This document shows positions 1 to 64,000 of a DNA stretch of 64,000 nucleotides, piece by piece. The notes under the pieces are model-generated. The model was not told where the DNA came from, searched no databases, and was given only the letters and a program-made list of their open reading frames with translations. The DNA comes from Burkholderiales bacterium Ga0077547 (lineage in GTDB: Bacteria > Pseudomonadota > Gammaproteobacteria > Burkholderiales > Burkholderiaceae_C): NCBI GenBank assembly GCA_001464195.1, contig LNEY01000012.1, positions 124,001 to 188,000 of the forward strand. The letters run 5' to 3'. Every line of letters starts with the position of its first letter. Positions within the stretch are counted from its first letter, which is position 1. The position numbers were made by a program, and so were the translations under genes.

Positions 1-209
<209 letters not shown>

Positions 210-254
210 CGCGCCGCTGCGGTCTTCTCACGGCATTGCATCGAACGGCCCACC

Positions 255-533
255 GTGCGCTTTATCCGAATCGCCCTGGTCACGCTGCTGGTGCTGGTGC
301 ATGGGCAGCTGTGGCTGGGCGACTCGGGGTTGCCGCGGGTGCTCGACCTGCAGGCGCAGCTCGATGCACAACTGGCCACCAATGAAGTCGCCCGGCAGCG
401 CAACGAGCAGCTGGCAGCCGAGGTCGTCGACCTGAAGGAAGGCCTGGAGATGGTCGAGGAAAAGGCCCGCTACGACCTCGGCATGGTCAAGCCCGACGAG
501 ATCCTGGTGCAGTGGAGCGTGTCGGCGAAGTAG
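255..533 (+). CDS. ftsB: Cell division protein FtsB (septum formation initiator family)
   Basis: A 92-residue bitopic inner-membrane protein. It has one N-terminal membrane segment (about residues 4-21, IRIALVTLLVLVHGQLWLG), then a leucine- and glutamate-rich coiled coil (about 30-70). The C-terminal segment contains KARYDLGMVKPDE, matching the conserved E-ARyeLGMvkpgE end of FtsB. FtsB joins FtsL and FtsQ in the periplasm to activate septal peptidoglycan synthesis. The start is GTG at 255; no better ATG precedes the membrane segment. It follows eno directly, as in other Burkholderiales, and is probably co-transcribed with it. Confidence 0.93.
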   Translation: MRFIRIALVTLLVLVHGQLWLGDSGLPRVLDLQAQLDAQLATNEVARQRNEQLAAEVVDLKEGLEMVEEKARYDLGMVKPDEILVQWSVSAK

Positions 534-556
534 CCTGTCGCCGCAACGAATTGCTG

Positions 557-886
557 CTACGCGCCGCCGCTTACCGCGTGAGCGTGTAACCGCACACCCA
601 GCGCCTTGGCAACCTTGAGGACCGTCGCAAAGCTGGGGTTGCCTTCTGCGCTCAAGGCCCGGTACAGGCTCTCCCGGCTCAGACCGGCATCCTTGGCAAC
701 CTGAGACATGCCCTTGGCGCGAGCGATGTCTCCCAGTGCTCGCGCAATGCCCGCGGCATCGTCAGGTGCTTCGTCCAGCCACGCATCGAGATACGCCGCC
801 ATCTCCTCGGGCGTACGCAGGTGTTCAGAAACGTCATACGGCGTCGTCTTCGTCGCCCGAGCTTTCTTTGCAACCACCTTGGTCAT
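557..886 (-). CDS. HTH antitoxin of a type II toxin-antitoxin pair (HI1420/HigA-like addiction module antidote)
   Basis: A 109-residue protein whose C-terminal half is a helix-turn-helix. GMSQVAKDAGLSRESLYRAL is followed by a second conserved block, NPSFATVLKVAKALGVRL, the pattern of the putative addiction-module antidote family (Xre/HigA-like). The N-terminal part (YDVSEHLRTPEEMAAYLDAW) is also typical of that family. The ATG overlaps the toxin's stop region by 4 nt and is preceded by a clear GGAG ribosome site 8 nt upstream. It should neutralise the upstream ParE/RelE-type toxin and repress the shared promoter. Confidence 0.88.
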   Translation of the reverse strand: MTKVVAKKARATKTTPYDVSEHLRTPEEMAAYLDAWLDEAPDDAAGIARALGDIARAKGMSQVAKDAGLSRESLYRALSAEGNPSFATVLKVAKALGVRLHAHAVSGGA

Positions 887-1185
887 GACTTTGGCTCCAC
901 AAAATTCCGATTGAGCTCAAGCGCTTTCGGGATGTCTTTGCCCTGGGACGATTTGTCGCCACCGCCCAGCAAAAGCAACAGTCGATCTCCACGTTGTACG
1001 AAGTACACCCTGTAGCCGGGCCCGACATCTACCTTGAGCTCAGTCACGCCCTCTGCCAGATGGCGATGGACCCCCGGATTGCCGTGAATCAGCCGGTCCA
1101 CGCGCATCAACACACGCGCTCGGCCTGCAAGGTCCGTCAAGCCATTGATCCAGGCGCTGTAGTCGTCGGTCTTCTCGACACGCAT
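883..1185 (-). CDS. RelE/ParE-superfamily toxin (HI1419-like), first gene of the TA pair
   Basis: A 100-residue protein with the YoeB/RelE/ParE-fold signature of the addiction-module killer family. W-nGLtDlaGRARvl- is near the start, then the core HRHLAEGVTELKVDVGPGYRVYF, then a LLLLGGGDKSSQGKDIPKAL tail. Toxins of this family are generally small ribonucleases or gyrase poisons; which applies here cannot be told from sequence. The toxin gene comes first and overlaps the antitoxin by 4 nt, the order known for this family. No Shine-Dalgarno precedes its ATG (see the promoter entry at 1192-1220). Confidence 0.88.
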   Translation of the reverse strand: MRVEKTDDYSAWINGLTDLAGRARVLMRVDRLIHGNPGVHRHLAEGVTELKVDVGPGYRVYFVQRGDRLLLLLGGGDKSSQGKDIPKALELNRNFVEPKS

Positions 1186-1191
1186 CGGTGA

Positions 1192-1220
1192 AATGTAGCT
1201 CGTAAGCTACAAATTTCCAA
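1192..1220 (-). promoter_or_regulatory. Predicted TA promoter with internal operator palindrome
   Basis: On the minus strand, TTGGAA (1215-1220) and TACATT (1192-1197) are separated by exactly 17 bp. Within and beside the -10 lies the palindrome TGTAGCT-CGTA-AGCTACA (1194-1211), a good candidate operator for the HTH antitoxin. The -10 ends only 6 nt before the toxin ATG (1185), so transcription would start at or next to the start codon. This is a sequence-based prediction only. Confidence 0.6.
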
Positions 1221-1330
1221 GCGAGCGTCTGATGAAGACCTTACAGCCGCGCTCGGGGACGGCAAATCAGATTGACGCAACGCGGAAGGGCCAGAACTGG
1301 GTCGCTGTCTTCGATGACGGGCCCAATCAG

Positions 1331-1675
1331 CTACGACTTCGCGAGGAGCTTTGCGTATATGCGCGCTCTTTGCTGATCAGTTGATGCGGCGTCAAACTGG
1401 GATGTCAAGCCGAAGGCAAACAGCTTTTCGTTAATCGTCATTCCGGCAATGGGACCGATTTCTGATTCAACAAATTTTGACCACAGCGCGTAGACAGCAT
1501 CATGAACCGCAGCGCTTTCGATCCATGAATTACCGATATAGCGTTCGATGTTGACGCGCAAGGCCTGTACCGACGTGTCGTCGTCCTTCCACACAACAAG
1601 GAAAGAAGCCAGGCGCTGAACTACGGGGTCGGGCGAGATATTGGCTACCGCGGAGGCGAGCTCGTCTAGTGTCAT
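1331..1675 (-). CDS. Hypothetical protein, family not recognised
   Basis: A 114-residue soluble protein (starts MTLDELASAVANISPD). It has no membrane segment, signal peptide or motif I recognise. Composition is mixed alpha-helical, with an acidic stretch around WKDDDTS. Base composition is less GC-rich than that of its neighbours, suggesting acquisition together with or next to the adjacent TA pair. It is transcribed in the same direction as the TA genes but sits about 145 bp upstream of them, so it is probably separate. It could be a small immunity- or phage-derived protein; nothing shows this directly. Confidence 0.6.
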   Translation of the reverse strand: MTLDELASAVANISPDPVVQRLASFLVVWKDDDTSVQALRVNIERYIGNSWIESAAVHDAVYALWSKFVESEIGPIAGMTINEKLFAFGLTSQFDAASTDQQRARIYAKLLAKS

Positions 1676-1817
1676 TGGGGCCTATGGGTTGTCATATGCA
1701 ATCCTGTTGCGTGGCAAGCGCTGCAAAAGACATCTGATCGCGCCCCGCACGCGGCGCTGCATGTACAGCCGATGTTGACTCTCCCACGCTCCGCTCTGTA
1801 GAGCCAATGTCAATAAT

Positions 1818-2786
1818 TCAATTGATCGCGGCCGACCCTGGCGCCTGCTGCGGTGTCGGTGTGAACAGCTCGCCGACATCGACCGCGTCGAAGTGGTACT
1901 TGGTGCCGCAAAAGTCGCAGCCGATTTCGGCGCGGCCTTGCTCGACGATGATGCCGTCGACCTCAGGGCGGCCCAGTCCAATCAGCATCCGGCCGACGCG
2001 GTCACGCGAGCAGCTGCAGGCAAAGTGCGGGCCGTCTTCGCCCGTCTGCGGCGGAAATCGGTGCAAGGGCTCTTCCCAGAACAGCCGTCGCAGCAAGGTG
2101 TCGGCGTCGAGTGTCAGCAGTTCTTCGCGCGTCAGCGTCGAGGCCAGCATCGCCAGGCGCTTGTAGTCCTCGTTGAGGCCGATCTCGTCCTCGTTGCGCT
2201 GGCCGAGATTGCCTGCGCCTTCAACCGGCACGCGCTGGATCAGCAAGCCCGCGGCAGTGTCGTCGTTGGCGGCGAGGATCAGGCAGGTGTCGAGCTGTTC
2301 GGACTGCAGCATGTAGTGCTCCAGCACCTCGCTGATCTTCTGCAAGGGTTCGCGCTGGTCACCGTGCAGAGAGACCACGCCTTGGTATGGCGTCTGGCCG
2401 GGGAACTTGGTCTTCGGGTCGAGCGTGATCGCGCAGCGGCCCTGGCCGTGCACGTTCAGCATGGCCTCGACCTGCGCATGCGGCACCACCTCGCCCACCA
2501 CCTTGGCGGTGACGCGGAAAGCCAGATCGCTCTGCACCTCGACCACCGCCAGCTTGACCGGCCCGTCGCCATAGACCTGCAGCACCAATGCGCCATCGAA
2601 CTTGATGCTGGCCTGCATCAACGCGCCAGCGGCGGCCATCTCGCCCAGCAGCACCCGCACTGGCTCGGGAAAGGCGTCGTTCGACGCGGCACGGCGCTGC
2701 AGCACCTCACGCCAGCTGTCGGTCAGGCGCACCAGCATGCCGCGCACCGGCAGCCCTTCGAAAATGAATTTATGGAGTTCGCTCAT
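1818..2786 (-). CDS. hslO: Redox-regulated chaperone Hsp33
   Basis: A 322-residue Hsp33, the cytoplasmic holdase chaperone switched on by oxidative unfolding. The zinc-binding redox switch is intact: Cys257-X-Cys259 (ACSCSRDR) and Cys290-X2-Cys293 (GCDFCGTKYHFD). The N-terminal substrate-binding fold is also recognisable (SELHKFIFEGLPVRGMLVRL). The ATG at 2786 starts at the conserved N-terminus; an in-frame extension to 2858 lacks homology character. It is immediately downstream of the gamma carbonic anhydrase gene and likely shares its transcript. Confidence 0.95.
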   Translation of the reverse strand: MSELHKFIFEGLPVRGMLVRLTDSWREVLQRRAASNDAFPEPVRVLLGEMAAAGALMQASIKFDGALVLQVYGDGPVKLAVVEVQSDLAFRVTAKVVGEVVPHAQVEAMLNVHGQGRCAITLDPKTKFPGQTPYQGVVSLHGDQREPLQKISEVLEHYMLQSEQLDTCLILAANDDTAAGLLIQRVPVEGAGNLGQRNEDEIGLNEDYKRLAMLASTLTREELLTLDADTLLRRLFWEEPLHRFPPQTGEDGPHFACSCSRDRVGRMLIGLGRPEVDGIIVEQGRAEIGCDFCGTKYHFDAVDVGELFTPTPQQAPGSAAIN

Positions 2787-2796
2787 GGATTGAGTC

Positions 2797-3321
2797 TCAA
2801 CCGACGCGGACGAGTTCGGTCTTGAACCGCCGTGCCTTTGCCACGTAGCCAGCGGCACTGTGCGCCAGGCCTTCGAGTTGCTCGGGCGTCAGCGGACGCA
2901 CCGCCTTGGCCGGCGCCCCCAGGATCAGCCAGCCGTCTTCGAACTGCTTGCCTTCAGTGACCACGGCACCCGCGCCCACCAGACACGACTTGCCAATGCG
3001 CGCGCCATTGAGCACCACGGCCTGAATGCCGATCAACGAGCCATCGCCTACCGTGCAGCCATGCAGCATCGCTTGATGACCGATGGTCACGTCCTCGCCC
3101 AGGATCAGCGGCTTGCCGGCGTCGGAATGCAACACGGCGCCGTCCTGGATGTTGGTGCGCGCGCCGATCTGCAGGCGGGTGTTGTCGCCCCGCAGCACTG
3201 CGCCAAACCAGACGCTGGCATCTTCGGCCAGCACCACATCGCCGATGACCTGCGCACTGTCGGCCACCCACGCGCTCTCTGCCATTGATGGATGCGCATC
3301 GCCCAAACGGTATACGGCCAC
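2797..3321 (-). CDS. Gamma-class carbonic anhydrase family protein (hexapeptide repeat)
   Basis: A 174-residue left-handed beta-helix protein built from hexapeptide repeats. Three histidines stand in the positions that bind metal in gamma carbonic anhydrases: His65 (AVLHSDAG), His82 (TIGHQA) and His87 (MLHGCT). [10 protein letters not shown] forms the conserved loop. Such proteins (YrdA/CaiE/PaaY group) may hydrate CO2 or act on CoA thioesters; the substrate is not determined. I chose GTG at 3321 because a GGGGAG ribosome site lies 7 nt upstream and the frame then begins MAVYRLGD. It diverges from the DUF455 gene. Confidence 0.88.
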
Positions 3322-3368
3322 GGATGCACTCCCCTGCGGTGAAGCCCACAATTCTAAGGATGCGACCC

Positions 3369-4184
3369 ATGACCGAAGATTCCATCCCGCCGCTGTCCTT
3401 GCGATCCAGAGCGCGCGCACTGTGGGCCGAGTGCGATCCAGCCATCAAGGTGCCAGGCACGCAAGCACTTTGGGTAGCGCGCGACATGCATCCGCTGCAC
3501 CCCGCGCAGCCCTGTCAGACCCATCCAGCAGAGGCGCTTGCGCCCGGCCGGCCCGCCAAGCCAGCACTGGTGCCACCGAAAGGTGTGCCCTCGCGCACGC
3601 CTTTCACTCCCGAAGGGCGTGCCGCACTGCTGCATGCGATTGCGCACATCGAATTCAATGCGATCAACCTGGCGCTGGATGCCGTCTGGCGCTTCGATGG
3701 CCTGCCCGATGCGTTCTATCTGGACTGGCTGCGTGTGGCCAGCGAAGAGGCGCATCACTTCAGCCTGTTGCGCGAGCACCTGCAAAGTCTCGGCCACGAC
3801 TACGGTGACTTCGATGCGCACGATGGCTTGTGGCTGATGACCCAGCGCACTTCAGCCGACGCGGTCGCACGGATGGCGCTGGTGCCGCGCACGCTCGAGG
3901 CACGCGGATTGGATGCCACGCCGCCACTGCAGGCGAAGTTCGAGCGGGCGGGAGACCTGCGCGCGGTCGAGATCCTGAGCGTCATCCTGCGCGACGAGAT
4001 CGGCCACGTTGCCATCGGAAACCGTTGGTATCGTTGGCTGTGCGAGCAACAGGGGCTGGATGCCGTGAGCCACTACGCGGTGCTGGCCGAGCGCTACGGG
4101 GCCCCGCGCCTGCGCCCTCCGTTCAACCTCGAAGCCCGGCGCGCAGCGGGCTTCACCAACGACGAACTGACATTGTTGGCGTGA
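3369..4184 (+). CDS. DUF455 family ferritin-like protein
   Basis: A 271-residue protein of the DUF455 family, which has a ferritin-like four-helix fold. The helices carry likely di-metal ligands: [14 protein letters not shown] (Glu/His), [16 protein letters not shown] (Glu/His-His) and [15 protein letters not shown] (Glu/His). The spacing is typical of ferritin-like di-iron sites. The biochemical role of the family is not established; some members are annotated as rRNA-operon associated. The ATG at 3369 is 8 nt after an AAGGA site, better than the upstream ATGs. It diverges from the carbonic anhydrase gene with a 47-bp gap. Confidence 0.85.
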
Positions 4185-4368
4185 AATTTCGGGTAAGCAC
4201 TGAGGGGCGGACGTTGTGTCTTGCGCTAGGAAATGTCGCGCACGAACAACGCTGCAGTCAGCAGTCACACCCTCGTCACATAGACTCGCCGCCGAGCAGG
4301 TTCCAAACCTGAGGCGTGGCTTCCAGCCCGCTCAAGCTCTCCGAACCACACACGAAGGACGTATCACC

Positions 4369-5484
4369 ATGAACAGAAGTATCTTCCTGGCCGCAGTGGC
4401 CACGATGGCTGCCGGCACCGCGATGGCGCAAAGCTCGGTCAACTTGTACGGTCGCATCAACCCGACGGTTGAGCGCGTCAAGATTGGCAGCGAGAAGATC
4501 ACCGAGTTGCGCGACAACGGCTCGTTCCTTGGCTTCAAGGGCGTTGAAGATCTGGGCAGCGGCCTGCGCGCCAGCTTCTTGCTCGAAGCCCAGTTCAACC
4601 CCGATGACGGCCGTGCAGGCACGGCTGCCAATCAAGGCGGCACGTTCTTCGGACGTGAAAGCTGGGTTGCCATTGGCAGCGAGTCACTGGGTCGCATCCG
4701 CTTTGGCAACGTCCAGTTCTCGGGCCTGTACTACGCGACGGCCGACTACGTCAGCCAGCACAACGGTGACTTCGGCACCTCGGCCGATGCCTTCTTCCTG
4801 TATGTCGGCACCACCAAGAACACCATCGCCTACACCAGCCCATCATTGGCCGGCCTGACCATGGAAGCGCAGTTCGGTCTGGGTGAAAAAGCCAGCAATG
4901 GCCTCAACGAGACCACCAAGAACAGCCGCACGCTCGCTTTCAGCTACGACAACGGCCCGTTCCACGCCGGTCTGGGTTACGTGAAAGGTTCGCTGACCGG
5001 TCAAGGCCGACTGGTCAATGTCGGCACGCCGTTCTTTGGTTTCACCGATCTGGCTGCTGATCCCGATGACACCAACCTGAACCCGCTCAACGATTCGGAA
5101 ACCTACGGCGCCCGGGTCTTGTACGAGTTCACGCCCAGCTTCAACATCGGCGGCTATGTCAACCGCGACAAGCTGGATGACGGCACCACGTCCACCAAGC
5201 GCACCAGCTTCCGCATCTCCACCAAGTACAGCTTCGGTGCCAGTGACCTGCACTTGAACGTCGGCAAGGCGAACAGCTTCAGCGGGTTTTCACAAACCTC
5301 CGCCGAGCAGTACACCGCAGCCTACAACTACAACCTGAGCAAGCGCACCAGCTTCTATGCGTACTACACCCGGATCGAGAACGACGACAACGTCTTCTAC
5401 GGCCCGGCGTTCAACAACACCACCGCAGGCGGTCCTGGCGATGACTTCTCATCGTTTGCGATCGGCCTTCGCCACACTTTCTGA
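4369..5484 (+). CDS. Gram-negative outer-membrane porin (Burkholderiales type)
   Basis: A 371-residue general-diffusion porin with a clear signal peptide. The segment IFLAAVATMAAGTAMAQ is cleaved after AMA, and the mature protein starts QSSVNLYGRINPTVE. Alternating beta strands follow, and the chain ends IGLRHTF with the C-terminal phenylalanine needed for BAM-mediated insertion. YSFGASDLHLN and the aromatic girdle residues are typical of beta-proteobacterial 16-stranded trimeric porins. The ATG at 4369 is preceded by AAGGA. It is monocistronic and followed by a strong terminator. The roughly 180-bp upstream region presumably holds the promoter, but I cannot place it with confidence. Confidence 0.93.
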   Translation: MNRSIFLAAVATMAAGTAMAQSSVNLYGRINPTVERVKIGSEKITELRDNGSFLGFKGVEDLGSGLRASFLLEAQFNPDDGRAGTAANQGGTFFGRESWVAIGSESLGRIRFGNVQFSGLYYATADYVSQHNGDFGTSADAFFLYVGTTKNTIAYTSPSLAGLTMEAQFGLGEKASNGLNETTKNSRTLAFSYDNGPFHAGLGYVKGSLTGQGRLVNVGTPFFGFTDLAADPDDTNLNPLNDSETYGARVLYEFTPSFNIGGYVNRDKLDDGTTSTKRTSFRISTKYSFGASDLHLNVGKANSFSGFSQTSAEQYTAAYNYNLSKRTSFYAYYTRIENDDNVFYGPAFNNTTAGGPGDDFSSFAIGLRHTF

Positions 5485-5503
5485 TCTTTGTTCCTCATGA
5501 ACA

Positions 5504-5532
5504 GCGGCCGGTCGCAAGACCGGCCGCTTTTT
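5504..5532 (+). terminator. Rho-independent terminator of the porin gene
   Basis: A perfect 10-bp GC-rich stem, GCGGCCGGTC / GACCGGCCGC, with a GCAA tetraloop is followed at once by five T residues (5528-5532). It begins 19 bp after the porin stop. The last T is the first base of the convergent MscS stop region. Confidence 0.92.
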
Positions 5533-6806
5533 CATGTCCGCGTGGCCGCTGGCGGTGTGCGGTGCAGCACCCGTTGCGGATAGGGGATCTCGATGCCGTG
5601 GGCGCCCAGCACCGCCAGCAACGCCAGGTTGACTTCGGAGCGCACATTGCCCTGGCCATTCTCGGGATCGAGGATCCAGAAATTGACGAGCAACTCCATG
5701 CCATCAGCGGCAAACGCCACCAATTGAACCTTGGGCGCCGGATCCGCCAAGACGCGGTCCACCCGCGCCACCGCGGCTTCGATCAACGGTTGCAACGCCG
5801 GAACGTCGGTGTCGTAAGCGACCTGCACCTGCGTGGTGACCAGCACCCGTGGGTCAGCCAAGGAAGAGTTTTCGACACGCTGCGTGATGAGCATCTCGTT
5901 GGGCACGATGGCTTCGCGGCCATTCAAGGCGCGGATCACGGTGTAGCGGGTGCGGATGTCGGTGATGCGGCCCTCGAAGTTGTCCACCTTCACCATGTCG
6001 CCGATGCGCAGTGAGCGCTCGGCGAGGATCACGAAACCACTGACGTAATTGGCAGCGATCTTCTGCAAGCCAAAACCCACGCCCACGCCGATCGCGCCAC
6101 CGAACACGCTCAATGCGGTGAGATCGATGCCGGCCGCACTGAGCGCAAGCATCAATCCAATGAACAGCAGCAACACCCGCACCGCGTTGGCTGCGATCTT
6201 GCGCAACGACAAATCGCTGCCGGTACTCGACAAGAGCCTTTTCTCGATGGCGGCGGCCACCCACAGCGCGAGCACCATCACCAGCCCGGCAGTGAGCACG
6301 CCTTCGACGATATTGCGCAGCGAGACCTCGCCGCCACCGATCTTCCACTGCACCTCGTCCATCGCCTCGAACAGCAGCGGCAGCACACCGGTCACCCACA
6401 GCACCACGGCCAGCCAGGCGACCCAGGAGATGCTGCGCTCGATGATGCGCATCCAGCGCGAATGAGGGTAGGTCACCGACAGCACCCGCACGGTGATGCG
6501 TATCAGCAGCAGCGACAGCAGGATGGGCACCGCCAGCTTGAACACTGCCGCCTGGACGCCCCCGGCCAGCAACAGCTTGGCTGCAAAGGCCAGCAGCAGT
6601 GCGAGCAGAGGAAACAAGACGCCATCGACAATGCGCCGTCCGAACCAGATCGGCGCATCGATCGGCGGCGTGCCACGCAGCAGGCGCACGATCAGCCAGG
6701 CGAGCCCCAGGCACAGCGCCAGCACGCCCAGCTCCATCAGGGCGCCGGGTCGCAGAAGACCTGCAATCAGCTCCTGCATTTCGGTGTTGTCAAAGGTGCG
6801 TGGCAA
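5532..6806 (-). CDS. MscS-family mechanosensitive ion channel with extended N-terminal membrane domain
   Basis: A 424-residue inner-membrane channel. Several N-terminal hydrophobic helices precede the MscS core. The pore helix reads about LTALSVFGGAIGVGVGFGLQ, then the beta domain NYVSGFVILAERSLRIGDMVKVDNFEGRI (split here by the reader) and the conserved IVPNEMLITQRVEN. It should release osmolytes under hypo-osmotic shock; the extra helices make it an MscS-like homologue rather than MscS itself. The start used is TTG 6806, with GGAG 9 nt upstream; ATG 6779 is an alternative. It is 20 bp downstream of the deacetylase-family gene, so likely co-transcribed. Confidence 0.9.
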   Translation of the reverse strand: MPRTFDNTEMQELIAGLLRPGALMELGVLALCLGLAWLIVRLLRGTPPIDAPIWFGRRIVDGVLFPLLALLLAFAAKLLLAGGVQAAVFKLAVPILLSLLLIRITVRVLSVTYPHSRWMRIIERSISWVAWLAVVLWVTGVLPLLFEAMDEVQWKIGGGEVSLRNIVEGVLTAGLVMVLALWVAAAIEKRLLSSTGSDLSLRKIAANAVRVLLLFIGLMLALSAAGIDLTALSVFGGAIGVGVGFGLQKIAANYVSGFVILAERSLRIGDMVKVDNFEGRITDIRTRYTVIRALNGREAIVPNEMLITQRVENSSLADPRVLVTTQVQVAYDTDVPALQPLIEAAVARVDRVLADPAPKVQLVAFAADGMELLVNFWILDPENGQGNVRSEVNLALLAVLGAHGIEIPYPQRVLHRTPPAATRT

Positions 6807-6826
6807 GGCTCAGGGCTCCAGCGGTT

Positions 6827-7777
6827 CTAGTTCGATGTGTCGGGGAAACTGGCCAACACCCGCAGGTGCGCCGCCACGCTGCGACCCAGCGCACCGAGGT
6901 GGTAGCCGCCTTCCAGGCACGAGACGATGCGACCTTGTGCGTGACGGTCGGCCACGTCCATCAGGCGGCGGGTGATCCAAGCGTAGTCGGCCTCGACCAG
7001 GCCCAGTTGACCCAACGGATCTTCGCGATGCGCGTCGAAGCCAGCCGAAATGAACAGCATCTGCGGGGCAAAAGCATCCAGACGCGGCAGCCAGTGCTGA
7101 TCGATCAGTGCGCGCACCTGGGCTCCACCGGTGCCTGCGGCCACGGGCAGATTCAGCAGGTTGTCGGCGGTGGGCATGTCGCCGCTGTGCGGGTAATGCG
7201 GGTGCTGGAAATAGCTGACCATCAACACGCGCTCATCGCCTGCGATGATGTCCTCAGTGCCATTGCCGTGGTGCACATCGAAATCGATGATCGCCACGCG
7301 CTGCAGACCGTGCGCCGTCAGTGCATGGCGTGCCGCGATGGCGACGTTGTTGAAGAAGCAAAAACCCATCGCGGTGCTGTGCGTGGCGTGGTGCCCCGGC
7401 GGTCGCACCGCGCAGAAGGCATTGCGTACCTCGCCCGCCATCACCGCGTCGGTGGCAGCAACGGCCGCACCGGCGGCGCGGCACATCGCAGCCCAGGTTC
7501 CCGGCCCGGCCATGGTGTCGGCGTCGAGCACCTGGGAACGGCCGCTCGCAGCCAGCGGCTCCAGCGCGCTTTGCAGCCGATCGACATGTGCCGCGTCGTG
7601 CGCCAGCCGTACACGGCCCAGGTCGACCAGGGGCGCCTCGCGCCGCTGCAGCACGGGCCCCAGCCCGCTGGCCCGGATTTGCTCGTCAATGGCTTGCAGC
7701 CGCTGCGGAGATTCGGGGTGACTGCGTGCCATGACATGGGCGAGGCAGTCCGGATGACTGAAGAAGGCGGTGGACAT
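6827..7777 (-). CDS. Histone deacetylase / acetoin-utilisation family protein
   Basis: A 316-residue zinc-dependent deacetylase-fold protein. Family motifs are complete: RPPGHHA (paired active-site histidines), GFCFFNNVAIAA, DFDVHHGNGTEDI (zinc-binding Asp/His), SYFQHPHYPHSG and SAGFDAHRED (second zinc Asp), with CLEGGYHLGALGRSV near the end. Bacterial members act on acetylated polyamines or lysines, or are of unknown substrate; sequence alone does not decide. The ATG at 7777 starts the conserved MSTAFFSHPDCLAH. It diverges from the moxR gene with 48 bp between starts and is probably co-transcribed with the downstream MscS channel gene. Confidence 0.93.
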   Translation of the reverse strand: MSTAFFSHPDCLAHVMARSHPESPQRLQAIDEQIRASGLGPVLQRREAPLVDLGRVRLAHDAAHVDRLQSALEPLAASGRSQVLDADTMAGPGTWAAMCRAAGAAVAATDAVMAGEVRNAFCAVRPPGHHATHSTAMGFCFFNNVAIAARHALTAHGLQRVAIIDFDVHHGNGTEDIIAGDERVLMVSYFQHPHYPHSGDMPTADNLLNLPVAAGTGGAQVRALIDQHWLPRLDAFAPQMLFISAGFDAHREDPLGQLGLVEADYAWITRRLMDVADRHAQGRIVSCLEGGYHLGALGRSVAAHLRVLASFPDTSN

Positions 7778-7825
7778 GCTAGTTCGAGGGATAAAGCCGT
7801 GGACGCATCGGTTAACGTCTCGCTC

Positions 7826-8760
<935 letters not shown>

Positions 8761-8764
<4 letters not shown>

Positions 8765-9765
8765 TTTCGGTGGCCACTACCCGCGGCCCGTGGCGTCGTC
8801 GGATCGATGCCTGGTGGCAGGCCCGCTCGCCGCTCACCGACAGCCTGCTGCTCACGCAGCGCAATGTCTACATCCTGCCCACGCGCGGTGGCATGCTGTT
8901 CTGCTTCACGCTCGGCGTGCTGCTGATCGCCTCGATCAACTACCAGCTCAACTTGGGCTATGTGCTCACCTTCTTGCTGACCGGCAGCGGGGTCGTGTCG
9001 ATGCACATGACCCACAACACCCTGCGCGGCCTGACCTTGCACCTGCGTCCGCTGGCGCCAGCCTTCGCCGGTGACACCGCGCTGCTCGAAGTGGTGCTCT
9101 CCAATCCCAAGGGCACGCGCTACGGCGTGGGCATGGGGCTGCGTCTGAACGAACGCGAGGCCAAAACGCTCAGCTACACCGATGTGCCGGCCGGCGGCCA
9201 GGCGGTGCTGCACCTGGGCTTCGTGCCGGCCACGCGTGGGCAGCACAGCCTGCCCACCGTGACCGCCGAAACGCGATTTCCGCTCGGGCTGTTTCGCGCC
9301 TGGGCCGTGTGGCGCCCCGCGAGCACCTTGCTGGTCTACCCGCGGCCGGAACGACCCGTCAGCCCCTTGCCGCCAGCACGCATCGTATCGGGCGCTGGGG
9401 CGCGTTCACATGCCAGCAGCGGCGGCGATTTCGAGGGCATCCGCTTGTACCGTCGAGGCGACCCGCTCAAGAGCGTCGCGTGGAAGCGATCCGCGCAGTC
9501 GATGGCCAGCAGCGGCGAACTGGTCAGTCGCGACAGCAGCACGCACAGCCAGCAGCAGCTCTGGCTGGACTGGCAACTGGGCGGCAGCGGTGATGCCGAG
9601 ACGAAGCTGTCTCGCCTCACGGCCTGGGTCCTCGAAGCCGATCGGCGCGACGCGGCCTGGGGCCTGAGCTTGCCGGGGCGCGAACTCGACATCGGCCAGG
9701 GCGATGTGCATCGACAGCAAGGCCTGCAGGCGCTGGCGCTCTGGCAGGCGCGGGCATCCTCATGA
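8761..9765 (+). CDS. DUF58 domain membrane-associated protein
   Basis: A 334-residue protein. Two hydrophobic segments (about residues 44-78) are followed by a periplasmic or cytosolic beta-rich region. The DUF58 signature HASSGGDFEGIRLYRRGDPL-KSVAWKRSA lies around residues 220-245. DUF58 proteins carry a von Willebrand-A-like fold and work with MoxR ATPases and TgpA-type transglutaminases in envelope-linked systems of undefined function. Start GTG 8761 overlaps the moxR stop by 4 nt, and its own stop overlaps the ATG of the next gene (9762), so the three form one tight operon. Confidence 0.9.
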
Positions 9766-12700
9766 ACCGCCTCGCGTCGAACGGCGCGCTGCCACTGGCC
9801 CGGCGACTCGGCTGGCCCGGCTGGTCGCATCTGCCACGTGAAGCGCGTGACACGTTGTTCCTGCTGATCGTGATTGGCTGGACGTCGCTTCCGCATCTGA
9901 CGCATCTGCCCGTCTGGTGCGCCGTCCTCACCGCGGGCGTGCTGCTCTGGCGTGCACGGCTGGCGCTGGCTGGCTCGGCACTCCCGGGACGCGCGGTGCT
10001 GGTGCTCGTGCTGGTGATCGCCGCCAGCCTCACCTACTGGTCGTTCGGTTCGCTGCTGGGCAAGGAGCCCGGTGTGACGATGGCGGTCGCCCTGATGGCC
10101 TTGAAGACACTGGAGCTGCGTGCTCGGCGAGATGCCTTCGTGGTGTTCTTCCTGGGCTTCTTCCTGATCCTGACGCATTTTCTGTACTCGCAGAGCCTGG
10201 GCGTGGCGGCCATGATGCTGCTGTCGATCTGGGGCCTGTTGACCGCGCTGGTGCTGGCTCACATGCCCGCCGGGGCACCCAGCCTGCGCACGGCTGCGGC
10301 TCTGGCGGGCAAGACGGCAGCGCTGGGCGCACCGCTGATGGTGCTGCTGTTCGTGCTGTTCCCACGCATCGGGCCGCTCTGGGGCGTGCCGCAAGATGGT
10401 TTCTCCAGCACCGGGCTGTCGAACGTGATGAGCATGGGCACGGTCGCCGCGCTGGCGCAGGACGACAGCGTGGCACTGCGCATCCGCTTCGAAGGTGCGC
10501 CACCACCACCGCAGGACATTTACTTCCGTGGCCCGGTCCTGGGCAACTTCGATGGGCGTGACTGGACGCCGCAGAAGCCGGGCTTTCCGCCCTCGATGAC
10601 GCCGCGCGCCGAGTTGCAGGTGCAGGGTTCGCCCATCCGCTATGAGGTGACCCTGGAGCCCACCCGGCTGACGGTGCTGCCCATGCTGGAGGCCAGCCCC
10701 GAGGCGCCTCAGATCGAGGGGTTCAGCTTCACACAGACCGACGATCTGCAGTGGGTCTCCAACCGCTCGCTGTACGAACGACTGCGCTTCCAGGGCGCAG
10801 CCTATCCGAGGTTCCAGCACGGACCGAGCCAGCCGATGATCGGTCTGCAGGACTACATCGACCTGCCCCCTGGCTACAACCCCCGCACATTGGCCTGGGC
10901 ATCCGACATGCGCCGTGACCCGCGCTATGCCGAGGCCGATGCGGCGACCCTGGCCGCAGCCTTGATGGATCACATCCGCACGGGTGGGTATGGCTACACC
11001 TTGACGCCGGGCTTGTACGGCGAGAACGACCCGCGCACGGCGATCGACGAGTTCTGGCTCGATCGCAAATTGGGTTTTTGCGAGCACTACGCGGCCGCGT
11101 TCGTGGTGGTGATGCGCGCACTCGACGTGCCGGCGCGGGTGGTCACCGGCTACCAGGGGCTGGACCCGACGCCGGTGGACGGCTACCGCATCGTGCGCCA
11201 AAGCTATGCCCATGCCTGGGCCGAGTACTGGCAAGCCGGCGTGGGCTGGGTGCGCGCCGATCCGACCGCGGCCGTCGCGCCAGACCGGGTGTTGCGCAGT
11301 CGTCCCCTGGTCACGCAACCCGGGCTGGTCGCGGGGGCCTTGAACAACTTCAATCCGCAGTTGCTGGTGAGTCTGCGCAACGGCTGGGAGGCCCTGAACA
11401 ACCGCTGGAACCAATGGGTGCTCAGCTATTCGCGCGGCTCTCAGTTCGACCTGCTGCGGCAACTGGGCTTCGACGCACCGAGCTGGGAGGATCTGGGCGT
11501 GCTGCTGGCCGGCACCTTCGGCGTGCTGTCGCTGGCAGCAGCCGCTTGGGCGTGGTGGGACCGCCATCATGTCGACCCTTGGGTTCGTCAGATGCAGCGG
11601 CTGCGCGCCATGCTGCAGCGGCTGGGCATCCGTGCCGGCGAGCATGAAGCCCCTCGCACGCTGGCGCAGCGGGTGCGTGTGCGCTTTGGCGAGCAGGGCG
11701 CCCCGCTGGCTGAGTTGCTCGAGCGGCTGGATGAGCAACGCTACAGCGCCCGTGCAACCACGCGGCCTGATCCTGCCCTCACCCGTCGATTCAAGGCTCA
11801 CGCACAACGCCTCACACGGCTGACTCAGGCCCTGTGCGCGATGGTGTTCGTGGCCGCCGCGTCCTCCGATGACGCCTACGCGGCTGACGCCACCCGTGCG
11901 GCAACGCCGACCCGTGTCGCTACGACGTCCCCGTCTGCCGCCCCCAGCCAGCGCGCCCAACCGCGCAAGCACCGCGCCCGCAAGGCGCCCGTGCGCTCTG
12001 ACAACGACCCCGACATCGTGACCTACGGCCGACGCGAAGACCTGATGACGTTCGGCGCTGAGCTTGCCGCTAGGCAGGGACTCGACGTGGAGGCCGTACA
12101 GGCCGTGCTGGCGCAGGCGCGCTTTGTGCCCAGCATCGTGAAGGCGGTGATGCCGCCGCCAGCCGGCACCGCCAAGAACTGGGTGGCCTACCGAGCGCGC
12201 TTCGTCGAACCCAGGCGCATCGCCGCCGGCGCAGCGTTCTGGCAGGCCCATGCAGCCTGGCTGACGCTGGCGGAGGATCGCTATGGTGTGCCGCCGGAAA
12301 TCGTCATCGGCATCATCGGCGTCGAAACGCTTTATGGCCAGCACATGGGCAACCATCGTGTGATCGACGCGCTGACCACGCTGGGCTTCGACTTCCCGAC
12401 CGGACGCAAAGACCGCAGCGCGTTCTTTCGAGACGAGCTGGAGCAGCTGCTGGTGCTCAGCCACCGAGAAGGCAGCGACCCGTTGGCCTTGAAGGGCAGC
12501 TATGCGGGGGCGCTCGGCATGCCGCAGTTCATGCCCAGCAGCGTCAACAAGTACGCCATCGATTTCGATGGTGATGGGCACATCGATCTGCACACGAGTG
12601 CTGCCGATGTGATCGGCAGCGTGGCGCACTACCTGGCCGAGTTCGGCTGGCAGCGCGGCCTGCCCACGCACTACGAGGTGGCCGTGCCGAGCGACACCAG

Positions 12701-12983
12701 CGAGCGAGCGCTGCTGCTCGGCCCAGACATCCTGCCCACCTTCACCGCACAGCAGTTCATCGATCATGGCGCGGCATTCGGCACGCCGGCGCCGCCCCTC
12801 ACCGACAGCAGCGGCAGCGCTGCCGACGCGAAGCTGGCGCTGGTCGAACTGCAGAACGGCCCCGACGCGCCGAGCTACGTGGCCGGCACCACCAACTTCT
12901 ACGCCGTCACCCGCTACAACTGGTCCAGCTATTACGCGATGGCGGTGATCGAACTCGGGCATGCGGTCAGGCAGGCTCGATAG
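9762..12983 (+). CDS. TgpA-type transglutaminase (DUF3488) fused in frame to MltB-type lytic transglycosylase
   Basis: One uninterrupted 1073-codon frame. Residues 1-200 form about six membrane helices (DUF3488). A periplasmic transglutaminase core follows with Cys440 (GFCEHYAAAF), His484 (SYAHAWAEY) and Asp500 (VRADPTAAV). A last membrane helix (about 582-600) precedes a cytosolic basic tail. A basic then hydrophobic stretch (about 678-707, ALCAMVFVAAASS-DDAYA) looks like a signal peptide or anchor. After it come a low-complexity Pro/Arg/Ala linker and a complete MltB domain (about 740-1070): catalytic Glu855 in GIIGVETLYGQHMGNH, plus ALGMPQFMPSSVNKYAIDFD. The two halves are normally separate genes. 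No in-frame start codon gives the MltB half a proper signal n-region (only ATG 11841, inside the hydrophobic stretch). Either a true fusion or two genes joined by a small indel. Confidence 0.85.
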   Translation: MNRLASNGALPLARRLGWPGWSHLPREARDTLFLLIVIGWTSLPHLTHLPVWCAVLTAGVLLWRARLALAGSALPGRAVLVLVLVIAASLTYWSFGSLLGKEPGVTMAVALMALKTLELRARRDAFVVFFLGFFLILTHFLYSQSLGVAAMMLLSIWGLLTALVLAHMPAGAPSLRTAAALAGKTAALGAPLMVLLFVLFPRIGPLWGVPQDGFSSTGLSNVMSMGTVAALAQDDSVALRIRFEGAPPPPQDIYFRGPVLGNFDGRDWTPQKPGFPPSMTPRAELQVQGSPIRYEVTLEPTRLTVLPMLEASPEAPQIEGFSFTQTDDLQWVSNRSLYERLRFQGAAYPRFQHGPSQPMIGLQDYIDLPPGYNPRTLAWASDMRRDPRYAEADAATLAAALMDHIRTGGYGYTLTPGLYGENDPRTAIDEFWLDRKLGFCEHYAAAFVVVMRALDVPARVVTGYQGLDPTPVDGYRIVRQSYAHAWAEYWQAGVGWVRADPTAAVAPDRVLRSRPLVTQPGLVAGALNNFNPQLLVSLRNGWEALNNRWNQWVLSYSRGSQFDLLRQLGFDAPSWEDLGVLLAGTFGVLSLAAAAWAWWDRHHVDPWVRQMQRLRAMLQRLGIRAGEHEAPRTLAQRVRVRFGEQGAPLAELLERLDEQRYSARATTRPDPALTRRFKAHAQRLTRLTQALCAMVFVAAASSDDAYAADATRAATPTRVATTSPSAAPSQRAQPRKHRARKAPVRSDNDPDIVTYGRREDLMTFGAELAARQGLDVEAVQAVLAQARFVPSIVKAVMPPPAGTAKNWVAYRARFVEPRRIAAGAAFWQAHAAWLTLAEDRYGVPPEIVIGIIGVETLYGQHMGNHRVIDALTTLGFDFPTGRKDRSAFFRDELEQLLVLSHREGSDPLALKGSYAGALGMPQFMPSSVNKYAIDFDGDGHIDLHTSAADVIGSVAHYLAEFGWQRGLPTHYEVAVPSDTSERALLLGPDILPTFTAQQFIDHGAAFGTPAPPLTDSSGSAADAKLALVELQNGPDAPSYVAGTTNFYAVTRYNWSSYYAMAVIELGHAVRQAR

Positions 12984-13239
12984 ACGGCGCCTGATTCAGA
13001 CACGCCTCGATCCACAGCGACAGTTCGGCTTCGAGGTCGGGCACCTCGGCGATCTCGAGCCCTCGCCCCAAGTCCCAGCTGCTGTCGTACCAACCTGGAC
13101 CGCCATCGGCTGGTCGGTCGATCGCCGCAGCTGGCGAGTTCGGCTGCGGCGGCATCGGCAGCGCCGCACACAGCGACAGACACACGATCGATCTCATGCC
13201 TTCACGGCACGCACGAGGCAACGAAGCGAGGCTGAACAT
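12967..13239 (-). CDS. Small hypothetical protein, possibly secreted
   Basis: A 90-residue protein with a basic N-terminus (MFSLASLPRACREGMR) followed by a short hydrophobic stretch (SIVCLSLCAALPM) that could be a signal peptide. The C-terminal part has WYDSSWDLGRGLEIAEVPD and ends in ELSLWIEACLNQ. I recall WYDSSWDL-type small proteins in Burkholderiales but know no function. The ATG at 13239 has an AGGAG site 6-7 nt upstream, which decides the start. Its stop overlaps the convergent TgpA-MltB frame by 17 nt. Confidence 0.65.
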   Translation of the reverse strand: MFSLASLPRACREGMRSIVCLSLCAALPMPPQPNSPAAAIDRPADGGPGWYDSSWDLGRGLEIAEVPDLEAELSLWIEACLNQAPSIEPA

Positions 13240-13404
13240 GGGGGTCTCCTGAGCGGCACCGATCACAGCGATCGACGAGCTCAGTGTTTCTGCGCGAGCC
13301 CTGTGCGGCCATCCCGCCGAGGGGTTGCAGACAGGGTCAACGCGGTCCCCTTGAAGCGGCCCCCGGCCGGGGGGACGGCTGGGGTGGATGCTCGGGCGGC
13401 GGCG

Positions 13405-13650
13405 CTATTTGTTGCCGGAGGCCAGGCTGAAACGAGGCTCGCGTTGGCCCTCGTGCTCGACATGTTCAGTGAACATTGAAAACGGGCGCACCCACATGCC
13501 TGAGTTGCCGTGCAGCGGCCTGTACAGAACCAGCGGCTCCAATGATTCGGAGTGTCGAACCACGCCGACAACCTCGTACTCGCCGCCTTTGTAGTACCGA
13601 TAGCGACCCAACTCGATGTGAGGAAGTGCGGGGAGATCACCCATGGCCAT
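13405..13650 (-). CDS. DUF1653 domain protein
   Basis: An 81-residue cytosolic protein covering one DUF1653 domain: HIELGRYRYYKGGEYEVVGV, RHSESLEPLVLYRPL, and WVRPFSMFTEHVEHEG near the end. The domain resembles a small SH3-like barrel and has no assigned function. Start ATG 13650 or the ATG two codons later (13644) are both possible. It stands alone between the small secreted gene and the solute-binding protein gene. The 165-bp stretch 13240-13404 upstream of the neighbouring gene holds only GC-rich palindromic bases. Confidence 0.82.
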   Translation of the reverse strand: MAMGDLPALPHIELGRYRYYKGGEYEVVGVVRHSESLEPLVLYRPLHGNSGMWVRPFSMFTEHVEHEGQREPRFSLASGNK

Positions 13651-13688
13651 GCGACGGAAGCGGAGCGCCTCGCGGACTTGACATCACC

Positions 13689-14369
13689 CTAATTCGCTGT
13701 GGCTGGTAACAGTTTTTCGTACTGTCCATTTGTCTTCAACTGCCTCAACACTGCGTCGAAACTCGGAATCAGGTTCTCGTGCTTTTTGTTGACGATGTGG
13801 AATACATCGAATGAGGCAATCTTGAGGCCAGCATGGCCAATTTTGAATACGGGGGAATCTCGAAATGCGGTGCCCATCAGCGCGACATCCACCCTCCCGC
13901 TTTCAAGCATTTGAGCCAGTTGCTGATGGGTGGCAACGGGAAAGACATCCAGCGAGCTGTTTTTAACAAAATATTCGGCCACGCTCATGCCGATCACATA
14001 GCCAACTCGCTTACCTTTCAAATCCTCAATTTTAAATAATTTATTCTTTGAATTATTGGCGATCAGCGCCATCAATTCGACATTCAACAAAGGCTCTTTT
14101 GAATATCTGATATTTGGGTATTTTTCTGAGATTTCTCGAATTCGACCCACTTCAGCATGGTAAGCCCCTTCGTTCACTGCTGAGAGGGCTCGCAGCGAAG
14201 GCAGTATTTCATAAGAAACACTGATTTTCATTTGACCATATACCGCAGTCAAAAGAGGGAAGAAGCGATCATCGCCTTCCTGTGCTGCGATTCTCATGGC
14301 GCTCTGTGCAAAAGCTTCGCACCCAAGCAAGAATCCGAAAATCGCCGTCAAAATACTTTTACTTTTCAT
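13689..14369 (-). CDS. Periplasmic solute-binding protein, family 3-like, orphan
   Basis: A 226-residue exported protein. The signal peptide MKSKSILTAIFGFLLGCEAFA is followed by a two-lobed amino-acid-binding-protein fold: MRIAAQEGDDRFFPLLTAVY at the start of lobe 1, KIEDLKGKRVGYVIGMSVAEYF at the hinge, and MLESGRVDVALMG. It is shorter than typical transport binding proteins and has no permease or ATPase nearby. It may be an orphan binding or sensing protein, like those annotated 'transporter substrate-binding domain-containing protein'. GAGG lies 7 nt before ATG 14369. The gene and its upstream 120 bp are clearly AT-richer than the surroundings, which suggests transfer. Confidence 0.82.
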   Translation of the reverse strand: MKSKSILTAIFGFLLGCEAFAQSAMRIAAQEGDDRFFPLLTAVYGQMKISVSYEILPSLRALSAVNEGAYHAEVGRIREISEKYPNIRYSKEPLLNVELMALIANNSKNKLFKIEDLKGKRVGYVIGMSVAEYFVKNSSLDVFPVATHQQLAQMLESGRVDVALMGTAFRDSPVFKIGHAGLKIASFDVFHIVNKKHENLIPSFDAVLRQLKTNGQYEKLLPATAN

Positions 14370-14490
14370 TCCCCAACCTCTGGAAACGAGAGTCGCGACG
14401 CCATTTAATTTTGTTAAATGATTTATAAAATAAATATATTATTATTTTACATTGCCCATACCATATCAGGGCACCGACTTTGTCCCGTCC

Positions 14491-15453
14491 TCACCCCTGC
14501 GGAATCACACTCACCGACACATCCATGCGCTGCATCATGCCGCCGCCGAGGATCACGCCGCGCAGGGGCACGACATCGGCGAAATCGGCGCCCCAGGCCA
14601 GCGTGATGTAGCGGCGGTCGGCGAGTTGGTCGTTCGTGGGATCGAACTCGACCCAGCCGTGGTCGGGCAAGTACGCGGCGACCCAGGCGTGCGACGCATC
14701 GACGCCCATCAGCCGCGGCATCCCGGGTGGCGGGTCGGTGAGCAGATAGCCCGACATGTAGCGGGCCGACAAGCCGTGACCACGCAGGCAGGCCAGCATC
14801 AGGTGGGCGAAGTCCTGGCACACGCCGCGGCGGTGCTGCATCACTTCGTCGACCGAGGTGCTGACGGTGGTGGCACCTGAATCGAATTCGAAATCGGTGT
14901 GGATGCGGTGGTTCAGCTCGCTCAGCGCCTCGAACCAGGGCCGATCGGCCCGCAGCGAGGGCTCCGCATACAACCGCGCCGCCTCGGACAGCGGCACCAG
15001 GCGTGTGGGTTCGGCCATGCGCGCCGCGTCGAGGTCGCAGGCTTCACCGTACGGTCGGCGCAGCGCTTCGCGCACTTCGTCGACGGTCAGCGTGGAGGCC
15101 ACGTCCGCCGCCGGCCGCTCACCCACCTCGACCTGACACTGCATGCGCACGCGCAGCTGACGATGGGCGCCATGCAGCCCGAAGTGCGACACCGAATTGC
15201 CGAAGCTGTCGAAGGCCTCATGGCGCTCGTCGGGGGGCGGGTCGATTTGCAGGCTGTGCGACAGCACCCGTTGCCAGGGCAGGCCGCGCGGTGTCAGCCG
15301 GCCCAGTTGCCACGACTGCGACACCGGCGCGGTGTAGGCGTAACGCGTTTCGTGCTCGACGGTGTAGCGGTCGAAGCGACCCTGCGGCGGGCTCGGCTGA
15401 GCACTCTGCTGCTGCCCCTGTTGCTGGCCTGACTGACCTTGTTGTTGCGACAT
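14491..15453 (-). CDS. Transglutaminase-like cysteine peptidase, last gene of the ATP-grasp/alpha-E cluster
   Basis: A 320-residue soluble protein without a signal peptide. The N-terminal glutamine-rich stretch (QQQGQSGQQQGQQQ) is followed by the bacterial transglutaminase N-terminal beta domain (YTVEHETRYAYTAPVSQSWQ). The papain-like transglutaminase core has Cys212 (RRGVCQDFAHLML), His255 (DASHAWVAAYLP) and Asp271 (WVEFDPTND). Members of this group are predicted peptidases or amidases rather than true cross-linking enzymes. The ATG shares one base with the stop codon of the upstream ATP-grasp/alpha-E gene, so the two are translationally coupled. Substrate unknown. Confidence 0.9.
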   Translation of the reverse strand: MSQQQGQSGQQQGQQQSAQPSPPQGRFDRYTVEHETRYAYTAPVSQSWQLGRLTPRGLPWQRVLSHSLQIDPPPDERHEAFDSFGNSVSHFGLHGAHRQLRVRMQCQVEVGERPAADVASTLTVDEVREALRRPYGEACDLDAARMAEPTRLVPLSEAARLYAEPSLRADRPWFEALSELNHRIHTDFEFDSGATTVSTSVDEVMQHRRGVCQDFAHLMLACLRGHGLSARYMSGYLLTDPPPGMPRLMGVDASHAWVAAYLPDHGWVEFDPTNDQLADRRYITLAWGADFADVVPLRGVILGGGMMQRMDVSVSVIPQG

Positions 15454-17948
15454 CAGGCCACCAGCGACAACACGCTGCGCGACGCCGCATGCGAGAAGAA
15501 CTTCAGTGTCAGCTCATCGGACACCGCATGCGCTGCGCGCTGCAACTGCGCAATGACGTCGGCCAGCGCTTCGCTCTCCGGGTGCAGGTCAACGCTGGAC
15601 AGGTTGCGCAGCCCATGGTGTGCGGGCGCCAGCACGTCGCTGGCGAAGCGTCCATGGCTCAGCTCCAGCTTGGCGATGTACTCGGCCAGGCCCTTGACCT
15701 GGAAGGCCAGCGAGCGCGGGTTCACCTCGTCGCGCAGCAGCAGGTCCAGCACTGGCAGCCATTCGGGCGCGACCAGGTAGCGCGAACGGTAGGTGACGGT
15801 GGAGTCGGCGTATTCGAGTAGCCAGTCGAGGCCGTGCGTGCGCCCTTCGTGGGTCGCGACCTGCAGCACATTGCACAGTGTCGACAAGCGCTCCAGCCGC
15901 CGACCGATCGACAGGAACCGCCAGCCCACGCCGCGTGTCATGCCATCGAGCACGAAGCCCGACAGCGTGGTCATCGAGGTCACCGCACGGTCCAGCCACG
16001 ACATCGCCAGCGGCAGCCCGAGGCTGGTCGAAGAGAGGCCGCGCTGAAACACCGGGTCGGCAATCAGCTGGTTCAACGAGCGCCAGTGGTCGGCCGACAT
16101 CCGATCGCGCAGGTTGAAGGCCACGCGTGACAGTTGCTTGAGCCGCTCACTCAAGCCCTCGTCGGGGTGCGTCGCAGCGCGCAGCAGGTCGGTCGCGGGC
16201 TGCTCGACCGAGTCGATCAGCCCGAATCGCTGCGCCAGGATCAGCGTGGGCGGCACGCCGTCGCTGAGCTCGCGCGATTCGTCGAGCACATCGGAGATGG
16301 CAACCCGCAGCAGCCGCGCGGCCGCATCGCAGCGCTCACCGTAGCGGCCGAACCAGAAGAGGTTCTCGGCCGCACGCGAAGGCACATTGGCGCGCGATGC
16401 GACCAGGTCTTCCGGCTTGACGGTGCGGCTCAGCAACGAGAACGAGGCATTGACCGGCGCGTCGGACAGCACCCAGGTGTCTTTCGAGCGACCCCCGCGC
16501 TGCATCGCGATCACGCGCGAATGGTCGTCGCCGGCCACCCGGGTCAGCCCACCTGGCAGCACGTGGTAGCCGTTGGGCGTGGCCACCGCAAACACCCGCA
16601 GCCCGACGGTGCGCGAACTCATCTGCTCGCCACGACCTGGCTCGTTGCGCACCTCGAGCACCGGGGCTTGCGACACATGCACCCACTCCTGTGCCACATA
16701 GCGCTGAGGGCGTGCCGCCACACGCGCTCGCAAGGCCGCACGCTCTGTTGCCGACAGGTCGGCGCCGAACAGCGCCGGCTCTCGCACCGAGCGTTCCAGT
16801 GGCTTGATGATCAGCTTGTCGAGCCGACGCCAAGCATCGTCGAGGGCCGCCGGTTCGCCCAGCCACCAGGTCGCCACCGAAGGCAATCGCAGGGGCTCGC
16901 CGAGCAGTTGCTCACTGAGCTTGGGCAGGTAGCCCAGCAGCGCGCCGGATTCGAGCACGCCCGACCCCAGCGCGTTGGCCAGCAGCACCGTGCCGCGGCG
17001 CGCGCAGTCCGTCAGGCCGGGGATGCCCAGTGCCGAATCGGAGCGCAGCTCGAGTGGGTCGCAGTAATCGTCGTCCTGACGGCGAAGGATGCCGCTGACG
17101 CGCTTCAAACCCTCGACGGTCTTCATCCAGACACAGCCGTCGCGCACCGTGAGGTCGCTGCCTTCGACCAGCGGGAAGCCCAGGTAACGGGCCAGCAGCG
17201 CGTGCTCGAAATAGGTTTCGTTGTAGGGCCCCGGTGTCAGCAGCACCACCAGCGGATTGGCGCGCTCGAACACCCGATCGGTGTGATCCTTCGGCGCCCA
17301 GCGCATCATCGACTGGCGCAAGGCCTCGAAGAAGGCTGCCAGGTGCTGCACATGCAGCTCCTTGAACATCTGCGGGAACACGCGCGACACCACCAACCGG
17401 TTCTCGAGCGCATAGCCGGCACCCGAAGGCGCCTGGGTGCGGTCGTTCACCACCCACCAGTGGCCATCGGGCGAGCGCGCCAGGTCAGCGGCGTAGTTGA
17501 ACAGGTGCACGCCACCGGCCGGACGGATGCCCTGCACCTGATGCAGGTAGCCGCTGTGGCCATAGATGATCGACGGTGGGATCGCGCCCGAGCGCAGCAG
17601 TTCCTGCGGGCCATAAATGTCGCCCAGCACCCGGTTCAGCAGATCGGCGCGCTGTGCGATGCCGGCGGAGATCTCGTCCCATTCGGCTGCCGACAGCAGC
17701 AGCGGCAGCGGATCAACTTCCCAGGGCCGGTCGGCGCCCTTCGGATCGGCATACACGTTGTAGGTGATGCCGTTCTCGCGGATCTCGCGCTCCATCAGCG
17801 ACAGGGTTTCGCTGACCTCGGCACCTTCCCGCGCGGCCAGCGAGCGCAGAAAGGCTTCCCAATGCGGGCGCGGCGATCCAGGGGCTGACAACAGCTCGTC
17901 GTAGCGACCTTCGACCGAGGTGTAGCCGGACAACAGGCGGGTCAACAT
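15453..17948 (-). CDS. Circularly permuted type-2 ATP-grasp protein fused to an alpha-E domain
   Basis: An 831-residue two-domain protein. Residues 1-490 form a circularly permuted ATP-grasp (DUF404/DUF407 type): NGITYNVYADPKGADRPWEVD, SGYLHQVQGI, LVVLLTPGPYNETYFEHALLAR, ending in GLTRVAGDDHSRVIAMQRGG-RSKDTWVL. Residues 520-825 form an alpha-E (DUF403) domain starting SRAAENLFWFGRYGERCDAA. ATP-grasp enzymes make acyl-phosphate intermediates and form amide or peptide bonds, so a peptide ligase role is predicted. ATG 17948 is used; a TTG three codons upstream (17957) is possible. The two domains occur again as separate genes at 21542-23999. Confidence 0.9.
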   Translation of the reverse strand: MLTRLLSGYTSVEGRYDELLSAPGSPRPHWEAFLRSLAAREGAEVSETLSLMEREIRENGITYNVYADPKGADRPWEVDPLPLLLSAAEWDEISAGIAQRADLLNRVLGDIYGPQELLRSGAIPPSIIYGHSGYLHQVQGIRPAGGVHLFNYAADLARSPDGHWWVVNDRTQAPSGAGYALENRLVVSRVFPQMFKELHVQHLAAFFEALRQSMMRWAPKDHTDRVFERANPLVVLLTPGPYNETYFEHALLARYLGFPLVEGSDLTVRDGCVWMKTVEGLKRVSGILRRQDDDYCDPLELRSDSALGIPGLTDCARRGTVLLANALGSGVLESGALLGYLPKLSEQLLGEPLRLPSVATWWLGEPAALDDAWRRLDKLIIKPLERSVREPALFGADLSATERAALRARVAARPQRYVAQEWVHVSQAPVLEVRNEPGRGEQMSSRTVGLRVFAVATPNGYHVLPGGLTRVAGDDHSRVIAMQRGGRSKDTWVLSDAPVNASFSLLSRTVKPEDLVASRANVPSRAAENLFWFGRYGERCDAAARLLRVAISDVLDESRELSDGVPPTLILAQRFGLIDSVEQPATDLLRAATHPDEGLSERLKQLSRVAFNLRDRMSADHWRSLNQLIADPVFQRGLSSTSLGLPLAMSWLDRAVTSMTTLSGFVLDGMTRGVGWRFLSIGRRLERLSTLCNVLQVATHEGRTHGLDWLLEYADSTVTYRSRYLVAPEWLPVLDLLLRDEVNPRSLAFQVKGLAEYIAKLELSHGRFASDVLAPAHHGLRNLSSVDLHPESEALADVIAQLQRAAHAVSDELTLKFFSHAASRSVLSLVA

Positions 17949-18009
17949 GTCAGACAACCGGGTTCATGTGATCGATTGTCATACGTGATCCCACGCGGCC
18001 CCGGATCGG

Positions 18010-21000
18010 TCAGAAGGCGCTGGGGGTTCGGCGCATGTCGAGGGTGAACGGGTAGTTCGGGTTGCGCTCGTCCTTGGGCACCTCCATCTTGCCCGGCGTG
18101 TGGCCAGTGCGGAAGAAACGCGCCAAGCGGCGGGCCTCGGCCTCGAAGGCGTTGACCGGGAAGCTGTCGTAGCTGCGCCCGCCAGGGTGCGCCACGTGGT
18201 ACTGACAACCGCCCATCGAGCGGCCCATCCAGGTGTCTAGCAGGTCGAACGTCAGCGGCGCATGCACCCCGATCGTCGGATGCAGCGCTGAAGGCGGGTT
18301 CCACGCCTTGTAGCGCACGCCGCCGACGAACTCGCCCACCTGGCCGGTCGGCTGCATCGGCACCACCCGGCCGTTGCAGGTCAGCACATGGCGGTCGCCG
18401 ACCAGACCGGTCGCCTTCAATTGCACCCGCTCGACCGACGAGTCGACGTAGCGTGCCGTGCCGCCAGAAGCACCCTCCTCGCCCATCACATGCCAGGGCT
18501 CGAGGGCCAAACGCATCTCGACCTCGACGCCCAGCACCGCAAAGTCGCCAAGGCGCGGGAAGCGGAAATTGAGGTGCGGCGCAAACCAGTCGGTCTTCAT
18601 CGCGTAGCCGAAATTGTTCAGCTCCTCGATCACGTCGGTCAGGTCCTGCCAGATGAAGTGCGGCAACATGAAGCGGTCGTGCAGCTCGGTGCCCCAGCGC
18701 TTGAGACGCGCCGGGCGGTACGGCTCCTTCCAGAAGCGCGAGACCAGCGCGCGCATCAGCAACTGCTGCGTCAGGCTCATGCGGGCATGCGGCGGCATCT
18801 CGAACGCACGCATTTCCAGCAGGCCGAGCCTGCCGGTCGGGCCATCGGGCGAATAGAGCTTGTCGATGCAGAACTCGGCACGGTGGGTATTGCCCGACAC
18901 GTCGATCAGCAGGTTGCGCAGCAGGCGGTCGATCAGCCACGGTGGGCAGTAGTCGCCCTGCTCTCGGGTGACGCGTTGCAGTTCGGCGAATGCCACCTCG
19001 ATCTCGTAGACCGAATCGTTACGCGCCTCATCGACGCGCGGCGCCTGGCTGGTCGGGCCGACGAACAGGCCCGAGAACAAATAACTGAGCGCCGGATGGT
19101 TATGCCAGTAGGCGACCATGCTGGCGAGCAAATCGGGCCGGCGCAGGAACGGAGAGTCGGCCACCGTGGCGCCCCCCAGCACGAAGTGGTTGCCGCCGCC
19201 CGTACCGGTATGGCGGCCATCGACCATGAACTTCTCGGTCGAGAGCCTGGTTTCATGCGCGCTCTGGTACAGGTGCGTGGTCTGGTCGACCAGTTCTTCC
19301 CAGCTGTGCGCCGGGTGCACATTGACCTCGATCACGCCAGGGTCTGGCGTGACGCGCAGCGTGGACAGGCGCGGGTCCTTCGGCGGCTCGTAGCCTTCGA
19401 GGATGACGGGCAGCTTCATCTCGGCGGCGGTGTCTTCGACCGCAGCGATGATCTCCAGGTAGTCCTCCAGCGCCGTCATCGGCGGCATGAAGACATACAG
19501 CCGGCCGCCGCGGGGCTCAGCGCACAGCGCCGTGCGGCTGATCCAGGCAGCCGACTCGAATTTGTCGGGCACGCGCAGGCTGCTGGCCGGCGCACTGGCC
19601 ACCGATTTGTCGGGGCCTTGCGCGGCGCGCGAACGCTCGGCGAAACCGGCTGATGAACCATTGGCTGGCACGGCTGCAGACGATGCGCCTTGTCCGTCGG
19701 TGGAGCCATTCGGAGTTGTGGCCGCAAAGCGCAGCCGCCGATACGGTGGCAGCGGCACGAAAGTCTGGGTCTGATCGACAGGCAGCACCCAGGGCATGTC
19801 GCCTTCCTTGGCCCAGGGCTGCGAGTCCAGCGGCAGCCGGAAGCCCAGCGGTGAGTCACCCGGCACCAGGTAGCAGCGCTCGGAGCGCAGGAACCATGGC
19901 CCGGTGGTCCAGCGCGGCTGGCCCAGCGTGCCTCGAGCGATCGGCAGCACGTGGCCCACGACTTTCTCAAGCCCCTGGCTGAACACCTTGCGCAGACGAT
20001 CACGCTCCATCGGATCGGACAGGCGCGCGTCGAGCGGATCGACATTGGTGGGGAGCTTGCGCTCGCGCCACAGGTAGTACCAGGTGTCCTCGTAGGCCGG
20101 GAACACGTACTTCGCATCGAGCGCCAGGCGGCGCGCCACGCTGCTCAGAAACTTGTGAGCCTGCGCATCGGTGACCTCGTAATCCTTGCGCTCGTTGGCA
20201 AACAGTTCGGGGTGCGTCCAGATCGGCTCGCGATCCTTGCGCCAGTACAGGTTCAGCGACCAGCGCGGCAGTTGCTCGCCGGGGTACCACTTGCCTTGGC
20301 CGTAGTGCAGCAGGCCACCCTGCCCGTACTTCAGGCGCAGCTTGTCCATCAGGTCGGCGCTCAGCAGCCGCTTGGTCGGGCCCATCGCCTCGGTGTTCCA
20401 TTCGGCGCCGTCGCGGTCGTCTACTGACACGAAGGTCGGCTCGCCGCCTTGCGTGAGCCGCACGTCGTTGCGGCGCAGGTCCAGATCGACCCGGTGCCCC
20501 AGCGCCTCGATGCCTTCCCATTGCGCATCGGTGTAGGGCAAGGTGACGCGCGGGGCCTCCCAGACCCGGGTGACGCTCATGCTGTGCTCGAACTCGGTCT
20601 CGCACTCGTCGATGGCGCCGCTGACCGGCGCGGCCGACGACGGGTCGGGCGAGCAGGCCAGTGGGATGTGGCCTTCGCCCGCCAGCAGACCCGAGGTCGG
20701 GTCGAGGCCGATCCAGCCAGCGCCCGGCAGGAACACTTCGCACCAGGCGTGGAGATCGGTGAAATCGATCTCGGTGCCGCTCGGACCGTCGAGCGATTTC
20801 ACATCGCTCTTGAGCTGGATCAGATAGCCGGAGACGAAGCGCGCTGCCACGCCCAGGTGTCGCATCAGTTGCACCAGCAGCCAGCCGGTGTCGCGGCAGG
20901 AGCCCAGCTTGTTGACCAGCGTTTCCTCGGGCGTCTGCACGCCCGGTTCCATGCGGATCGTGTAGCCGATGTCCTTTTGCAACTGCTGGTTCACGTCGAC

Positions 21001-21447
21001 CAGAAAGTTGTTCATCGGCGTCTTCTTGCCGGCAAAACGCTCGCGGCACGCGTCGAGGTAGGCCTGGAAATGTGGCGTGGCCTCGGCCTTCGCCATGTAC
21101 GGCGCCAGTTCGGCCTCCACCTCGGGGGCGTACTTGAACGGATAGTGCTCGGCCGACGGCTCCAGAAAAAAGTCGAACGGATTGAGCACCGACATCTCGG
21201 CCACCAGATCGATCTCGATGCGGAACGAGGTGGTCTTGTCCGGAAACACCAGACGCGCCAGGTAGTTCGACTGCGGGTCCTGCTGCCAGTTGATGAAGTG
21301 GGTGGCCGGCTCGACCCGCATCGAGTAGCTCAGGATGCGGGTGCGCGAATGAGGCGCCGGACGCAAACGCACGACCTGTGGGCCCAGGTTGATGGGCCGG
21401 TCGTAGCGGTAGTGCGTCACATGGTTCAGCGCGACGTGGATGGACAT
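18010..21447 (-). CDS. Transglutaminase-like domain fused to DUF2126 (predicted amidoligase)
   Basis: A 1145-residue protein. Residues 1-290 carry a transglutaminase fold with Cys184 (NKLGSCRDTGWLL), His233 (FTDLHAWCEVFL) and Asp249 (WIGLDPTSG). Residues about 300-1145 are DUF2126: LTQGGEPTFVSVDDRDGAEW, GLLHYGQGKWYPGEQLPRWS, HTGTGGGNHFVLGGATVADS and WPKEPY-like segments, ending near NPNYPFTLDMRR. DUF2126 has been proposed to be a glutamine-synthetase-like COOH-NH2 ligase on comparative grounds. The insert NGSTDGQGASSAAVPANGSS (about 575-610) is a low-complexity linker. It is the central gene of the five-gene minus-strand cluster, 94 bp downstream of the alpha-E gene and 61 bp upstream of the fused ATP-grasp gene. 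Confidence 0.92.
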   Translation of the reverse strand: MSIHVALNHVTHYRYDRPINLGPQVVRLRPAPHSRTRILSYSMRVEPATHFINWQQDPQSNYLARLVFPDKTTSFRIEIDLVAEMSVLNPFDFFLEPSAEHYPFKYAPEVEAELAPYMAKAEATPHFQAYLDACRERFAGKKTPMNNFLVDVNQQLQKDIGYTIRMEPGVQTPEETLVNKLGSCRDTGWLLVQLMRHLGVAARFVSGYLIQLKSDVKSLDGPSGTEIDFTDLHAWCEVFLPGAGWIGLDPTSGLLAGEGHIPLACSPDPSSAAPVSGAIDECETEFEHSMSVTRVWEAPRVTLPYTDAQWEGIEALGHRVDLDLRRNDVRLTQGGEPTFVSVDDRDGAEWNTEAMGPTKRLLSADLMDKLRLKYGQGGLLHYGQGKWYPGEQLPRWSLNLYWRKDREPIWTHPELFANERKDYEVTDAQAHKFLSSVARRLALDAKYVFPAYEDTWYYLWRERKLPTNVDPLDARLSDPMERDRLRKVFSQGLEKVVGHVLPIARGTLGQPRWTTGPWFLRSERCYLVPGDSPLGFRLPLDSQPWAKEGDMPWVLPVDQTQTFVPLPPYRRLRFAATTPNGSTDGQGASSAAVPANGSSAGFAERSRAAQGPDKSVASAPASSLRVPDKFESAAWISRTALCAEPRGGRLYVFMPPMTALEDYLEIIAAVEDTAAEMKLPVILEGYEPPKDPRLSTLRVTPDPGVIEVNVHPAHSWEELVDQTTHLYQSAHETRLSTEKFMVDGRHTGTGGGNHFVLGGATVADSPFLRRPDLLASMVAYWHNHPALSYLFSGLFVGPTSQAPRVDEARNDSVYEIEVAFAELQRVTREQGDYCPPWLIDRLLRNLLIDVSGNTHRAEFCIDKLYSPDGPTGRLGLLEMRAFEMPPHARMSLTQQLLMRALVSRFWKEPYRPARLKRWGTELHDRFMLPHFIWQDLTDVIEELNNFGYAMKTDWFAPHLNFRFPRLGDFAVLGVEVEMRLALEPWHVMGEEGASGGTARYVDSSVERVQLKATGLVGDRHVLTCNGRVVPMQPTGQVGEFVGGVRYKAWNPPSALHPTIGVHAPLTFDLLDTWMGRSMGGCQYHVAHPGGRSYDSFPVNAFEAEARRLARFFRTGHTPGKMEVPKDERNPNYPFTLDMRRTPSAF

Positions 21448-21541
21448 TCAGGACTCCAGGGAGGGCACGAACAAGAGGTGCCGGAAAAACGCGTCAACAA
21501 GATGAAAGAGAGCCGCTGCTTACCGCGGCGACGTCGAAACC

Positions 21542-22549
21542 TCAGGACTGAACCGGCACCAGGAAGTCGCGACTGATGCCCACACCGAGCGTGCCCACCC
21601 GCTCCAGAAACTGCGTCAGGTACGCGTGCAGCCCGGTCGCCAGGATCTCGTCGATGCGGCCGTACTGCAGATCGGCCCGCAAGCGACCGGCGCGGCGCAG
21701 GGTCTCGCTGGACTGCTCGTTGGCGATCATGGTCAGGTTCGACAGCACCTCCTGCGTGCAGGCGGCCAGCGAGCGCGGCATGTCCGGGCGCAGGATCAGC
21801 AACTCGGCCACCTTCTCCGGCCGGATCACGTTGCGGTAGACCTTGCGATAGACCTCGAAGCCCGAGACCGACCGCAGGATCGCCGACCAGTGATAGAAGT
21901 CGTACTCGACATCGCGGCCGCTGACCGGCGTGTCGCCTTGAGACTGGCTCTGTGATTGGCTCATGCCATCGGGTCCGCCGAAGAATTCGCTCTCGACCGC
22001 GTGGAACTTCACATCGAGCAACCGCGCGGTGTTGTCGGCCCGCTCCAGGAAGCTGCCAATGCGCAGGAAGTGAAACGCGTCGTCCTGCAGCATCGTGCCC
22101 ACCGTCACGCCGCGCGACAGGTGCGACCGGAACTTGACCCATTCGAAGGCAGCGCCTGGGTCCTTGAGGAAGGCGCCGTTGCTGACCATGCGCTGGAACT
22201 CCAGCCAGGTCTGGTTCTGCGTTTCCCAGACCTCGGTCGTGAGCGTGCCGCGCACGGCGCGGGCGTTTTCGCGCGCGGCCATCAGGCAGTTGCGGATGCT
22301 CGAGCCGTTCTCCGGGTCGCTGACCATGTACTCCATGACGCTGCGGGCGGTCACGGCGCCGTAGCGCGACGCGAAGTCACCGCTCAGCTCGGAGATGCTG
22401 AGCAGGCCCTTCCAGCCCTGCTCGGCCGCGTCAGCAGATTGCGGCAGCAGCGACGTCTGGTAGTTGACATCCAGCATGCGCGCAGTGTTTTCGGCCCGCT
22501 CCATGTAGCGAGCCATCCAGAAGAGGTGATCGGCGGTTCTTGACAGCAT
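21542..22549 (-). CDS. Alpha-E domain protein (DUF403)
   Basis: A 335-residue all-helical alpha-E protein. It opens with the family hallmark LSRTADHLFWMARYMERAEN and has a second helical repeat AFHFLRIGSFLERADNTARLLD. Function is not established experimentally; the domain is nearly always encoded next to a circularly permuted ATP-grasp and a transglutaminase and is thought to assist the ligase. GGAGG stands 7 nt upstream of ATG 22549, which decides the start over an upstream in-frame ATG. It begins 13 bp after the ATP-grasp gene and is certainly co-transcribed with it. Confidence 0.92.
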   Translation of the reverse strand: MLSRTADHLFWMARYMERAENTARMLDVNYQTSLLPQSADAAEQGWKGLLSISELSGDFASRYGAVTARSVMEYMVSDPENGSSIRNCLMAARENARAVRGTLTTEVWETQNQTWLEFQRMVSNGAFLKDPGAAFEWVKFRSHLSRGVTVGTMLQDDAFHFLRIGSFLERADNTARLLDVKFHAVESEFFGGPDGMSQSQSQSQGDTPVSGRDVEYDFYHWSAILRSVSGFEVYRKVYRNVIRPEKVAELLILRPDMPRSLAACTQEVLSNLTMIANEQSSETLRRAGRLRADLQYGRIDEILATGLHAYLTQFLERVGTLGVGISRDFLVPVQS

Positions 22550-22562
22550 GTTCAGGCCTCCA

Positions 22563-23999
22563 TCAAGCTTCAAGTACCCAGGTGTCCTTGGTGCCGCCAC
22601 CCTGGGACGAATTGACGACCAGCGAGCCCTCCTTCAACGCCACACGCGTCAGGCCACCGGGCACCATCTGCACCGTCTTGCCACTGAGCACGAAGGGCCG
22701 CAGGTCGATGTGGCGCGGCGCGATGCCGGATTCGACAAAGGTGGGGCAGGTCGACAGCGCCAGCGTCGGCTGTGCGATGTAGCCTGTGGGATTGGCTTCA
22801 AGCACCGCGCGGAACTCGGCGATCTCGGCCTTGGTGGAGGCCGGGCCGACCAGCATGCCGTAGCCGCCCGCACCGTGCACCTCCTTGACCACCAGTTCGG
22901 GCAGGTGATCCAGCACGTACTTCAGATCGCCCGGCTCGCGGCACAGGTAGGTCGGCACGTTGTTCAGGATGGGCTTTTCGCCGAGATAGAACTCGATCAT
23001 CTTCGGCACATACGGGTAGATCGACTTGTCATCGGCGACACCGGTGCCAACCGCATTCGACAGCGTCACGTTGCCGGCGCGGTAGGCGCTGATCAGGCCG
23101 GCACAGCCCAGTGTCGAATCCTCTCGAAACACCGTCGGGTCGAGGAAGTCGTCGTCGAGCCGCCGGTAGATCACATCGACCCGCTTGGGGCCCTGCGTGG
23201 TGCGCATGTAGACGAAGTTGTCCTTGACGAACAGGTCCTGCCCCTCGACCAGTTCGATGCCCATCTGCTGCGCCAGGAAGGCATGCTCAAAGTAGGCGCT
23301 GTTGTACATGCCAGGCGTCAGCACCACCACGGTCGGCTCGTTGACCGATGCCGGCGCCACCGCGCGCAGGGTTTCGAGCAGCATGTCGGGGTAGTGCGCA
23401 ACCGGCTCGACACGGTGCTGGCTGAACAGCTCCGGGAACAGCCGCATCATCATCTTGCGGTTCTCGAGCATGTAGCTCACACCGCTGGGCACGCGCAGGT
23501 TGTCCTCGAGCACGTAGTAGCTGCCGGTGCCGTCGGCATTGCCGGCGCGCACGATGTCGATGCCGGCGATGTGCGAATAAACGCCGCAGGGCACATCGAC
23601 ACCCATCATCTCGGGCCGGAACTGCGCGTTCTTGAAGATCTGGTCGCCGGGGACGATGCCCGCCTTGATGATTTCCTGGTCGTGGTACACGTCGTGGATG
23701 AACCGGTTCAGCGCCACCACGCGCTGGCGCAGGCCCTTCTCCATCTCGATCCACTCGTGGGACGGAATCACCCGGGGAATCAGGTCGAACGGGATCAGCC
23801 GCTCGGTACCCGAGCCGTCCTCGTCCTTCGCGCCGTACACCGCGAAGGTGATACCGACGCGGCGAAAAATCATCTCCGCTTCTTCGCGGCGCGACTTCAT
23901 CACGTCGCCCGGTTGTTGCGCCAGCCACTGCTCGTAGCCGCGGTAATGCTCACGCACCTGGGTGCTGGTGGCCTGCATCTCGTCAAAACTTGATCTCAT
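22563..23999 (-). CDS. Circularly permuted type-2 ATP-grasp protein (stand-alone)
   Basis: A 478-residue ATP-grasp of the DUF404/DUF407 type. It shows ITFAVYGAKDEDGSGTERLI, GVYSHIAGIDIVRAG, NLRVPSGVSYMLENRKMM and VVVLTPGMYNSAYFEHAFLA. The C-terminal GGLTRVALKEGSLVVNSSQG-GGTKDTWVLEA parallels the fused copy at 15453-17948. The predicted chemistry is ATP-dependent amide bond formation. ATG 23999 is 8 nt from GAGGAG, better placed than ATG 24005 or 24032. It is the first gene of the minus-strand cluster; the 115 bp upstream to comEC presumably holds the promoter. Confidence 0.92.
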   Translation of the reverse strand: MRSSFDEMQATSTQVREHYRGYEQWLAQQPGDVMKSRREEAEMIFRRVGITFAVYGAKDEDGSGTERLIPFDLIPRVIPSHEWIEMEKGLRQRVVALNRFIHDVYHDQEIIKAGIVPGDQIFKNAQFRPEMMGVDVPCGVYSHIAGIDIVRAGNADGTGSYYVLEDNLRVPSGVSYMLENRKMMMRLFPELFSQHRVEPVAHYPDMLLETLRAVAPASVNEPTVVVLTPGMYNSAYFEHAFLAQQMGIELVEGQDLFVKDNFVYMRTTQGPKRVDVIYRRLDDDFLDPTVFREDSTLGCAGLISAYRAGNVTLSNAVGTGVADDKSIYPYVPKMIEFYLGEKPILNNVPTYLCREPGDLKYVLDHLPELVVKEVHGAGGYGMLVGPASTKAEIAEFRAVLEANPTGYIAQPTLALSTCPTFVESGIAPRHIDLRPFVLSGKTVQMVPGGLTRVALKEGSLVVNSSQGGGTKDTWVLEA

Positions 24000-24114
24000 C
24001 GGCATCACTCCTCGGGCCCAGGGAAGCAACATTCAGGCCATTGACGCCCCAAAACAGGGCGCCAGCGGGGCGCATGGTCACCATCGGACCGCCCGATCAT
24101 GCACGCAGTGCGCG

Positions 24115-26613
24115 TCATGGCCGTGGATCGGGCTGCCAATGCCAGTACCGGCTGGAGTCAGCGCGCTCGCAAACGGCTGGGTTCGATCCCCAGTCGGTAC
24201 CGCTGCGCCAGGTCCAGGCGCCGCACGTTGGTGTGTCGATGCGGGCAATGCCTCGTTCGCGGTAGCGGGCCAGCACCGCATCGGCCGGGTGCCCATAGCG
24301 GTTGAGGTGACCCACCTGAAACACCGCCAAGCGAGGTGCGACCGCGTCGAGAAACGCCGCCGTCGAGGACGTCTTGCTGCCATGGTGCGGCGCGATCAGC
24401 ACGGTGCTGCGCAAGGCCTCGGGCTGCTCCCGCAGCAAGCGGATCTCCTGCTCGCGCTCGATGTCGCCGGTCAGCAGCACACTGCCATCGTCCCCTGACG
24501 CGGCCTGCACCCTCAGCACACACGACATCCCGTTCGAACGCAGCGGCAACACGTAATCACCCGCTGCAGGGTGCAGTACCTCGAAGTTCACACCGTCCCA
24601 TTCCCACCTCTGACCCGCCTCACAGCGGCGCGACACGATCCCCTGCTGCTGCGCCTGCAGACGCAAGGGATGCAGCTCTTCGATCGAACTCGTCAGCTCG
24701 GCGATGGGCGCGCTCTGCAGCAAGCTGGACGCTCCGCCCACATGGTCGCTGTCACGGTGGCTCAGCACCAGCGTGTCGATGCGGTGATCGCCGCGCGCTC
24801 GCAGCAGCGGCAGCAGCACACGCTGCCCCGCATCGACCTCGGGCGCGTACTGCGGGCCGCTGTCGTAGAGCAGCACATGGTGTCGCGTTCGGACCAGCAC
24901 CGCCGTGCCCTGCCCGACGTCCGCAGCCACCAGCTCGAACTGGCCGTGGGGTGGCACGTCGCGCGGCGGCATCAGCAGCGGCCAGACCAGCGGCAGCGCC
25001 AGCGCCCGCAGGCGCCACGGCAGCGGCATCACCAGCAGCACAGCGCCCAACAAGCCCGCGGCCTGCGCCCAACCCGGCGCGACCCCCACAGACCACAGCA
25101 CGCCAGGCGCGCTCGCCAACCACTCCAGGCACGCGGTGAGCATCGCTACCACCGTGGCCGCCACGCTCCACAGCCAGGGTGCCGCACAGCCCAGCAGCGC
25201 CAGCGGCGTGATGACCAACGTGACCAGCGGGATCGCGACCAGGTTGGCCACAAAGCCGATCAACGACAACTGCTGAAAGAACACCAGCGTCAGCGGTGCG
25301 AGACCGAAGGTGGCCACCAGCTGAGTTCGAACGCCACCAGTGACGGCACCGCGCAGGCCTCGCTGCCACGCCGGGACCGGGCCCGGTGCCGAACGGTCAG
25401 GTTGACTCGACTCGACGGCAGGCGGCATCAGCTGCGCCTGGCCCGACACCATCAACAGACCGACGGCAGCAAACGACAGCCAGAACCCCGGCTGCAACAG
25501 GGCCCACGGATCGATCAAGGTCACCACGTCCGCAGCGATCAGCAACACCAGTGGCCACGGCCAGCGCACACCGACACTGCGCAGCAGCGTGACCGCCGCC
25601 AGCATCCAGACCGTGCGCTGCGCCGGCACCCCCCAGCCGGAAAGCACCGCATAGGCCAGCGCCACGACCAACCCGCCCCACAGTGCCGCCGCGGGTGCAG
25701 GGACCCACGACATCGCCGACACGCTGCGCCGCCACACGGCACCGATGACCAGACCGGCCAGCCAGGCAAACATCGTGACGTGAACTCCGCTGACCGACAC
25801 CAGATGCGAGATGCCGCTGCGGCGGAACAGCTCCCAGTCCTCGCGCTCGATCGCCGACTGATCGCCCACCGCCAATGCCGTCAATACGCCGGCCACGCGA
25901 GCCTCGGGCACCGCAGCGTCGATCGCATCACGCGCACGCTGGCGCAGTCGCTCGACCGGGTGCGCTGCTGCGCGATCCAACAGCTCCGGTGTGGGCGCGT
26001 CGCGCACCGACCCGGTGGCGCGCACACCTTCCTCGAACCAGCGCAGTTCCTGGTCGAAGCCATGCGGGTTCGCCAGCCCGTGCGGGCGGCGCAGTCGAAC
26101 CGTGAAGCGCCAGCGCTGGCCGGCGCGCAACTCGCGCTGTTCAGCCGATGGAGCCGCATCGTCGTCGAAGCCGTGGTACCAGCCCAGCGAAACGACCGAT
26201 GGCAGCACCACCGCCTTCCCGCCGAACGTCGCCTGCTCGACGTCGAAGCGGAAGCGCAAGCCGTTGGCGCCGCGCTGCGGCAGGCTGGCGACAACGCCTG
26301 TGATCTGCAGGTCGCGCGCCTCCAGCTGCACTGGCAGCGCTTCCGTCAGACGAAGCATCGCGCGGGCACCGGTGAGGCCATAGGCCAGCAAGGTCAGCCC
26401 CAGCGCCACGCCGATGGCTGCCACCGGAAGTCGGCGCCCAAGCAACAAGGGCGCAAGGAGCAGCGCCCCGATCGCCATGCAGAGCACGTAAACCGTCATC
26501 GGCTGCAGCGCAGCCTCCTGCAGCTGCACGGCGGCACCGACAGGCCACGCCGCGGCCCACATCGCGAGCCGCCAACCGGTGTTCGCGGCAGGGTCGGCGC
26601 GGTAGGCAGGCAT
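24115..26613 (-). CDS. comEC: ComEC/Rec2 DNA-uptake channel
   Basis: An 832-residue polytopic membrane protein of the ComEC/Rec2 family, which moves transforming single-stranded DNA across the inner membrane. An N-terminal soluble OB-like domain follows the first helices. The competence domain includes HLVSVSGVHVTMFAWLAGLV. The C-terminal metallo-beta-lactamase-like domain has LLYDSGPQYAPEVDAGQRV and LVLSHRDSDHVGGASSLL (the HxxxDH-type metal motif) and ends with APHHGSKTSSTAAFLDA. ATG 26613 gives the usual N-terminus. It diverges from the RidA-family gene, with 52 bp between. No other competence genes are in the window. Confidence 0.93.
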   Translation of the reverse strand: MPAYRADPAANTGWRLAMWAAAWPVGAAVQLQEAALQPMTVYVLCMAIGALLLAPLLLGRRLPVAAIGVALGLTLLAYGLTGARAMLRLTEALPVQLEARDLQITGVVASLPQRGANGLRFRFDVEQATFGGKAVVLPSVVSLGWYHGFDDDAAPSAEQRELRAGQRWRFTVRLRRPHGLANPHGFDQELRWFEEGVRATGSVRDAPTPELLDRAAAHPVERLRQRARDAIDAAVPEARVAGVLTALAVGDQSAIEREDWELFRRSGISHLVSVSGVHVTMFAWLAGLVIGAVWRRSVSAMSWVPAPAAALWGGLVVALAYAVLSGWGVPAQRTVWMLAAVTLLRSVGVRWPWPLVLLIAADVVTLIDPWALLQPGFWLSFAAVGLLMVSGQAQLMPPAVESSQPDRSAPGPVPAWQRGLRGAVTGGVRTQLVATFGLAPLTLVFFQQLSLIGFVANLVAIPLVTLVITPLALLGCAAPWLWSVAATVVAMLTACLEWLASAPGVLWSVGVAPGWAQAAGLLGAVLLVMPLPWRLRALALPLVWPLLMPPRDVPPHGQFELVAADVGQGTAVLVRTRHHVLLYDSGPQYAPEVDAGQRVLLPLLRARGDHRIDTLVLSHRDSDHVGGASSLLQSAPIAELTSSIEELHPLRLQAQQQGIVSRRCEAGQRWEWDGVNFEVLHPAAGDYVLPLRSNGMSCVLRVQAASGDDGSVLLTGDIEREQEIRLLREQPEALRSTVLIAPHHGSKTSSTAAFLDAVAPRLAVFQVGHLNRYGHPADAVLARYRERGIARIDTPTCGAWTWRSGTDWGSNPAVCERADSSRYWHWQPDPRP

Positions 26614-26665
26614 GCAGCGCAGTGTAGGATTTGGCGCTGCTTTTCCCAGCCACCCACACCCCCCC

Positions 26666-27133
26666 ATGTCCGCATCAACGTCCGTCTACGACCGCCTGAA
26701 AGACCTGGGCATCGCGCTGCCTCCACTGGCGATTCCGGCGGCGGCCTACCTGCCATTCGTGCGCACCGGCAACCTGGTGTTCCTGTCTGGCCACATTGCC
26801 AAACGAGACGGCAAGCCGTGGGTTGGCCAGCTCGGCCTGGACATGGACACGGCCACCGCTCAGCAAGCCGCGCGGGCTGTCGCCATCGATCTGCTGGGCA
26901 CGCTGCACGCAGCCGTGGGCGACTTGAATCAGGTCGAGCGCATCGTCAAGGTGATGAGCCTGGTCAACAGTACCGCCACCTACACCGAGCAGCACCTGGT
27001 GACCAACGGCTGCTCGGAACTGCTCGCAGCGGTGTTCGGTGAGAAGGGGCAGCATGCGCGCAGCGCGTTCGGTGTGGCGCAGATTCCGCTCGGCGCCTGC
27101 GTCGAGATCGAGTTGATCGCGCAGGTCGCCTGA
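26666..27133 (+). CDS. RidA family protein (YjgF/YER057c/UK114 fold)
   Basis: A 155-residue cytosolic protein of the RidA superfamily: VRTGNLVFLSGHIAKRDGKP, LHAAVGDLNQVERIVKVM, and RSAFGVAQIPLGACVEIELI near the C-terminus. Archetypal RidA deaminates reactive enamines from PLP enzymes. This one is the longer subtype (about 155 rather than 128 residues), and the arginine position sits in the changed context KGQHARSAFGVAQIP, so its substrate is uncertain. The ATG at 26666 is the first of the conserved block. Its stop codon shares a base with the dsbB ATG, so the two are coupled. Confidence 0.88.
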   Translation: MSASTSVYDRLKDLGIALPPLAIPAAAYLPFVRTGNLVFLSGHIAKRDGKPWVGQLGLDMDTATAQQAARAVAIDLLGTLHAAVGDLNQVERIVKVMSLVNSTATYTEQHLVTNGCSELLAAVFGEKGQHARSAFGVAQIPLGACVEIELIAQVA

Positions 27134-27618
27134 TGGCGACCTCATCATCCAGCACGACCCGGCTGCTGCTGGCGATGGCGGCGCTGTGCGTCGCGGCGGT
27201 GGGCCTCGCACTGGTGTCGCAGCATGTGTACGACATGCAGCCCTGCCCCTGGTGCATCCTGCAGCGCATCATCTACCTCGCCATCGCCTTGCTGTGCCTG
27301 ATCGCCGCGGCGGTGTCGGCGGCCATCCCGCGCCGAATCATCGGTGTGCTGACGCTGCTGCTGGCGCTGTCGGGCGGCGCGTCGGCGCTGTACCAGGAAC
27401 TGGTGGCCTCGAAATCGGCCTCGTGCAACCTGACGTTTGCCGACAAGGTCATCAGCGCGCTGGGTCTCGATGGCGCCTATCCGCCGCTGCTGCAGGTGAC
27501 CGCGAACTGCTCGGACGCCGCGGTCTCGGTGCTCGGCGTGCCCTATGCCTACTGGAGTCTGGCGCTGTTCATCGCCATCGCCGCGGCGTCCAGCCGCGTC
27601 ATGCTGCGGCCACGCTAG
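27133..27618 (+). CDS. dsbB: Disulfide bond formation protein B
   Basis: A 161-residue inner-membrane protein with four helices. DsbB reoxidises DsbA and passes electrons to ubiquinone. The two periplasmic cysteine pairs are present: Cys38-X2-Cys41 (QPCPWCILQR) in loop 1, and Cys98 (SASCNLTF) with Cys126 (TANCSDAA) in loop 2. The ATG overlaps the stop of the RidA-family gene by one base. Whether DsbA is supplied elsewhere is unknown; the convergent neighbour is a DsbA-fold cytosolic protein but not DsbA. Confidence 0.94.
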   Translation: MATSSSSTTRLLLAMAALCVAAVGLALVSQHVYDMQPCPWCILQRIIYLAIALLCLIAAAVSAAIPRRIIGVLTLLLALSGGASALYQELVASKSASCNLTFADKVISALGLDGAYPPLLQVTANCSDAAVSVLGVPYAYWSLALFIAIAAASSRVMLRPR

Positions 27619-27634
27619 CCAGTGCGGCGTCGAT

Positions 27635-28225
27635 TCAGGCCGATGCGCTGAGCAGCGCGTCGTCCAGCCGGTCGTCGCCCCAGAACATCTCATCGCCCAC
27701 GAAGAAGGTCGGCGCACCGAAGATGCCCTTGGCCTGCGCCGCCTCGGTCTGCTGTCGCAGCTTCAGCTTGCTGGCATCCGACTGCGCGGCGTCGAGGATC
27801 TGCTGCGCGGGCAACTGCAATTGGGTGAGTACTTCGGCCACGGTGTGTAGATCGTCGATCGCGCGGTCTTCAGCGAAATTCAGCAGCATGATGCGCCGAC
27901 AGTAGGCGCCTATCCAGGGCTGGTCGGCACCGACCAGTGCGACCCGAGCGGGCAGCAAGGAAGCGCGCGGAAACTCCGCCGGGCGCTGCCAGGGCAGGCC
28001 GTGCTTGCGGCACTGGCGCACCATGTCAGTCCACACGTATTCGCCCTTGGCTTTTTGCAGCACGAACGGCGAGGTGTTCCAGCCCAAGCTGCGAAAGATC
28101 GGCCCCAACAGCAACGGCTTCCAGCGGACGGTCACGCCGCGCTCTGCCGCAGCCGCCTCGATGCGCATCACGCTCAGGTAGCTGTAATTGCTGGCGAATT
28201 CAAACCAGAACTCGATCTCGCGCAT
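27635..28225 (-). CDS. DsbA-fold protein, 2-hydroxychromene-2-carboxylate isomerase family
   Basis: A 196-residue thioredoxin-like protein of the NahD/kappa-GST group: EFWFEFASNYSYLSVMRIEA at the N-terminus (Ser in place of the CxxC of DsbA), FKP-like KWKPLLLGPIF, and the C-terminal GAPTFFVGDEMFWGDDRLDD. Members use glutathione, for example to isomerise hydroxychromene carboxylates in naphthalene breakdown. No aromatic catabolic genes are nearby, so the physiological substrate is unknown. AGGAG lies 6 nt before ATG 28225. It is 14 bp downstream of parC and likely on its transcript. Confidence 0.88.
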   Translation of the reverse strand: MREIEFWFEFASNYSYLSVMRIEAAAAERGVTVRWKPLLLGPIFRSLGWNTSPFVLQKAKGEYVWTDMVRQCRKHGLPWQRPAEFPRASLLPARVALVGADQPWIGAYCRRIMLLNFAEDRAIDDLHTVAEVLTQLQLPAQQILDAAQSDASKLKLRQQTEAAQAKGIFGAPTFFVGDEMFWGDDRLDDALLSASA

Positions 28226-28239
28226 GGGTCGCTCCTGTG

Positions 28240-30582
28240 TCAGCCCGGCAACAGGCGCAAGGCCTTCGGGATCGCATCTTGCGCCTTGCCCTTGCGAGCG
28301 CGCTTGCCGGCATACGGCAGCAGTGCGGTGCCCTTGAGCACCTCGTCGCGCGCCTTGCCGCCGCGCCCGGTGCCTTCGATGCGCAGGGCCTGCGCAAACA
28401 CCGCCACACTGCCCAGCGTGTCCTTGCCTTCCAGCCCGATCAAGGTCAACCCACGGCCGCCATTGGGCTGCAGCTTCAATTCCGCCAGCGGGAACACCAG
28501 CAACCGGCCCTGTGCCGACAGGCAACCCACCTGATCTGCTGGTTTTTCCACGGCCACCAGCGCCGGTGGCAACAACTGCTCGCCGGCTTCCAGCGTCAGG
28601 AAGGCCTTGCCGCTGCGCTGGCGTGCCGTCAGATCGCCCACTCGCGCCAGCAGGCCATAGCCACCGCTGCCCGCCAGCAGCAGCGTCTGCTCGGCATGGC
28701 CTGCGAAATAGTGCGCCGGCTGGGTCCCCGACTCGAGCTCGATCAGCGTCGTGATCGGCTGCCCGTCGCCACGCCCGCCGGGCAGCAGGCTGACCGCGGT
28801 CGAATACACGCGGCCACTGCCGTTCGCCGCCGAGCCGAAGACCAGCAGCACGTCGACGCTGCGACAGGCAAACGTCGCGAGCAAGCCGTCGCCCGCCTTG
28901 AACTGCAGCGTCGCGGCATCGACCTCGTGCCCTTTCAGCGCGCGCACCCAGCCCTTGGCGCTGACGACCACCGTCACCGGCTCGTCGATCACCTTGATCT
29001 CGACCACGGCCTTCTTCTCGGCCTGGATCAGCGTGCGGCGCGGGTCTTTCTCAATCGCGCCGAACTGCTTGATGTCGGCCTCGATTTCCTTGATCACCGT
29101 GCGTTTCAGCGTGCCGGGGTTGCCGAGGATGTCTTCGAGCTTGCCCTGCTCGGCACGCAGTTCCTTCAGCTCTTGCTCGATCTTGATGGCTTCCAGCCGC
29201 GCGAGTTGGCGCAGGCGGATTTCGAGGATGTCGTCGGCCTGCCGATCGCTGAGCTTGAAGTGCTCGATCAGCGCGGGCTTGGGCTCGTCGGCGTTGCGGA
29301 TGATGCGGATCACCTCGTCGATGTTCAGCAGCACCAGCTGCCGGCCTTCGAGCACGTGGATGCGGGCTAGCACCTTGTCGAGCCGGTGCTGCGAGCGGCG
29401 CTGCACCGTCTGCAGGCGGAACGCCACCCACTCGGCCAACATCTGTCGCAGCGTCTTCTGCGTGGGCCGGCCATCGGCACCCACCATCGTCAGGTTGATC
29501 GGCGCTGAGCTTTCCAGGCTGGTGTGCGCCAGCAGCTGTGTGATGAGATCGCTCTGCTCGATGCGGCTGGTCTTCGGCTCGAACACCAGGCGCACCGGCG
29601 CGTCCTTGCTGGACTCATCTCGCACCGCGTCCAGCACGGCCAACAGCGAAGCTTTCAGCTGCAATTGATCCGCGCTCAGTGCCTTCTTACCGGCCTTGAC
29701 CTTCGGGTTGGTCAGTTCCTCGATCTCTTCCAACACGCGCTGCGAGCTGGTGCCCGGCGGCAGTTCGGTGACGACCAGCTGCCACTGGCCGCGCGCCAGG
29801 TCTTCGATCTTCCAGCGCGCGCGCACCTTCAGGCTGCCGCGGCCGGTGGCATAGGCGGCACGGATCTCGTCAGCGCTGCTGATGATCTGGCCGCCACCGG
29901 GATAGTCGGGGCCGGGGATCAGTTCGGCGAGTTCGTCGTCGCCGAGCTTGTCGTTCTTGATCAGCGCGATCGCCGCCAGCGCGACCTCGCGCAGGTTGTG
30001 GCTCGGGATCTCGGTGGCCAGGCCGACCGCGATGCCGCTCGCACCGTTCAGCAGCACGAAGGGCAGCCGGCTGGGCAACTGGCGCGGCTCCTGTGTCGAA
30101 CCATCGTAGTTGGGGATGAAATCGACCGTGCCTTCGTCGATCTCGTCGAGCAGCAGCCGCGAAATGGGCGCGAGGCGCGCCTCGGTGTAGCGCATCGCCG
30201 CCGCGCCGTCGCCATCGCGCGAGCCGAAATTGCCCTGGCCGTCGATCAGCGGGTAGCGCTGCGAGAAGTCCTGCGCCATGCGCACCAGCGCGTCGTAGGC
30301 AGCGGTGTCGCCGTGCGGGTGAAAGCGGCCGAGCACATCGCCCACCACCCGCGCACTCTTCACCGGCCGCGGCCCACCCGCGGTGGTGAAGCTCAGCCCC
30401 ATGCGGTCCATCGCGTACAGGATGCGCCGTTGCACCGGCTTCTGGCCGTCGCACACATCGGGCAGCGCCCGGCCCTTGACGACGCTCAGTGCGTATTCGA
30501 GGTAGGCGCGTTCGGCGTAATGGGCGAGCGTGACGGCGTCGGTGGGGTCGGTGGCGGGAGGGAGGTCGAACAGGTCGTTCAT
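28240..30582 (-). CDS. parC: DNA topoisomerase IV subunit A
   Basis: A 780-residue type IIA topoisomerase subunit. It has the catalytic Arg131-Tyr132 ([15 protein letters not shown]), the DNA-gate helix [19 protein letters not shown] (residue 92 is Thr and 97 is Asp at the sites linked to quinolone response in other species, the natural form in many betaproteobacteria) and FIPNYDGS. The C-terminal part is a short beta-pinwheel without a clear GyrA box, which supports ParC over GyrA. ParC decatenates daughter chromosomes with ParE. It is separated from parE by a 2.5-kb insert; in relatives the two genes adjoin. Confidence 0.94.
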
Positions 30583-30604
30583 GCGGAGAAAGGCTGGCGG
30601 ATGG

Positions 30605-30630
30605 TGAGGCGCTGCGAGAGCAGCGCCTCA
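30605..30630 (-). promoter_or_regulatory. Strong hairpin in the parC leader
   Basis: A perfect 11-bp stem TGAGGCGCTGC / GCAGCGCCTCA with tetraloop GAGA (plus strand) ends 23 nt before the parC start codon. It is not followed by a T-run in either direction, so it is unlikely to be a terminator. It would form a stable hairpin in the parC 5' leader. Role unknown. Confidence 0.55.
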
Positions 30631-30707
30631 GCTGGATCGGCAAAGTGCTATGGGGTAGCGGTTTGAATGCTCAGAGCGTCAATTGTGTAGCTCAGGCAGG
30701 TGTCAGC

Positions 30708-30833
30708 GCGCGATCAGGCCGACGGGGCACTCTGCTCCGCGAATGTCCCCCGGCCGGGCTGCGCCCGACCTCCTCCTTTATTTCGCTGCGCAGAGCGCCC
30801 CATCGGCCCGATCGGGGTGGCACTGCGATGTTC
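30708..30833. repeat. Palindromic repeat, copy 1 (left of the PIN TA pair)
   Basis: A 126-bp sequence, nearly identical (four differences by eye) to 31546-31671 in the same orientation. Inside it, 30712-30813 is a long imperfect palindrome whose outer arms GATCAGGCCGACGGGGC... and ...GCCCCATCGGCCCGATC pair. The core reads on the minus strand GGAGGAGGTCGGGCGCAGCC and GGGGGACATTCGCGGA. It lies in the 308-bp gene-free interval 30583-30890 together with the parC-leader hairpin. No protein is encoded. Confidence 0.9.
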
Positions 30834-30861
30834 TCCGCGAGTACCACAGCGAAGATGCTCC

Positions 30862-30885
30862 AATGACAGCACAGGTGCTATCATT
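30862..30885 (+). promoter_or_regulatory. Operator palindrome at the PIN-toxin promoter
   Basis: Arms AATGACAGCAC and GTGCTATCATT flank a 2-bp centre and pair over 11 bp with a single mismatch. The right arm includes TATCAT (30879-30884), a candidate -10 element only 6 nt before the toxin GTG, so transcription would start at the start codon. No good -35 is seen at 17 bp. This is a likely binding site for the ribbon-helix-helix antitoxin. Confidence 0.6.
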
Positions 30886-30890
30886 TCTCT

Positions 30891-31325
30891 GTGATAACGC
30901 TCGTGCTGGACACCAACACACTCGTTGCGGCGCTGCTGCGCGGTGGCGGGAGCGCACGTGCTGTGCTTCGAGCCTGCTTGCACGAACAGTACCAGCCAGT
31001 CCTGGGCCCGGCACTGCTTGCCGAGTACGAAGACGTTCTCGGACGCTCGGAGCTGTTTGCGGACTCGGTTCTGACTGCCAAGGAGCGCGGCGAACTGTTC
31101 GATGGCTTGTTGCATCGGTGCCGCTGGGTCGAGGTTTTTTATGCTTGGCGGCCCAACTTGCCCGATGAAGCCGACAACCATCTGATCGAGTTGGGTGTGG
31201 CCGCGCAGGCCGACGCCATCGTCACGCGCAACCTGCGCGATGTGGCGCACGGCGAGTTGAAGTTTCCCTCGCTCAGGGTGCTGACACCCGAGCAATGCCT
31301 GGAGGTTTTTCCATGTCCACTTTGA
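30891..31325 (+). CDS. PIN-domain toxin (COG1569 family, VapC-like)
   Basis: A 144-residue PIN-fold nuclease of the putative toxin component, PIN family (COG1569). The acidic centre is visible: Asp7 (VLDTNTLVAALL), Glu in LLAEYEDVLGR, Asp in LPDEADNHLIELG, and Asp in ADAIVTRNLRDV. Such proteins cleave RNA when free of antitoxin. GTG 30891 is the only start before the conserved VLDTN, and it has no Shine-Dalgarno. The gene precedes and overlaps the antitoxin by 13 nt, the reverse of classical vapBC. Confidence 0.88.
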   Translation: MITLVLDTNTLVAALLRGGGSARAVLRACLHEQYQPVLGPALLAEYEDVLGRSELFADSVLTAKERGELFDGLLHRCRWVEVFYAWRPNLPDEADNHLIELGVAAQADAIVTRNLRDVAHGELKFPSLRVLTPEQCLEVFPCPL

Positions 31326-31528
31326 CGATTCGTTTGCCGGACGACAAGCACGAGCGCCTGAAAGCCCTCGCGAAGTCGAACTCGATCAGCATCAACCGGC
31401 TGATGGACGAACTGGCTACCGTGGCACTCGCCAACTACGACGCCCGTGTACGCTTCGAAACGCGTGCGGCGCGCGGCAACCCGAAGCGCGCGCTGGCCTT
31501 GCTCGACAAGCTTGATCGGGCTGGTTGA
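31313..31528 (+). CDS. Ribbon-helix-helix antitoxin partner of the PIN toxin
   Basis: A 71-residue protein. Its N-terminus STLTIRLPDDKHERLKALAK is a ribbon-helix-helix beta strand and first helix, followed by NSISINRLMDELATVALANYD. It should bind DNA as a dimer at the promoter palindrome and, through its charged C-terminus (RVRFETRAARGNPKRALALL), block the PIN toxin. A GGAGG site 7 nt before ATG 31313 lies inside the toxin coding region, so it is much better placed for translation than the toxin. Confidence 0.85.
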   Translation: MSTLTIRLPDDKHERLKALAKSNSISINRLMDELATVALANYDARVRFETRAARGNPKRALALLDKLDRAG

Positions 31529-31545
31529 TTCGTGCGGTGGCTGGA

Positions 31546-31671
31546 GCGCGATCAGGCCGACGGGGCACTCTGCTCCGCGAATGTCCCCCGGCCCGGCTGC
31601 GCCCGACCTCCTCCTTTACTTCGCTGCGCAGAGCGCCCCATCGGCCTGATCGGGGTGGCACTGCGGTGTTC
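31546..31671. repeat. Palindromic repeat, copy 2 (right of the PIN TA pair)
   Basis: Direct duplicate of copy 1, same length and orientation. Palindromic part 31550-31651, with arms GATCAGGCCGACGGGGC and GCCCCATCGGCCTGATC. It begins 18 bp after the antitoxin stop, so the TA pair is bracketed by direct repeats 838 bp apart. It occupies most of the 335-bp gene-free interval 31529-31863. The remaining 190 bp contains only a 15-codon frame at 31743-31790 and an ACTGTC/GACAGT hairpin (31808-31831), neither of which I can interpret. Confidence 0.9.
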
Positions 31672-31863
31672 GTAGCCCGCAAGCCAGAAACGCGGATCAG
31701 AAATCTCGCCGCCGCCTCATCTCGACCAATAACGGACAAGCAATGAACAATCCTGAAGCAGGCGTTCAGTCTTTGGCGGATGCTGCTTGAGAGGCAACGT
31801 AAGCTTAACTGTCGGCTGAAATATTGACAGTCGCAGGGCGCATCTCCTTCCCCAGGCAATAGC

Positions 31864-32907
31864 GTGACTTCAGAAGCAGAGTTCGAAGAATTACTCGCGC
31901 GTCATCGAGCGGCGCTGGCCGAGGAAGCTCGCTTTGAGATTCTTCAAGCCGCTGACCTGATAGCGGCGTTCACTGATGTTGCTGCATCGGTCGGGGTCGC
32001 TTTGGATACGAATTCCTTCGATCACGTACCGACCATCGGCGTCGTTGCCACAGCACCAGGACTGGCTACGAGGCTCCTGACGTCAATACATGCCGATAAG
32101 GACGGCCTGTTCTCCTTCTCTGAATTGGCCTCACACCTGCCACCACCCAGGTTCCAGTCCGGCTACTTCCAAGGTACGAACTATGTATTGATGGCTCATC
32201 CCTGTTATCGACGGATGATGAGCCCGTTCAATAACTGGACTCCGCGCTTCGTCGATATCTTTTGGGCGTTAGAGATTCCTGCCCTCGACAAGTACGTCGC
32301 CCTTGATGAGGATCGAGTGCGAATTGACGTTGACGGTCCTTCGTACTTCGAGAGGGATACGTGGTACGGCGCTCCGTACAACGAGGACATCGGCAAGATC
32401 CCACCCGGAACAATAAAGCTTCGACCTCCCTTAGACATCGACCCGCATCACATTGACATCTTCTTCTCAAAGACCTACTGCCTTGACATCAAGTGGAGCG
32501 ACGCAAGGGGCGTAAAGGTATTTCAAGCACTTGAACTGAAGACGCACGATGTGCAGATAGAACTCAACGGCGTTAGCTACTTCCCAGCACGCTATCTACA
32601 CGCTGAGTTCGACATGGAGACCAATAACTTCCGTCACTTCGATGGGGCAGTGCAACTGCTCTCCGAAGACGAATACCTACATCGCCGTGACTCAGATTTC
32701 AACGTCAACGCGAAGAGTCTTGATCACATCAAGGCACGCTCCAAGAAGGTGTTCAAGCTGAACGGCCCACTTCCGATCGCGGCCTGGGTCGAGCTCTGTT
32801 GCCATTTCCTACCTGCAAACCCTCTCACCTTTGAATACTTCACAGGCTCGTATCCTCAGCACGTGAATGACTTCCTGGCGAGGTTCCGGTCACGCACTAC
32901 ACGGTGA
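31864..32907 (+). CDS. Hypothetical protein of unknown family, probably acquired
   Basis: A 347-residue soluble protein with no signal peptide, membrane helix or motif that I recognise. It opens with a helical acidic region (SEAEFEELLARHRAALAEEA). A beta-rich middle follows with many aromatic and His/Asp residues (RPPLDIDPHHIDIFFSKTY, SYFPARYLHAEFDMETNNF). It closes with FKLNGPLPIAAWVELCCHFL and NPLTFEYFTGSYPQHVNDFL. Codons are clearly AT-richer than the housekeeping genes around it. Start GTG 31864 has no obvious ribosome site; the next in-frame ATG is far inside. It lies between repeat copies 2 and 3 and might be an effector or defence gene, but nothing proves this. Confidence 0.75.
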   Translation: MTSEAEFEELLARHRAALAEEARFEILQAADLIAAFTDVAASVGVALDTNSFDHVPTIGVVATAPGLATRLLTSIHADKDGLFSFSELASHLPPPRFQSGYFQGTNYVLMAHPCYRRMMSPFNNWTPRFVDIFWALEIPALDKYVALDEDRVRIDVDGPSYFERDTWYGAPYNEDIGKIPPGTIKLRPPLDIDPHHIDIFFSKTYCLDIKWSDARGVKVFQALELKTHDVQIELNGVSYFPARYLHAEFDMETNNFRHFDGAVQLLSEDEYLHRRDSDFNVNAKSLDHIKARSKKVFKLNGPLPIAAWVELCCHFLPANPLTFEYFTGSYPQHVNDFLARFRSRTTR

Positions 32908-33032
32908 GAGCGGAGCCTAGCCACTGCTCTAGGCAAGGCGCCGCCGAAATCGGCGTTTGTAGGTCGGCTAGCAGGGCTGCTTCTGCATACGCCGAGGCGT
33001 CGATAGAGTCGGAACGGCACATCGCCCCGCCC

Positions 33033-33134
33033 GCCAAAGCCACCGGGCAATCCCCGCAGCGAAATCAAGGGGGAGGTCGGCGCAGCCGGCCGGAGGACAT
33101 TCGCGGAGGGGGTTGCCCGGTGGCTTCGGTGGCC
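33033..33134. repeat. Palindromic repeat, copy 3 (inverted, diverged arms)
   Basis: The core (about 33054-33107) reads GCAGCGAAAT, GGGGGAGGTCGGCGCAGCC, and GGAGGACATTCGCGGA, matching the minus strand of copies 1 and 2. It is therefore in the opposite orientation. The arms are different in sequence (AGCCACCGGGCAA at 33038-33050 and TTGCCCGGTGGCT at 33113-33125) yet pair perfectly over 13 bp. It ends 5 bp before the parE stop. The upstream 125 bp (32908-33032) holds a small CGCCG-AAAT-CGGCG-TTT hairpin (32942-32958), possibly a weak terminator for the unknown gene. Confidence 0.85.
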
Positions 33135-33138
33135 TCAG

Positions 33139-35217
33139 TCAAACATCCACGTCAACCTCGTCGCCGTGCAACTCCATCAAGTCACGCCGCGCCTGCGCCT
33201 CGCCCTTGCCCATCAGCTTGGTCAATGATTCGACGGTGGCGGCGAAGCCCAGATCGCCGAAGGCGATCGGCAGCAATCGGCGGGTTTCGGGGTTCAGCGT
33301 GGTGTCCCACAGCTGCTCGGCGTTCATCTCGCCCAGGCCCTTGAAGCGGCTGATGCTCCAGGCGCTGTGGTGTGGGGGTTCGCGGCAGCCTTCCTTGCGC
33401 AGCCGGTCGAGCGTCGCGGTCAGTTCGCCTTCGTCCAGCGCATAGATCTTCGCGGCGGGCTTCTTGCCGCGCGCTGGCGCGTCGATGCGGAACAGCGGCG
33501 GCTTGGCGATGTACAGGTGCCCGGCTTCGATCAGCTTCGGGAAGTGCCGGAAGAACAGCGTCAGCAGCAGCACCTGGATGTGCGAGCCGTCGACATCGGC
33601 GTCGCTCAGGATGCAGACCTTGCCGTAGCGCAGCCCGCTCAAGTCGGGCGTGTGGCCATCGGCATAAGGGCCGGCGCCGTGAGGATCGACACCGATCGCG
33701 ACCGCGATGTCGTGGATCTCGTTGTTCGCAAACAGCCGGTCGCGCTCGACTTCCCACGAGTTCAGCACCTTGCCGCGCAGCGGCAAGATCGCCTGCGTCT
33801 CCTTGTTGCGGCCCATCTTCGCGCTGCCGCCGGCCGAGTCGCCCTCGACCAGAAACAGCTCGTTGTGCAGCAGATCGCGGCTTTCGCAATCGGTGAGCTT
33901 GCCAGGCAGCACGGCCACGCCCGAGCCTTTGCGCTTCTCGACCTTCTGGCTCGCGCGCTGCCGCGTCTGTGCCTGCTTGATCACCAGCTCGGCGAGCTTC
34001 TTGCCGTAATCGACGTGCTGGTTCAGCCACAGTTCCAGCGGCGGCTTGACGCAGCCCGACACCAGCCGCAGCGCGTCGCGGCTGTTCAACCGCTCCTTGA
34101 TCTGGCCCTGAAACTGCGGGTCCAGCACCTTGGCGCTCAGCACGAAGCTGGCGCGCGAGAACACGTCGTCGGGCATCAGCTTCACGCCCTTGGGCAGCAG
34201 GCTGTGCAGGTCGATGAAGTTCTTGATGGCGCCGAACAGCCCGTCCTTCAGTCCCGACTCGTGCGTGCCGCCGTTGATGGTGGGGATCAGGTTCACGTAG
34301 CTCTCGCGCACCGGAGTGCCGTCTTCGGTGAAGGCCACGCACCAGGTCGCGCCCTCGCCTTTTGCGAAGTTCGCGAAGTTCGCAGAGCTCTCCGACTCGG
34401 ACCCATCGGCGTGGAATGCGCCCTCGAACAGCGGGATCAGCGGATCGGCGCTCAGCGTCTGCATCAGGTAATCGCGCAGGCCGCCCTGGTACAGCCATGT
34501 CTGCGTTTCGTGATCGGTACGGCCCGTTTTCTCGATCGTCAGCGACACGCTGGCGCCAGGCATCAGCACCGCCTTGCTGCGCAGCAGATGAGTCATGTCG
34601 GCCCGCGGCAGATCGACGCTTTCAAAGTACTTGGCGTCGGGCCAGGCGCGCACCGTGGTGCCGCTCTTGCGGTCACCCGACGAGGCCGACAACACAGCCT
34701 TGCGCAGCGTCAGCGGCTCGATCACGTCGCCACCGGCAAACGCGAGTTGCGCCACCTGACCTTCTCGAAACACCGCGACCTCCAGCCGCTTCGACAGCGC
34801 ATTGGTCACGCTGACGCCCACGCCGTGCAAGCCGCCCGAAAAGCTGTAGGCACCGCCCGAGCCCTTGTCGAACTTGCCGCCCGCGTGTAACTGGGTGAAC
34901 ACGATCTCGACCACCGGACGCAGTTCCTCCGGGTGCATACCGAACGGGATGCCGCGGCCATCGTCGTGCACGCTGACCGAACCGTCGGCGTGCAAGGTCA
35001 CATCGATGCGCTTGCCGTGGCCTGCCAGGGCTTCGTCGGCCGCGTTATCAATCACCTCTTGCACGATGTGCAAGGGGTTGTCGGTGCGGGTGTACATGCC
35101 CGGTCGCTGCTTGACCGGTTCGAGGCCTTTCAGCACACGGATCGAGGATTCACCGTAACTGTTGGGGCTGACAGACGAAGCGGCGGTGGGGGTTCGTGCA
35201 GGGGGGCGGGTGACCAT
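33139..35217 (-). CDS. parE: DNA topoisomerase IV subunit B
   Basis: A 692-residue GHKL ATPase/TOPRIM subunit. The ATP site has Asn58 (VQEVIDNAADEALAG) and HDDGRGIPFGMHPEE; the ATP lid region is AYSFSGGLHGVGVSVTNALS. TOPRIM motifs are FLVEGDSAGGSAKMGRNKET and LSDADVDGSHIQVLLLTLFF. The length lacks the 165-residue insert of enterobacterial GyrB. The QLHAGGKFDKGSGGAYSFSG-type sequence favours ParE. ATG 35217 follows no strong ribosome site. It diverges from the methyltransferase gene 58 bp away. Its normal downstream partner parC lies beyond the island. Confidence 0.94.
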   Translation of the reverse strand: MVTRPPARTPTAASSVSPNSYGESSIRVLKGLEPVKQRPGMYTRTDNPLHIVQEVIDNAADEALAGHGKRIDVTLHADGSVSVHDDGRGIPFGMHPEELRPVVEIVFTQLHAGGKFDKGSGGAYSFSGGLHGVGVSVTNALSKRLEVAVFREGQVAQLAFAGGDVIEPLTLRKAVLSASSGDRKSGTTVRAWPDAKYFESVDLPRADMTHLLRSKAVLMPGASVSLTIEKTGRTDHETQTWLYQGGLRDYLMQTLSADPLIPLFEGAFHADGSESESSANFANFAKGEGATWCVAFTEDGTPVRESYVNLIPTINGGTHESGLKDGLFGAIKNFIDLHSLLPKGVKLMPDDVFSRASFVLSAKVLDPQFQGQIKERLNSRDALRLVSGCVKPPLELWLNQHVDYGKKLAELVIKQAQTRQRASQKVEKRKGSGVAVLPGKLTDCESRDLLHNELFLVEGDSAGGSAKMGRNKETQAILPLRGKVLNSWEVERDRLFANNEIHDIAVAIGVDPHGAGPYADGHTPDLSGLRYGKVCILSDADVDGSHIQVLLLTLFFRHFPKLIEAGHLYIAKPPLFRIDAPARGKKPAAKIYALDEGELTATLDRLRKEGCREPPHHSAWSISRFKGLGEMNAEQLWDTTLNPETRRLLPIAFGDLGFAATVESLTKLMGKGEAQARRDLMELHGDEVDVDV

Positions 35218-35275
35218 GGCGGCGGATTGTAGGGAGGGGTGCTCTACATTGCCGCACCTGCATCAGCATCCGCAA

Positions 35276-35887
35276 ATGACCGATCTTTCTGCATCCAAGA
35301 GTCGCCTGCCGCCTGCCCACACCGGTCTCGTGGCCTCGGAATGGGTGCAGCGCTGGTCGCACTTGATCGAGCCGGGCGGCCGCGTGCTGGACGTCGCCTG
35401 TGGCGGTGGGCGGCACACACGCTGGTTTCACGATCGCGGTTGCGTCATGACTGCGGTGGATCGCGACGCCTCCTCCCTCCAAGGCCTGGCGCATGTCGCA
35501 CGCACCGTGCAAGCCGACCTCGAAGGCCAGCCCTGGCCCCTGGCGGGCGAGACCTTCTCGGCCGTGGTGGTGACAAACTACCTGTGGCGGGCGCTGCTGC
35601 CCGATATCGCCCGAAGCGTGGCTGCTTCGGGTGTGCTGATCTACGAAACCTTCGCGGAGGGGAACGCCAGCGTCGGCAAGCCCTCCAACCCCGACTTTCT
35701 GCTGCGCCCCGGCGAGCTGTTGCACTTCGCGGCAGCGCATGGTCTGCGCGTGGTGGCCTACGAAGATGGTTTTTGCAGCCTACCCGATCGATTCATCCAG
35801 CGGATGGTGGCCGTTCGACCTTCGACCGGCAGCGCCGACAGGCAGCGCCATCTGCGGCAGCCCGTGAACCCTCCCCGCGCCAGCTAA
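35276..35887 (+). CDS. Class I SAM-dependent methyltransferase
   Basis: A 203-residue Rossmann-fold methyltransferase. The SAM loop is [20 protein letters not shown] (motif I), followed by [11 protein letters not shown], and motif IV is [18 protein letters not shown], then [13 protein letters not shown]. The [21 protein letters not shown] segment resembles tellurite-resistance (TehB-like) or DUF-type methyltransferases common in proteobacteria; the substrate is not predictable. ATG 35276 is preferred over upstream frames that overlap parE. It is separated from dapA by 25 bp and could be co-transcribed with it. Confidence 0.85.
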
Positions 35888-35912
35888 AATCGAGAGCTTG
35901 CAAGGAATTCCC

Positions 35913-36794
35913 ATGAAACCGATCACTGGCAGCATCGTTGCGTTGGTCACGCCGATGCACGAGGACGGCAGCGTCGACTACGACACGCTGCGCCGCCTGA
36001 TGGACTGGCACATTGCCGAAGGCACGGACTGCATCGGCGTGGTCGGCACCACTGGCGAGTCTCCAACGGTGTCGGTGGAGGAGCACTGCGAAATCATCCG
36101 CGTGGCCGTGGAGCATGCACGCGGACGCATTCCGATCATGGCCGGCGCCGGTGGCAATTCCACGCGCGAGGCCATCGAGCTGACGCGCTTCGCGCAGCAG
36201 GTTGGCGCCGACTGCGTGTTGTCGGTCGTGCCTTACTACAACAAGCCTTCGCAGGAAGGCATCTACCAGCACTTCAAGGCCATCGCCGAAGCTGTCGACA
36301 CACCGATAGCGCTGTACAACGTGCCTGGCCGCACCGTGGCAGACATGCAGCCGGAAACCACGTTGCGGCTGGCGCAATTGCCCGGCATCGTTGCCGTCAA
36401 GGAAGCCACCGGCAACATCGAGCGTGCGGCGTGGCTCATCAAGCATGCGCCACCCGGCTTCTCGATCTATTCCGGCGACGACCCGACCGCCATCGCACTG
36501 ATGCTGCTCGGCGGGCACGGCAACGTCAGCGTCACCGCGAATGTGGCGCCGCGCGCGATGCACGAGTTGTGTGTCGCGGCCATGGCGGGCCAGGTGCGCG
36601 ACGCCACCGCGATCCACATGCGTTTGCTGCCGTTGCACAAGCATCTGTTCACCGAGCCCAGCCCGGCGCCGACCAAATGGGCACTGTCCCAGCTGGGACG
36701 CTGCAAGAACACCTTGCGGCTGCCGCTGCTACCGCTGTCTCCCACCGGCGTGGCCACCGTGAGCGCAGCCATGCGTGATGCGGGTTTGCTGTGA
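35913..36794 (+). CDS. dapA: 4-hydroxy-tetrahydrodipicolinate synthase
   Basis: A 293-residue class I aldolase that condenses pyruvate with aspartate semialdehyde in lysine and diaminopimelate synthesis. Motifs: [26 protein letters not shown] (Thr-Thr site), [18 protein letters not shown] (catalytic Tyr), VPGRTVADM and [13 protein letters not shown] (Schiff-base Lys). AAGGA lies 8 nt before ATG 35913. It is followed with a 110-bp gap by bamC, the standard Burkholderiales dapA-bamC arrangement. Confidence 0.97.
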
Positions 36795-36904
36795 GCGACC
36801 GTCGCCAGGCGCCTGCACCACCTGAGATGTCTTTTCTTTCGCCCTCGGCGATCAATGGGCTGCGCGGCTGCTGCGCCGCCGCCAACCCCACGGAGATGAA
36901 CAAC

Positions 36905-38083
36905 GTGACAGATTCGAAACAAGCCCGTTCCGACACCGCACCGACCGGTGGCTTGCGCGCCTGGCGCCTCGCCAGCTCGGTAGTGGTGATCGGCCTGGCA
37001 GGCTGCACCTCGGTGGGCAGTTTGTTCAAAGGCGACAAGGTCGACTACCGGGCCCAATCGGCGCAGACCCAGGGCCTCGAGGTTCCGCCAGACCTGACAC
37101 AGCTGGCGCGCGACTCCCGCTACAAGCAGGATGGCTCGGGCGTGGTGAGCGCGACCACCTACCAGCCGCCATCGTTTGGCGCCCCTGCCACAGGCAGCCC
37201 GAATGCCCAGGGCGTGGTGCCGAACACCGACCCGAACGTGACCATCGAACGCAGCGGCAATGACCGCTGGATCGTCACCGGACTGACCCCGGAGCAGGTG
37301 TGGCCCAAGCTGAAGCAGTTCTGGGGTGAGCGTGGCTTCACCCTCGTGATCGATCAGCCGGACGTGGGCGTGATGGAGACGGACTGGAACGAGAACCGCG
37401 CCAAGATCCCGCAGGACTTCATCCGCTCCACGATCGGTCTGATTTTCGATTCCGCCTGGGACAGCGGCGAGCGTGATCGCTTCCGCACCCGCGTGGAGCG
37501 CAACGAGAAGGGCAGCGAGATCTACGTCAGCCACCGAGGCGCTGTTGAGGTGTTGACCGGCTCGAACAAGGACAGCAGCACCTGGCAGCCACGCGCCGCC
37601 GATCCGGAACTCGAGGCCGAGATGCTGCGTCGCCTGCTGCTCAAGCTGGGCGCCGAGGAAGAGCGCGCCACGGCACTCGTGGCCCCTGGCGAGACCCCCC
37701 CACCGCGCGCCCGCCTGCCGCAGGGCGGTCCTGCAGGCACTGTCGAAGTGGACGACGATTTCGACCGCGCCTGGCGTCGGGTCGGTCTGGCGCTGGACCG
37801 CAGCGGGTTTGCAGTTGAAGACCGAGATCGCGCCAAAGGCTTCTACTACGTGAGCTTCACTGATCAGAAGGAAGCGCCCACAAAACAAGAACCTGGTATT
37901 TTCAGCAAGCTATTGGGTCTGGGTGGCGACAAGAAGGATGCGAAGCAGGTGGTTCGTTATCGCGTGCAGGTCAAGGGCGATGGCCCGCGCAGCCAAGTCA
38001 CGGTGCAGAACTCCGAGGGCGGCATACCGGACACCGAGGTCGCTACCCGGCTGGCCCAACTGCTGGTGGATGATCTGAAGTAA
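36905..38083 (+). CDS. bamC: Outer-membrane protein assembly lipoprotein BamC
   Basis: A 392-residue lipoprotein of the BAM complex. The signal sequence ends in a lipobox (VVIGLAGC, Cys34). The mature part starts TSVGSLFKGDKVDYR and continues with LEVPPDLTQL, the segment that contacts BamD. Two helix-grip domains follow (WIVTGLTPEQVWPKLKQFW and VEVDDDFDRAWRRVGLALDR). GTG 36905 lies 9 nt after GGAG; the ATG at 36896 directly abuts that site and is less likely. It is terminated at 38161-38187. Confidence 0.9.
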   Translation: MTDSKQARSDTAPTGGLRAWRLASSVVVIGLAGCTSVGSLFKGDKVDYRAQSAQTQGLEVPPDLTQLARDSRYKQDGSGVVSATTYQPPSFGAPATGSPNAQGVVPNTDPNVTIERSGNDRWIVTGLTPEQVWPKLKQFWGERGFTLVIDQPDVGVMETDWNENRAKIPQDFIRSTIGLIFDSAWDSGERDRFRTRVERNEKGSEIYVSHRGAVEVLTGSNKDSSTWQPRAADPELEAEMLRRLLLKLGAEEERATALVAPGETPPPRARLPQGGPAGTVEVDDDFDRAWRRVGLALDRSGFAVEDRDRAKGFYYVSFTDQKEAPTKQEPGIFSKLLGLGGDKKDAKQVVRYRVQVKGDGPRSQVTVQNSEGGIPDTEVATRLAQLLVDDLK

Positions 38084-38160
38084 TCAGCAGGAGACTGACA
38101 GGGCTGCTCTGATCTCGGCAGCCCTGGCAGGGCCATCCACGGACCATTCAATCCGCCCAC

Positions 38161-38187
38161 GAAAAAGCCGCCCAAGGGCGGCTTTTT
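38161..38187. terminator. Bidirectional rho-independent terminator
   Basis: Perfect stem GAAAAAGCCGCC / GGCGGCTTTTTC around CAAG gives A and T runs on both sides. It lies between the end of bamC (plus) and the end of the alanine-rich lipoprotein gene (minus) and can serve both. A second hairpin without a T-run (AGGGCTGC...GCAGCCCT, 38100-38125) lies just before it. Confidence 0.9.
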
Positions 38188-38205
38188 CGTTTCGGTGTGA
38201 ACCGA

Positions 38206-38511
38206 TTACTTCGGCATGGCGTTCTTGGCAGCGTCGACAGCCTGGGCAGCAGCATCCTTGGCAGCGTCGGCCGCGGCGTTGGCGGCTTCGGCGGTCGCAT
38301 CAGCGGCGCCGCTGGCAGCGTTCATCGTGGCATCGGCAGCAGCCGAGGCAGCGGTGTCAACAGCCGAAGCCGCAGCAGCGGACACTTCAGCAATGGCTGG
38401 AGCAGCAGCAGAAGCAGCCGCTTCAACGGCCGGAGAGACTTCTTCTTTCTTGCCGCAAGCGGAAAGGGCAACAGCGGCAAACAGGGTAGCCAGCACGAGC
38501 GACTTGTTCAT
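38206..38511 (-). CDS. Alanine-rich predicted lipoprotein with LEA-like repeats
   Basis: A 101-residue exported protein. The signal peptide MNKSLVLATLFAAVALSAC ends in a lipobox with Cys19, then GKKEEVS. The rest is almost entirely Ala with regular acidic and basic residues (SAAADATMNAASGAADATAE, AADAAKDAAAQAVDAAKNAM), an 11-residue-like amphipathic helix pattern. Such sequences form long helices, like Lpp or LEA group 3 proteins; no function is shown. ATG 38511 follows GAGG by 6 nt. An A7-G8 homopolymer tract (38538-38552) sits in its leader. Confidence 0.8.
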   Translation of the reverse strand: MNKSLVLATLFAAVALSACGKKEEVSPAVEAAASAAAPAIAEVSAAAASAVDTAASAAADATMNAASGAADATAEAANAAADAAKDAAAQAVDAAKNAMPK

Positions 38512-38659
38512 ATGCATCCTCAATCAAAAAGGTCGACAAAAAAAGGGGGGGGAGGTCCGGAGTCGTTGCCTGAACGACCACAACCCAAAACTCAGGAGCT
38601 AAAGGCCTATAAACCCTTACGCCACAGCCGGCTAGTATATGCCACGGCCGCAGAATGAA

Positions 38660-39148
38660 TCACAGACCGAGCGTGCTCGAAGGGAAAGCTTCGACGGTTC
38701 GTTGCAGCAGCACGTCAAGCCGCTCGCGCTCTCGCACGGCATCGGCCAGCTCGGTCGACACGGACCCACGCCAACGCTCCCGGTCAACCAGGCGCAGCGT
38801 CACGCAGCCTGGGGCCAGCAGCACGCAAGGCAAGGGGTTCACATGCGATTCATCGGGCGCGCGGCACTGCACGACATGTGAGCGCTGTCGCCGCCAGTGC
38901 ACCCAGCGCGGATGCTGGCGCTGGATGCTGTCGTAGTGGCTCGCCAGCACGTTGCACCGGCGGTGAGCACTGGCCCACTGAGCCAGGTGTTCGACCACCA
39001 GCGGGTCATTGAGCGGCCAATCGGCGAAGTCTTCGTCGCACAACCAGATTTCGCGGGCGCCTGCTGATGCAATCTGTGCAATGGCCGAGCGAACAGCCGC
39101 CTGGAATTGGGCCCGGGTCTCGATCAGACCGTTCAACGGAAGATTCAT
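38660..39148 (-). CDS. Conserved hypothetical protein
   Basis: A 162-residue soluble protein without signal peptide or membrane helix. It has a helical N-terminus (ETRAQFQAAVRSAIAQIASA), then REIWLCDEDFADWPLNDP and NVLASHYDSIQRQHPRWVHW, which resemble a phospholipase-D-like or nucleotidyl-binding fold but lack a clear catalytic HKD motif. I recall similar uncharacterised proteins in Burkholderiales next to the roxA gene. It starts 46 bp after the roxA stop and is probably part of the same transcript. The start codon ATG 39148 opens the conserved part. Confidence 0.72.
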   Translation of the reverse strand: MNLPLNGLIETRAQFQAAVRSAIAQIASAGAREIWLCDEDFADWPLNDPLVVEHLAQWASAHRRCNVLASHYDSIQRQHPRWVHWRRQRSHVVQCRAPDESHVNPLPCVLLAPGCVTLRLVDRERWRGSVSTELADAVRERERLDVLLQRTVEAFPSSTLGL

Positions 39149-39194
39149 CGTTCGACCTCCTGTCTTCGCGCGCTTCAGTTCGAATCTTGACCGC

Positions 39195-40331
39195 TCAAGC
39201 GTCGCTGCTCACAGCTTGCAGCCACCCCTGAAATGCCCAGGATTGAAGCAGGTCCCAGGCATCGATGCTGAGCGTGGCGACAGCCCGGGCGTCCAGCCTG
39301 CGCGCGTCTGCCAGTTGGTGCATCAGGCGAGCGTCACGGCCGGAAGCGACGAAGGATTCGCCGTTGATGAACACATGCCGGTCGTCATACAGCATGCGGG
39401 TGCGCGGATCGAGCACGACATCGCAGCGCCCCGGCAAGGCATCGACTGGCTCGAACCAGGTCTGCGGTTTCGGCTCGCTGAGCCATTCGCCCAAGGCGCA
39501 GTTCAGCGATGACGGCTCATCGACCAGGCGCCTGACCGCGTCTGCAGCGAACTCGGCCAAGCGCGCCGGAATGCGTGCCGGTTGATCGGTGGCCGCCTGC
39601 GACGGGTCGCGGTAGCGCGGCGCATGGCCATCGTCGTCATCGTCGACACCATCGAGCATGCGTTGCAGGACCTGCTGGCCCACTTCATCGCGCGTCGGCG
39701 CTCGAAAGCCGATCGATGCGGTGAGGCACCCCCCATCGGCCACACCATCGTGCGCCCAGCCAGGTGGCAGGTACAGCATGTCACCCGCCTCCAACAGCCA
39801 TTCATGTTCCGGCTCGAAGTTCGCGAGTATCTTCAACGGCATGCCGGGCACGAGCGAAGGCTGCTTTGTGCGGCCGACGCGCCAACGCCGGCGACCCGCC
39901 AGCTGGAGCAAAAAAACATCGTAGGAGTCGACGTGCGGACCGACACCTCCGCCGTCGGTGGCGTACGAGATCATCAGGTCATCGAGCCGCGCATCGGACG
40001 CGAAGCGAAAGCGCGACAACAAGCGATGCGCTGCCGGCAGATGCAGATCGACGCCCTGCACCAGCAGCGTCCAATCGGGTCGGGTCAGTGGTGGCAACTG
40101 ACGCCGGTTGAACGGGCCGTGACGCAAAGACCATTGGCCAACGAGCCGTTCGATCAACCGAGACTCCACCCCCTCAGTACCTGCCAGCGCAAACAACGCA
40201 GCGCGGTCGAGCGCGGGCTCGGCGCCGGGCAGCGCCTGGCGGATCAACAGCGGCTTTTTCTGCCAGTGGCGACGCATGAAGACTTGCGGGCTGAGCCCGC
40301 CCAGCAGCGGTGTCGGTGTGTCGATGGTCAT
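39195..40331 (-). CDS. roxA: JmjC/cupin oxygenase, ribosomal protein uL16 arginine 3-hydroxylase family
   Basis: A 378-residue Fe(II)/2-oxoglutarate oxygenase of the YcfD/RoxA type, which hydroxylates an arginine of ribosomal protein uL16. Iron ligands are His133 and Asp135 (VGPHVDSYDVFLLQ) and His194 (LPPGWAHDGVA). The N-terminal FMRRHWQKKPLLIRQALPG and the C-terminal winged-helix-like region complete the family architecture. ATG 40331 diverges from the FKBP gene 32 bp away. An Asp-rich run (DGVDDDDDGHAPRYRD) lies in a loop after the barrel. Confidence 0.88.
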   Translation of the reverse strand: MTIDTPTPLLGGLSPQVFMRRHWQKKPLLIRQALPGAEPALDRAALFALAGTEGVESRLIERLVGQWSLRHGPFNRRQLPPLTRPDWTLLVQGVDLHLPAAHRLLSRFRFASDARLDDLMISYATDGGGVGPHVDSYDVFLLQLAGRRRWRVGRTKQPSLVPGMPLKILANFEPEHEWLLEAGDMLYLPPGWAHDGVADGGCLTASIGFRAPTRDEVGQQVLQRMLDGVDDDDDGHAPRYRDPSQAATDQPARIPARLAEFAADAVRRLVDEPSSLNCALGEWLSEPKPQTWFEPVDALPGRCDVVLDPRTRMLYDDRHVFINGESFVASGRDARLMHQLADARRLDARAVATLSIDAWDLLQSWAFQGWLQAVSSDA

Positions 40332-40363
40332 GTGCAGGATTGTCCATGTGCGATCATTTCCCG

Positions 40364-40885
40364 ATGCAAATCCAATCCCCTTGCGTTGTCGCCCTCACCT
40401 GGCGACTCGAAGACGCCCAAGGCCAGCTGATCGACGAACTGGCACAACCGGTGGAGTTTTTTTACGGCGGTAGTGATCTGCTGGAGCAGGTCGAAGCTGC
40501 CGTTCTTGACCAGACAGTGGGCTTCGAAGCCTCGCTGCATCTGGAACCCGAACATGCCTTTGGCGATTACGACGCGGCCCTGGTGTTCTTCGAGGAGCGG
40601 TCGGTGTTTCCCGGCAGCATCGCGGTCGGCATGCAGTTCGAGGGCGTGCCCGACGGTGCTGTCACACCCGACATGCCTGAAGACGTGCTCTACACCGTCA
40701 CCGAGGTGTATCCCACGCATGTCGTGCTCGACGGCAACCACCCGCTGGCCGGGCGCGCGCTGCGCATCCACCTGAAGGTGCAAGAGGTGCGCGCCGCCAC
40801 CGTGGACGAGATCGAGACCGGCACCGTGGGACAGCCGGCGTTCAGCGTGCTCAATGCCATGCCACCGGGCCCGCATCTGCATTGA
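40364..40885 (+). CDS. FKBP-type peptidyl-prolyl isomerase (SlyD-like)
   Basis: A 173-residue cytosolic protein with an FKBP domain and inserted flap: VVALTWRLEDAQGQLIDELA, PVEFFYGGSDLLEQVEAAVL, and FEASLHLEPEHAFGDYDAAL, then the IF-domain like LYTVTEVYPTHVVLDGNHPL-AGRALRIHLKVQEVR. This is the SlyD arrangement, which both isomerises prolyl bonds and chaperones, but the metal-binding His-rich tail of E. coli SlyD is absent. ATG 40364 is used; ATG 40346 is an alternative. It converges on dut. Confidence 0.9.
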   Translation: MQIQSPCVVALTWRLEDAQGQLIDELAQPVEFFYGGSDLLEQVEAAVLDQTVGFEASLHLEPEHAFGDYDAALVFFEERSVFPGSIAVGMQFEGVPDGAVTPDMPEDVLYTVTEVYPTHVVLDGNHPLAGRALRIHLKVQEVRAATVDEIETGTVGQPAFSVLNAMPPGPHLH

Positions 40886-40910
40886 TCTGCGCAGACTGCC
40901 TGCAGCGGCA

Positions 40911-41360
40911 TCAGCTTACACCGGTCGACCCGAAACCTCCGGCGCCACGGTCGGACACGTCGAACCCCTCGACGCGCCGAAAGCGCGCCTGCACCACCGG
41001 CACGATGACGAGCTGAGCGATGCGCTCCATCGGCTGCACGGTGTAGGCCACTTGACCGCGGTTCCAGCAACTGACCATCAACGGCCCCTGGTAGTCGGAA
41101 TCGATCAAGCCGACCAGGTTGCCCAGCACGATGCCGTGCTTGTGGCCCAGGCCCGAGCGCGGCAGGATCATCGCGGCCAGACCGGGATTGGCAATGTGAA
41201 TCGCAAGGCCGGTCGGGATCAGGCGCGTCTGACCCGGCTCGATGAGCCATGGCTCATCGAGACAGGCCCGCAGGTCGAGGCCTGCGCTGCCCGGGGTGGC
41301 GTAGGCCGGCAAGGCCTCGGCCATGCGCGGGTCGAGCAGCTTCACGTCTATCGTCGTCAT
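40911..41360 (-). CDS. dut: Deoxyuridine 5'-triphosphate nucleotidohydrolase
   Basis: A 149-residue dUTPase that prevents uracil incorporation and supplies dUMP. Five family motifs are visible: [10 protein letters not shown] (I), [12 protein letters not shown] (II), [17 protein letters not shown] (III, catalytic Asp), GERIAQLVI-like [11 protein letters not shown] (IV) and [11 protein letters not shown] (V). Its ATG overlaps the coaBC stop by 4 nt (ATGA), so the two are translationally coupled in a lepB-coaBC-dut operon. Confidence 0.96.
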
Positions 41361-42640
41361 GTGGGGGTCTCTGTGGTGGGGAGCCGCTGCGCGATGTCGG
41401 CGATCAGCCAGCGCGCCAGGGTGAGCTTGTCGGCCGGCGGAAGGTCGCGATGGCCGTGTGCGTCGACGAGCACCAACGCGTTGTCGTCGCGCCCGAAGGT
41501 GGCGGGGCCCAGGTTGCCTACGATCAGTGGAATCTGCTTGCGATCGCGCTTCTCACGCGCATGCTTCAGCAGGTCTTGGCTCTCCGCTGCGAAGCCGACG
41601 CAGTAAGGCCGGCCGGCCATCAGCGCCTGGCTCGCCACCGCCGCGAGGATGTCGGGGTTCTCGGTCAGCTCGAAGGTCGGTGCGACCTTGCTGCCGTTCT
41701 TCTTGATCTTCTGGTCCGCCAGGGTGGCGGGCCGCCAGTCGGCCACTGCCGCAGTGGCAATGAACACATCCTGGCTCGGTGCCAGCGGGATCACCGCATC
41801 GGCCATCTGCAAAGCGGTGCGCACATCGATGCGCCGCACACCACGCGGTGTGGCCACGTGCACGGGCCCGGCCACCAGCGTGACCTCGGCCCCCGCTTCA
41901 GCCGCTGCGCGCGCAATGGCAAAGCCCATCTTGCCGCTGGACAGGTTGGTGATGCCGCGCACAGGATCGATCGCCTCGAAAGTGGGACCGGCGGTGATCA
42001 ACACGCGCTTGCCAGCCAGTGGCTTCGGTCGGAAAAAGCCGATCATTTCCTCCAACAACTGCTCGGGCTCGAGCATGCGGCCGTCGCCCACTTCGCCGCA
42101 GGCTTGCGCACCGCTGTCCGGCCCCAGCAGATGAGTGCCATCGGCGCGCAGCTGGGCGACGTTGCGCTGCGTGGCCGGGTGGGCCCACATCTCGCGGTTC
42201 ATCGCCGGGGCGATCAGCAGCGGGCAGGTGTCCATGGGGCGAGCCAGGCACAGCAGGCTCAGCAAATCGTCGGCGCGACCGTGCAGCAGCTTGGCCATGA
42301 AGTCGGCGCTGGCCGGCGCCACCAGCACCGCGTCGGCGCCGCGCGTCAGATTGATGTGCGCCATGTTGTTGGCGTTGCCGTCGACATCGCGCGTGTCCCA
42401 GGCGCTGGTGAACACAGGGCGGCCTGACAAGGCCTGCATCGTCACCGGGGTGATGAATTGCTCGGCCGCTTCGGTCATCACCACTTGCACCGTGGCGCCC
42501 GCCTTCACCAGCGCACGTGCCAGCTCGGCGGCCTTGTAGCAAGCAATGCCACCAGACAGGCCCAGCACGATGTGCTTGCCGGCGAGATCACCGCCGTCTG
42601 CGGCCGTCACCGCTGGAGTTGAGGCAGGTAGGAGGGTCAT
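41357..42640 (-). CDS. coaBC: Bifunctional phosphopantothenoylcysteine synthetase/decarboxylase
   Basis: A 427-residue CoA biosynthesis enzyme. The N-terminal CoaC half is a flavin decarboxylase: [20 protein letters not shown], the active His in [27 protein letters not shown] and the substrate-recognition Cys in [15 protein letters not shown]. The CoaB half begins [20 protein letters not shown] and contains [10 protein letters not shown] (CTP-dependent ligase). ATG 42640 leaves a 20-residue leader before the conserved part; its ribosome site is weak. It lies 19 bp downstream of the signal peptidase gene. Confidence 0.95.
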
Positions 42641-42659
42641 CGTGGATACCGTGAGGTTT

Positions 42660-43484
42660 TCAGAGGGGTTTCCAGGCCCGGCCGGACTGCCGGAGGTTGA
42701 ACAGCACCCGCACCGCCTTGCCGTAGATCTGCTCGTGCGGCAGAAAGCCCCACTCGCGCGAATCTCCAGAGGCGTCGCGGTTGTCACCCAACATCAGGTA
42801 GTGCCCTGAGGGCACTTTGCAATGCCAGTCACCGGCGCGTGGCGACTGGCAGTGTGCCGCGAGGTCGGCATCGTCGAGGTTCAGTGGCGTGCGGCCCAGA
42901 ATGAAGGGATTGATCTTCAACACCCGGGCAGGCGCGGCGGCGGTTTCAAGGACCATCCACTGACCAAGGTCCTCTTCAGAGCGCTGCACCTGCAGCGACG
43001 CCAGCGCCTCGTCTTCCAGCATGGCCGCGTTCGGCGCCGCACCGTTGATGGCCACGACACCTCCGGCAAACGACACCACATCTCCCGGCATGCCAACCAA
43101 CCGCTTGACATAAAACTGCGACACATCGTGCGGATAGCGGAAGACTACCACATCACCGCGTTCGGGTTGGCCGAACTCAATGGCGGTGTTGGTGAACGGC
43201 AGCCGGGGTCCGTAGGCCAGGTGATTGATGAGCAGGTAGTCACCGATGCGCAGCGTCGGCTCCATTGAGCCTGACGGCACGCTGGGCCAGTCGGCCACTG
43301 CCACACGGCAGGTGAAGATCAGCGCCACGACAGCAAACAGCTCGGTGCCCAGACTGGCCCACAGAGGCCTCCTCAGTGGGGGCTCGGCCATTCGACGCAC
43401 CTTGCGGCGCCATGCCCAGCGGCACGCGCCTGTGGCGACCATCACGCCAAACAGGAATTCGTTGTTGGACAAGCCGATTTGCAT
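42660..43484 (-). CDS. Type I signal peptidase (S26), lepB-like
   Basis: A 274-residue inner-membrane leader peptidase. Two hydrophobic segments (about residues 10-21 and 45-62) flank a basic loop (RWAWRRKVRR). The catalytic serine is Ser73 (VPSGSMEPTLRIGD) and the lysine Lys127 (FYVKRLVGMPGDVVS). The C-terminal box is GDNRDASGDSREWGFLPHEQ. It cleaves signal peptides at the periplasmic face. It is shorter than the main LepB of Burkholderiales and lies outside the lepA-lepB-rnc context, so it may be a second copy. The start ATG 43484 is my best choice among several in-frame starts. Confidence 0.86.
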   Translation of the reverse strand: MQIGLSNNEFLFGVMVATGACRWAWRRKVRRMAEPPLRRPLWASLGTELFAVVALIFTCRVAVADWPSVPSGSMEPTLRIGDYLLINHLAYGPRLPFTNTAIEFGQPERGDVVVFRYPHDVSQFYVKRLVGMPGDVVSFAGGVVAINGAAPNAAMLEDEALASLQVQRSEEDLGQWMVLETAAAPARVLKINPFILGRTPLNLDDADLAAHCQSPRAGDWHCKVPSGHYLMLGDNRDASGDSREWGFLPHEQIYGKAVRVLFNLRQSGRAWKPL

Positions 43485-43651
43485 GGTGTGCGGTCGAAAT
43501 CGTTGCGGATTATGGTGGGCAGCCACATCGTCCACCGCCCAGCGCAGCGTGAGGGTGTTGGCTTGCGGGGAACCCTGGACGGTGGGCTGGCAACACAATG
43601 TGAGCACTGAGGCGGGGTTCCCGGCCGAGAAACGCAGATGGAGCGTCACCC

Positions 43652-44650
43652 ATGAATCCTGTCGCACCGTCTGCTTTTGCGTCCACGCCGCGCGCTGCAG
43701 GGGCGGGTCCACAACTCGTGCAGTGCCATCGGGAGAACCTCACCGAGGTTCGTCGCGAGTTGAGTGCAGGCCTGAACGCTGCGCACGCCTACACCTCGCC
43801 GAAGTTCCTCTATGACGCACTGGGTTCGCTGTTGTTCGAGGCGATCACCCTGCTGCCAGAGTACTACCCTACCCGCACCGAAGCCGACATCCTGTCGGTA
43901 AACGCCAGAGCGATCGCGCAGGCCATCGGTGCGGTGGATACCCTGGTCGATCTGGGTGCGGGCAATTGCGCGAAGGCCTTGCATCTGATTCCGTCGCTGC
44001 AGCCTCAGCGTTATGTCGGGGTCGACATCTCCGTGGACTTCCTCGAGAAGGGTCTGGCTGAGGTGCAGCACCAGCATCCACAGATGGCCATCACAGGTCT
44101 GGGACTGGACTTCTCCAGCGCACTGTCGATGCCGGCTGACATCGTGCAGGGTCGACCCGTATTTTTCTACCCCGGCTCGAGCATCGGCAACTTCACCCCC
44201 GAACAGGCCGCGGTGTTCCTGGCCAGCGTGCAGGGCCAGGCCCGCGAGGGCGGGCTGCTGATCGGTGTCGACCTCATCAAGGACACCGCGTGGCTGGAGC
44301 CGGCCTACGACGACGCACTGGGCGTGACGGCCGCCTTCAATCTGAACCTGCTGCGACACCTGAATCGGCTGATCGACAGCAACTTCGATCCACGCGATTG
44401 GCGACACGTGGCGTACTTCAACCGCAGCGCCTCACGCATCGAGATGCACCTCGAAGCACAGCGCGCATTGGTGGTGCGATGGCCCCAGGGCGAGCGGAAG
44501 TTCGAGGCCGGCGAGCGGCTGCACACCGAGAACTCGTACAAATACAGCATCGAAGGCTTCGCTGCCTTGCTGCAATCATCAGGATTCGCACGCAGCCGCT
44601 GCTGGGTCGACGCCCGGGGTTGGTTCGCGGTGTTCTGGGCACAGGGCTGA
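43652..44650 (+). CDS. egtD: L-histidine N(alpha)-methyltransferase EgtD
   Basis: A 332-residue SAM-dependent enzyme of the EgtD/DUF2260 family, which trimethylates histidine to hercynine for ergothioneine synthesis. Motifs: SPKFLYDALGSLLFEAITLL-PEYYPTRTEADIL (substrate pocket), LVDLGAGNCAKALHLI (SAM loop), VFFYPGSSIGNF, and the C-terminal IHTENSYKYSIEGF-like LHTENSYKYS. No egtB (sulfoxide synthase) is adjacent, which is unusual because the two normally form an operon. It starts at ATG 43652, opposite the signal peptidase gene. A small stem TGAGCC/GGCTCA follows the stop. Confidence 0.9.
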   Translation: MNPVAPSAFASTPRAAGAGPQLVQCHRENLTEVRRELSAGLNAAHAYTSPKFLYDALGSLLFEAITLLPEYYPTRTEADILSVNARAIAQAIGAVDTLVDLGAGNCAKALHLIPSLQPQRYVGVDISVDFLEKGLAEVQHQHPQMAITGLGLDFSSALSMPADIVQGRPVFFYPGSSIGNFTPEQAAVFLASVQGQAREGGLLIGVDLIKDTAWLEPAYDDALGVTAAFNLNLLRHLNRLIDSNFDPRDWRHVAYFNRSASRIEMHLEAQRALVVRWPQGERKFEAGERLHTENSYKYSIEGFAALLQSSGFARSRCWVDARGWFAVFWAQG

Positions 44651-44691
44651 GCCGGGGCTCACCTTCTTCAAGTTGATAGATGTCGTCAAGT

Positions 44692-44707
44692 TTCAGTAAT
44701 TACTGAA
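44692..44707. promoter_or_regulatory. Perfect 16-bp palindrome at the gbsR-type regulator promoter
   Basis: TTCAGTAATTACTGAA is an exact inverted repeat located about 46 bp before the regulator's ATG. It is just upstream of TAGAAT (44714-44719), a plausible -10. It fits a dimeric MarR/GbsR-type operator and suggests autoregulation and possibly control of the following cydAB genes. The region is locally AT-rich. Confidence 0.6.
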
Positions 44708-44752
44708 TTATCGATAGAATCTGGGTGTTCAAAATCTGGCGTCCTCCGCTTG

Positions 44753-45337
44753 ATGCAAGACCAACTCAGCGCCTCGGCCCTTTCTCCACTCGTCCGCAGT
44801 TTTGTCAGCCACTTCGGCGAGATGGGCAGCCGCTGGGGCATCAACCGCACCGTCGGTCAGATCTATGCACTGATCTTTGTCTCGCCACGCCCGTTGAATG
44901 CGGATGACATCGGCGAGTCGCTCGACTTCTCGCGCTCCAACGTGAGCATGGGCCTGAAGGAGCTTCAGGCATGGCAGCTGGTGCATCTGCGCCATCTGCC
45001 AGGTGATCGCCGCGAGTACTTCGAAGCGCCCACCGACGCCTGGGAGATTTTCCGAACCCTGGCCGAAGTGCGCCGGCGCCGCGAGATCGAACCCACGTTG
45101 TCGATGCTTCGCAATGCACTGCTCGAACAGGCGACGTCCGAGGAAGACCGCATCGCCCAGCAGCGCATGAAAAGCATGCATGACCTGATCGAGCTGATGA
45201 CCACCTGGTTCGACGATGTGCAGCGCATGGACCAGAAAACCCTCGCGCAGCTGATGAAGATGGGGTCGAAGGTACAGAGATTGCTCCAACTCACTGGCAA
45301 GGCGAAGGTCGCAGCCGGTGGCAAGTCGCCCTCCTGA
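44753..45337 (+). CDS. GbsR/MarR family transcriptional regulator
   Basis: A 194-residue winged-helix regulator. The HTH region is ALIFVSPRPLNADDIGESLD then FSRSNVSMGLKELQAWQLVH, with wing HLPGDRREYFEAPTDAWEIF. The C-terminal helices (EEDRIAQQRMKSMHDLIELM) form the dimer interface. This GbsR-like subgroup lacks a known ligand here. It lies 14 bp upstream of cydA in the same direction, so it probably controls the oxidase and itself through the palindrome at 44692-44707. ATG 44753 is preferred over the overlapping TTG 44750. Confidence 0.88.
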   Translation: MQDQLSASALSPLVRSFVSHFGEMGSRWGINRTVGQIYALIFVSPRPLNADDIGESLDFSRSNVSMGLKELQAWQLVHLRHLPGDRREYFEAPTDAWEIFRTLAEVRRRREIEPTLSMLRNALLEQATSEEDRIAQQRMKSMHDLIELMTTWFDDVQRMDQKTLAQLMKMGSKVQRLLQLTGKAKVAAGGKSPS

Positions 45338-45351
45338 AAGGCAGTCATTCG

Positions 45352-46734
45352 ATGGACGCGTTGATCCTCGCCCGGATGCAGTTCGCTGCAAACATCACCT
45401 TCCACATCCTGTTCCCGACGATCACCATCGCCCTGGGCTGGGTGCTGCTTTTCTTCCGCTGGCGCTGGCTGACGACGCAAGACACCGCCTGGCTCGCGGC
45501 GTACCGTTTCTGGACCAAGGTGTTCGCCCTCAGCTTCGCGCTGGGCGTGGTCAGCGGTATCACGATGAGCTTCCAGTTCGGTACCAACTGGCCGGGGTTC
45601 ATGGAGAAGGCTGGCAACGTCGCCGGCCCGCTGCTCGGCTACGAGGTGCTGACCGCGTTCTTCCTGGAAGCGGGCTTCCTGGGCGTGATGCTGTTCGGCC
45701 ACGGTCGGGTCAGCGAGCGCATTCACATGATGGCGAGCTTCTTTGTCGCCTTCGGTACCACCGTCAGCGCGTTCTGGATCCTGGCCTTGAATTCGTGGAT
45801 GCAGACCCCGGCGGGTCACGAAGTCATCGACGGCATCTTCCACGTGGTGAGTTGGTCTGAAGTCATCTTCAATCCTTCCTTCCCTTATCGCTTCGCGCAC
45901 GTGCTGCTGGCCTCTGCGCTGACCTGCGCGTTCCTGCTCGCCGGTCTGAGCGCATGGCAGCTGCTGCGTGGTGCGGCCGAGCGCTCGGCCCCGAAGATTC
46001 TGCGCGTCGGCCTCACGCTGGCCGCCGTGGTGATCCCGGTGCAGATCCTGGTCGGTGACATGCACGGCCTGAACACCCTGGAACACCAGCCGCAGAAGAT
46101 CGCCGCTATGGAAGGTGTCTGGCAAACCGAGCGCGGTGCCCCGCTGCTGCTGTTCGCATGGCCCGACGCCGAAACACGCAGCAACAAGTTCGAGATCGCG
46201 ATACCGCGCTTGGCGAGCCTGATCCTGACCCACGACGAGAACGGCGAAATCAAGGGCATCAACGAATTCGGCGACAAGCACCCGCCGGTGGCGCCGGTGT
46301 TCTGGGCGTTCCGCGTGATGGTGGGGACCGGGGTGTTGATGTTGGCGGTCAGTTGGCTCGGCTGGTGGATCTACCGGCGCGCGCAATGGCAGGCCGCGCG
46401 CCTGCCCCAACCGCTGCTCTGGGTGCTGGCCGGCATGACTTTTTCGGGCTGGGTCGCCACCGTCGCAGGCTGGTATGTCACCGAGATCGGGCGCCAGCCT
46501 TACGTCGTGTTCGGCCTGCTGCGCACCGCCGACGTGGCTGCAACCACCGTGCCGTCATCAATGATCGCGCTGAGTCTCGCGATGTACCTGACGCTGTATG
46601 CCTCCCTGATCGTTGCTTACGTGGCAGTGCTCAAATACATGGCTGAAAAGCCCGAGGACGTGATCCAGACAGATGCGCTGGAGGAGGCCGAAGGCCGTGC
46701 CGCCGAGGTGCTGGTCGGAGGAAACGCATCATGA
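45352..46734 (+). CDS. cydA: Cytochrome bd-type quinol oxidase subunit I (cyanide-insensitive type)
   Basis: A 460-residue membrane subunit holding hemes b558, b595 and d. It shows RMQFAANITFHILFPTITIA with His18 as heme ligand, GYEVLTAFFLEAGFLGVMLF, GDMHGLNTLEHQPQKIAAME and GWYVTEIGRQPYVVFGLLRT. The quinol loop after KIAAMEG is short, as in CioA-type oxidases of Pseudomonas, rather than long as in E. coli CydA. It reduces O2 to water with ubiquinol without pumping protons. ATG 45352 overlaps nothing; its stop overlaps the cydB ATG by 4 nt. Confidence 0.95.
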   Translation: MDALILARMQFAANITFHILFPTITIALGWVLLFFRWRWLTTQDTAWLAAYRFWTKVFALSFALGVVSGITMSFQFGTNWPGFMEKAGNVAGPLLGYEVLTAFFLEAGFLGVMLFGHGRVSERIHMMASFFVAFGTTVSAFWILALNSWMQTPAGHEVIDGIFHVVSWSEVIFNPSFPYRFAHVLLASALTCAFLLAGLSAWQLLRGAAERSAPKILRVGLTLAAVVIPVQILVGDMHGLNTLEHQPQKIAAMEGVWQTERGAPLLLFAWPDAETRSNKFEIAIPRLASLILTHDENGEIKGINEFGDKHPPVAPVFWAFRVMVGTGVLMLAVSWLGWWIYRRAQWQAARLPQPLLWVLAGMTFSGWVATVAGWYVTEIGRQPYVVFGLLRTADVAATTVPSSMIALSLAMYLTLYASLIVAYVAVLKYMAEKPEDVIQTDALEEAEGRAAEVLVGGNAS

Positions 46735-47726
46735 ACTTCGATACCGCGCTGCCGGTGATCTTCATGGCGCTAATGGGCATTTCGATGCTGATCTACGTGA
46801 TCAGCGATGGCTACGACCTGGGTGTCGGCCTGCTGATGCCACGGGCCACGGCCGAAGAAAAGGACGTGCTGATCGCGTCGATCGGTCCGTTCTGGGACGC
46901 CAACGAAACCTGGCTGGTGCTGGGCATCGGCATCTTGCTGGTCGCGTTCCCCAAGGCGCATGGCCTGGTGCTCACACAGCTGTATCTGCCCGTCACACTG
47001 ATGCTGGTCGGCCTGACGCTGCGCGGCGTCGCCTTCGACTTCCGCGTGAAGGCCAAGTCCAGCGCCAAGCCGCTGTGGGATCGCCTGTTCTTCGCCGGTT
47101 CGATGCTCGCGTCGCTCTCACAAGGCTGGATGCTGGGCCGCTACATCAGTGGCTTCGGCGAGGGCTGGAACTACCCGATCTTCGCTGCGGCCATTGCGGT
47201 CGCCCTGCCGGCCGCCTACGCTTTGCTGGGCGCCGCGTGGCTGGTGATGAAAACCGAGGGTGAATTGCAGCAGAAGGCCATCCGCTGGGCCAAGCTCGCC
47301 TGGGCACCGGTGGTGATCGGCATGGTGTTGATCTCGCTGGCCACGCCGTGGATCAGCGCGACGGTGCGTGAACGCTGGTTCGCATTGCCGGAGATCATCG
47401 CGCTGATGGTCATTCCGATCGTCACCGGCATCGCGCTGATGACGACGCGCATCGTGCTCGACAAGGCCATCGTGCGCACCACCTTGTGCTGGGTGCCCTT
47501 TGCCGCGCTGATCGCCGTCTTCGTGCTTGGCTTCATCGGGCTGGCCTACAGCATCTACCCGTTCGTGGTGATCGATCGCCTCACGATCTGGGAGGCGGCG
47601 AGCAGCACGGCCGCACTGAAGGTCATCCTGGTCGGTGTGTGCATCTCGGTACCGGCCATCGCCGCCTACACCGTGTTTTCTTACAAGGTGTTCTGGGGCA
47701 AGGCCACCGCCCTGCGGTACGCATGA
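46731..47726 (+). CDS. cydB: Cytochrome bd-type quinol oxidase subunit II
   Basis: A 331-residue polytopic partner of CydA with about eight membrane helices: ISMLIYVISDGYDLGVGLLM at the N-terminus, IGPFWDANETWLVLGIGILL, and FYPFVVI-like IGLAYSIYPFVVIDRLTIWE at the end. Start ATG 46731 overlaps cydA. No cydX-like small gene follows; the next gene converges with a 7-bp gap. Assembly factors CydC/CydD are not in this window. Confidence 0.95.
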   Translation: MNFDTALPVIFMALMGISMLIYVISDGYDLGVGLLMPRATAEEKDVLIASIGPFWDANETWLVLGIGILLVAFPKAHGLVLTQLYLPVTLMLVGLTLRGVAFDFRVKAKSSAKPLWDRLFFAGSMLASLSQGWMLGRYISGFGEGWNYPIFAAAIAVALPAAYALLGAAWLVMKTEGELQQKAIRWAKLAWAPVVIGMVLISLATPWISATVRERWFALPEIIALMVIPIVTGIALMTTRIVLDKAIVRTTLCWVPFAALIAVFVLGFIGLAYSIYPFVVIDRLTIWEAASSTAALKVILVGVCISVPAIAAYTVFSYKVFWGKATALRYA

Positions 47727-47733
47727 ACCTGGC

Positions 47734-48492
47734 TCACGCGGCACCTTCCTTCGCACGCCGCTGACGCAGCGCTTCGTAGAGGCACACGCCGCTGGCGACC
47801 GAGACGTTCAGGCTCTCGACCGCGCCGCACATCGGCAGGCTGACCAGCTCATCGCAGGTCTTGGCGGTCAGTTGTCGCATGCCGGCGCCTTCGGCGCCGA
47901 GCACCAGCGCGACCGGACCGCTCAGGTCGATGTCGTACAGCGATTGGGTCGCCGTGTCCGACGTGCCGATGACGCGGATGTTGCGGTCTTTCAGCTCGTT
48001 GAGCGTGCGCGCGAGGTTGGTCACCATGAAGTACGGCACCGTGTCCGAGGCCCCGCTGGACACCTTGGCCACCGTCGCGTTCACACCGACTGCGTGGTCC
48101 TTCGGTGCAATCACCGCCTGGACGCCAGCGCCATCGGCCACCCGCAGGCAGGCGCCGAGGTTGTGCGGATCGGTGATGCCATCAAGCACCAACAGCAGTG
48201 GGTTGCCAGACACCGCATCCAGTTCGTCCAGGGTGTCGTCGATCGAACGGCTCAACGCCACGGGCTCGACGCGCGCGACCACACCTTGGTGGCGATGCGT
48301 GCCGCACAGCTTCTGCAGTCGAGTGTCGTCGCTGTCGATCAGCTTCGAGCCGGCGGCCGTGGCCCGCTCGATGAACTGGCGCATGCGCTGGTCGCGGCGA
48401 GAGGTGTCGACATGGATCTCGACGACGGATTTCGGCGTGGTCTTCAGCCGGACGTTGACGGCATGGAAGCCGAACAGGATCTTGTTGCTCAT
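47734..48492 (-). CDS. rlmB: 23S rRNA (guanosine-2'-O)-methyltransferase RlmB
   Basis: A 252-residue SPOUT methyltransferase. The substrate-binding N-domain (KILFGFHAVNVRLKTTPKSV) is followed by the trefoil-knot domain: LVLDGITDPHNLGACLRVAD, VALVLGAEGAGMRQLTAKTC and the C-terminal SLPMCGAVESLNVSVASGVC. It methylates G2251 of 23S rRNA in E. coli. ATG 48492 starts at the conserved N-terminus; the open frame extends further but without family similarity. It converges on cydB. Confidence 0.95.
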   Translation of the reverse strand: MSNKILFGFHAVNVRLKTTPKSVVEIHVDTSRRDQRMRQFIERATAAGSKLIDSDDTRLQKLCGTHRHQGVVARVEPVALSRSIDDTLDELDAVSGNPLLLVLDGITDPHNLGACLRVADGAGVQAVIAPKDHAVGVNATVAKVSSGASDTVPYFMVTNLARTLNELKDRNIRVIGTSDTATQSLYDIDLSGPVALVLGAEGAGMRQLTAKTCDELVSLPMCGAVESLNVSVASGVCLYEALRQRRAKEGAA

Positions 48493-48535
48493 CGGCCGAT
48501 GGTAGCGGGTGGGGTCGACGCCACCGACCGCAGAC

Positions 48536-49291
48536 TCACGGTAATGGCAGCAGCCACGCCGCACCCAGCACCACGCCGATCAGCACTGGCTGGTGCAACA
48601 TGTAGAAGCTCAGGCTCCAGCGACCCAGCGCCACCAGCGGCCGGCCGGGGAGGCGAAGCGCCACAGGCAGCGCTCCGCTCAACCAGTCGGGTCGATGGCG
48701 CAAGACCCACTGCCCCGCAGCCATCCCCCAGCAGGCCACACCCAACCAGGGCAGCACCGGTACATAGTCTTCGGTGATCGGCTTGTGGGTCACCAGCCCG
48801 ACCCAGTTGGTGGCTCGGGTGTCGAAAAACGGGTGTTGAATCAGCATCGGCATCAGCAGGGCCGCCGCGCCCAACAGCCAAAGCCAGCGACCGGCTGGCG
48901 CCGCCAGTCGCAGCAGCAGCAGGATCACCGCAATGCCATGCAGCACCCCAAAGCTGATGTAGCTCTGCGGAAACATCAGCGCCGAGCCGAGGCTGACCAG
49001 CAATGCGCAGCCTGCGATCTGCACCCAGCGCCGCCAGAAGCGTCGAGCCGTCTGTTGCTGCGCGCCGGCCACCGCCTGACCCAGCCCGACGCAAAACAGG
49101 AACAACGACACGATCGCCGTGCGCTGACCAGTCCAGAGGGGGTCGCCGTAAAAGTCCTGCGCAATGAAGCCGGCGTGGTTCAGATCGAAGCAGAAATGGA
49201 AGGCGGCCATCCAGACAATCGCCACCCCCCTCAGGGCATCGAGCCGCTCGAAGCGAACAGGGTTGAAAGCGCCGGCGCTCAGCGTCGCCAT
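48536..49291 (-). CDS. DUF1624 / heparan-alpha-glucosaminide acetyltransferase-like membrane protein
   Basis: A 251-residue polytopic inner-membrane protein with about seven helices. RFERLDALRGVAIVWMAAFH at the N-terminus gives the conserved RL-alDxlRG start and a membrane-embedded His. SLFLFCVGLGQ, YISFGVLHGIAVILLLLRL and SLSFYMLHQPVLIGVVLGAA follow. Relatives are predicted acyltransferases that move acetyl groups across the membrane to sugars; substrate unknown. ATG 49291 begins the family region. It is 19 bp downstream of the LEA14-type gene, likely co-transcribed. Confidence 0.85.
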   Translation of the reverse strand: MATLSAGAFNPVRFERLDALRGVAIVWMAAFHFCFDLNHAGFIAQDFYGDPLWTGQRTAIVSLFLFCVGLGQAVAGAQQQTARRFWRRWVQIAGCALLVSLGSALMFPQSYISFGVLHGIAVILLLLRLAAPAGRWLWLLGAAALLMPMLIQHPFFDTRATNWVGLVTHKPITEDYVPVLPWLGVACWGMAAGQWVLRHRPDWLSGALPVALRLPGRPLVALGRWSLSFYMLHQPVLIGVVLGAAWLLPLP

Positions 49292-49310
49292 CACAGCGAT
49301 CGGGCCGGAT

Positions 49311-49790
49311 TCAAGGCGTGCTGGGGCCGAGCAGCGAGGTCGGCAAATCGACCTGTCCGTTGGACTTGAACGTCGAGCCGCCGAGCATCGAGCCGCCGAT
49401 CTTGCCGCGGATCGCATAGGTGACGCTGGAGCGGTTGCCATTGGCAAAGCTGAGGCCCTGACGCAGCACCGAGATGGCCGATACAGACACCGGCACCGAA
49501 ATCACCACCTCGCTGTAACGCGGCACCGAGCCCACCTGGTCACTCACACCGCTGGCGAAGCTCAGGCCACGCAGATCGACCTCGAGTGCCACGCCGTCGA
49601 AGTCGACCGCGGCGTCGTTGGGGTTCTGTACCCGCAGCTTCATCGCCATGCGCAGCTCCAGCCCCTGCCCCGGCAGCGGTTCAATGCCCACCAGGCTGAT
49701 GCGCAGCGGATCACGCAGCGGCAGCTGAGAGCACCCAGCGGCCACACAAGCCATCACCAGCATCAGCAGGGTCTGTAGGAATCTGTTCAT
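49311..49790 (-). CDS. LEA type 2 (LEA14-like) lipoprotein
   Basis: A 159-residue lipoprotein. The signal sequence MNRFLQTLLMLVMACVAAGC ends at Cys20. The mature protein is one water-stress and hypersensitive-response (LEA14) beta domain: GLELRMAMKLRVQNPNDAAV with the conserved NPN, then ALEVDLRGLSFASGVS and a last strand YAIRGKIGG. Bacterial members are thought to be envelope-bound stress proteins; function unproven. ATG 49790 fits the signal peptide. It begins 51 bp after the purL stop and is separate from it. Confidence 0.88.
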   Translation of the reverse strand: MNRFLQTLLMLVMACVAAGCSQLPLRDPLRISLVGIEPLPGQGLELRMAMKLRVQNPNDAAVDFDGVALEVDLRGLSFASGVSDQVGSVPRYSEVVISVPVSVSAISVLRQGLSFANGNRSSVTYAIRGKIGGSMLGGSTFKSNGQVDLPTSLLGPSTP

Positions 49791-49841
49791 CGGGCTCTCG
49801 CAGGTGGATCGGCAAATCCAGGTCAGATAGTACTGGCCGAG

Positions 49842-52800
49842 TCACGCCACCCAGCGCCGCGCGTTGCGGAACATCCGCATCCACGGGCTCACCTCGGTGG
49901 CAGAACCCGGTGTCCAGCTCATCTGCGCATGGCGGAACACGCGCTCCGGGTGGGGCATCAGCGCGGTGTAGCGCCCGTCCGGGGTGGTCACCGAGGTCAA
50001 CCCACCCGGGCTGCCGTTGGGATTGAAAGGGTAAGCCTCGGTGGCCTGACCGGCGTGATCAACGAAGCGCATCGCCCGGTGCACCGACCTGGCATCGCCG
50101 CGCTGGGAAAAGTCAGCGTAGCCCTCGCCGTGCGACACCGCCACCGGCAGCCGGCTGCCTGCCATGCCCTGGAACAGGATCGACGGACTCTCCAACACCT
50201 CGACCAGACTGAGCCGGGCCTCGAACTGCTGGCTGCGGTTGCGGGTGAACTTCGGCCAGGCCTGCGCGCCAGGGATGATCGGCGACAACGCCGCCATCAT
50301 CTGGCAACCATTGCACACGCCGAGCGCGAAGGTGTCCTGTCGGTTGAAGAACGCGGCGAACTGTTCTGCCAATTGCGGGTTGAACAGGATCGACCGCGCC
50401 CAGCCCTCGCCAGCGCCCAGTGTGTCGCCGTAGCTGAAGCCACCACAGGCGACGAAGCCGATGAACTGGTCCAGCCGCGCACGACCGCTTTGCAGGTCGC
50501 TCATGTGCACGTCGCAGGTGTCGAAACCAGCAAGTGCCATTGCGTAGCTCATCTCCACCTGGCTGTTGACGCCCTGCTCGCGCAGGATGGCGAGCTTGGG
50601 GCGCGCCGTGTGAATGAACGGCGCGGCCACGTCCTCACTCGGATCGAAGCTCAGTTGCAGATGCAAACCGGCGTCGTCCTCGCGGCCGGCGGCCTCGTGT
50701 TCGGCGTCAGCAGCAGCCGGGTTGTCGCGCAGGCGTGCGATGCGCCAGCTGACTTCGTCCCACACCTGCTGCAACTCTCGCAGCGGCGCACTGAAAACGC
50801 TCTTGGTGTCGCGCCAGACCTCGACGATGCCACGGTCGTTGGGCTTGCCGATGAAATGGCTGTGCTTGGACAGCCCATGGTTGCGCAGCGTCTGCATCAC
50901 CTCATTGCGCACTGCGGTGGGCACCTGGATCACGACACCCAGCTCTTCGTTGAACAGCGCCTTCAGCGTGAGCTCTTGGCGGCGCGCACCGACCTGACCG
51001 GCCCAGTTCTTCGAATCGCCCCAGTCCATGCGGCTGTCGCTGATGCCGTCGCCTTCAACCAGCAACATGTCGACATTCAGGCTGACACCCAGGTGTCCGG
51101 CGAACGCCATTTCGCACACGGTGGCCCACAGGCCGCCATCGCTGCGGTCGTGGTAGGCCAGCAGGCGCTCTTCGGTACGCAGTTGATTGATGGCCGCGAT
51201 CAGCGCCTTCAGCTGCGCCGGATCGTCCAGGTCCGGCACGCCATCGCTGGCGTTGCCCGTCTGGTTCAGGACCTGCGCCAGCATCGAACCAGCCAGGCGA
51301 TTCTTGCCCTGGCCGAGATCGATCAGGATCAGCGTGGTGTCACCGGGTTGAAGCTGCGGTGTCAGCGTGCCGCGCACATCGGCTAGCGTGACGAAGGCAG
51401 AAACGATCAGCGAGACCGGGGCGGTGACCTGCTTCGCTTCGCCAGCGTCACTCCAACGTGTCCGCATCGACAGGCTGTCCTTGCCCACCGGCACGCTGAT
51501 GCCGAGCGCCGGGCACAGCTCCATCCCGACCGCGCGCACCGTGTCGTACAACGCGGCGTCTTCGCCCGGCTCGCCACACGCCGCCATCCAGTTGCAGCTG
51601 AGCTTGACGCGCTCCAGCGCGAACGGCGCAGCCAGCAGGTTGGTCAGCGCTTCGCCCACCGCCATGCGGCCCGAGGCCGGCGCGTCGATCACCGCCAGTG
51701 GCGTGCGCTCGCCGACGCTCATCGCCTCGCCGCGCAGGCCACGGTAGTCGGCCAGCGTCACCGCGCAGTCGGCCACCGGCACCTGCCACGGGCCGACCAT
51801 CGGATCACGGTGGCTCAGGCCGCCGACGCTGCGGTCGCCGATCGTGATCAGGAACCGCTTGCTGGCCACCGTCGGGTGGCGCAACACATCGAGCGCCACC
51901 ACCTCCAGCGCCACATCGGTCAGGTCGAGCGCCGGCAGCTCAGGCACCACGCGCTTCACGTCCCGGTGCATCTTCGGTGGCTTGCCCAGCAGCACCTCCA
52001 TGGGCATGTCGATCGCCGGACACGCCGGCGACGTGCTGTCGGTCATCGGAGCCTCGGCCAGCACCAGTTGCTTCGCCTCGGTCGCGACGCCAACCACCGC
52101 GTAGGGGCAGCGCTCACGCACGCACATCGCATCGAACATCGGCAGCAGATCAGGCTGCACCGCGAGCACGTAACGCTCCTGGCTTTCGTTGCTCCAGATT
52201 TCCTTCGGCGACATCCCGCTTTCTTCCAGCGGCACCTGGCGCAGATCGAAGCGCGCGCCCCGCCCTGCCCCGTCGACCAGTTCAGGGAACGCGTTCGAGA
52301 CACCACCTGCGCCCACATCGTGGATGGCCAGGATCGGGTTCACCGTGCCCAGCGCGGCACAGTGGTTGATGACCTCCTGCGCACGCCGCTGGATTTCAGG
52401 GTTGCCGCGCTGAACCGAATCAAAGTCGAGCGCGGCGGCATTGGCACCCGCAGCCATCGAACTGGCGGCGCTCCCGCCCATGCCGATGCGCATGCCTGGG
52501 CCGCCCAGCTGAACCAGCAAGGTGCCTGCCGCAAACGCGACCTTCTCGGTCTGCGCGGCCGAGATCGTGCCCAGGCCACCGGCGATCATGATGGGCTTGT
52601 GGTACCCGCGCCGCTGCTCGCGGTCTGCCACGCCCACGGTCTGCTCGTACACCCGGAAGTAGCCCGCCAGATTCGGCCGCCCGAACTCGTTGTTGAACGC
52701 TGCGCCGCCCAGCGGCCCCTCGATCATGATCTGAAGCGGGCTGGCGATGTGTTCCGGCTTGCCGTAGGGCGAGCGCTCCCAGGCCCAGTCGGTGCCGGGC

Positions 52801-53867
52801 AGGTTCAGGTTCGACACGGTGAAGCCGGTCAGCCCTGCCTTCGGCTTCGAGCCGCGGCCGGTCGCGCCTTCGTCGCGGATCTCGCCACCCGCGCCGGTCG
52901 ACGCGCCGGGGAACGGCGAGATTGCCGTCGGGTGGTTGTGCGTCTCGACCTTCATCAGCACGTGCGCGAGCTCGTTGCGAGCGCTGTAGAGCGGGGCGTT
53001 GGTGTAGCCCTCGGGCAGCCAGCGCTCGATGACGCCGCCTTCCATCACCGACGAGTTGTCGCTGTAGGCGATCACCGTGTGCTGTGGCGCCAACTGGTGC
53101 GTGTTGCGGATCATCTGGAACATCGATCGTTCCTGCGCCACGCCGTCGATCGTGAAGCTGGCGTTGAAGATCTTGTGGCGGCAGTGCTCGCTGTTGGCCT
53201 GCGCGAACATCATCAGTTCGACATCGGTGGGGTTGCGCTGCAAGGCGGTGAAGGCGTTCACCAGGTAGTCGATTTCGTCGTCGGACAGCGCCAGGCCGAA
53301 CTCGATGTTGGCGGCAACCAGCGCAGCGCGCCCTGCGCCCAGCAGATCGACCTGCGCCATCGGCGCGGCCGGCTGTTCATCGAACAGGTGTGCGGCGTCC
53401 TCGCGATGCAGCAGCACGGTCTCGGTCATGCGGTCGTGCAGCAGCGCGGCGGCGGCCTGCAACTCGTCGGCACTCAGCGGCTTGCTGCCGCCGAGCAGGC
53501 CCGTCTTCACGGTCAGCCGGTACTCGGTGACGCGCTCGATCCGCTTCAGGCTCAGACCACAGTTGCGCGCGATGTCGGTGGCCTTCGAGGCCCACGGCGA
53601 CACCGTGCCCAGCCGCGGGGCGATGACGACGAGCTCGCCTTCGGTGGGCCCGGCATACGCATCGCCGTATCGGAGCAACCCGGTCAGCGTGTCGCGCTGG
53701 GCGGCCGACAGCGGGGTCTCGCTGCACACCCAGTGCACGTAGCGCGCATCGACTGCGGTGACGCGCGGCGCGACCTGCTGCAGCCGGGCCAGCAGCGCCT
53801 GCGCGCGAAACGCCGGGAGCGCGTGGCCCCCCTCGACAGGGAAGAGGTGCTGGGGCGAAGTGGTCAC
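49842..53867 (-). CDS. purL: Phosphoribosylformylglycinamidine synthase
   Basis: A 1341-residue large-type FGAM synthetase of purine biosynthesis. N-terminal FGAR-binding domain [19 protein letters not shown], then the synthetase core ([53 protein letters not shown] and [20 protein letters not shown]), and a C-terminal glutaminase with the catalytic Cys in [13 protein letters not shown] and [13 protein letters not shown] 53867 gives the normal N-terminus; TTG 53912 would add 15 residues. It diverges from map with about 97 bp between starts, containing a GGTGGT/ACCACC hairpin. Confidence 0.96.
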
Positions 53868-53964
53868 GCGGCTTGGCTCGGGGGAAAGTGGGAAGTCCCG
53901 CGCGGTGGTCAAACCACCACGGGTTGACCCTCGATTTTACGGGTCGGGTGAGATAATCGATTTC

Positions 53965-54780
53965 ATGACGATTGCCATCAAGACCGCTGCCGACATCGAT
54001 GGCATGCGCACCGCCGGCCGGCTCGCCGCCGAGGTGCTGGACATGTTGACGCCGCACATGGTGCCCGGGGTCAGCACCGAGGCGATCGACCAGCTGGCGC
54101 ACGACTACATGGTCAACGTGCAGCAGACCATTCCCGCGCCGCTGAACTACGCGCCGCCGGGTTATGCGCCCTATCCCAAGTCGATCTGCGCGTCCATCAA
54201 CCACCAGATCTGCCACGGCATCCCGAACAGCCGCCCGCTGAAGAATGGGGACATCGTCAACATCGACATCACCGTCATCAAGGACGGTTGGCATGGTGAC
54301 ACCAGCCGCATGTTCATCATCGGTGAGGCGTCGATTGCCGCCAAGCGCCTGTGCCAGCTGAGCTATGAGGCCCTGTGGCGCGGGATCGTGAAGGTGCGGC
54401 CCGGCGCCAGGCTGGGCGACATCGGCCATGCGATCCAGACCTTCGCCGAGAACAACGGTTTTTCCGTGGTGCGCGAGTTCTGCGGCCACGGCATCGGCCG
54501 CAAGTTCCACGAAGAGCCACAGGTGCTGCATTACGGCAAGCCCGGCACCCTGGAGGTACTCCAGCCAGGCATGGTGTTCACCATCGAGCCGATGGTGAAC
54601 GCGGGCCGGCGCGAGATCCGCGAGGCCGGCGACGGCTGGACCATCGTGACCAAGGACCGCTCGCTGTCAGCGCAGTGGGAGCACACCGTGGTCGTCACCG
54701 AGACCGGCTATGAAGTGCTGACGCTCTCGGCGGGCAGTCCGGCGTTGCCGGCCTTTGCTTGCGAATCCGTGACCGCCTGA
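53965..54780 (+). CDS. map: Type I methionine aminopeptidase
   Basis: A 271-residue metalloprotease removing N-terminal methionine. Metal ligands are in NGDIVNIDITVIKDGWHGDT (two Asp), CGHGIGRKFHEEP (His) and FTIEPMVNAG (Glu), with a last Glu in SAQWEHTVVVT. ATG 53965 begins TIAIKTAADIDGMRTAGRLA, the standard N-terminus. It stops one base before the glnD frame, so the two are likely co-transcribed. The rpsB gene that often follows map is not here. Confidence 0.95.
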   Translation: MTIAIKTAADIDGMRTAGRLAAEVLDMLTPHMVPGVSTEAIDQLAHDYMVNVQQTIPAPLNYAPPGYAPYPKSICASINHQICHGIPNSRPLKNGDIVNIDITVIKDGWHGDTSRMFIIGEASIAAKRLCQLSYEALWRGIVKVRPGARLGDIGHAIQTFAENNGFSVVREFCGHGIGRKFHEEPQVLHYGKPGTLEVLQPGMVFTIEPMVNAGRREIREAGDGWTIVTKDRSLSAQWEHTVVVTETGYEVLTLSAGSPALPAFACESVTA

Positions 54781-54789
54781 GTGGCTGCC

Positions 54790-57435
54790 ATGTCGTCAGC
54801 GGCGCCGGCAGCCCCTGCCGCGCTATCGTCTGAGCACCTTGCGGAACTGCGAACGCGTTTCCGGGCCGGCAAGGATGCACTGATCCGCCACTTCGAGGCC
54901 GCACGCCCAACAGCCCCCGCCGCTGCCCGTCTCATCCGCGGCCTGGCGCGCCATGTGGACGAGACCCTCGCCGGGCTGTGGGAACAATGCGAAATGCCGA
55001 CAGATGCCGCCCTGCTGGCGGTCGGCGGCTACGGGCGCGGCGAGCTGTTCCCGCATTCCGATATCGACGTGCTGGTGCTGCTGCCGTCAACCCCGCACGG
55101 CGACAGCAGCACGGCGTCGCTGCTGAAGCACGGCGTGGAAGTCTTCATCACCGCCTGCTGGGACATCGGCCTGGAAATCGGCTCCAGCGTGCGCACGGTC
55201 GAAGAGTGCATGGCCGAGGCGGAGCGCGATGTCACGGTGCGCACCGCCCTGCTCGAATCACGCTACCTCTGCGGGTCGCGTCGCGGCTTCAATGTCTTCC
55301 GGCGCAACAACTCGCAGGCGATGAACCCACGTTCGTTCCTGCGCGCCAAGACACTGGAGATGCGTCAGCGTCACCAGAAGTTCGAGGACACCCCCTACTC
55401 GCTGGAGCCCAACTGCAAGGAAAGCCCAGGCGGTCTGCGCGATCTGCAGGTGATCCTGTGGGTCGCCAGGGCGGCCGGCCTGGGGCGCAACTGGAGCGAG
55501 TTGGCCTCGAGCGGGCTGGCGACACCGTTTGAGGTGAAGCAACTGCAGCGTAACGAGGGCGTGCTGAAACTGATCCGTGCCCGCTTGCACCTGGTGGCCG
55601 GGAGGCGCGAAGACCGCCTGGTGTTCGACCTGCAAAGCGCCGTGGCCGACAGCTTTGGCTACCGCGCGACCAAAGGCCAACGCGCCTCCGAAGTGCTGAT
55701 GCGGCGCTATTACTGGACGGCCAAGGCGGTCGCGCAGCTCAACCAGATCCTGATGCTCAACATCGAAGAGCGCCTCTCCGGTCTGCAGAATGCCCCGATG
55801 CGGCCGATCGACGCGAACTTCCTCGACCGCGACGGCATGCTCGAAGTCGTCAGCGACGATCTGTATCAGCGCCAGCCGCAGGCCATTTTGGCCACCTTCC
55901 TGGCATTCCAGTCGAACAGCAGCATCACCGGTCTGTCGTCTCGCACATTGCGCGCGCTCTACAACGCCCGCGACCTGATGAACGCCGAGTTCCGGCACGA
56001 TCCGGTCAACCGCGCCACCTTCATGCAGATCCTGCAGGCGCCGTCGAGACAGACCCACGCGTTTCGCCTGATGAACGAAACCAGCGTGCTGGGGCGCTAC
56101 CTGTGGGTGTTCCGCCGCATCGTCGGTCAGATGCAGCACGACCTGTTTCATGTGTACACCGTCGACCAGCACATCCTGATGGTGCTGCGCAACATGCGCC
56201 GCTTCTTCATACCTGAGCATGCACACGAGTACCCGTTCTGCTCGCAACTGGCGATGCAGTGGGACAGCCCGTACACCCTCTACGTGGCGGCACTGTTTCA
56301 CGATGTCGCCAAGGGCCGCGGCGGTGATCATTCGGTGCTGGGCACGGCGGAAGTCCGGCGTTTCTGCCGCGATCACGGCATCGTGCCCGACGATGCGGCC
56401 TTGATCGAGTTCCTGGTCAAGCAGCACCTGACGATGTCGCGCATCGCCCAGAAAGAGGATCTGAGCGATCCCGTGGTCATCCAGAACTTCGCGCAGCTCG
56501 TCGGCACGGAGCGTCGATTGACCGCGCTGTATCTGCTGACGGTCAGCGACATCCGTGGCACCAGCCCGAAGGTGTGGAACGCGTGGAAAGGCAAGCTGCT
56601 CGAAGACCTGTACCGCGCGGCTTTGCGTGCGCTGGGGGGCGCACAGCCGCAGTTCGATGCAGAAATCGATGCGCGCAAGCAAGAGGCGCGTCACATGCTG
56701 AATCTGGCCCTGCAGCCGGCCAACGTCGAGGCGCCGCTGTGGGAGACGCTGTCCATCAGCTACTTTGCTCGCCACGATGTCAGCGAGATCGCCTGGCATG
56801 CACGCTCGCTGCATGCGCTGCTGCAGTCTGAATCGCCGGTGGTGAAGGCGCGGGTCTCGCCCGTGGGTGAAGGTCTGCAGGTGCTGGTGTACGCGAGGGA
56901 CCGGGCCGACCTGTTCGCCCGCATCTGCGGCTACTTCGACAGCGCGCACTTCAACATCCTTGAAGCCAAGGTGCACACCACGAAGTCGGGCTATGCGCTG
57001 GACACCTTCCAGGTCATCAATCCGCATCTCGAGGCGTCGCGCGACGGCGCACCGGCATCGCAGTACCGCGACCTGATCATGCTGGTGGAAACGCAGCTCA
57101 GCCGCGCGCTGAACGCCGAGGGGGCCTTGCCCGAGCCGAGCCGAGGGCGCCTGTCCCGGCGCGTGAAGTCGTTCCCGGTCACGCCGCGAATCACGCTGCG
57201 GCCCGACGAGCGCGCACAGAACTGGCTGCTCAGTGTCTCGGCCAGCGACCGCTCAGGTCTGTTGTATTCGATTGCCCGCGTGCTGGCGCAGCACCAGATC
57301 AACCTGCAGCTGGCCAAGATCACCACGCTGGGCGAGCGCGCCGAAGACACGTTCCTGATCGATGGTGCCGCGCTGCGCCACAACCGCACCCAGATCTCGA
57401 TCGAGACGGAATTGCTCGATGCGATCGCAGCCTGA
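54790..57435 (+). CDS. glnD: Bifunctional PII uridylyltransferase / uridylyl-removing enzyme
   Basis: An 881-residue nitrogen sensor that uridylylates GlnB/GlnK at low glutamine and removes UMP at high glutamine. Nucleotidyltransferase domain: GGYGRGELFPHSDIDVLVLL; helical linker; HD domain ALFHDVAKGRGGDHSVLG; and two C-terminal ACT domains (LVYARDRADLFARICGYFD and LLSVSASDRSGLLYSIARVL). The stop of map is 10 nt before ATG 54790; a GTG at 54781 is also possible. No Shine-Dalgarno decides. It is 18 bp upstream of mnmH. Confidence 0.95.
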   Translation: MSSAAPAAPAALSSEHLAELRTRFRAGKDALIRHFEAARPTAPAAARLIRGLARHVDETLAGLWEQCEMPTDAALLAVGGYGRGELFPHSDIDVLVLLPSTPHGDSSTASLLKHGVEVFITACWDIGLEIGSSVRTVEECMAEAERDVTVRTALLESRYLCGSRRGFNVFRRNNSQAMNPRSFLRAKTLEMRQRHQKFEDTPYSLEPNCKESPGGLRDLQVILWVARAAGLGRNWSELASSGLATPFEVKQLQRNEGVLKLIRARLHLVAGRREDRLVFDLQSAVADSFGYRATKGQRASEVLMRRYYWTAKAVAQLNQILMLNIEERLSGLQNAPMRPIDANFLDRDGMLEVVSDDLYQRQPQAILATFLAFQSNSSITGLSSRTLRALYNARDLMNAEFRHDPVNRATFMQILQAPSRQTHAFRLMNETSVLGRYLWVFRRIVGQMQHDLFHVYTVDQHILMVLRNMRRFFIPEHAHEYPFCSQLAMQWDSPYTLYVAALFHDVAKGRGGDHSVLGTAEVRRFCRDHGIVPDDAALIEFLVKQHLTMSRIAQKEDLSDPVVIQNFAQLVGTERRLTALYLLTVSDIRGTSPKVWNAWKGKLLEDLYRAALRALGGAQPQFDAEIDARKQEARHMLNLALQPANVEAPLWETLSISYFARHDVSEIAWHARSLHALLQSESPVVKARVSPVGEGLQVLVYARDRADLFARICGYFDSAHFNILEAKVHTTKSGYALDTFQVINPHLEASRDGAPASQYRDLIMLVETQLSRALNAEGALPEPSRGRLSRRVKSFPVTPRITLRPDERAQNWLLSVSASDRSGLLYSIARVLAQHQINLQLAKITTLGERAEDTFLIDGAALRHNRTQISIETELLDAIAA

Positions 57436-57453
57436 ACGCCCACGGTCCGCCCG

Positions 57454-58509
57454 ATGCCCTTGACCCCGGTCAGTGCCGCCGATTGCCTGGCGCGGCTCGA
57501 TCAGTACGACACCCTCATCGACGCGCGATCCGAGGGTGAGTTCGCGCTGGACCGACTGCCCGGTGCGGTCAACTGGCCCAGCCTGAGTGACACCGAGCGT
57601 GCGCTGGTCGGCACCGAATACAAGCAGGTCTCGCCCTTCGCCGCCCGCAAACGCGGTGCGGCGCTGGTGGCTCGCAATGTGGCCCTGCACATCGAACGCC
57701 ATGTGCTCGACAAGCCCAAGGACTGGCAGCCCCTGGTCTACTGCTGGCGCGGCGGTCAGCGCAGCGGGGCCCTGTCGCTGGTGCTCAGCAAGATCGGATT
57801 TCGCGTGCAGGTGATCGAAGGTGGCTACCAGGCTTACCGGCGCGCGGTCATGGCCGCGCTGGAAGTGCAGCCGCTGCAGTTCAGGTTTCGCGTCGTCTGC
57901 GGCAAGACCGGGTCGGGCAAGAGCCGCCTTCTCGCGGCGCTGCAGGCACAAGGTGCGCAGGTGCTCGATCTGGAGGCGTTGGCCAACCACCGCGGATCGG
58001 TGCTGGGCCTGGTGCCCGGCAGCCCGCAACCGACACAAAAGCAGTTCGACTCCCGTCTGTGGGACGCCATGCGCCATTTCGATCCGGCGCAAGTGGTGTG
58101 GGTGGAGAGCGAAAGCCGCAAGGTCGGCGAATTGCGCGTGCCCGAGCGGCTGATCGAGTGCATGCGAGCCTCACCGTGTGTTCACCTGGAGTTGCCGACC
58201 GATGCCCGTGTGGCACTGCTGATGGCCGACTACGACTTCTTCGTCAACGACGTGCCCGCGTTCTGCACCCGGCTCGACGCCTTGCGCCCGCTGCGTGGCA
58301 ACGAGGTCATCAACCAATGGCAAGCCGCCGCGAAGTCCGGGCGACTCGAAAGCGTGGTGCGCGAGTTGCTGGTCACCCACTACGACCCGGTGTATCTGCA
58401 ATCGATGCAGCGCAATTTCAGCGGGTTTGGCGATGCGCTGCGCGTGGCACCCGAAAACGGCGACGCCAGCACACTGGCTGGCGTCGCGAAAGAGCTGCTG
58501 CAGTCCTGA
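57454..58509 (+). CDS. mnmH: tRNA 2-selenouridine synthase
   Basis: A 351-residue enzyme that exchanges sulfur for selenium (and geranylates) at U34 of tRNAs. The rhodanese-like domain has Cys97 (LVYCWRGGQRSGALS). A P-loop domain follows with Walker A (CGKTGSGKSRLL, about residues 149-160) and QFDSRLWDAMRHFDP. ATG 57454 is 18 bp after glnD. selD, which supplies selenophosphate, is not in the window. It converges on phaB; a CTGACCG/CGGTCAG stem (58506-58531) lies at its end without a T-run. Confidence 0.92.
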   Translation: MPLTPVSAADCLARLDQYDTLIDARSEGEFALDRLPGAVNWPSLSDTERALVGTEYKQVSPFAARKRGAALVARNVALHIERHVLDKPKDWQPLVYCWRGGQRSGALSLVLSKIGFRVQVIEGGYQAYRRAVMAALEVQPLQFRFRVVCGKTGSGKSRLLAALQAQGAQVLDLEALANHRGSVLGLVPGSPQPTQKQFDSRLWDAMRHFDPAQVVWVESESRKVGELRVPERLIECMRASPCVHLELPTDARVALLMADYDFFVNDVPAFCTRLDALRPLRGNEVINQWQAAAKSGRLESVVRELLVTHYDPVYLQSMQRNFSGFGDALRVAPENGDASTLAGVAKELLQS

Positions 58510-58545
58510 CCGCTCTGCACAGGACGGTCAGGTCGGTGAAACAGA

Positions 58546-59283
58546 TCACCCCATGTGCAAGCCGCCGTTGACCGAGAAATCGGCCCCCGTGGCAAAGCCC
58601 GATTCATCGGATGCCACCCACGCCACCATCGACGCGATGTCGTCTGGCGTACCCAGGCGCTTGACCGGGATGCCGGCGATGATCTTGTCGAGCACATCCT
58701 GGCGGATGGCCTTCACCATGTCTGTGGCGATGTAACCGGGGCTCACGGTGTTGACCGTCACACCCTTGTTGGCCACTTCCTGCGCCAGCGCCATCGTGAA
58801 GCCGTGCATGCCGGCCTTGGCGGCCGAGTAGTTGGTCTGACCGAACTGGCCTTTCTCGCCGTTGACCGAGCTGATGTTGATGATGCGGCCCCAGCCCTTT
58901 TCCAGCATGTCCTCGATGACCTGCTTGGTCACGTTGAACAGGCTGGTCAGGTTGGTTTCGATCACCGCGTCCCAATCGGCGCGGCTCATCTTGCGGAACA
59001 TGCCGTCGCGGGTGATGCCGGCGTTGTTGACCAGCACGTCGATCGGGCCCAACTCGGCCTTGACCTTCTGGAACGCCGCGGTGGTTGAGTCCCAATCGCC
59101 GACATTGCCCACCGAGGCGTGGAAGTGGTAACCCAGCGCGGTTTGCTCGTCGAGCCACTTCTTGAAGTCCCGGCTCGGGCCGCACCCCGCCACCACGGTG
59201 AACCCGTCCCGATGCAGGCGCTGGCACATGGTGGTTCCGATGCCACCCATGCCACCGGTCACGTATGCGATTTTCTTGCTCAT
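58546..59283 (-). CDS. phaB: Acetoacetyl-CoA reductase
   Basis: A 245-residue short-chain dehydrogenase that makes (R)-3-hydroxybutyryl-CoA with NADPH. Cofactor motif AYVTGGMGGIGTTMCQRL, the NNAG motif LVNNAGITRDGMF, active Ser in NISSVNGEKGQFGQ, and Tyr/Lys in NYSAAKAGMHGFTMALAQEV. The C-terminal SGFATGADFSVNGGLHMG is characteristic of PhaB. GGAG 8 nt before ATG 59283 decides the start. It is the last gene of phaC-phaA-phaB, 105 bp after phaA. Confidence 0.96.
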   Translation of the reverse strand: MSKKIAYVTGGMGGIGTTMCQRLHRDGFTVVAGCGPSRDFKKWLDEQTALGYHFHASVGNVGDWDSTTAAFQKVKAELGPIDVLVNNAGITRDGMFRKMSRADWDAVIETNLTSLFNVTKQVIEDMLEKGWGRIINISSVNGEKGQFGQTNYSAAKAGMHGFTMALAQEVANKGVTVNTVSPGYIATDMVKAIRQDVLDKIIAGIPVKRLGTPDDIASMVAWVASDESGFATGADFSVNGGLHMG

Positions 59284-59388
59284 CTCTTTCACTCCTCTGT
59301 GTTGTTCTTGAAAGGGCTCGCCAGCGTCAAGGCTGGGCCCTGAGGGGCTCCGGGGTCAACCGGGTTGTCACCGAAGCCCGGTGTGGTT

Positions 59389-60570
59389 TCAACGCTCCAG
59401 CGTCATTGCAATCCCCATGCCGCCACCGATGCACAGGCTGGTCAGGCCCTTCTTGGCGCCGCGCTTCTGCATTTCATGCAGCAGCGTGACCAGCACACGG
59501 CAGCCGGATGCGCCGATCGGGTGCCCGATGGCAATGGCGCCGCCGTTCACATTGACCTTGCTCAAGTCCCAGCCCATTTCCTGATGCACCGCACAGGCCT
59601 GGGCGGCGAACGCTTCGTTGATCTCCATCAGGTCGAGGTCGGCCGCGTTCCAGCCAGCACGAGCCAGCGCGCGCTGCGATGCCGATACCGGGCCCATGCC
59701 CATGATGGCGGGGTCGAGCCCGGAGCTGGCGTAGCTGGCGATGCGCGCCAGCGGCGTCAGGCCCAGCGCAGCAGCACGCGAGGCGCTCATCACCACGACC
59801 GCAGCGGCGCCGTCATTGATGCCCGAAGCATTGCCGGCCGTCACACCGCCGGCCTTGTCGAAAGCAGGCCGCAGACCGGCCAGGCCTTCAGCCGTGCACT
59901 TGCGGTTGACGAACTCGTCGGTGCCGAACAGCACCGGGTCGCCCTTGCGCTGCGGAATGCTGACGTTGACGATCTCGTCGTTGAACCGGCCCGCCTCCTG
60001 GGCTGCAGCGGCCTTCATCTGCGAGGCCAGTGCCAGAGCGTCCTGGGCTTCGCGGCTGATGCCGTACTTTTTCGCGATGTTCTCGGCCGTGACACCCATG
60101 TGGTACTGGTTGAAGGCGTCGGTCAGGCCGTCGCGCAGCATCGTGTCGAGCAGCTTCCACTCGCCCATTCGCACGCCATCGCGCGAGCCCGGCAGCACGT
60201 GCGGCGCGATGCTCATGTTTTCCTGGCCGCCGGCCACGACGATGTCGGCGTCGCCATCACGAATGGCCTGCGCTGCGAGCGCCACCGCCTTCAGCCCGGA
60301 GCCGCAGAGCTTGTTGATCGTCATCGCCGGCACGGTGTTCGGCAGACCCGCGCCGATCGAGGCCTGACGCGCCGGGTTCTGACCGCAATCGGCTTGCAGC
60401 ACCTGGCCCATGATGACTTCACTGACCTGGTCACCGGCGAGCTTGGCGCGCTTGAGCGCCTCGGCGATCACGACCGATCCCAGTGCCGATGCCGGCACCT
60501 TGGCCAGGCTGCCGCCGAACTTGCCCACAGCGGTGCGGGCGGCCGAAACGATGACGATGTCTGTGCTCAT
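59389..60570 (-). CDS. phaA: Acetyl-CoA acetyltransferase (beta-ketothiolase)
   Basis: A 393-residue biosynthetic thiolase condensing two acetyl-CoA to acetoacetyl-CoA. Nucleophile Cys89 ([20 protein letters not shown]), [32 protein letters not shown] (His) and [14 protein letters not shown] (second Cys). AGGA 8 nt before ATG 60570 sets the start; the open frame extends upstream without similarity. Middle gene of the PHB operon, 106 bp after phaC. Confidence 0.96.
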
Positions 60571-60676
60571 GATGAATTCCTGACTTGAGATGAAAAAAAC
60601 AGCACTGAAGAGAGGCCCTCGGTCGTACACCTTACTGCGAATGAAGCAGGGGCGCGCCCAGGTGCCTCCGTATTGA

Positions 60677-62425
60677 TCAGGCTTTCTGCTTGGCGTAGCG
60701 GCCAGGCGCCGCTTCGATGACGGGATGGCGCCGGCTGCCCGCCACTTTCGGTGCGGTGACCTGGGCACCGGCATGGCTGGCCAGCCACGCCGCCCAATCG
60801 GTCCACCAGCTGCCCGGATGCTCCTTGGCCTTGCCGAACCAGGTTTCGGCGCTGGCGGGCAGGGCCGTGGTGCCACCGACCCAGTGGCTGCGCTTCTTTT
60901 TGGCCGGTGGATTGATCACGCCGGCGATGTGGCCTGACGCGCCCAGCACAAACCGCTTCTTGCCCTTGAGCACCTGCGTCGAGCGGTAGGCCGACTCCCA
61001 GGGCACGATGTGGTCTTCTCGTGACGCGTAGATGTAGGCAGGCGCGTCGATCAGCGACAGGTCCAGCGGCTGGCCGCACACCGTGAGGTCGCCCGGTTTC
61101 ATCAGGCGGTTTTCCAGGTAGGTGTGGCGCAGGTACCAGCAGTACATCGGCCCGGGCAGGTTGGTGCTGTCGTTGTTCCAGTACAGCAGATCGAATGGCG
61201 GCGGTGTTTCACCCTTCAGGTAGTTGCCGACCACATAGTTCCACACCAGGTCGTTCGGGCGCAGGAAGCTGAACGTCGACGCCAGCTCACTGCCCTTCAG
61301 CAGGCCGCCGCCCTTGGGGCTGTCGGCGCCGATCGAGCGTTCGCGCATCCGCACCATCGCTTCGTCGATGAACAGGTCGAGGATGCCGGTGTCGGTGAAG
61401 TCGAGCAGGCTGGTCAGCAGCGTCACGCTGGCAGCGGGCTTCTCGCCGCGCGCAGCCAGCACGGCCAGCCCGGTGGCGAGCAAGGTGCCGCCAATGCAGA
61501 AGCCCAGCGTATTGATCTGCTCGGCACCGGTGATGTCGCGCGTCACGGCGATCGCACGGATCACCGCGTCTTCGATGTATTGGTCCCATGTCGCCTGCGC
61601 CAGACCCTCATCGGCATTGCGCCAGCTCATCACGAACACCCGGTGGCCCTGTGCCACGGTGTAGCGGATCAGCGAGTTGTCGGGTTGCAGATCGAGGATG
61701 TAGTACTTGTTGATGCAAGGCGGCACGAACAACATCGGCCGCGCGTGCACTTTGGGCGTCAGCGGCTTGTATTCGAGCAGCTGGAACAGTTCGTTCTCGA
61801 ACACAACCGCGCCTTCGGAGGTGGCCACGTTGCGACCGACCTCGAACAGGCTTTCGTCGGTCTGCGACACGTGGCCCTGCCGGATGTCGTGCCACAGGTG
61901 CTGCAGGCCCTGCGTGATGCTTTCACCTTTCGTCTCCAGGGCCTTGCGCTGTGCCTCCGGGTTCAGCGCCAGATAGTTGCTGGGCGAGGCCGCATCGATC
62001 CACTGCTGCACCGCGAAGCGAATGCGTTGCTTGACCTTCTCGTCGCCTTGCAGCTGATCGGCCATGCCCAGCAGCGTGCGGGCGTTCAACAGGTAGAGCT
62101 GAGCCGTGAAGGCGCTGGCCGGGTTTTCTGTCCAGTCGGGCGAGGCGAAACGGCGATCACCGAGCACCGGGGTGGGCACTGGCGGCGACGCCGCCTTGTC
62201 GACCGCAGCGCTGGCCAGTGCCTGGAACTGCTGCATCGACCGATTCCACAGGTCAGTGGCCTGCTGAAGGTAATCGGACTGCAGCTGAGCCAGTGAGGGC
62301 ATCGGCAGGGTCACTGCGGTCAGTGATTTCAGGGTCTCCGCCGCCGTGGCGTTGAGCACCTGGGCAACGGCGTCGGTCATAGGCGCCATCGGCGCGTTGG
62401 CCGCAGGGTCGGGCTTGGCTTTCAC
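60677..62425 (-). CDS. phaC: Class I poly(3-hydroxyalkanoate) synthase
   Basis: A 582-residue PHB polymerase. The lipase-like box holds catalytic Cys310 ([17 protein letters not shown]); the general-base His lies in [14 protein letters not shown] and the Asp in [18 protein letters not shown]-terminal PhaC_N domain [20 protein letters not shown]. Start GTG 62425 follows GAGG by 6 nt. A class I enzyme (no PhaE) working with PhaA and PhaB directly downstream. The regulator phaR and the phasins are not in this window. Confidence 0.96.
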
Positions 62426-62558
62426 TTGTATCCTCTTTCAATGGCCGACGAGCGCCACCGGTCTGACTGTGTATGGCCGATTGTCGCGTGTCCAGTTGAC
62501 CTGCGCACGACGAAAATCCGAGACTGTTGCTTCACGACTTGACCCTGGCGGACGCGCG

Positions 62559-62849
62559 ATGTACTTGGTGGCAATTGCATGGATGTATGTGGTGGTGATG
62601 ATGGCGGTGGTGGAAGCCACCAGCGCCAACGGCACCCTCCTCGGCGCCATCTTCACCTTTTTGCTCTACGGCGCACTGCCCTTGTCCGTGGTGCTTTACA
62701 TCCTGCGCAGTCCGGCGCGCAAGCGGGCACGTCTGGCGGCTGAAGCCCGCGCCGCGAGCCCCGCCGGCGCCGAGATCTCACTCGACGAGCCAGACGGCGG
62801 CCACCATGCGCCCGGTCACACCGTCACGTCGGAACGAAAAGAAGCGTGA
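62559..62849 (+). CDS. Small two-helix membrane protein, function unknown
   Basis: A 96-residue protein. Two hydrophobic helices (about 2-20, LVAIAWMYVVVMMAVVEA, and 28-47, LLGAIFTFLLYGALPLSVVL) precede a basic cytosolic segment (RSPARKRARLAAEARA) and an acidic, histidine-containing tail (DEPDGGHHAPGHTV). No family function known to me. The last 72 nt overlap, on the opposite strand, the end of pgeF, so both tails are read from the same DNA. ATG 62559 starts right at the first helix. Confidence 0.72.
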   Translation: MYLVAIAWMYVVVMMAVVEATSANGTLLGAIFTFLLYGALPLSVVLYILRSPARKRARLAAEARAASPAGAEISLDEPDGGHHAPGHTVTSERKEA

Positions 62850-63557
62850 CGCGTCGGAGGCGGTGCACCACGTTCCCCCGCTGATCGCTTTCACGCCGCA
62901 GACCGACACGCGATCGCGCGCCAATCCAGGCAGATCGACCAGCCACTTGCCTGCCCGAAGCGGTGCAAAGCGCCGCGGGCCCGTCGTGTCGCCAGAGTTC
63001 GAGGTCTCCGCTGGAAAGACCCCGAAGGCTTGCAGGACATCGGCGCCGACTTCAAAGCGCCTGGGCCCGATGCAGGGACCCAACCACACTGACACCTGAT
63101 CCGGCGCGCAGCCGCTGGCCTCGCACAGCGCCGTCAGAGTCGACTCCAGCACCCCGCCTGCCAGCCCGCGCCAGCCCGCATGTGCAGCGGCCACCGCGCC
63201 AGGTGCGGCGAACAGCACGGGCAGGCAATCGGCCACCTGGATGCTGCAGACGACGCCCGGCTCCGTGGTGATGCAGGCATCGGCGTCGTGTGGCGGCGAG
63301 CCCGGGGCCGCATCGGTCGCCGTCAGCCGCACCACCCGCGCGCCGTGCACCTGGTTCAGGCGCACCAGTGGAGCCCCCACGACCGCAGTCAGCATCGCCA
63401 GGTTCTGGGCGACCGCGGCGGCGTTGTCGCCCAGGCCATCGCGCAGGTTCATGCTGTCGAATGGGCCGGTGCTGACGCCGCCGCGCCGGGTCGTCATCAG
63501 TGCCCGCACACCATCAAGGTGCCAGTCGGGCCGCAGCCAGTCGGGGTCAGGAGTCAC
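62778..63557 (-). CDS. pgeF: Purine nucleoside phosphorylase / laccase-domain protein
   Basis: A 259-residue protein of the YfiH/PgeF (DUF152) family. Zinc/copper site His71 (LVRLNQVHGARVV), Cys111 (VADCLPVLFA) and His126 (AAHAGWRGLAGG). Members have purine nucleoside phosphorylase and adenosine deaminase activity, and PgeF in E. coli edits peptidoglycan (removal of UDP-MurNAc-L-Ser). The C-terminal GTWCTASDASRFFSFRRDG-VTGRMVAAVWL is typical. ATG 63557 used. Its 3' end overlaps the small membrane-protein gene. Confidence 0.93.
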   Translation of the reverse strand: MTPDPDWLRPDWHLDGVRALMTTRRGGVSTGPFDSMNLRDGLGDNAAAVAQNLAMLTAVVGAPLVRLNQVHGARVVRLTATDAAPGSPPHDADACITTEPGVVCSIQVADCLPVLFAAPGAVAAAHAGWRGLAGGVLESTLTALCEASGCAPDQVSVWLGPCIGPRRFEVGADVLQAFGVFPAETSNSGDTTGPRRFAPLRAGKWLVDLPGLARDRVSVCGVKAISGGTWCTASDASRFFSFRRDGVTGRMVAAVWLVE

Positions 63558-63657
63558 AGGGGGTGGCCGTCACGCTTCATCAACAGACCCGGCGATCATG
63601 TCATGCAGGCCACCGGCTGACACGGCAAACACACAGCGCGCCGCTACACTGATTGGC

Positions 63658-64000
63658 ATGTACTCCGCACGCAGCATTCGCCATTGCAAGAGCTGCGGCG
63701 CCACCACCGAATACCGAATCCCGGCCGACGACAACCGCCCCCGCGCGGTGTGCACGGTGTGCGCCTCGGTGCACTACGAAAACCCCTGCAATGTCGTGGG
63801 CACGATCCCGGTCTGGGACGATCAGGTGCTGCTGTGTCGCCGCAACATCGAGCCCCGATACGGCTACTGGACACTGCCGGCCGGCTTCATGGAACTGGAC
63901 GAGACGCTGGCCGAAGGCGCGGCGCGCGAAACCGTCGAAGAGGCCGGTGCGAACATCGAGTTGCAGCCCCTGTTCACCTTGCTCAATGTGGTTCGTGCCG
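63658..64000 (+). CDS. NUDIX hydrolase with N-terminal zinc ribbon (cut by window end)
   Basis: The first 114 codons are present. An N-terminal zinc-ribbon (Cys10-X2-Cys13 in RHCKSCGAT and the pair VCTVC) precedes a NUDIX fold with the box GFMELDETLAEGAARETVEE followed by AG. It belongs to the NUDIX group annotated as zinc-ribbon (NudC-like) hydrolases that act on NAD or other nucleotides; the specific substrate is not set. ATG 63658 begins MYSARSIRHC. The gene continues past 64000. It diverges from pgeF. Confidence 0.9.
   Translation, partial: MYSARSIRHCKSCGATTEYRIPADDNRPRAVCTVCASVHYENPCNVVGTIPVWDDQVLLCRRNIEPRYGYWTLPAGFMELDETLAEGAARETVEEAGANIELQPLFTLLNVVRA

Follow-up and report, generated by a model that had tools for sequence, protein, structure and literature searches.

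A five-gene ATP-grasp, alpha-E, transglutaminase and DUF2126 cluster with a sigma54-type promoter element and a probable ATP-grasp pseudo-enzyme

An operon of ATP-grasp, alpha-E, transglutaminase (TG) and Anbu genes is described in two papers, which credit the prediction of a role in peptide tagging to Iyer et al. 2009 (PMC6376114, PMC5666114). Expression data are available for two further sets of genes, which are likened here to the present cluster from their published description and not by sequence. In Burkholderia cenocepacia H111, I35_5080-83, annotated as DUF404/407, DUF403, TG and large TG, were down 8.2-, 9.4-, 9.4- and 6.0-fold in an ntrC mutant; 95% of the top 150 NtrC-dependent genes were also sigma54-dependent, and the TG cluster is named among the common NtrC/sigma54 targets (PMC5491218). 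In wild-type Pseudomonas putida under nitrogen limitation, PP_2686-2688 were up 11 to 15-fold, and the authors think that these genes are controlled by NtrB/NtrC; PP_2685 (proteasome-like) was up only 1.12-fold (PMC7801951). Elsewhere, PP2685-2687 are given as up 11.1-, 6.6- and 7.1-fold (PMC3325844). Literature searches found no assigned activity for alpha-E, CP-ATP-grasp, DUF2126 or Anbu genes and, as far as they reach, agree with a first-pass annotation of the present locus that could name no product.

The cluster is located on the minus strand at 14491-24032 of the window, which is the whole 64-kb stretch of DNA analysed. Pfam searches confirmed the set of five genes in close order on one strand that had been reported. 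Together with two elements upstream, the features are:

24059..24073, minus strand: dyad GCGCCCCGCTGGCGC, a candidate NtrC-like site or upstream-gene terminator, called terminator-like
24025..24040, minus strand: sigma54-type -24/-12 promoter element TGGCCTGAATGTTGCT, matching 11/12 consensus positions
22563..24005, minus strand: standalone CP_ATPgrasp gene (longest ORF 24032-22563; Pfam 555/520 bits)
21542..22549, minus strand: standalone Alpha-E gene (longest ORF 22600-21542; Pfam 329 bits)
21447-18010, minus strand: Bact_transglu_N + Transglut_core + DUF2126 gene, TG-DUF2126 (Pfam; DUF2126 1346 bits)
17957-15453, minus strand: CP_ATPgrasp + Alpha-E fusion gene (Pfam 500 and 203 bits)
15453-14491, minus strand: Bact_transglu_N + Transglut_core gene, the second transglutaminase (Pfam)

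The first two genes are referred to as module 1 and the other three as module 2. The second TG gene and the fusion gene share 1 nt, where the start of the former meets the stop of the latter. The true starts are probably slightly downstream of those of the longest ORFs: the first gene would begin at 24005 or 23999 and alpha-E at 22549, and the fusion gene perhaps at 17948. The start of the first gene is placed downstream of 24032 because the ATG at that position falls within the promoter element.

The arrangement recurs in other genomes, as the first-pass annotation had expected. All five genes were found again in this order in 30/121 DUF2126 loci, a count of recognised family genes only, between which other genes may intervene; three of the 30 loci have one extra recognised gene at the end. 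An Enterobacter plasmid carries the same order. Among the 14 other genomes of the genus, nine have all five genes in order and the remaining five have matches that run into contig ends, and no scattering of the genes was seen at this level. DUF2126 is present in 15/15 genomes of the genus. Modules 1 and 2 are often apart in wider relatives. The order counts, like the promoter and residue counts below, treat related sequences as separate rows. The 80 named loci are the best 80 of a scan and lean towards close relatives, and the 50 named genomes are a selection from those 80 loci that overlaps the relatives sample at least at one Thiomonas locus. This locus appears as both L131 and L036 (same contig positions in G116 and G046); L131 was omitted from the promoter count and included in the gene-order count.

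The two ATP-grasps differ in their signature residues. The D...E-x-N residues, the Lys and the Gly-rich loop are taken here to be the Mg-ATP binding residues, as in GshB and GspS. The standalone protein contains all signature residues (D150, E167, N169, K374, GGYG, H432 and D434), and D150, E167, N169, K374 and GGYG are present in 65/65 rows of its family. In the fused family, the E-x-N pair (E167 0, N169 0) and GGYG are each found in 0/109 rows, H432 in 1/109 and D434 in 0/109, while D150 is present in 108/109 and K374 in 85/109. The fused copy in the window has N-x-R in place of E-x-N, and across the family position 169 is R in 108/109 and position 171 is Q in 104/109. Further plasmid copies have E-x-N in 0/5 fused and 6/6 standalone proteins. 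Both CP_ATPgrasp domains are conserved, each across its own family. Because E-x-N is lost from every fused row and kept in every standalone row, the fused ATP-grasp is probably a conserved pseudo-enzyme, though the conserved replacements (R169, Q171) and the retention of K374 could indicate a changed rather than a dead catalyst. The standalone protein is the likely single catalytically competent ATP-grasp of the cluster, and any second ligase would be DUF2126. The standalone ATP-grasp matches the PDB entry 3n6x, a 'putative glutathionylspermidine synthase', with 736 bits; beyond 3n6x, a PDB profile search with the active ATP-grasp returned chance rows only.

The presence of two ligase/alpha-E pairs had been interpreted as an in-operon duplication. 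In a 24-row tree, the two ATP-grasp sets, with active copies from four phyla and fused copies from two, are placed on opposite sides of one branch with an SH-aLRT of 100; this tree and the Anbu tree below are quick searches with SH-aLRT support only, and both flag long branches. Each ATP-grasp/alpha-E set is also found without the other beside it. By this tree the apparent duplication is an old split, and a recent in-operon duplication of the pair was rejected on it.

The standalone alpha-E includes two ER motifs and its AlphaFold2 model is all-helical (pLDDT 90.7), with no match in the PDB at E<=0.001. Among 150 sampled genomes of the phylum, alpha-E is found in 84, and both fused alpha-E (44/44) and DUF2126 (46/46) occur only alongside standalone alpha-E, the two alpha-E forms being separated by score and open-frame length. 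In the relatives sample, 2/40 genomes with fused alpha-E show no standalone alpha-E (G006 and G022, drafts that are 85% and 65% complete). The promoter, co-occurrence, triad and order counts were made without the 'aEf' profile, which is contaminated by ATP-grasp sequence and whose 'ATP-aE' labels are artefacts. DUF2126 has no PDB match by sequence at E<=0.01. Glutamine synthetases (GS) make up 46/50 of the Foldseek matches listed for its model (pLDDT 68.9), all at E of at least 0.32 with probabilities up to 0.51 and with many rows being chains of one entry, and this weak resemblance suggests a probable GS-like ligase. The Cys-His-Asp triad is intact in both TGs of the window. It is also conserved in the TG of the DUF2126 family (C 121, H 122 and D 122 of 123, the rest gaps) and in other TGs (C 131, H 134 and D 133 of 134).

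The usual peptidase partner had been reported as missing. This holds for the 64-kb window, which contains no Anbu gene, but not for the genome. An Anbu gene at G000:C12:119448-120275 overlaps the end of mutS; 3.7 kb separate its end from the first position of the window, and the distance to the last gene of the cluster is 18.2 kb. The gene scores 381 bits (E 2e-114) against an Anbu profile and matches PDB Anbu chains with up to 309 bits, and its product has a Met-Thr start and the T2, D18 and K33 of the operon alignment. A PF00227 search of the genome listed only an HslV-like gene, since Anbu at 21.0 bits falls below the cut-off of 22.4, and the conclusion from that search that the genome has no Anbu is overturned by the profile score. 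Weak Anbu matches of 16-58 bits come from shifted reading frames of other ORFs and were left out of the counts. In the Anbu tree, the distant gene groups with displaced Anbus, which mostly share a C-terminal extension.

Among 80 relatives, Anbu and alpha-E are both present in 60, both absent in 17 and found one alone in 3. In the phylum sample, Anbu is absent from 31/84 standalone-alpha-E genomes and 18/46 DUF2126 genomes have no Anbu match. Anbu and DUF2126 occur independently of each other in the standalone-alpha-E genomes (28/18/25/13, p=0.66), in a sample where related rows make co-occurrence p-values overstate independence. In the order sample, six loci have Anbu next to TG-DUF2126 with no fusion in the stretch, which had suggested that the fusion and the second TG replace Anbu. 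This idea fails, as DUF2126, the fusion and Anbu share a stretch in genomes of the phylum sample such as G131, G139, G147 and G186, and the independence also counts against it.

Transcription starting ~12 nt past the -12 GC of the sigma54-type element would leave a short leader holding GAGGAG (24013-24008). At 10 other loci from the same genus, a TGGCCTG element is located 35 or 41 nt ahead of the matched start. Sigma54 elements with at least 10/12 matches were found ahead of 65/82 ATP-grasp genes at operon heads, compared with 3.7% of dinucleotide shuffles, and ahead of 63/81 TG-DUF2126 genes at heads, where shuffles gave about 4%. The corresponding internal upstreams have elements of at least 10 in 0/36 (TG-DUF2126), 0/85 (alpha-E) and 3/99 (fusion). 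The best NtrC-consensus match of the window, 9/12, is separate from the dyad and alone is not above chance. NtrC sites of at least 10/12 are present at 25/82 ATP-grasp heads (shuffled 2.0%) and 11/81 TG-DUF2126 heads (4.5%), and also in 8/36 internal TG-DUF2126 upstreams (shuffled 4.6%); they are not clearly specific to operon heads. Displaced Anbu genes have a sigma54 element of at least 10 in 3/20 upstreams, and because of this low signal and of the 31 standalone-alpha-E genomes that lack Anbu, Anbu may sit outside the same response.

The P. putida rpoN data, as printed, count against strict sigma54 dependence and slightly lower our confidence in the explanation given below: PP_2686-2688 were still up 14 to 20-fold in an rpoN mutant under nitrogen limitation (PMC7801951 Table 2). 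The urea transport genes urtA-D were likewise up in that mutant (PMC7801951), which puts in doubt either the rpoN strain or the sigma54 rule.

Our best explanation, advanced tentatively and at a little less than an even chance, is that the cluster is one sigma54-type nitrogen-limitation unit of two modules encoding an amide ligase/hydrolase system with one competent ATP-grasp. It builds on the gene content, gene order, residue loss, promoter element and co-occurrence observed here; the NtrC and nitrogen-limitation response comes from the papers on related operons. The two modules, end to end, would be transcribed together from the sigma54-type promoter under nitrogen limitation. Module 1 would supply alpha-E together with a circularly permuted ATP-grasp in which every signature residue is kept. 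Elsewhere these two partners form the Anbu operon core, and their Anbu would here be the gene 18 kb off beside mutS. Module 2 would contribute TG-DUF2126, the pseudo-ATP-grasp/alpha-E fusion and the second TG. The active ATP-grasp and the GS-like DUF2126 would use ATP to couple an amine or peptide to a carboxylate, a ligation in which the fusion would serve as a subunit for binding or docking without catalysing anything itself. The resulting amides would be cut or transferred by the two thiol enzymes of transglutaminase fold, together with Anbu in trans. The outcome would be recovery, under starvation, of nitrogen held in amines or peptides. We infer all of this chemistry, including its direction and substrate. 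A wider claim, that a live ATP-grasp, a dead fused ATP-grasp that depends on it as a non-catalytic partner and a circularly permuted GS-like ligase constitute an ancient, widespread nitrogen-starvation pathway with an amide chemistry of its own, is possible but on the doubtful side; if true, bacterial nitrogen salvage would have a branch that has gone unrecognised, with Anbu as an optional accessory.

Peptide tagging and turnover, in which the ligases attach a peptide tag to proteins and Anbu and the TGs detag or degrade them so that amino acids are recycled under nitrogen starvation, is rather unlikely, although both the hypothesis and the operon are described in PMC6376114 and PMC5666114 and protein turnover, also proposed for PP_2685-2688, fits nitrogen limitation (PMC7801951). 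Purified Anbu reportedly cleaved no peptide among those tested, and specific interaction of operon proteins was not detected (PMC6376114). Anbu does track alpha-E in relatives, but the DUF2126 genomes with no Anbu match argue the other way. Two successive ligations by two active ATP-grasps, for one product or two substrates, were proposed in the first-pass annotation and would suit one operon with two CP_ATPgrasp domains, each conserved over its own family; with the E-x-N pair, GGYG and HxD gone from the fused copy, this is very improbable.

ATP-grasp-type amide ligases make amide-linked polymers in other systems, and the cluster could be imagined to build a nitrogen store or cell-surface polymer of such units. 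This is quite improbable, given that related operons are induced by nitrogen limitation, when stores would be drawn down, and that a Pfam scan found no polymer export or glycosyl-transfer gene among the 15 other ORFs near the cluster that it covered (0/15). A multi-gene set that is found on plasmids too might also be an anti-phage or other conflict system, yet PADLOC-DB matches 0/5 of the proteins, on which ground a defence role was rejected; the nitrogen-type regulation of related operons and the presence of DUF2126 throughout the genus likewise leave it scarcely credible.

The alpha-E, CP-ATP-grasp, DUF2126 and Anbu genes are common, as the alpha-E count shows. The sigma54-type elements on both modules and the published nitrogen-limitation data provide a growth condition under which to seek a phenotype and product. 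Since probably only one ATP-grasp is catalytic, that protein is the one to assay and the fusion the one to regard as a partner.

Glutathionylspermidine synthetase and PuuA systems perform ATP-dependent amide ligation of amines, together with an amidase, in nitrogen use. The former, and the GS-like gamma-glutamyl-amine ligases of PuuA type, resemble the system proposed here by analogy only, with no sequence match beyond 3n6x. The first two genes of the cluster are the ATP-grasp and then the alpha-E of the Anbu operon, which in L191, L192, L197 and Limimaricola are followed by TG and Anbu. In the window module 2 comes directly after alpha-E; as the separate TG expected ahead of TG-DUF2126 is missing and Anbu lies 18 kb off, the cluster does not strictly qualify as an Anbu operon. 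The same missing TG distinguishes it from I35_5080-83 of B. cenocepacia, which by annotation has ATP-grasp, alpha-E, TG and large TG in a row (PMC5491218), an order shared by Burkholderia sp. TSV86 (L108). The domain set is the same as in the predicted amidoligase/peptide-tagging network with DUF2126 and alpha-E (Iyer et al. 2009), and the earlier link to a predicted amide-bond/Anbu network was right. The cluster belongs to this known predicted network and comes with fresh evidence for its regulation and for a likely dead subunit. To the network as presented in citing papers, the present work adds an apparently dead fused ATP-grasp, two separate module histories, sigma54-type elements on both modules and the dependence of module 2 on module 1.

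The five genes listed in the first-pass annotation are all present in the window by Pfam search. They lie on the minus strand in the order ATP-grasp, alpha-E, TG-DUF2126 (a fusion carrying a transglutaminase, TG, domain), ATP-grasp/alpha-E fusion and TG, separated by about 13, 94, 52-61 and -1 nt, assuming starts at 22549 for alpha-E and 17957 or 17948 for the fusion. The surrounding features are:

24115-26667, minus strand: comEC-like gene upstream of the cluster, on the same strand and about 109 nt from an assumed ATP-grasp start at 24005
13689-14369, minus strand: ORF 121 nt 3′ of the last cluster gene, on the same strand, with a weak solute-binding-protein match (Pfam SBP_bac_3, 21.6 bits, under the cut-off)
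9762-12983, plus strand: 1073-aa ORF, convergent with the cluster, with TgpA_N, Transglut_core and SLT_2 lytic transglycosylase domains in one frame; a MoxR-like ATPase lies upstream of it, within 6599-8764

Three fetched loci (L064-L066) have TG-like matches at the position corresponding to the 1073-aa ORF.

The arrangement is recurrent and not confined to this genome, because it was found among DUF2126 loci of relatives, in further stretches and on a plasmid. DUF2126 occurs in 44 of the 80 sampled relatives (own genome included) and in all 15 genomes of the genus. A set of 121 DUF2126 loci comprised the window, 40 stretches of relatives and the best 80 named loci listed; TG-DUF2126, fusion and TG (module 2) are consecutive in 101 of them, and the full window order, which was to be sought in relatives, is found in 30. 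Among the 20 loci where the triplet is not consecutive, six have Anbu, an HslV-like protease, adjoining TG-DUF2126 and no fusion. The others, taken as a group, show shortened strings or a different gene order, in some cases at a contig end. Named Pseudomonas loci, among the best 80 listed, carry the triplet only, within 10-kb flanks. Eight stretches (L179-L186) cover the other alpha-E gene of such genomes: all eight have ATP-grasp next to alpha-E (module 1), and in seven a TG follows. An IncFII plasmid of Enterobacter roggenkampii carries the same five genes as the window and was the sole near-identity plasmid record found. Plasmids of Sinorhizobium, Sphingomonas and Tsukamurella (L199, L200, L203) carry a fusion and TG pair with no adjoining DUF2126.

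The reported lack of the usual peptidase partner holds for the window but not for the genome. A PF00227 search of the own genome retrieved an HslV-like gene alone, followed by an ORF that we take, by eye, to be HslU. A profile built from six operon Anbus matched in 61 of the 80 relatives, including the own genome:

G000:C12:119448-120275 (equivalent to 11449-12276 of fetched locus L159), opposite strand to the cluster: Anbu, outside the window on the same contig, 18 kb away

Its ATG overlaps the mutS stop, genes for DAHP_synth_1 (kdsA-like by length) and enolase lie 3′ of it, and it has a C-terminal tail absent from most operon Anbus. In a quick tree of 38 sequences, 17 of 20 displaced genes and one mutS-linked Limnohabitans gene form one group (support 85) nested within those from operons. 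Twelve of the 20 have a MutS motif directly upstream, and about 16, by eye, have a tail like KKITxPxEKLI. We infer that Anbu departed from the operon in an ancestor of the host's family. Two same-genus genomes have a second, divergent Anbu (L177, G004:C10; L178, G001:C319) outside the main displaced group, and these form their own group in the tree.

Of the 80 relatives, 60 have both Anbu and alpha-E, 17 have neither, one (G030) has Anbu without a detected alpha-E and two have alpha-E only. In the phylum sample (150 genomes), alpha-E is found in 53 of 54 Anbu genomes, and an Anbu match is missing from 31 of 84 alpha-E genomes. Both forms of alpha-E, standalone and fused, are present in all 50 named DUF2126 genomes chosen from the best 80 loci listed; Anbu is present in 28. 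Across the phylum sample, fused alpha-E (44/44) and DUF2126 (46/46) are always accompanied by standalone alpha-E, and standalone alpha-E occurs without fused alpha-E in 40 and without DUF2126 in 38 of 84 genomes. Among relatives, standalone alpha-E is present in 38 of 40 genomes with the fused form (as a fragment in G001), the two others (G006 and G022) being drafts that are 85% and 65% complete. Both ER pairs are conserved in fused alpha-E, each position in 94 or 95 of 95 sequences, but R177 is not.

An alignment of 65 standalone and 109 fused ATP-grasps, a comparison proposed by the first-pass annotation, separates the two forms. In all 65 standalone copies D150, E167, D168, N169, R171, K374, GGYG, H432, D434 and NSSQ (465-468) are invariant, and the E-x-N-x3-P-S-G motif presumably resembles the GshB metal site. 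Fused copies, in contrast, all lack E-x-N and GGYG: position 167 carries A, S, N or G in 109/109 and position 169 carries R in 108 copies and H in one; H432 is retained once and D434 never. D150 (108/109), R153, S174, Y178 and R183 are each kept in 106 to 109 fused copies and thus anchor the alignment well; a profile alignment gives the same correspondence. The same split is seen in six plasmid standalone copies (Deinococcus, Agrobacterium, Tsukamurella, Paenibacillus, Limimaricola, Enterobacter) and five plasmid fused copies (Sinorhizobium, Sphingomonas, Tsukamurella, Shinella, Enterobacter). Because E-x-N and GGYG are lost in the fused copies and kept in the standalone ones, the fused domain is likely to be a conserved pseudo-ATP-grasp. 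K374 is retained in 85 of the 109, and the fused domain could still be a changed catalyst and not a dead one.

The TG triads are intact in alignment. Glutamine synthetases make up 46 of the 50 Foldseek matches listed for the DUF2126 model (pLDDT 68.9, pTM 0.72), none significant. The alpha-E model is all-helical (pLDDT 90.7, pTM 0.89) and gave no significant match in a PDB search.

Upstream regions were scored for sigma54-type elements over 12 positions with GG and GC fixed. Where ATP-grasp heads the operon, 65 of 82 score at least 10 and 40 at least 11; for TG-DUF2126 as head the counts are 63 and 22 of 81. Shuffled sequences of both head sets reach these scores in 3.7% and 0.2%, and segments drawn at random from the loci do so in 3.8% and 0.8%. 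Scores of at least 10 upstream of internal genes (TG-DUF2126 0/36, alpha-E 0/85, fusion 3/99, TG 7/120) are all near shuffled rates. The window element scores 11, with GAGGAG beginning 11 nt past its end. Since such elements are enriched at heads but not at internal genes, they support a predicted single transcription unit in the window and putative shared control of modules 1 and 2 where these are separated.

The cluster may be described, provisionally, as two modules of different history joined behind one sigma54-type promoter, and would encode one competent ATP-grasp, one probable glutamine synthetase-like ligase, two TG-fold thiol enzymes and one pseudo-enzyme partner. A full-text search of open-licence papers for DUF2126 gave no paper, and the portions of open-access full texts retrieved on the cluster domains and COGs, Anbu with ATP-grasp or TG, and NtrC with TG assign no product. 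As the literature search covered open-licence papers only, with the key 2009 paper outside, the pseudo-enzyme and promoter findings are not claimed as unpublished.

Excerpts of published work place related genes under nitrogen regulation. I35_5080-83 of B. cenocepacia H111 are NtrC-dependent and named as common sigma54/NtrC targets (PMC5491218). Under nitrogen limitation PP_2686-2688 of P. putida rise 12.6-, 11.0- and 14.7-fold in the wild type, and an rpoN mutant shows increases of 14.2-, 16.0- and 19.6-fold; PP_2685, described as 20S proteasome beta subunit-like, rises 1.12-fold (PMC7801951). The mutant's induction of PP_2686-2688, as far as these excerpts go, argues against strict sigma54 control, although urtA-D are likewise up in it. 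Nitrogen-limited versus carbon-limited chemostats gave 11.1-, 6.6- and 7.1-fold increases for PP2685-2687 (PMC3325844), and excerpts of a marine metagenome study connect the cluster domains with urea metabolism (PMC3597751). A response to nitrogen limitation speaks for salvage or turnover rather than storage.
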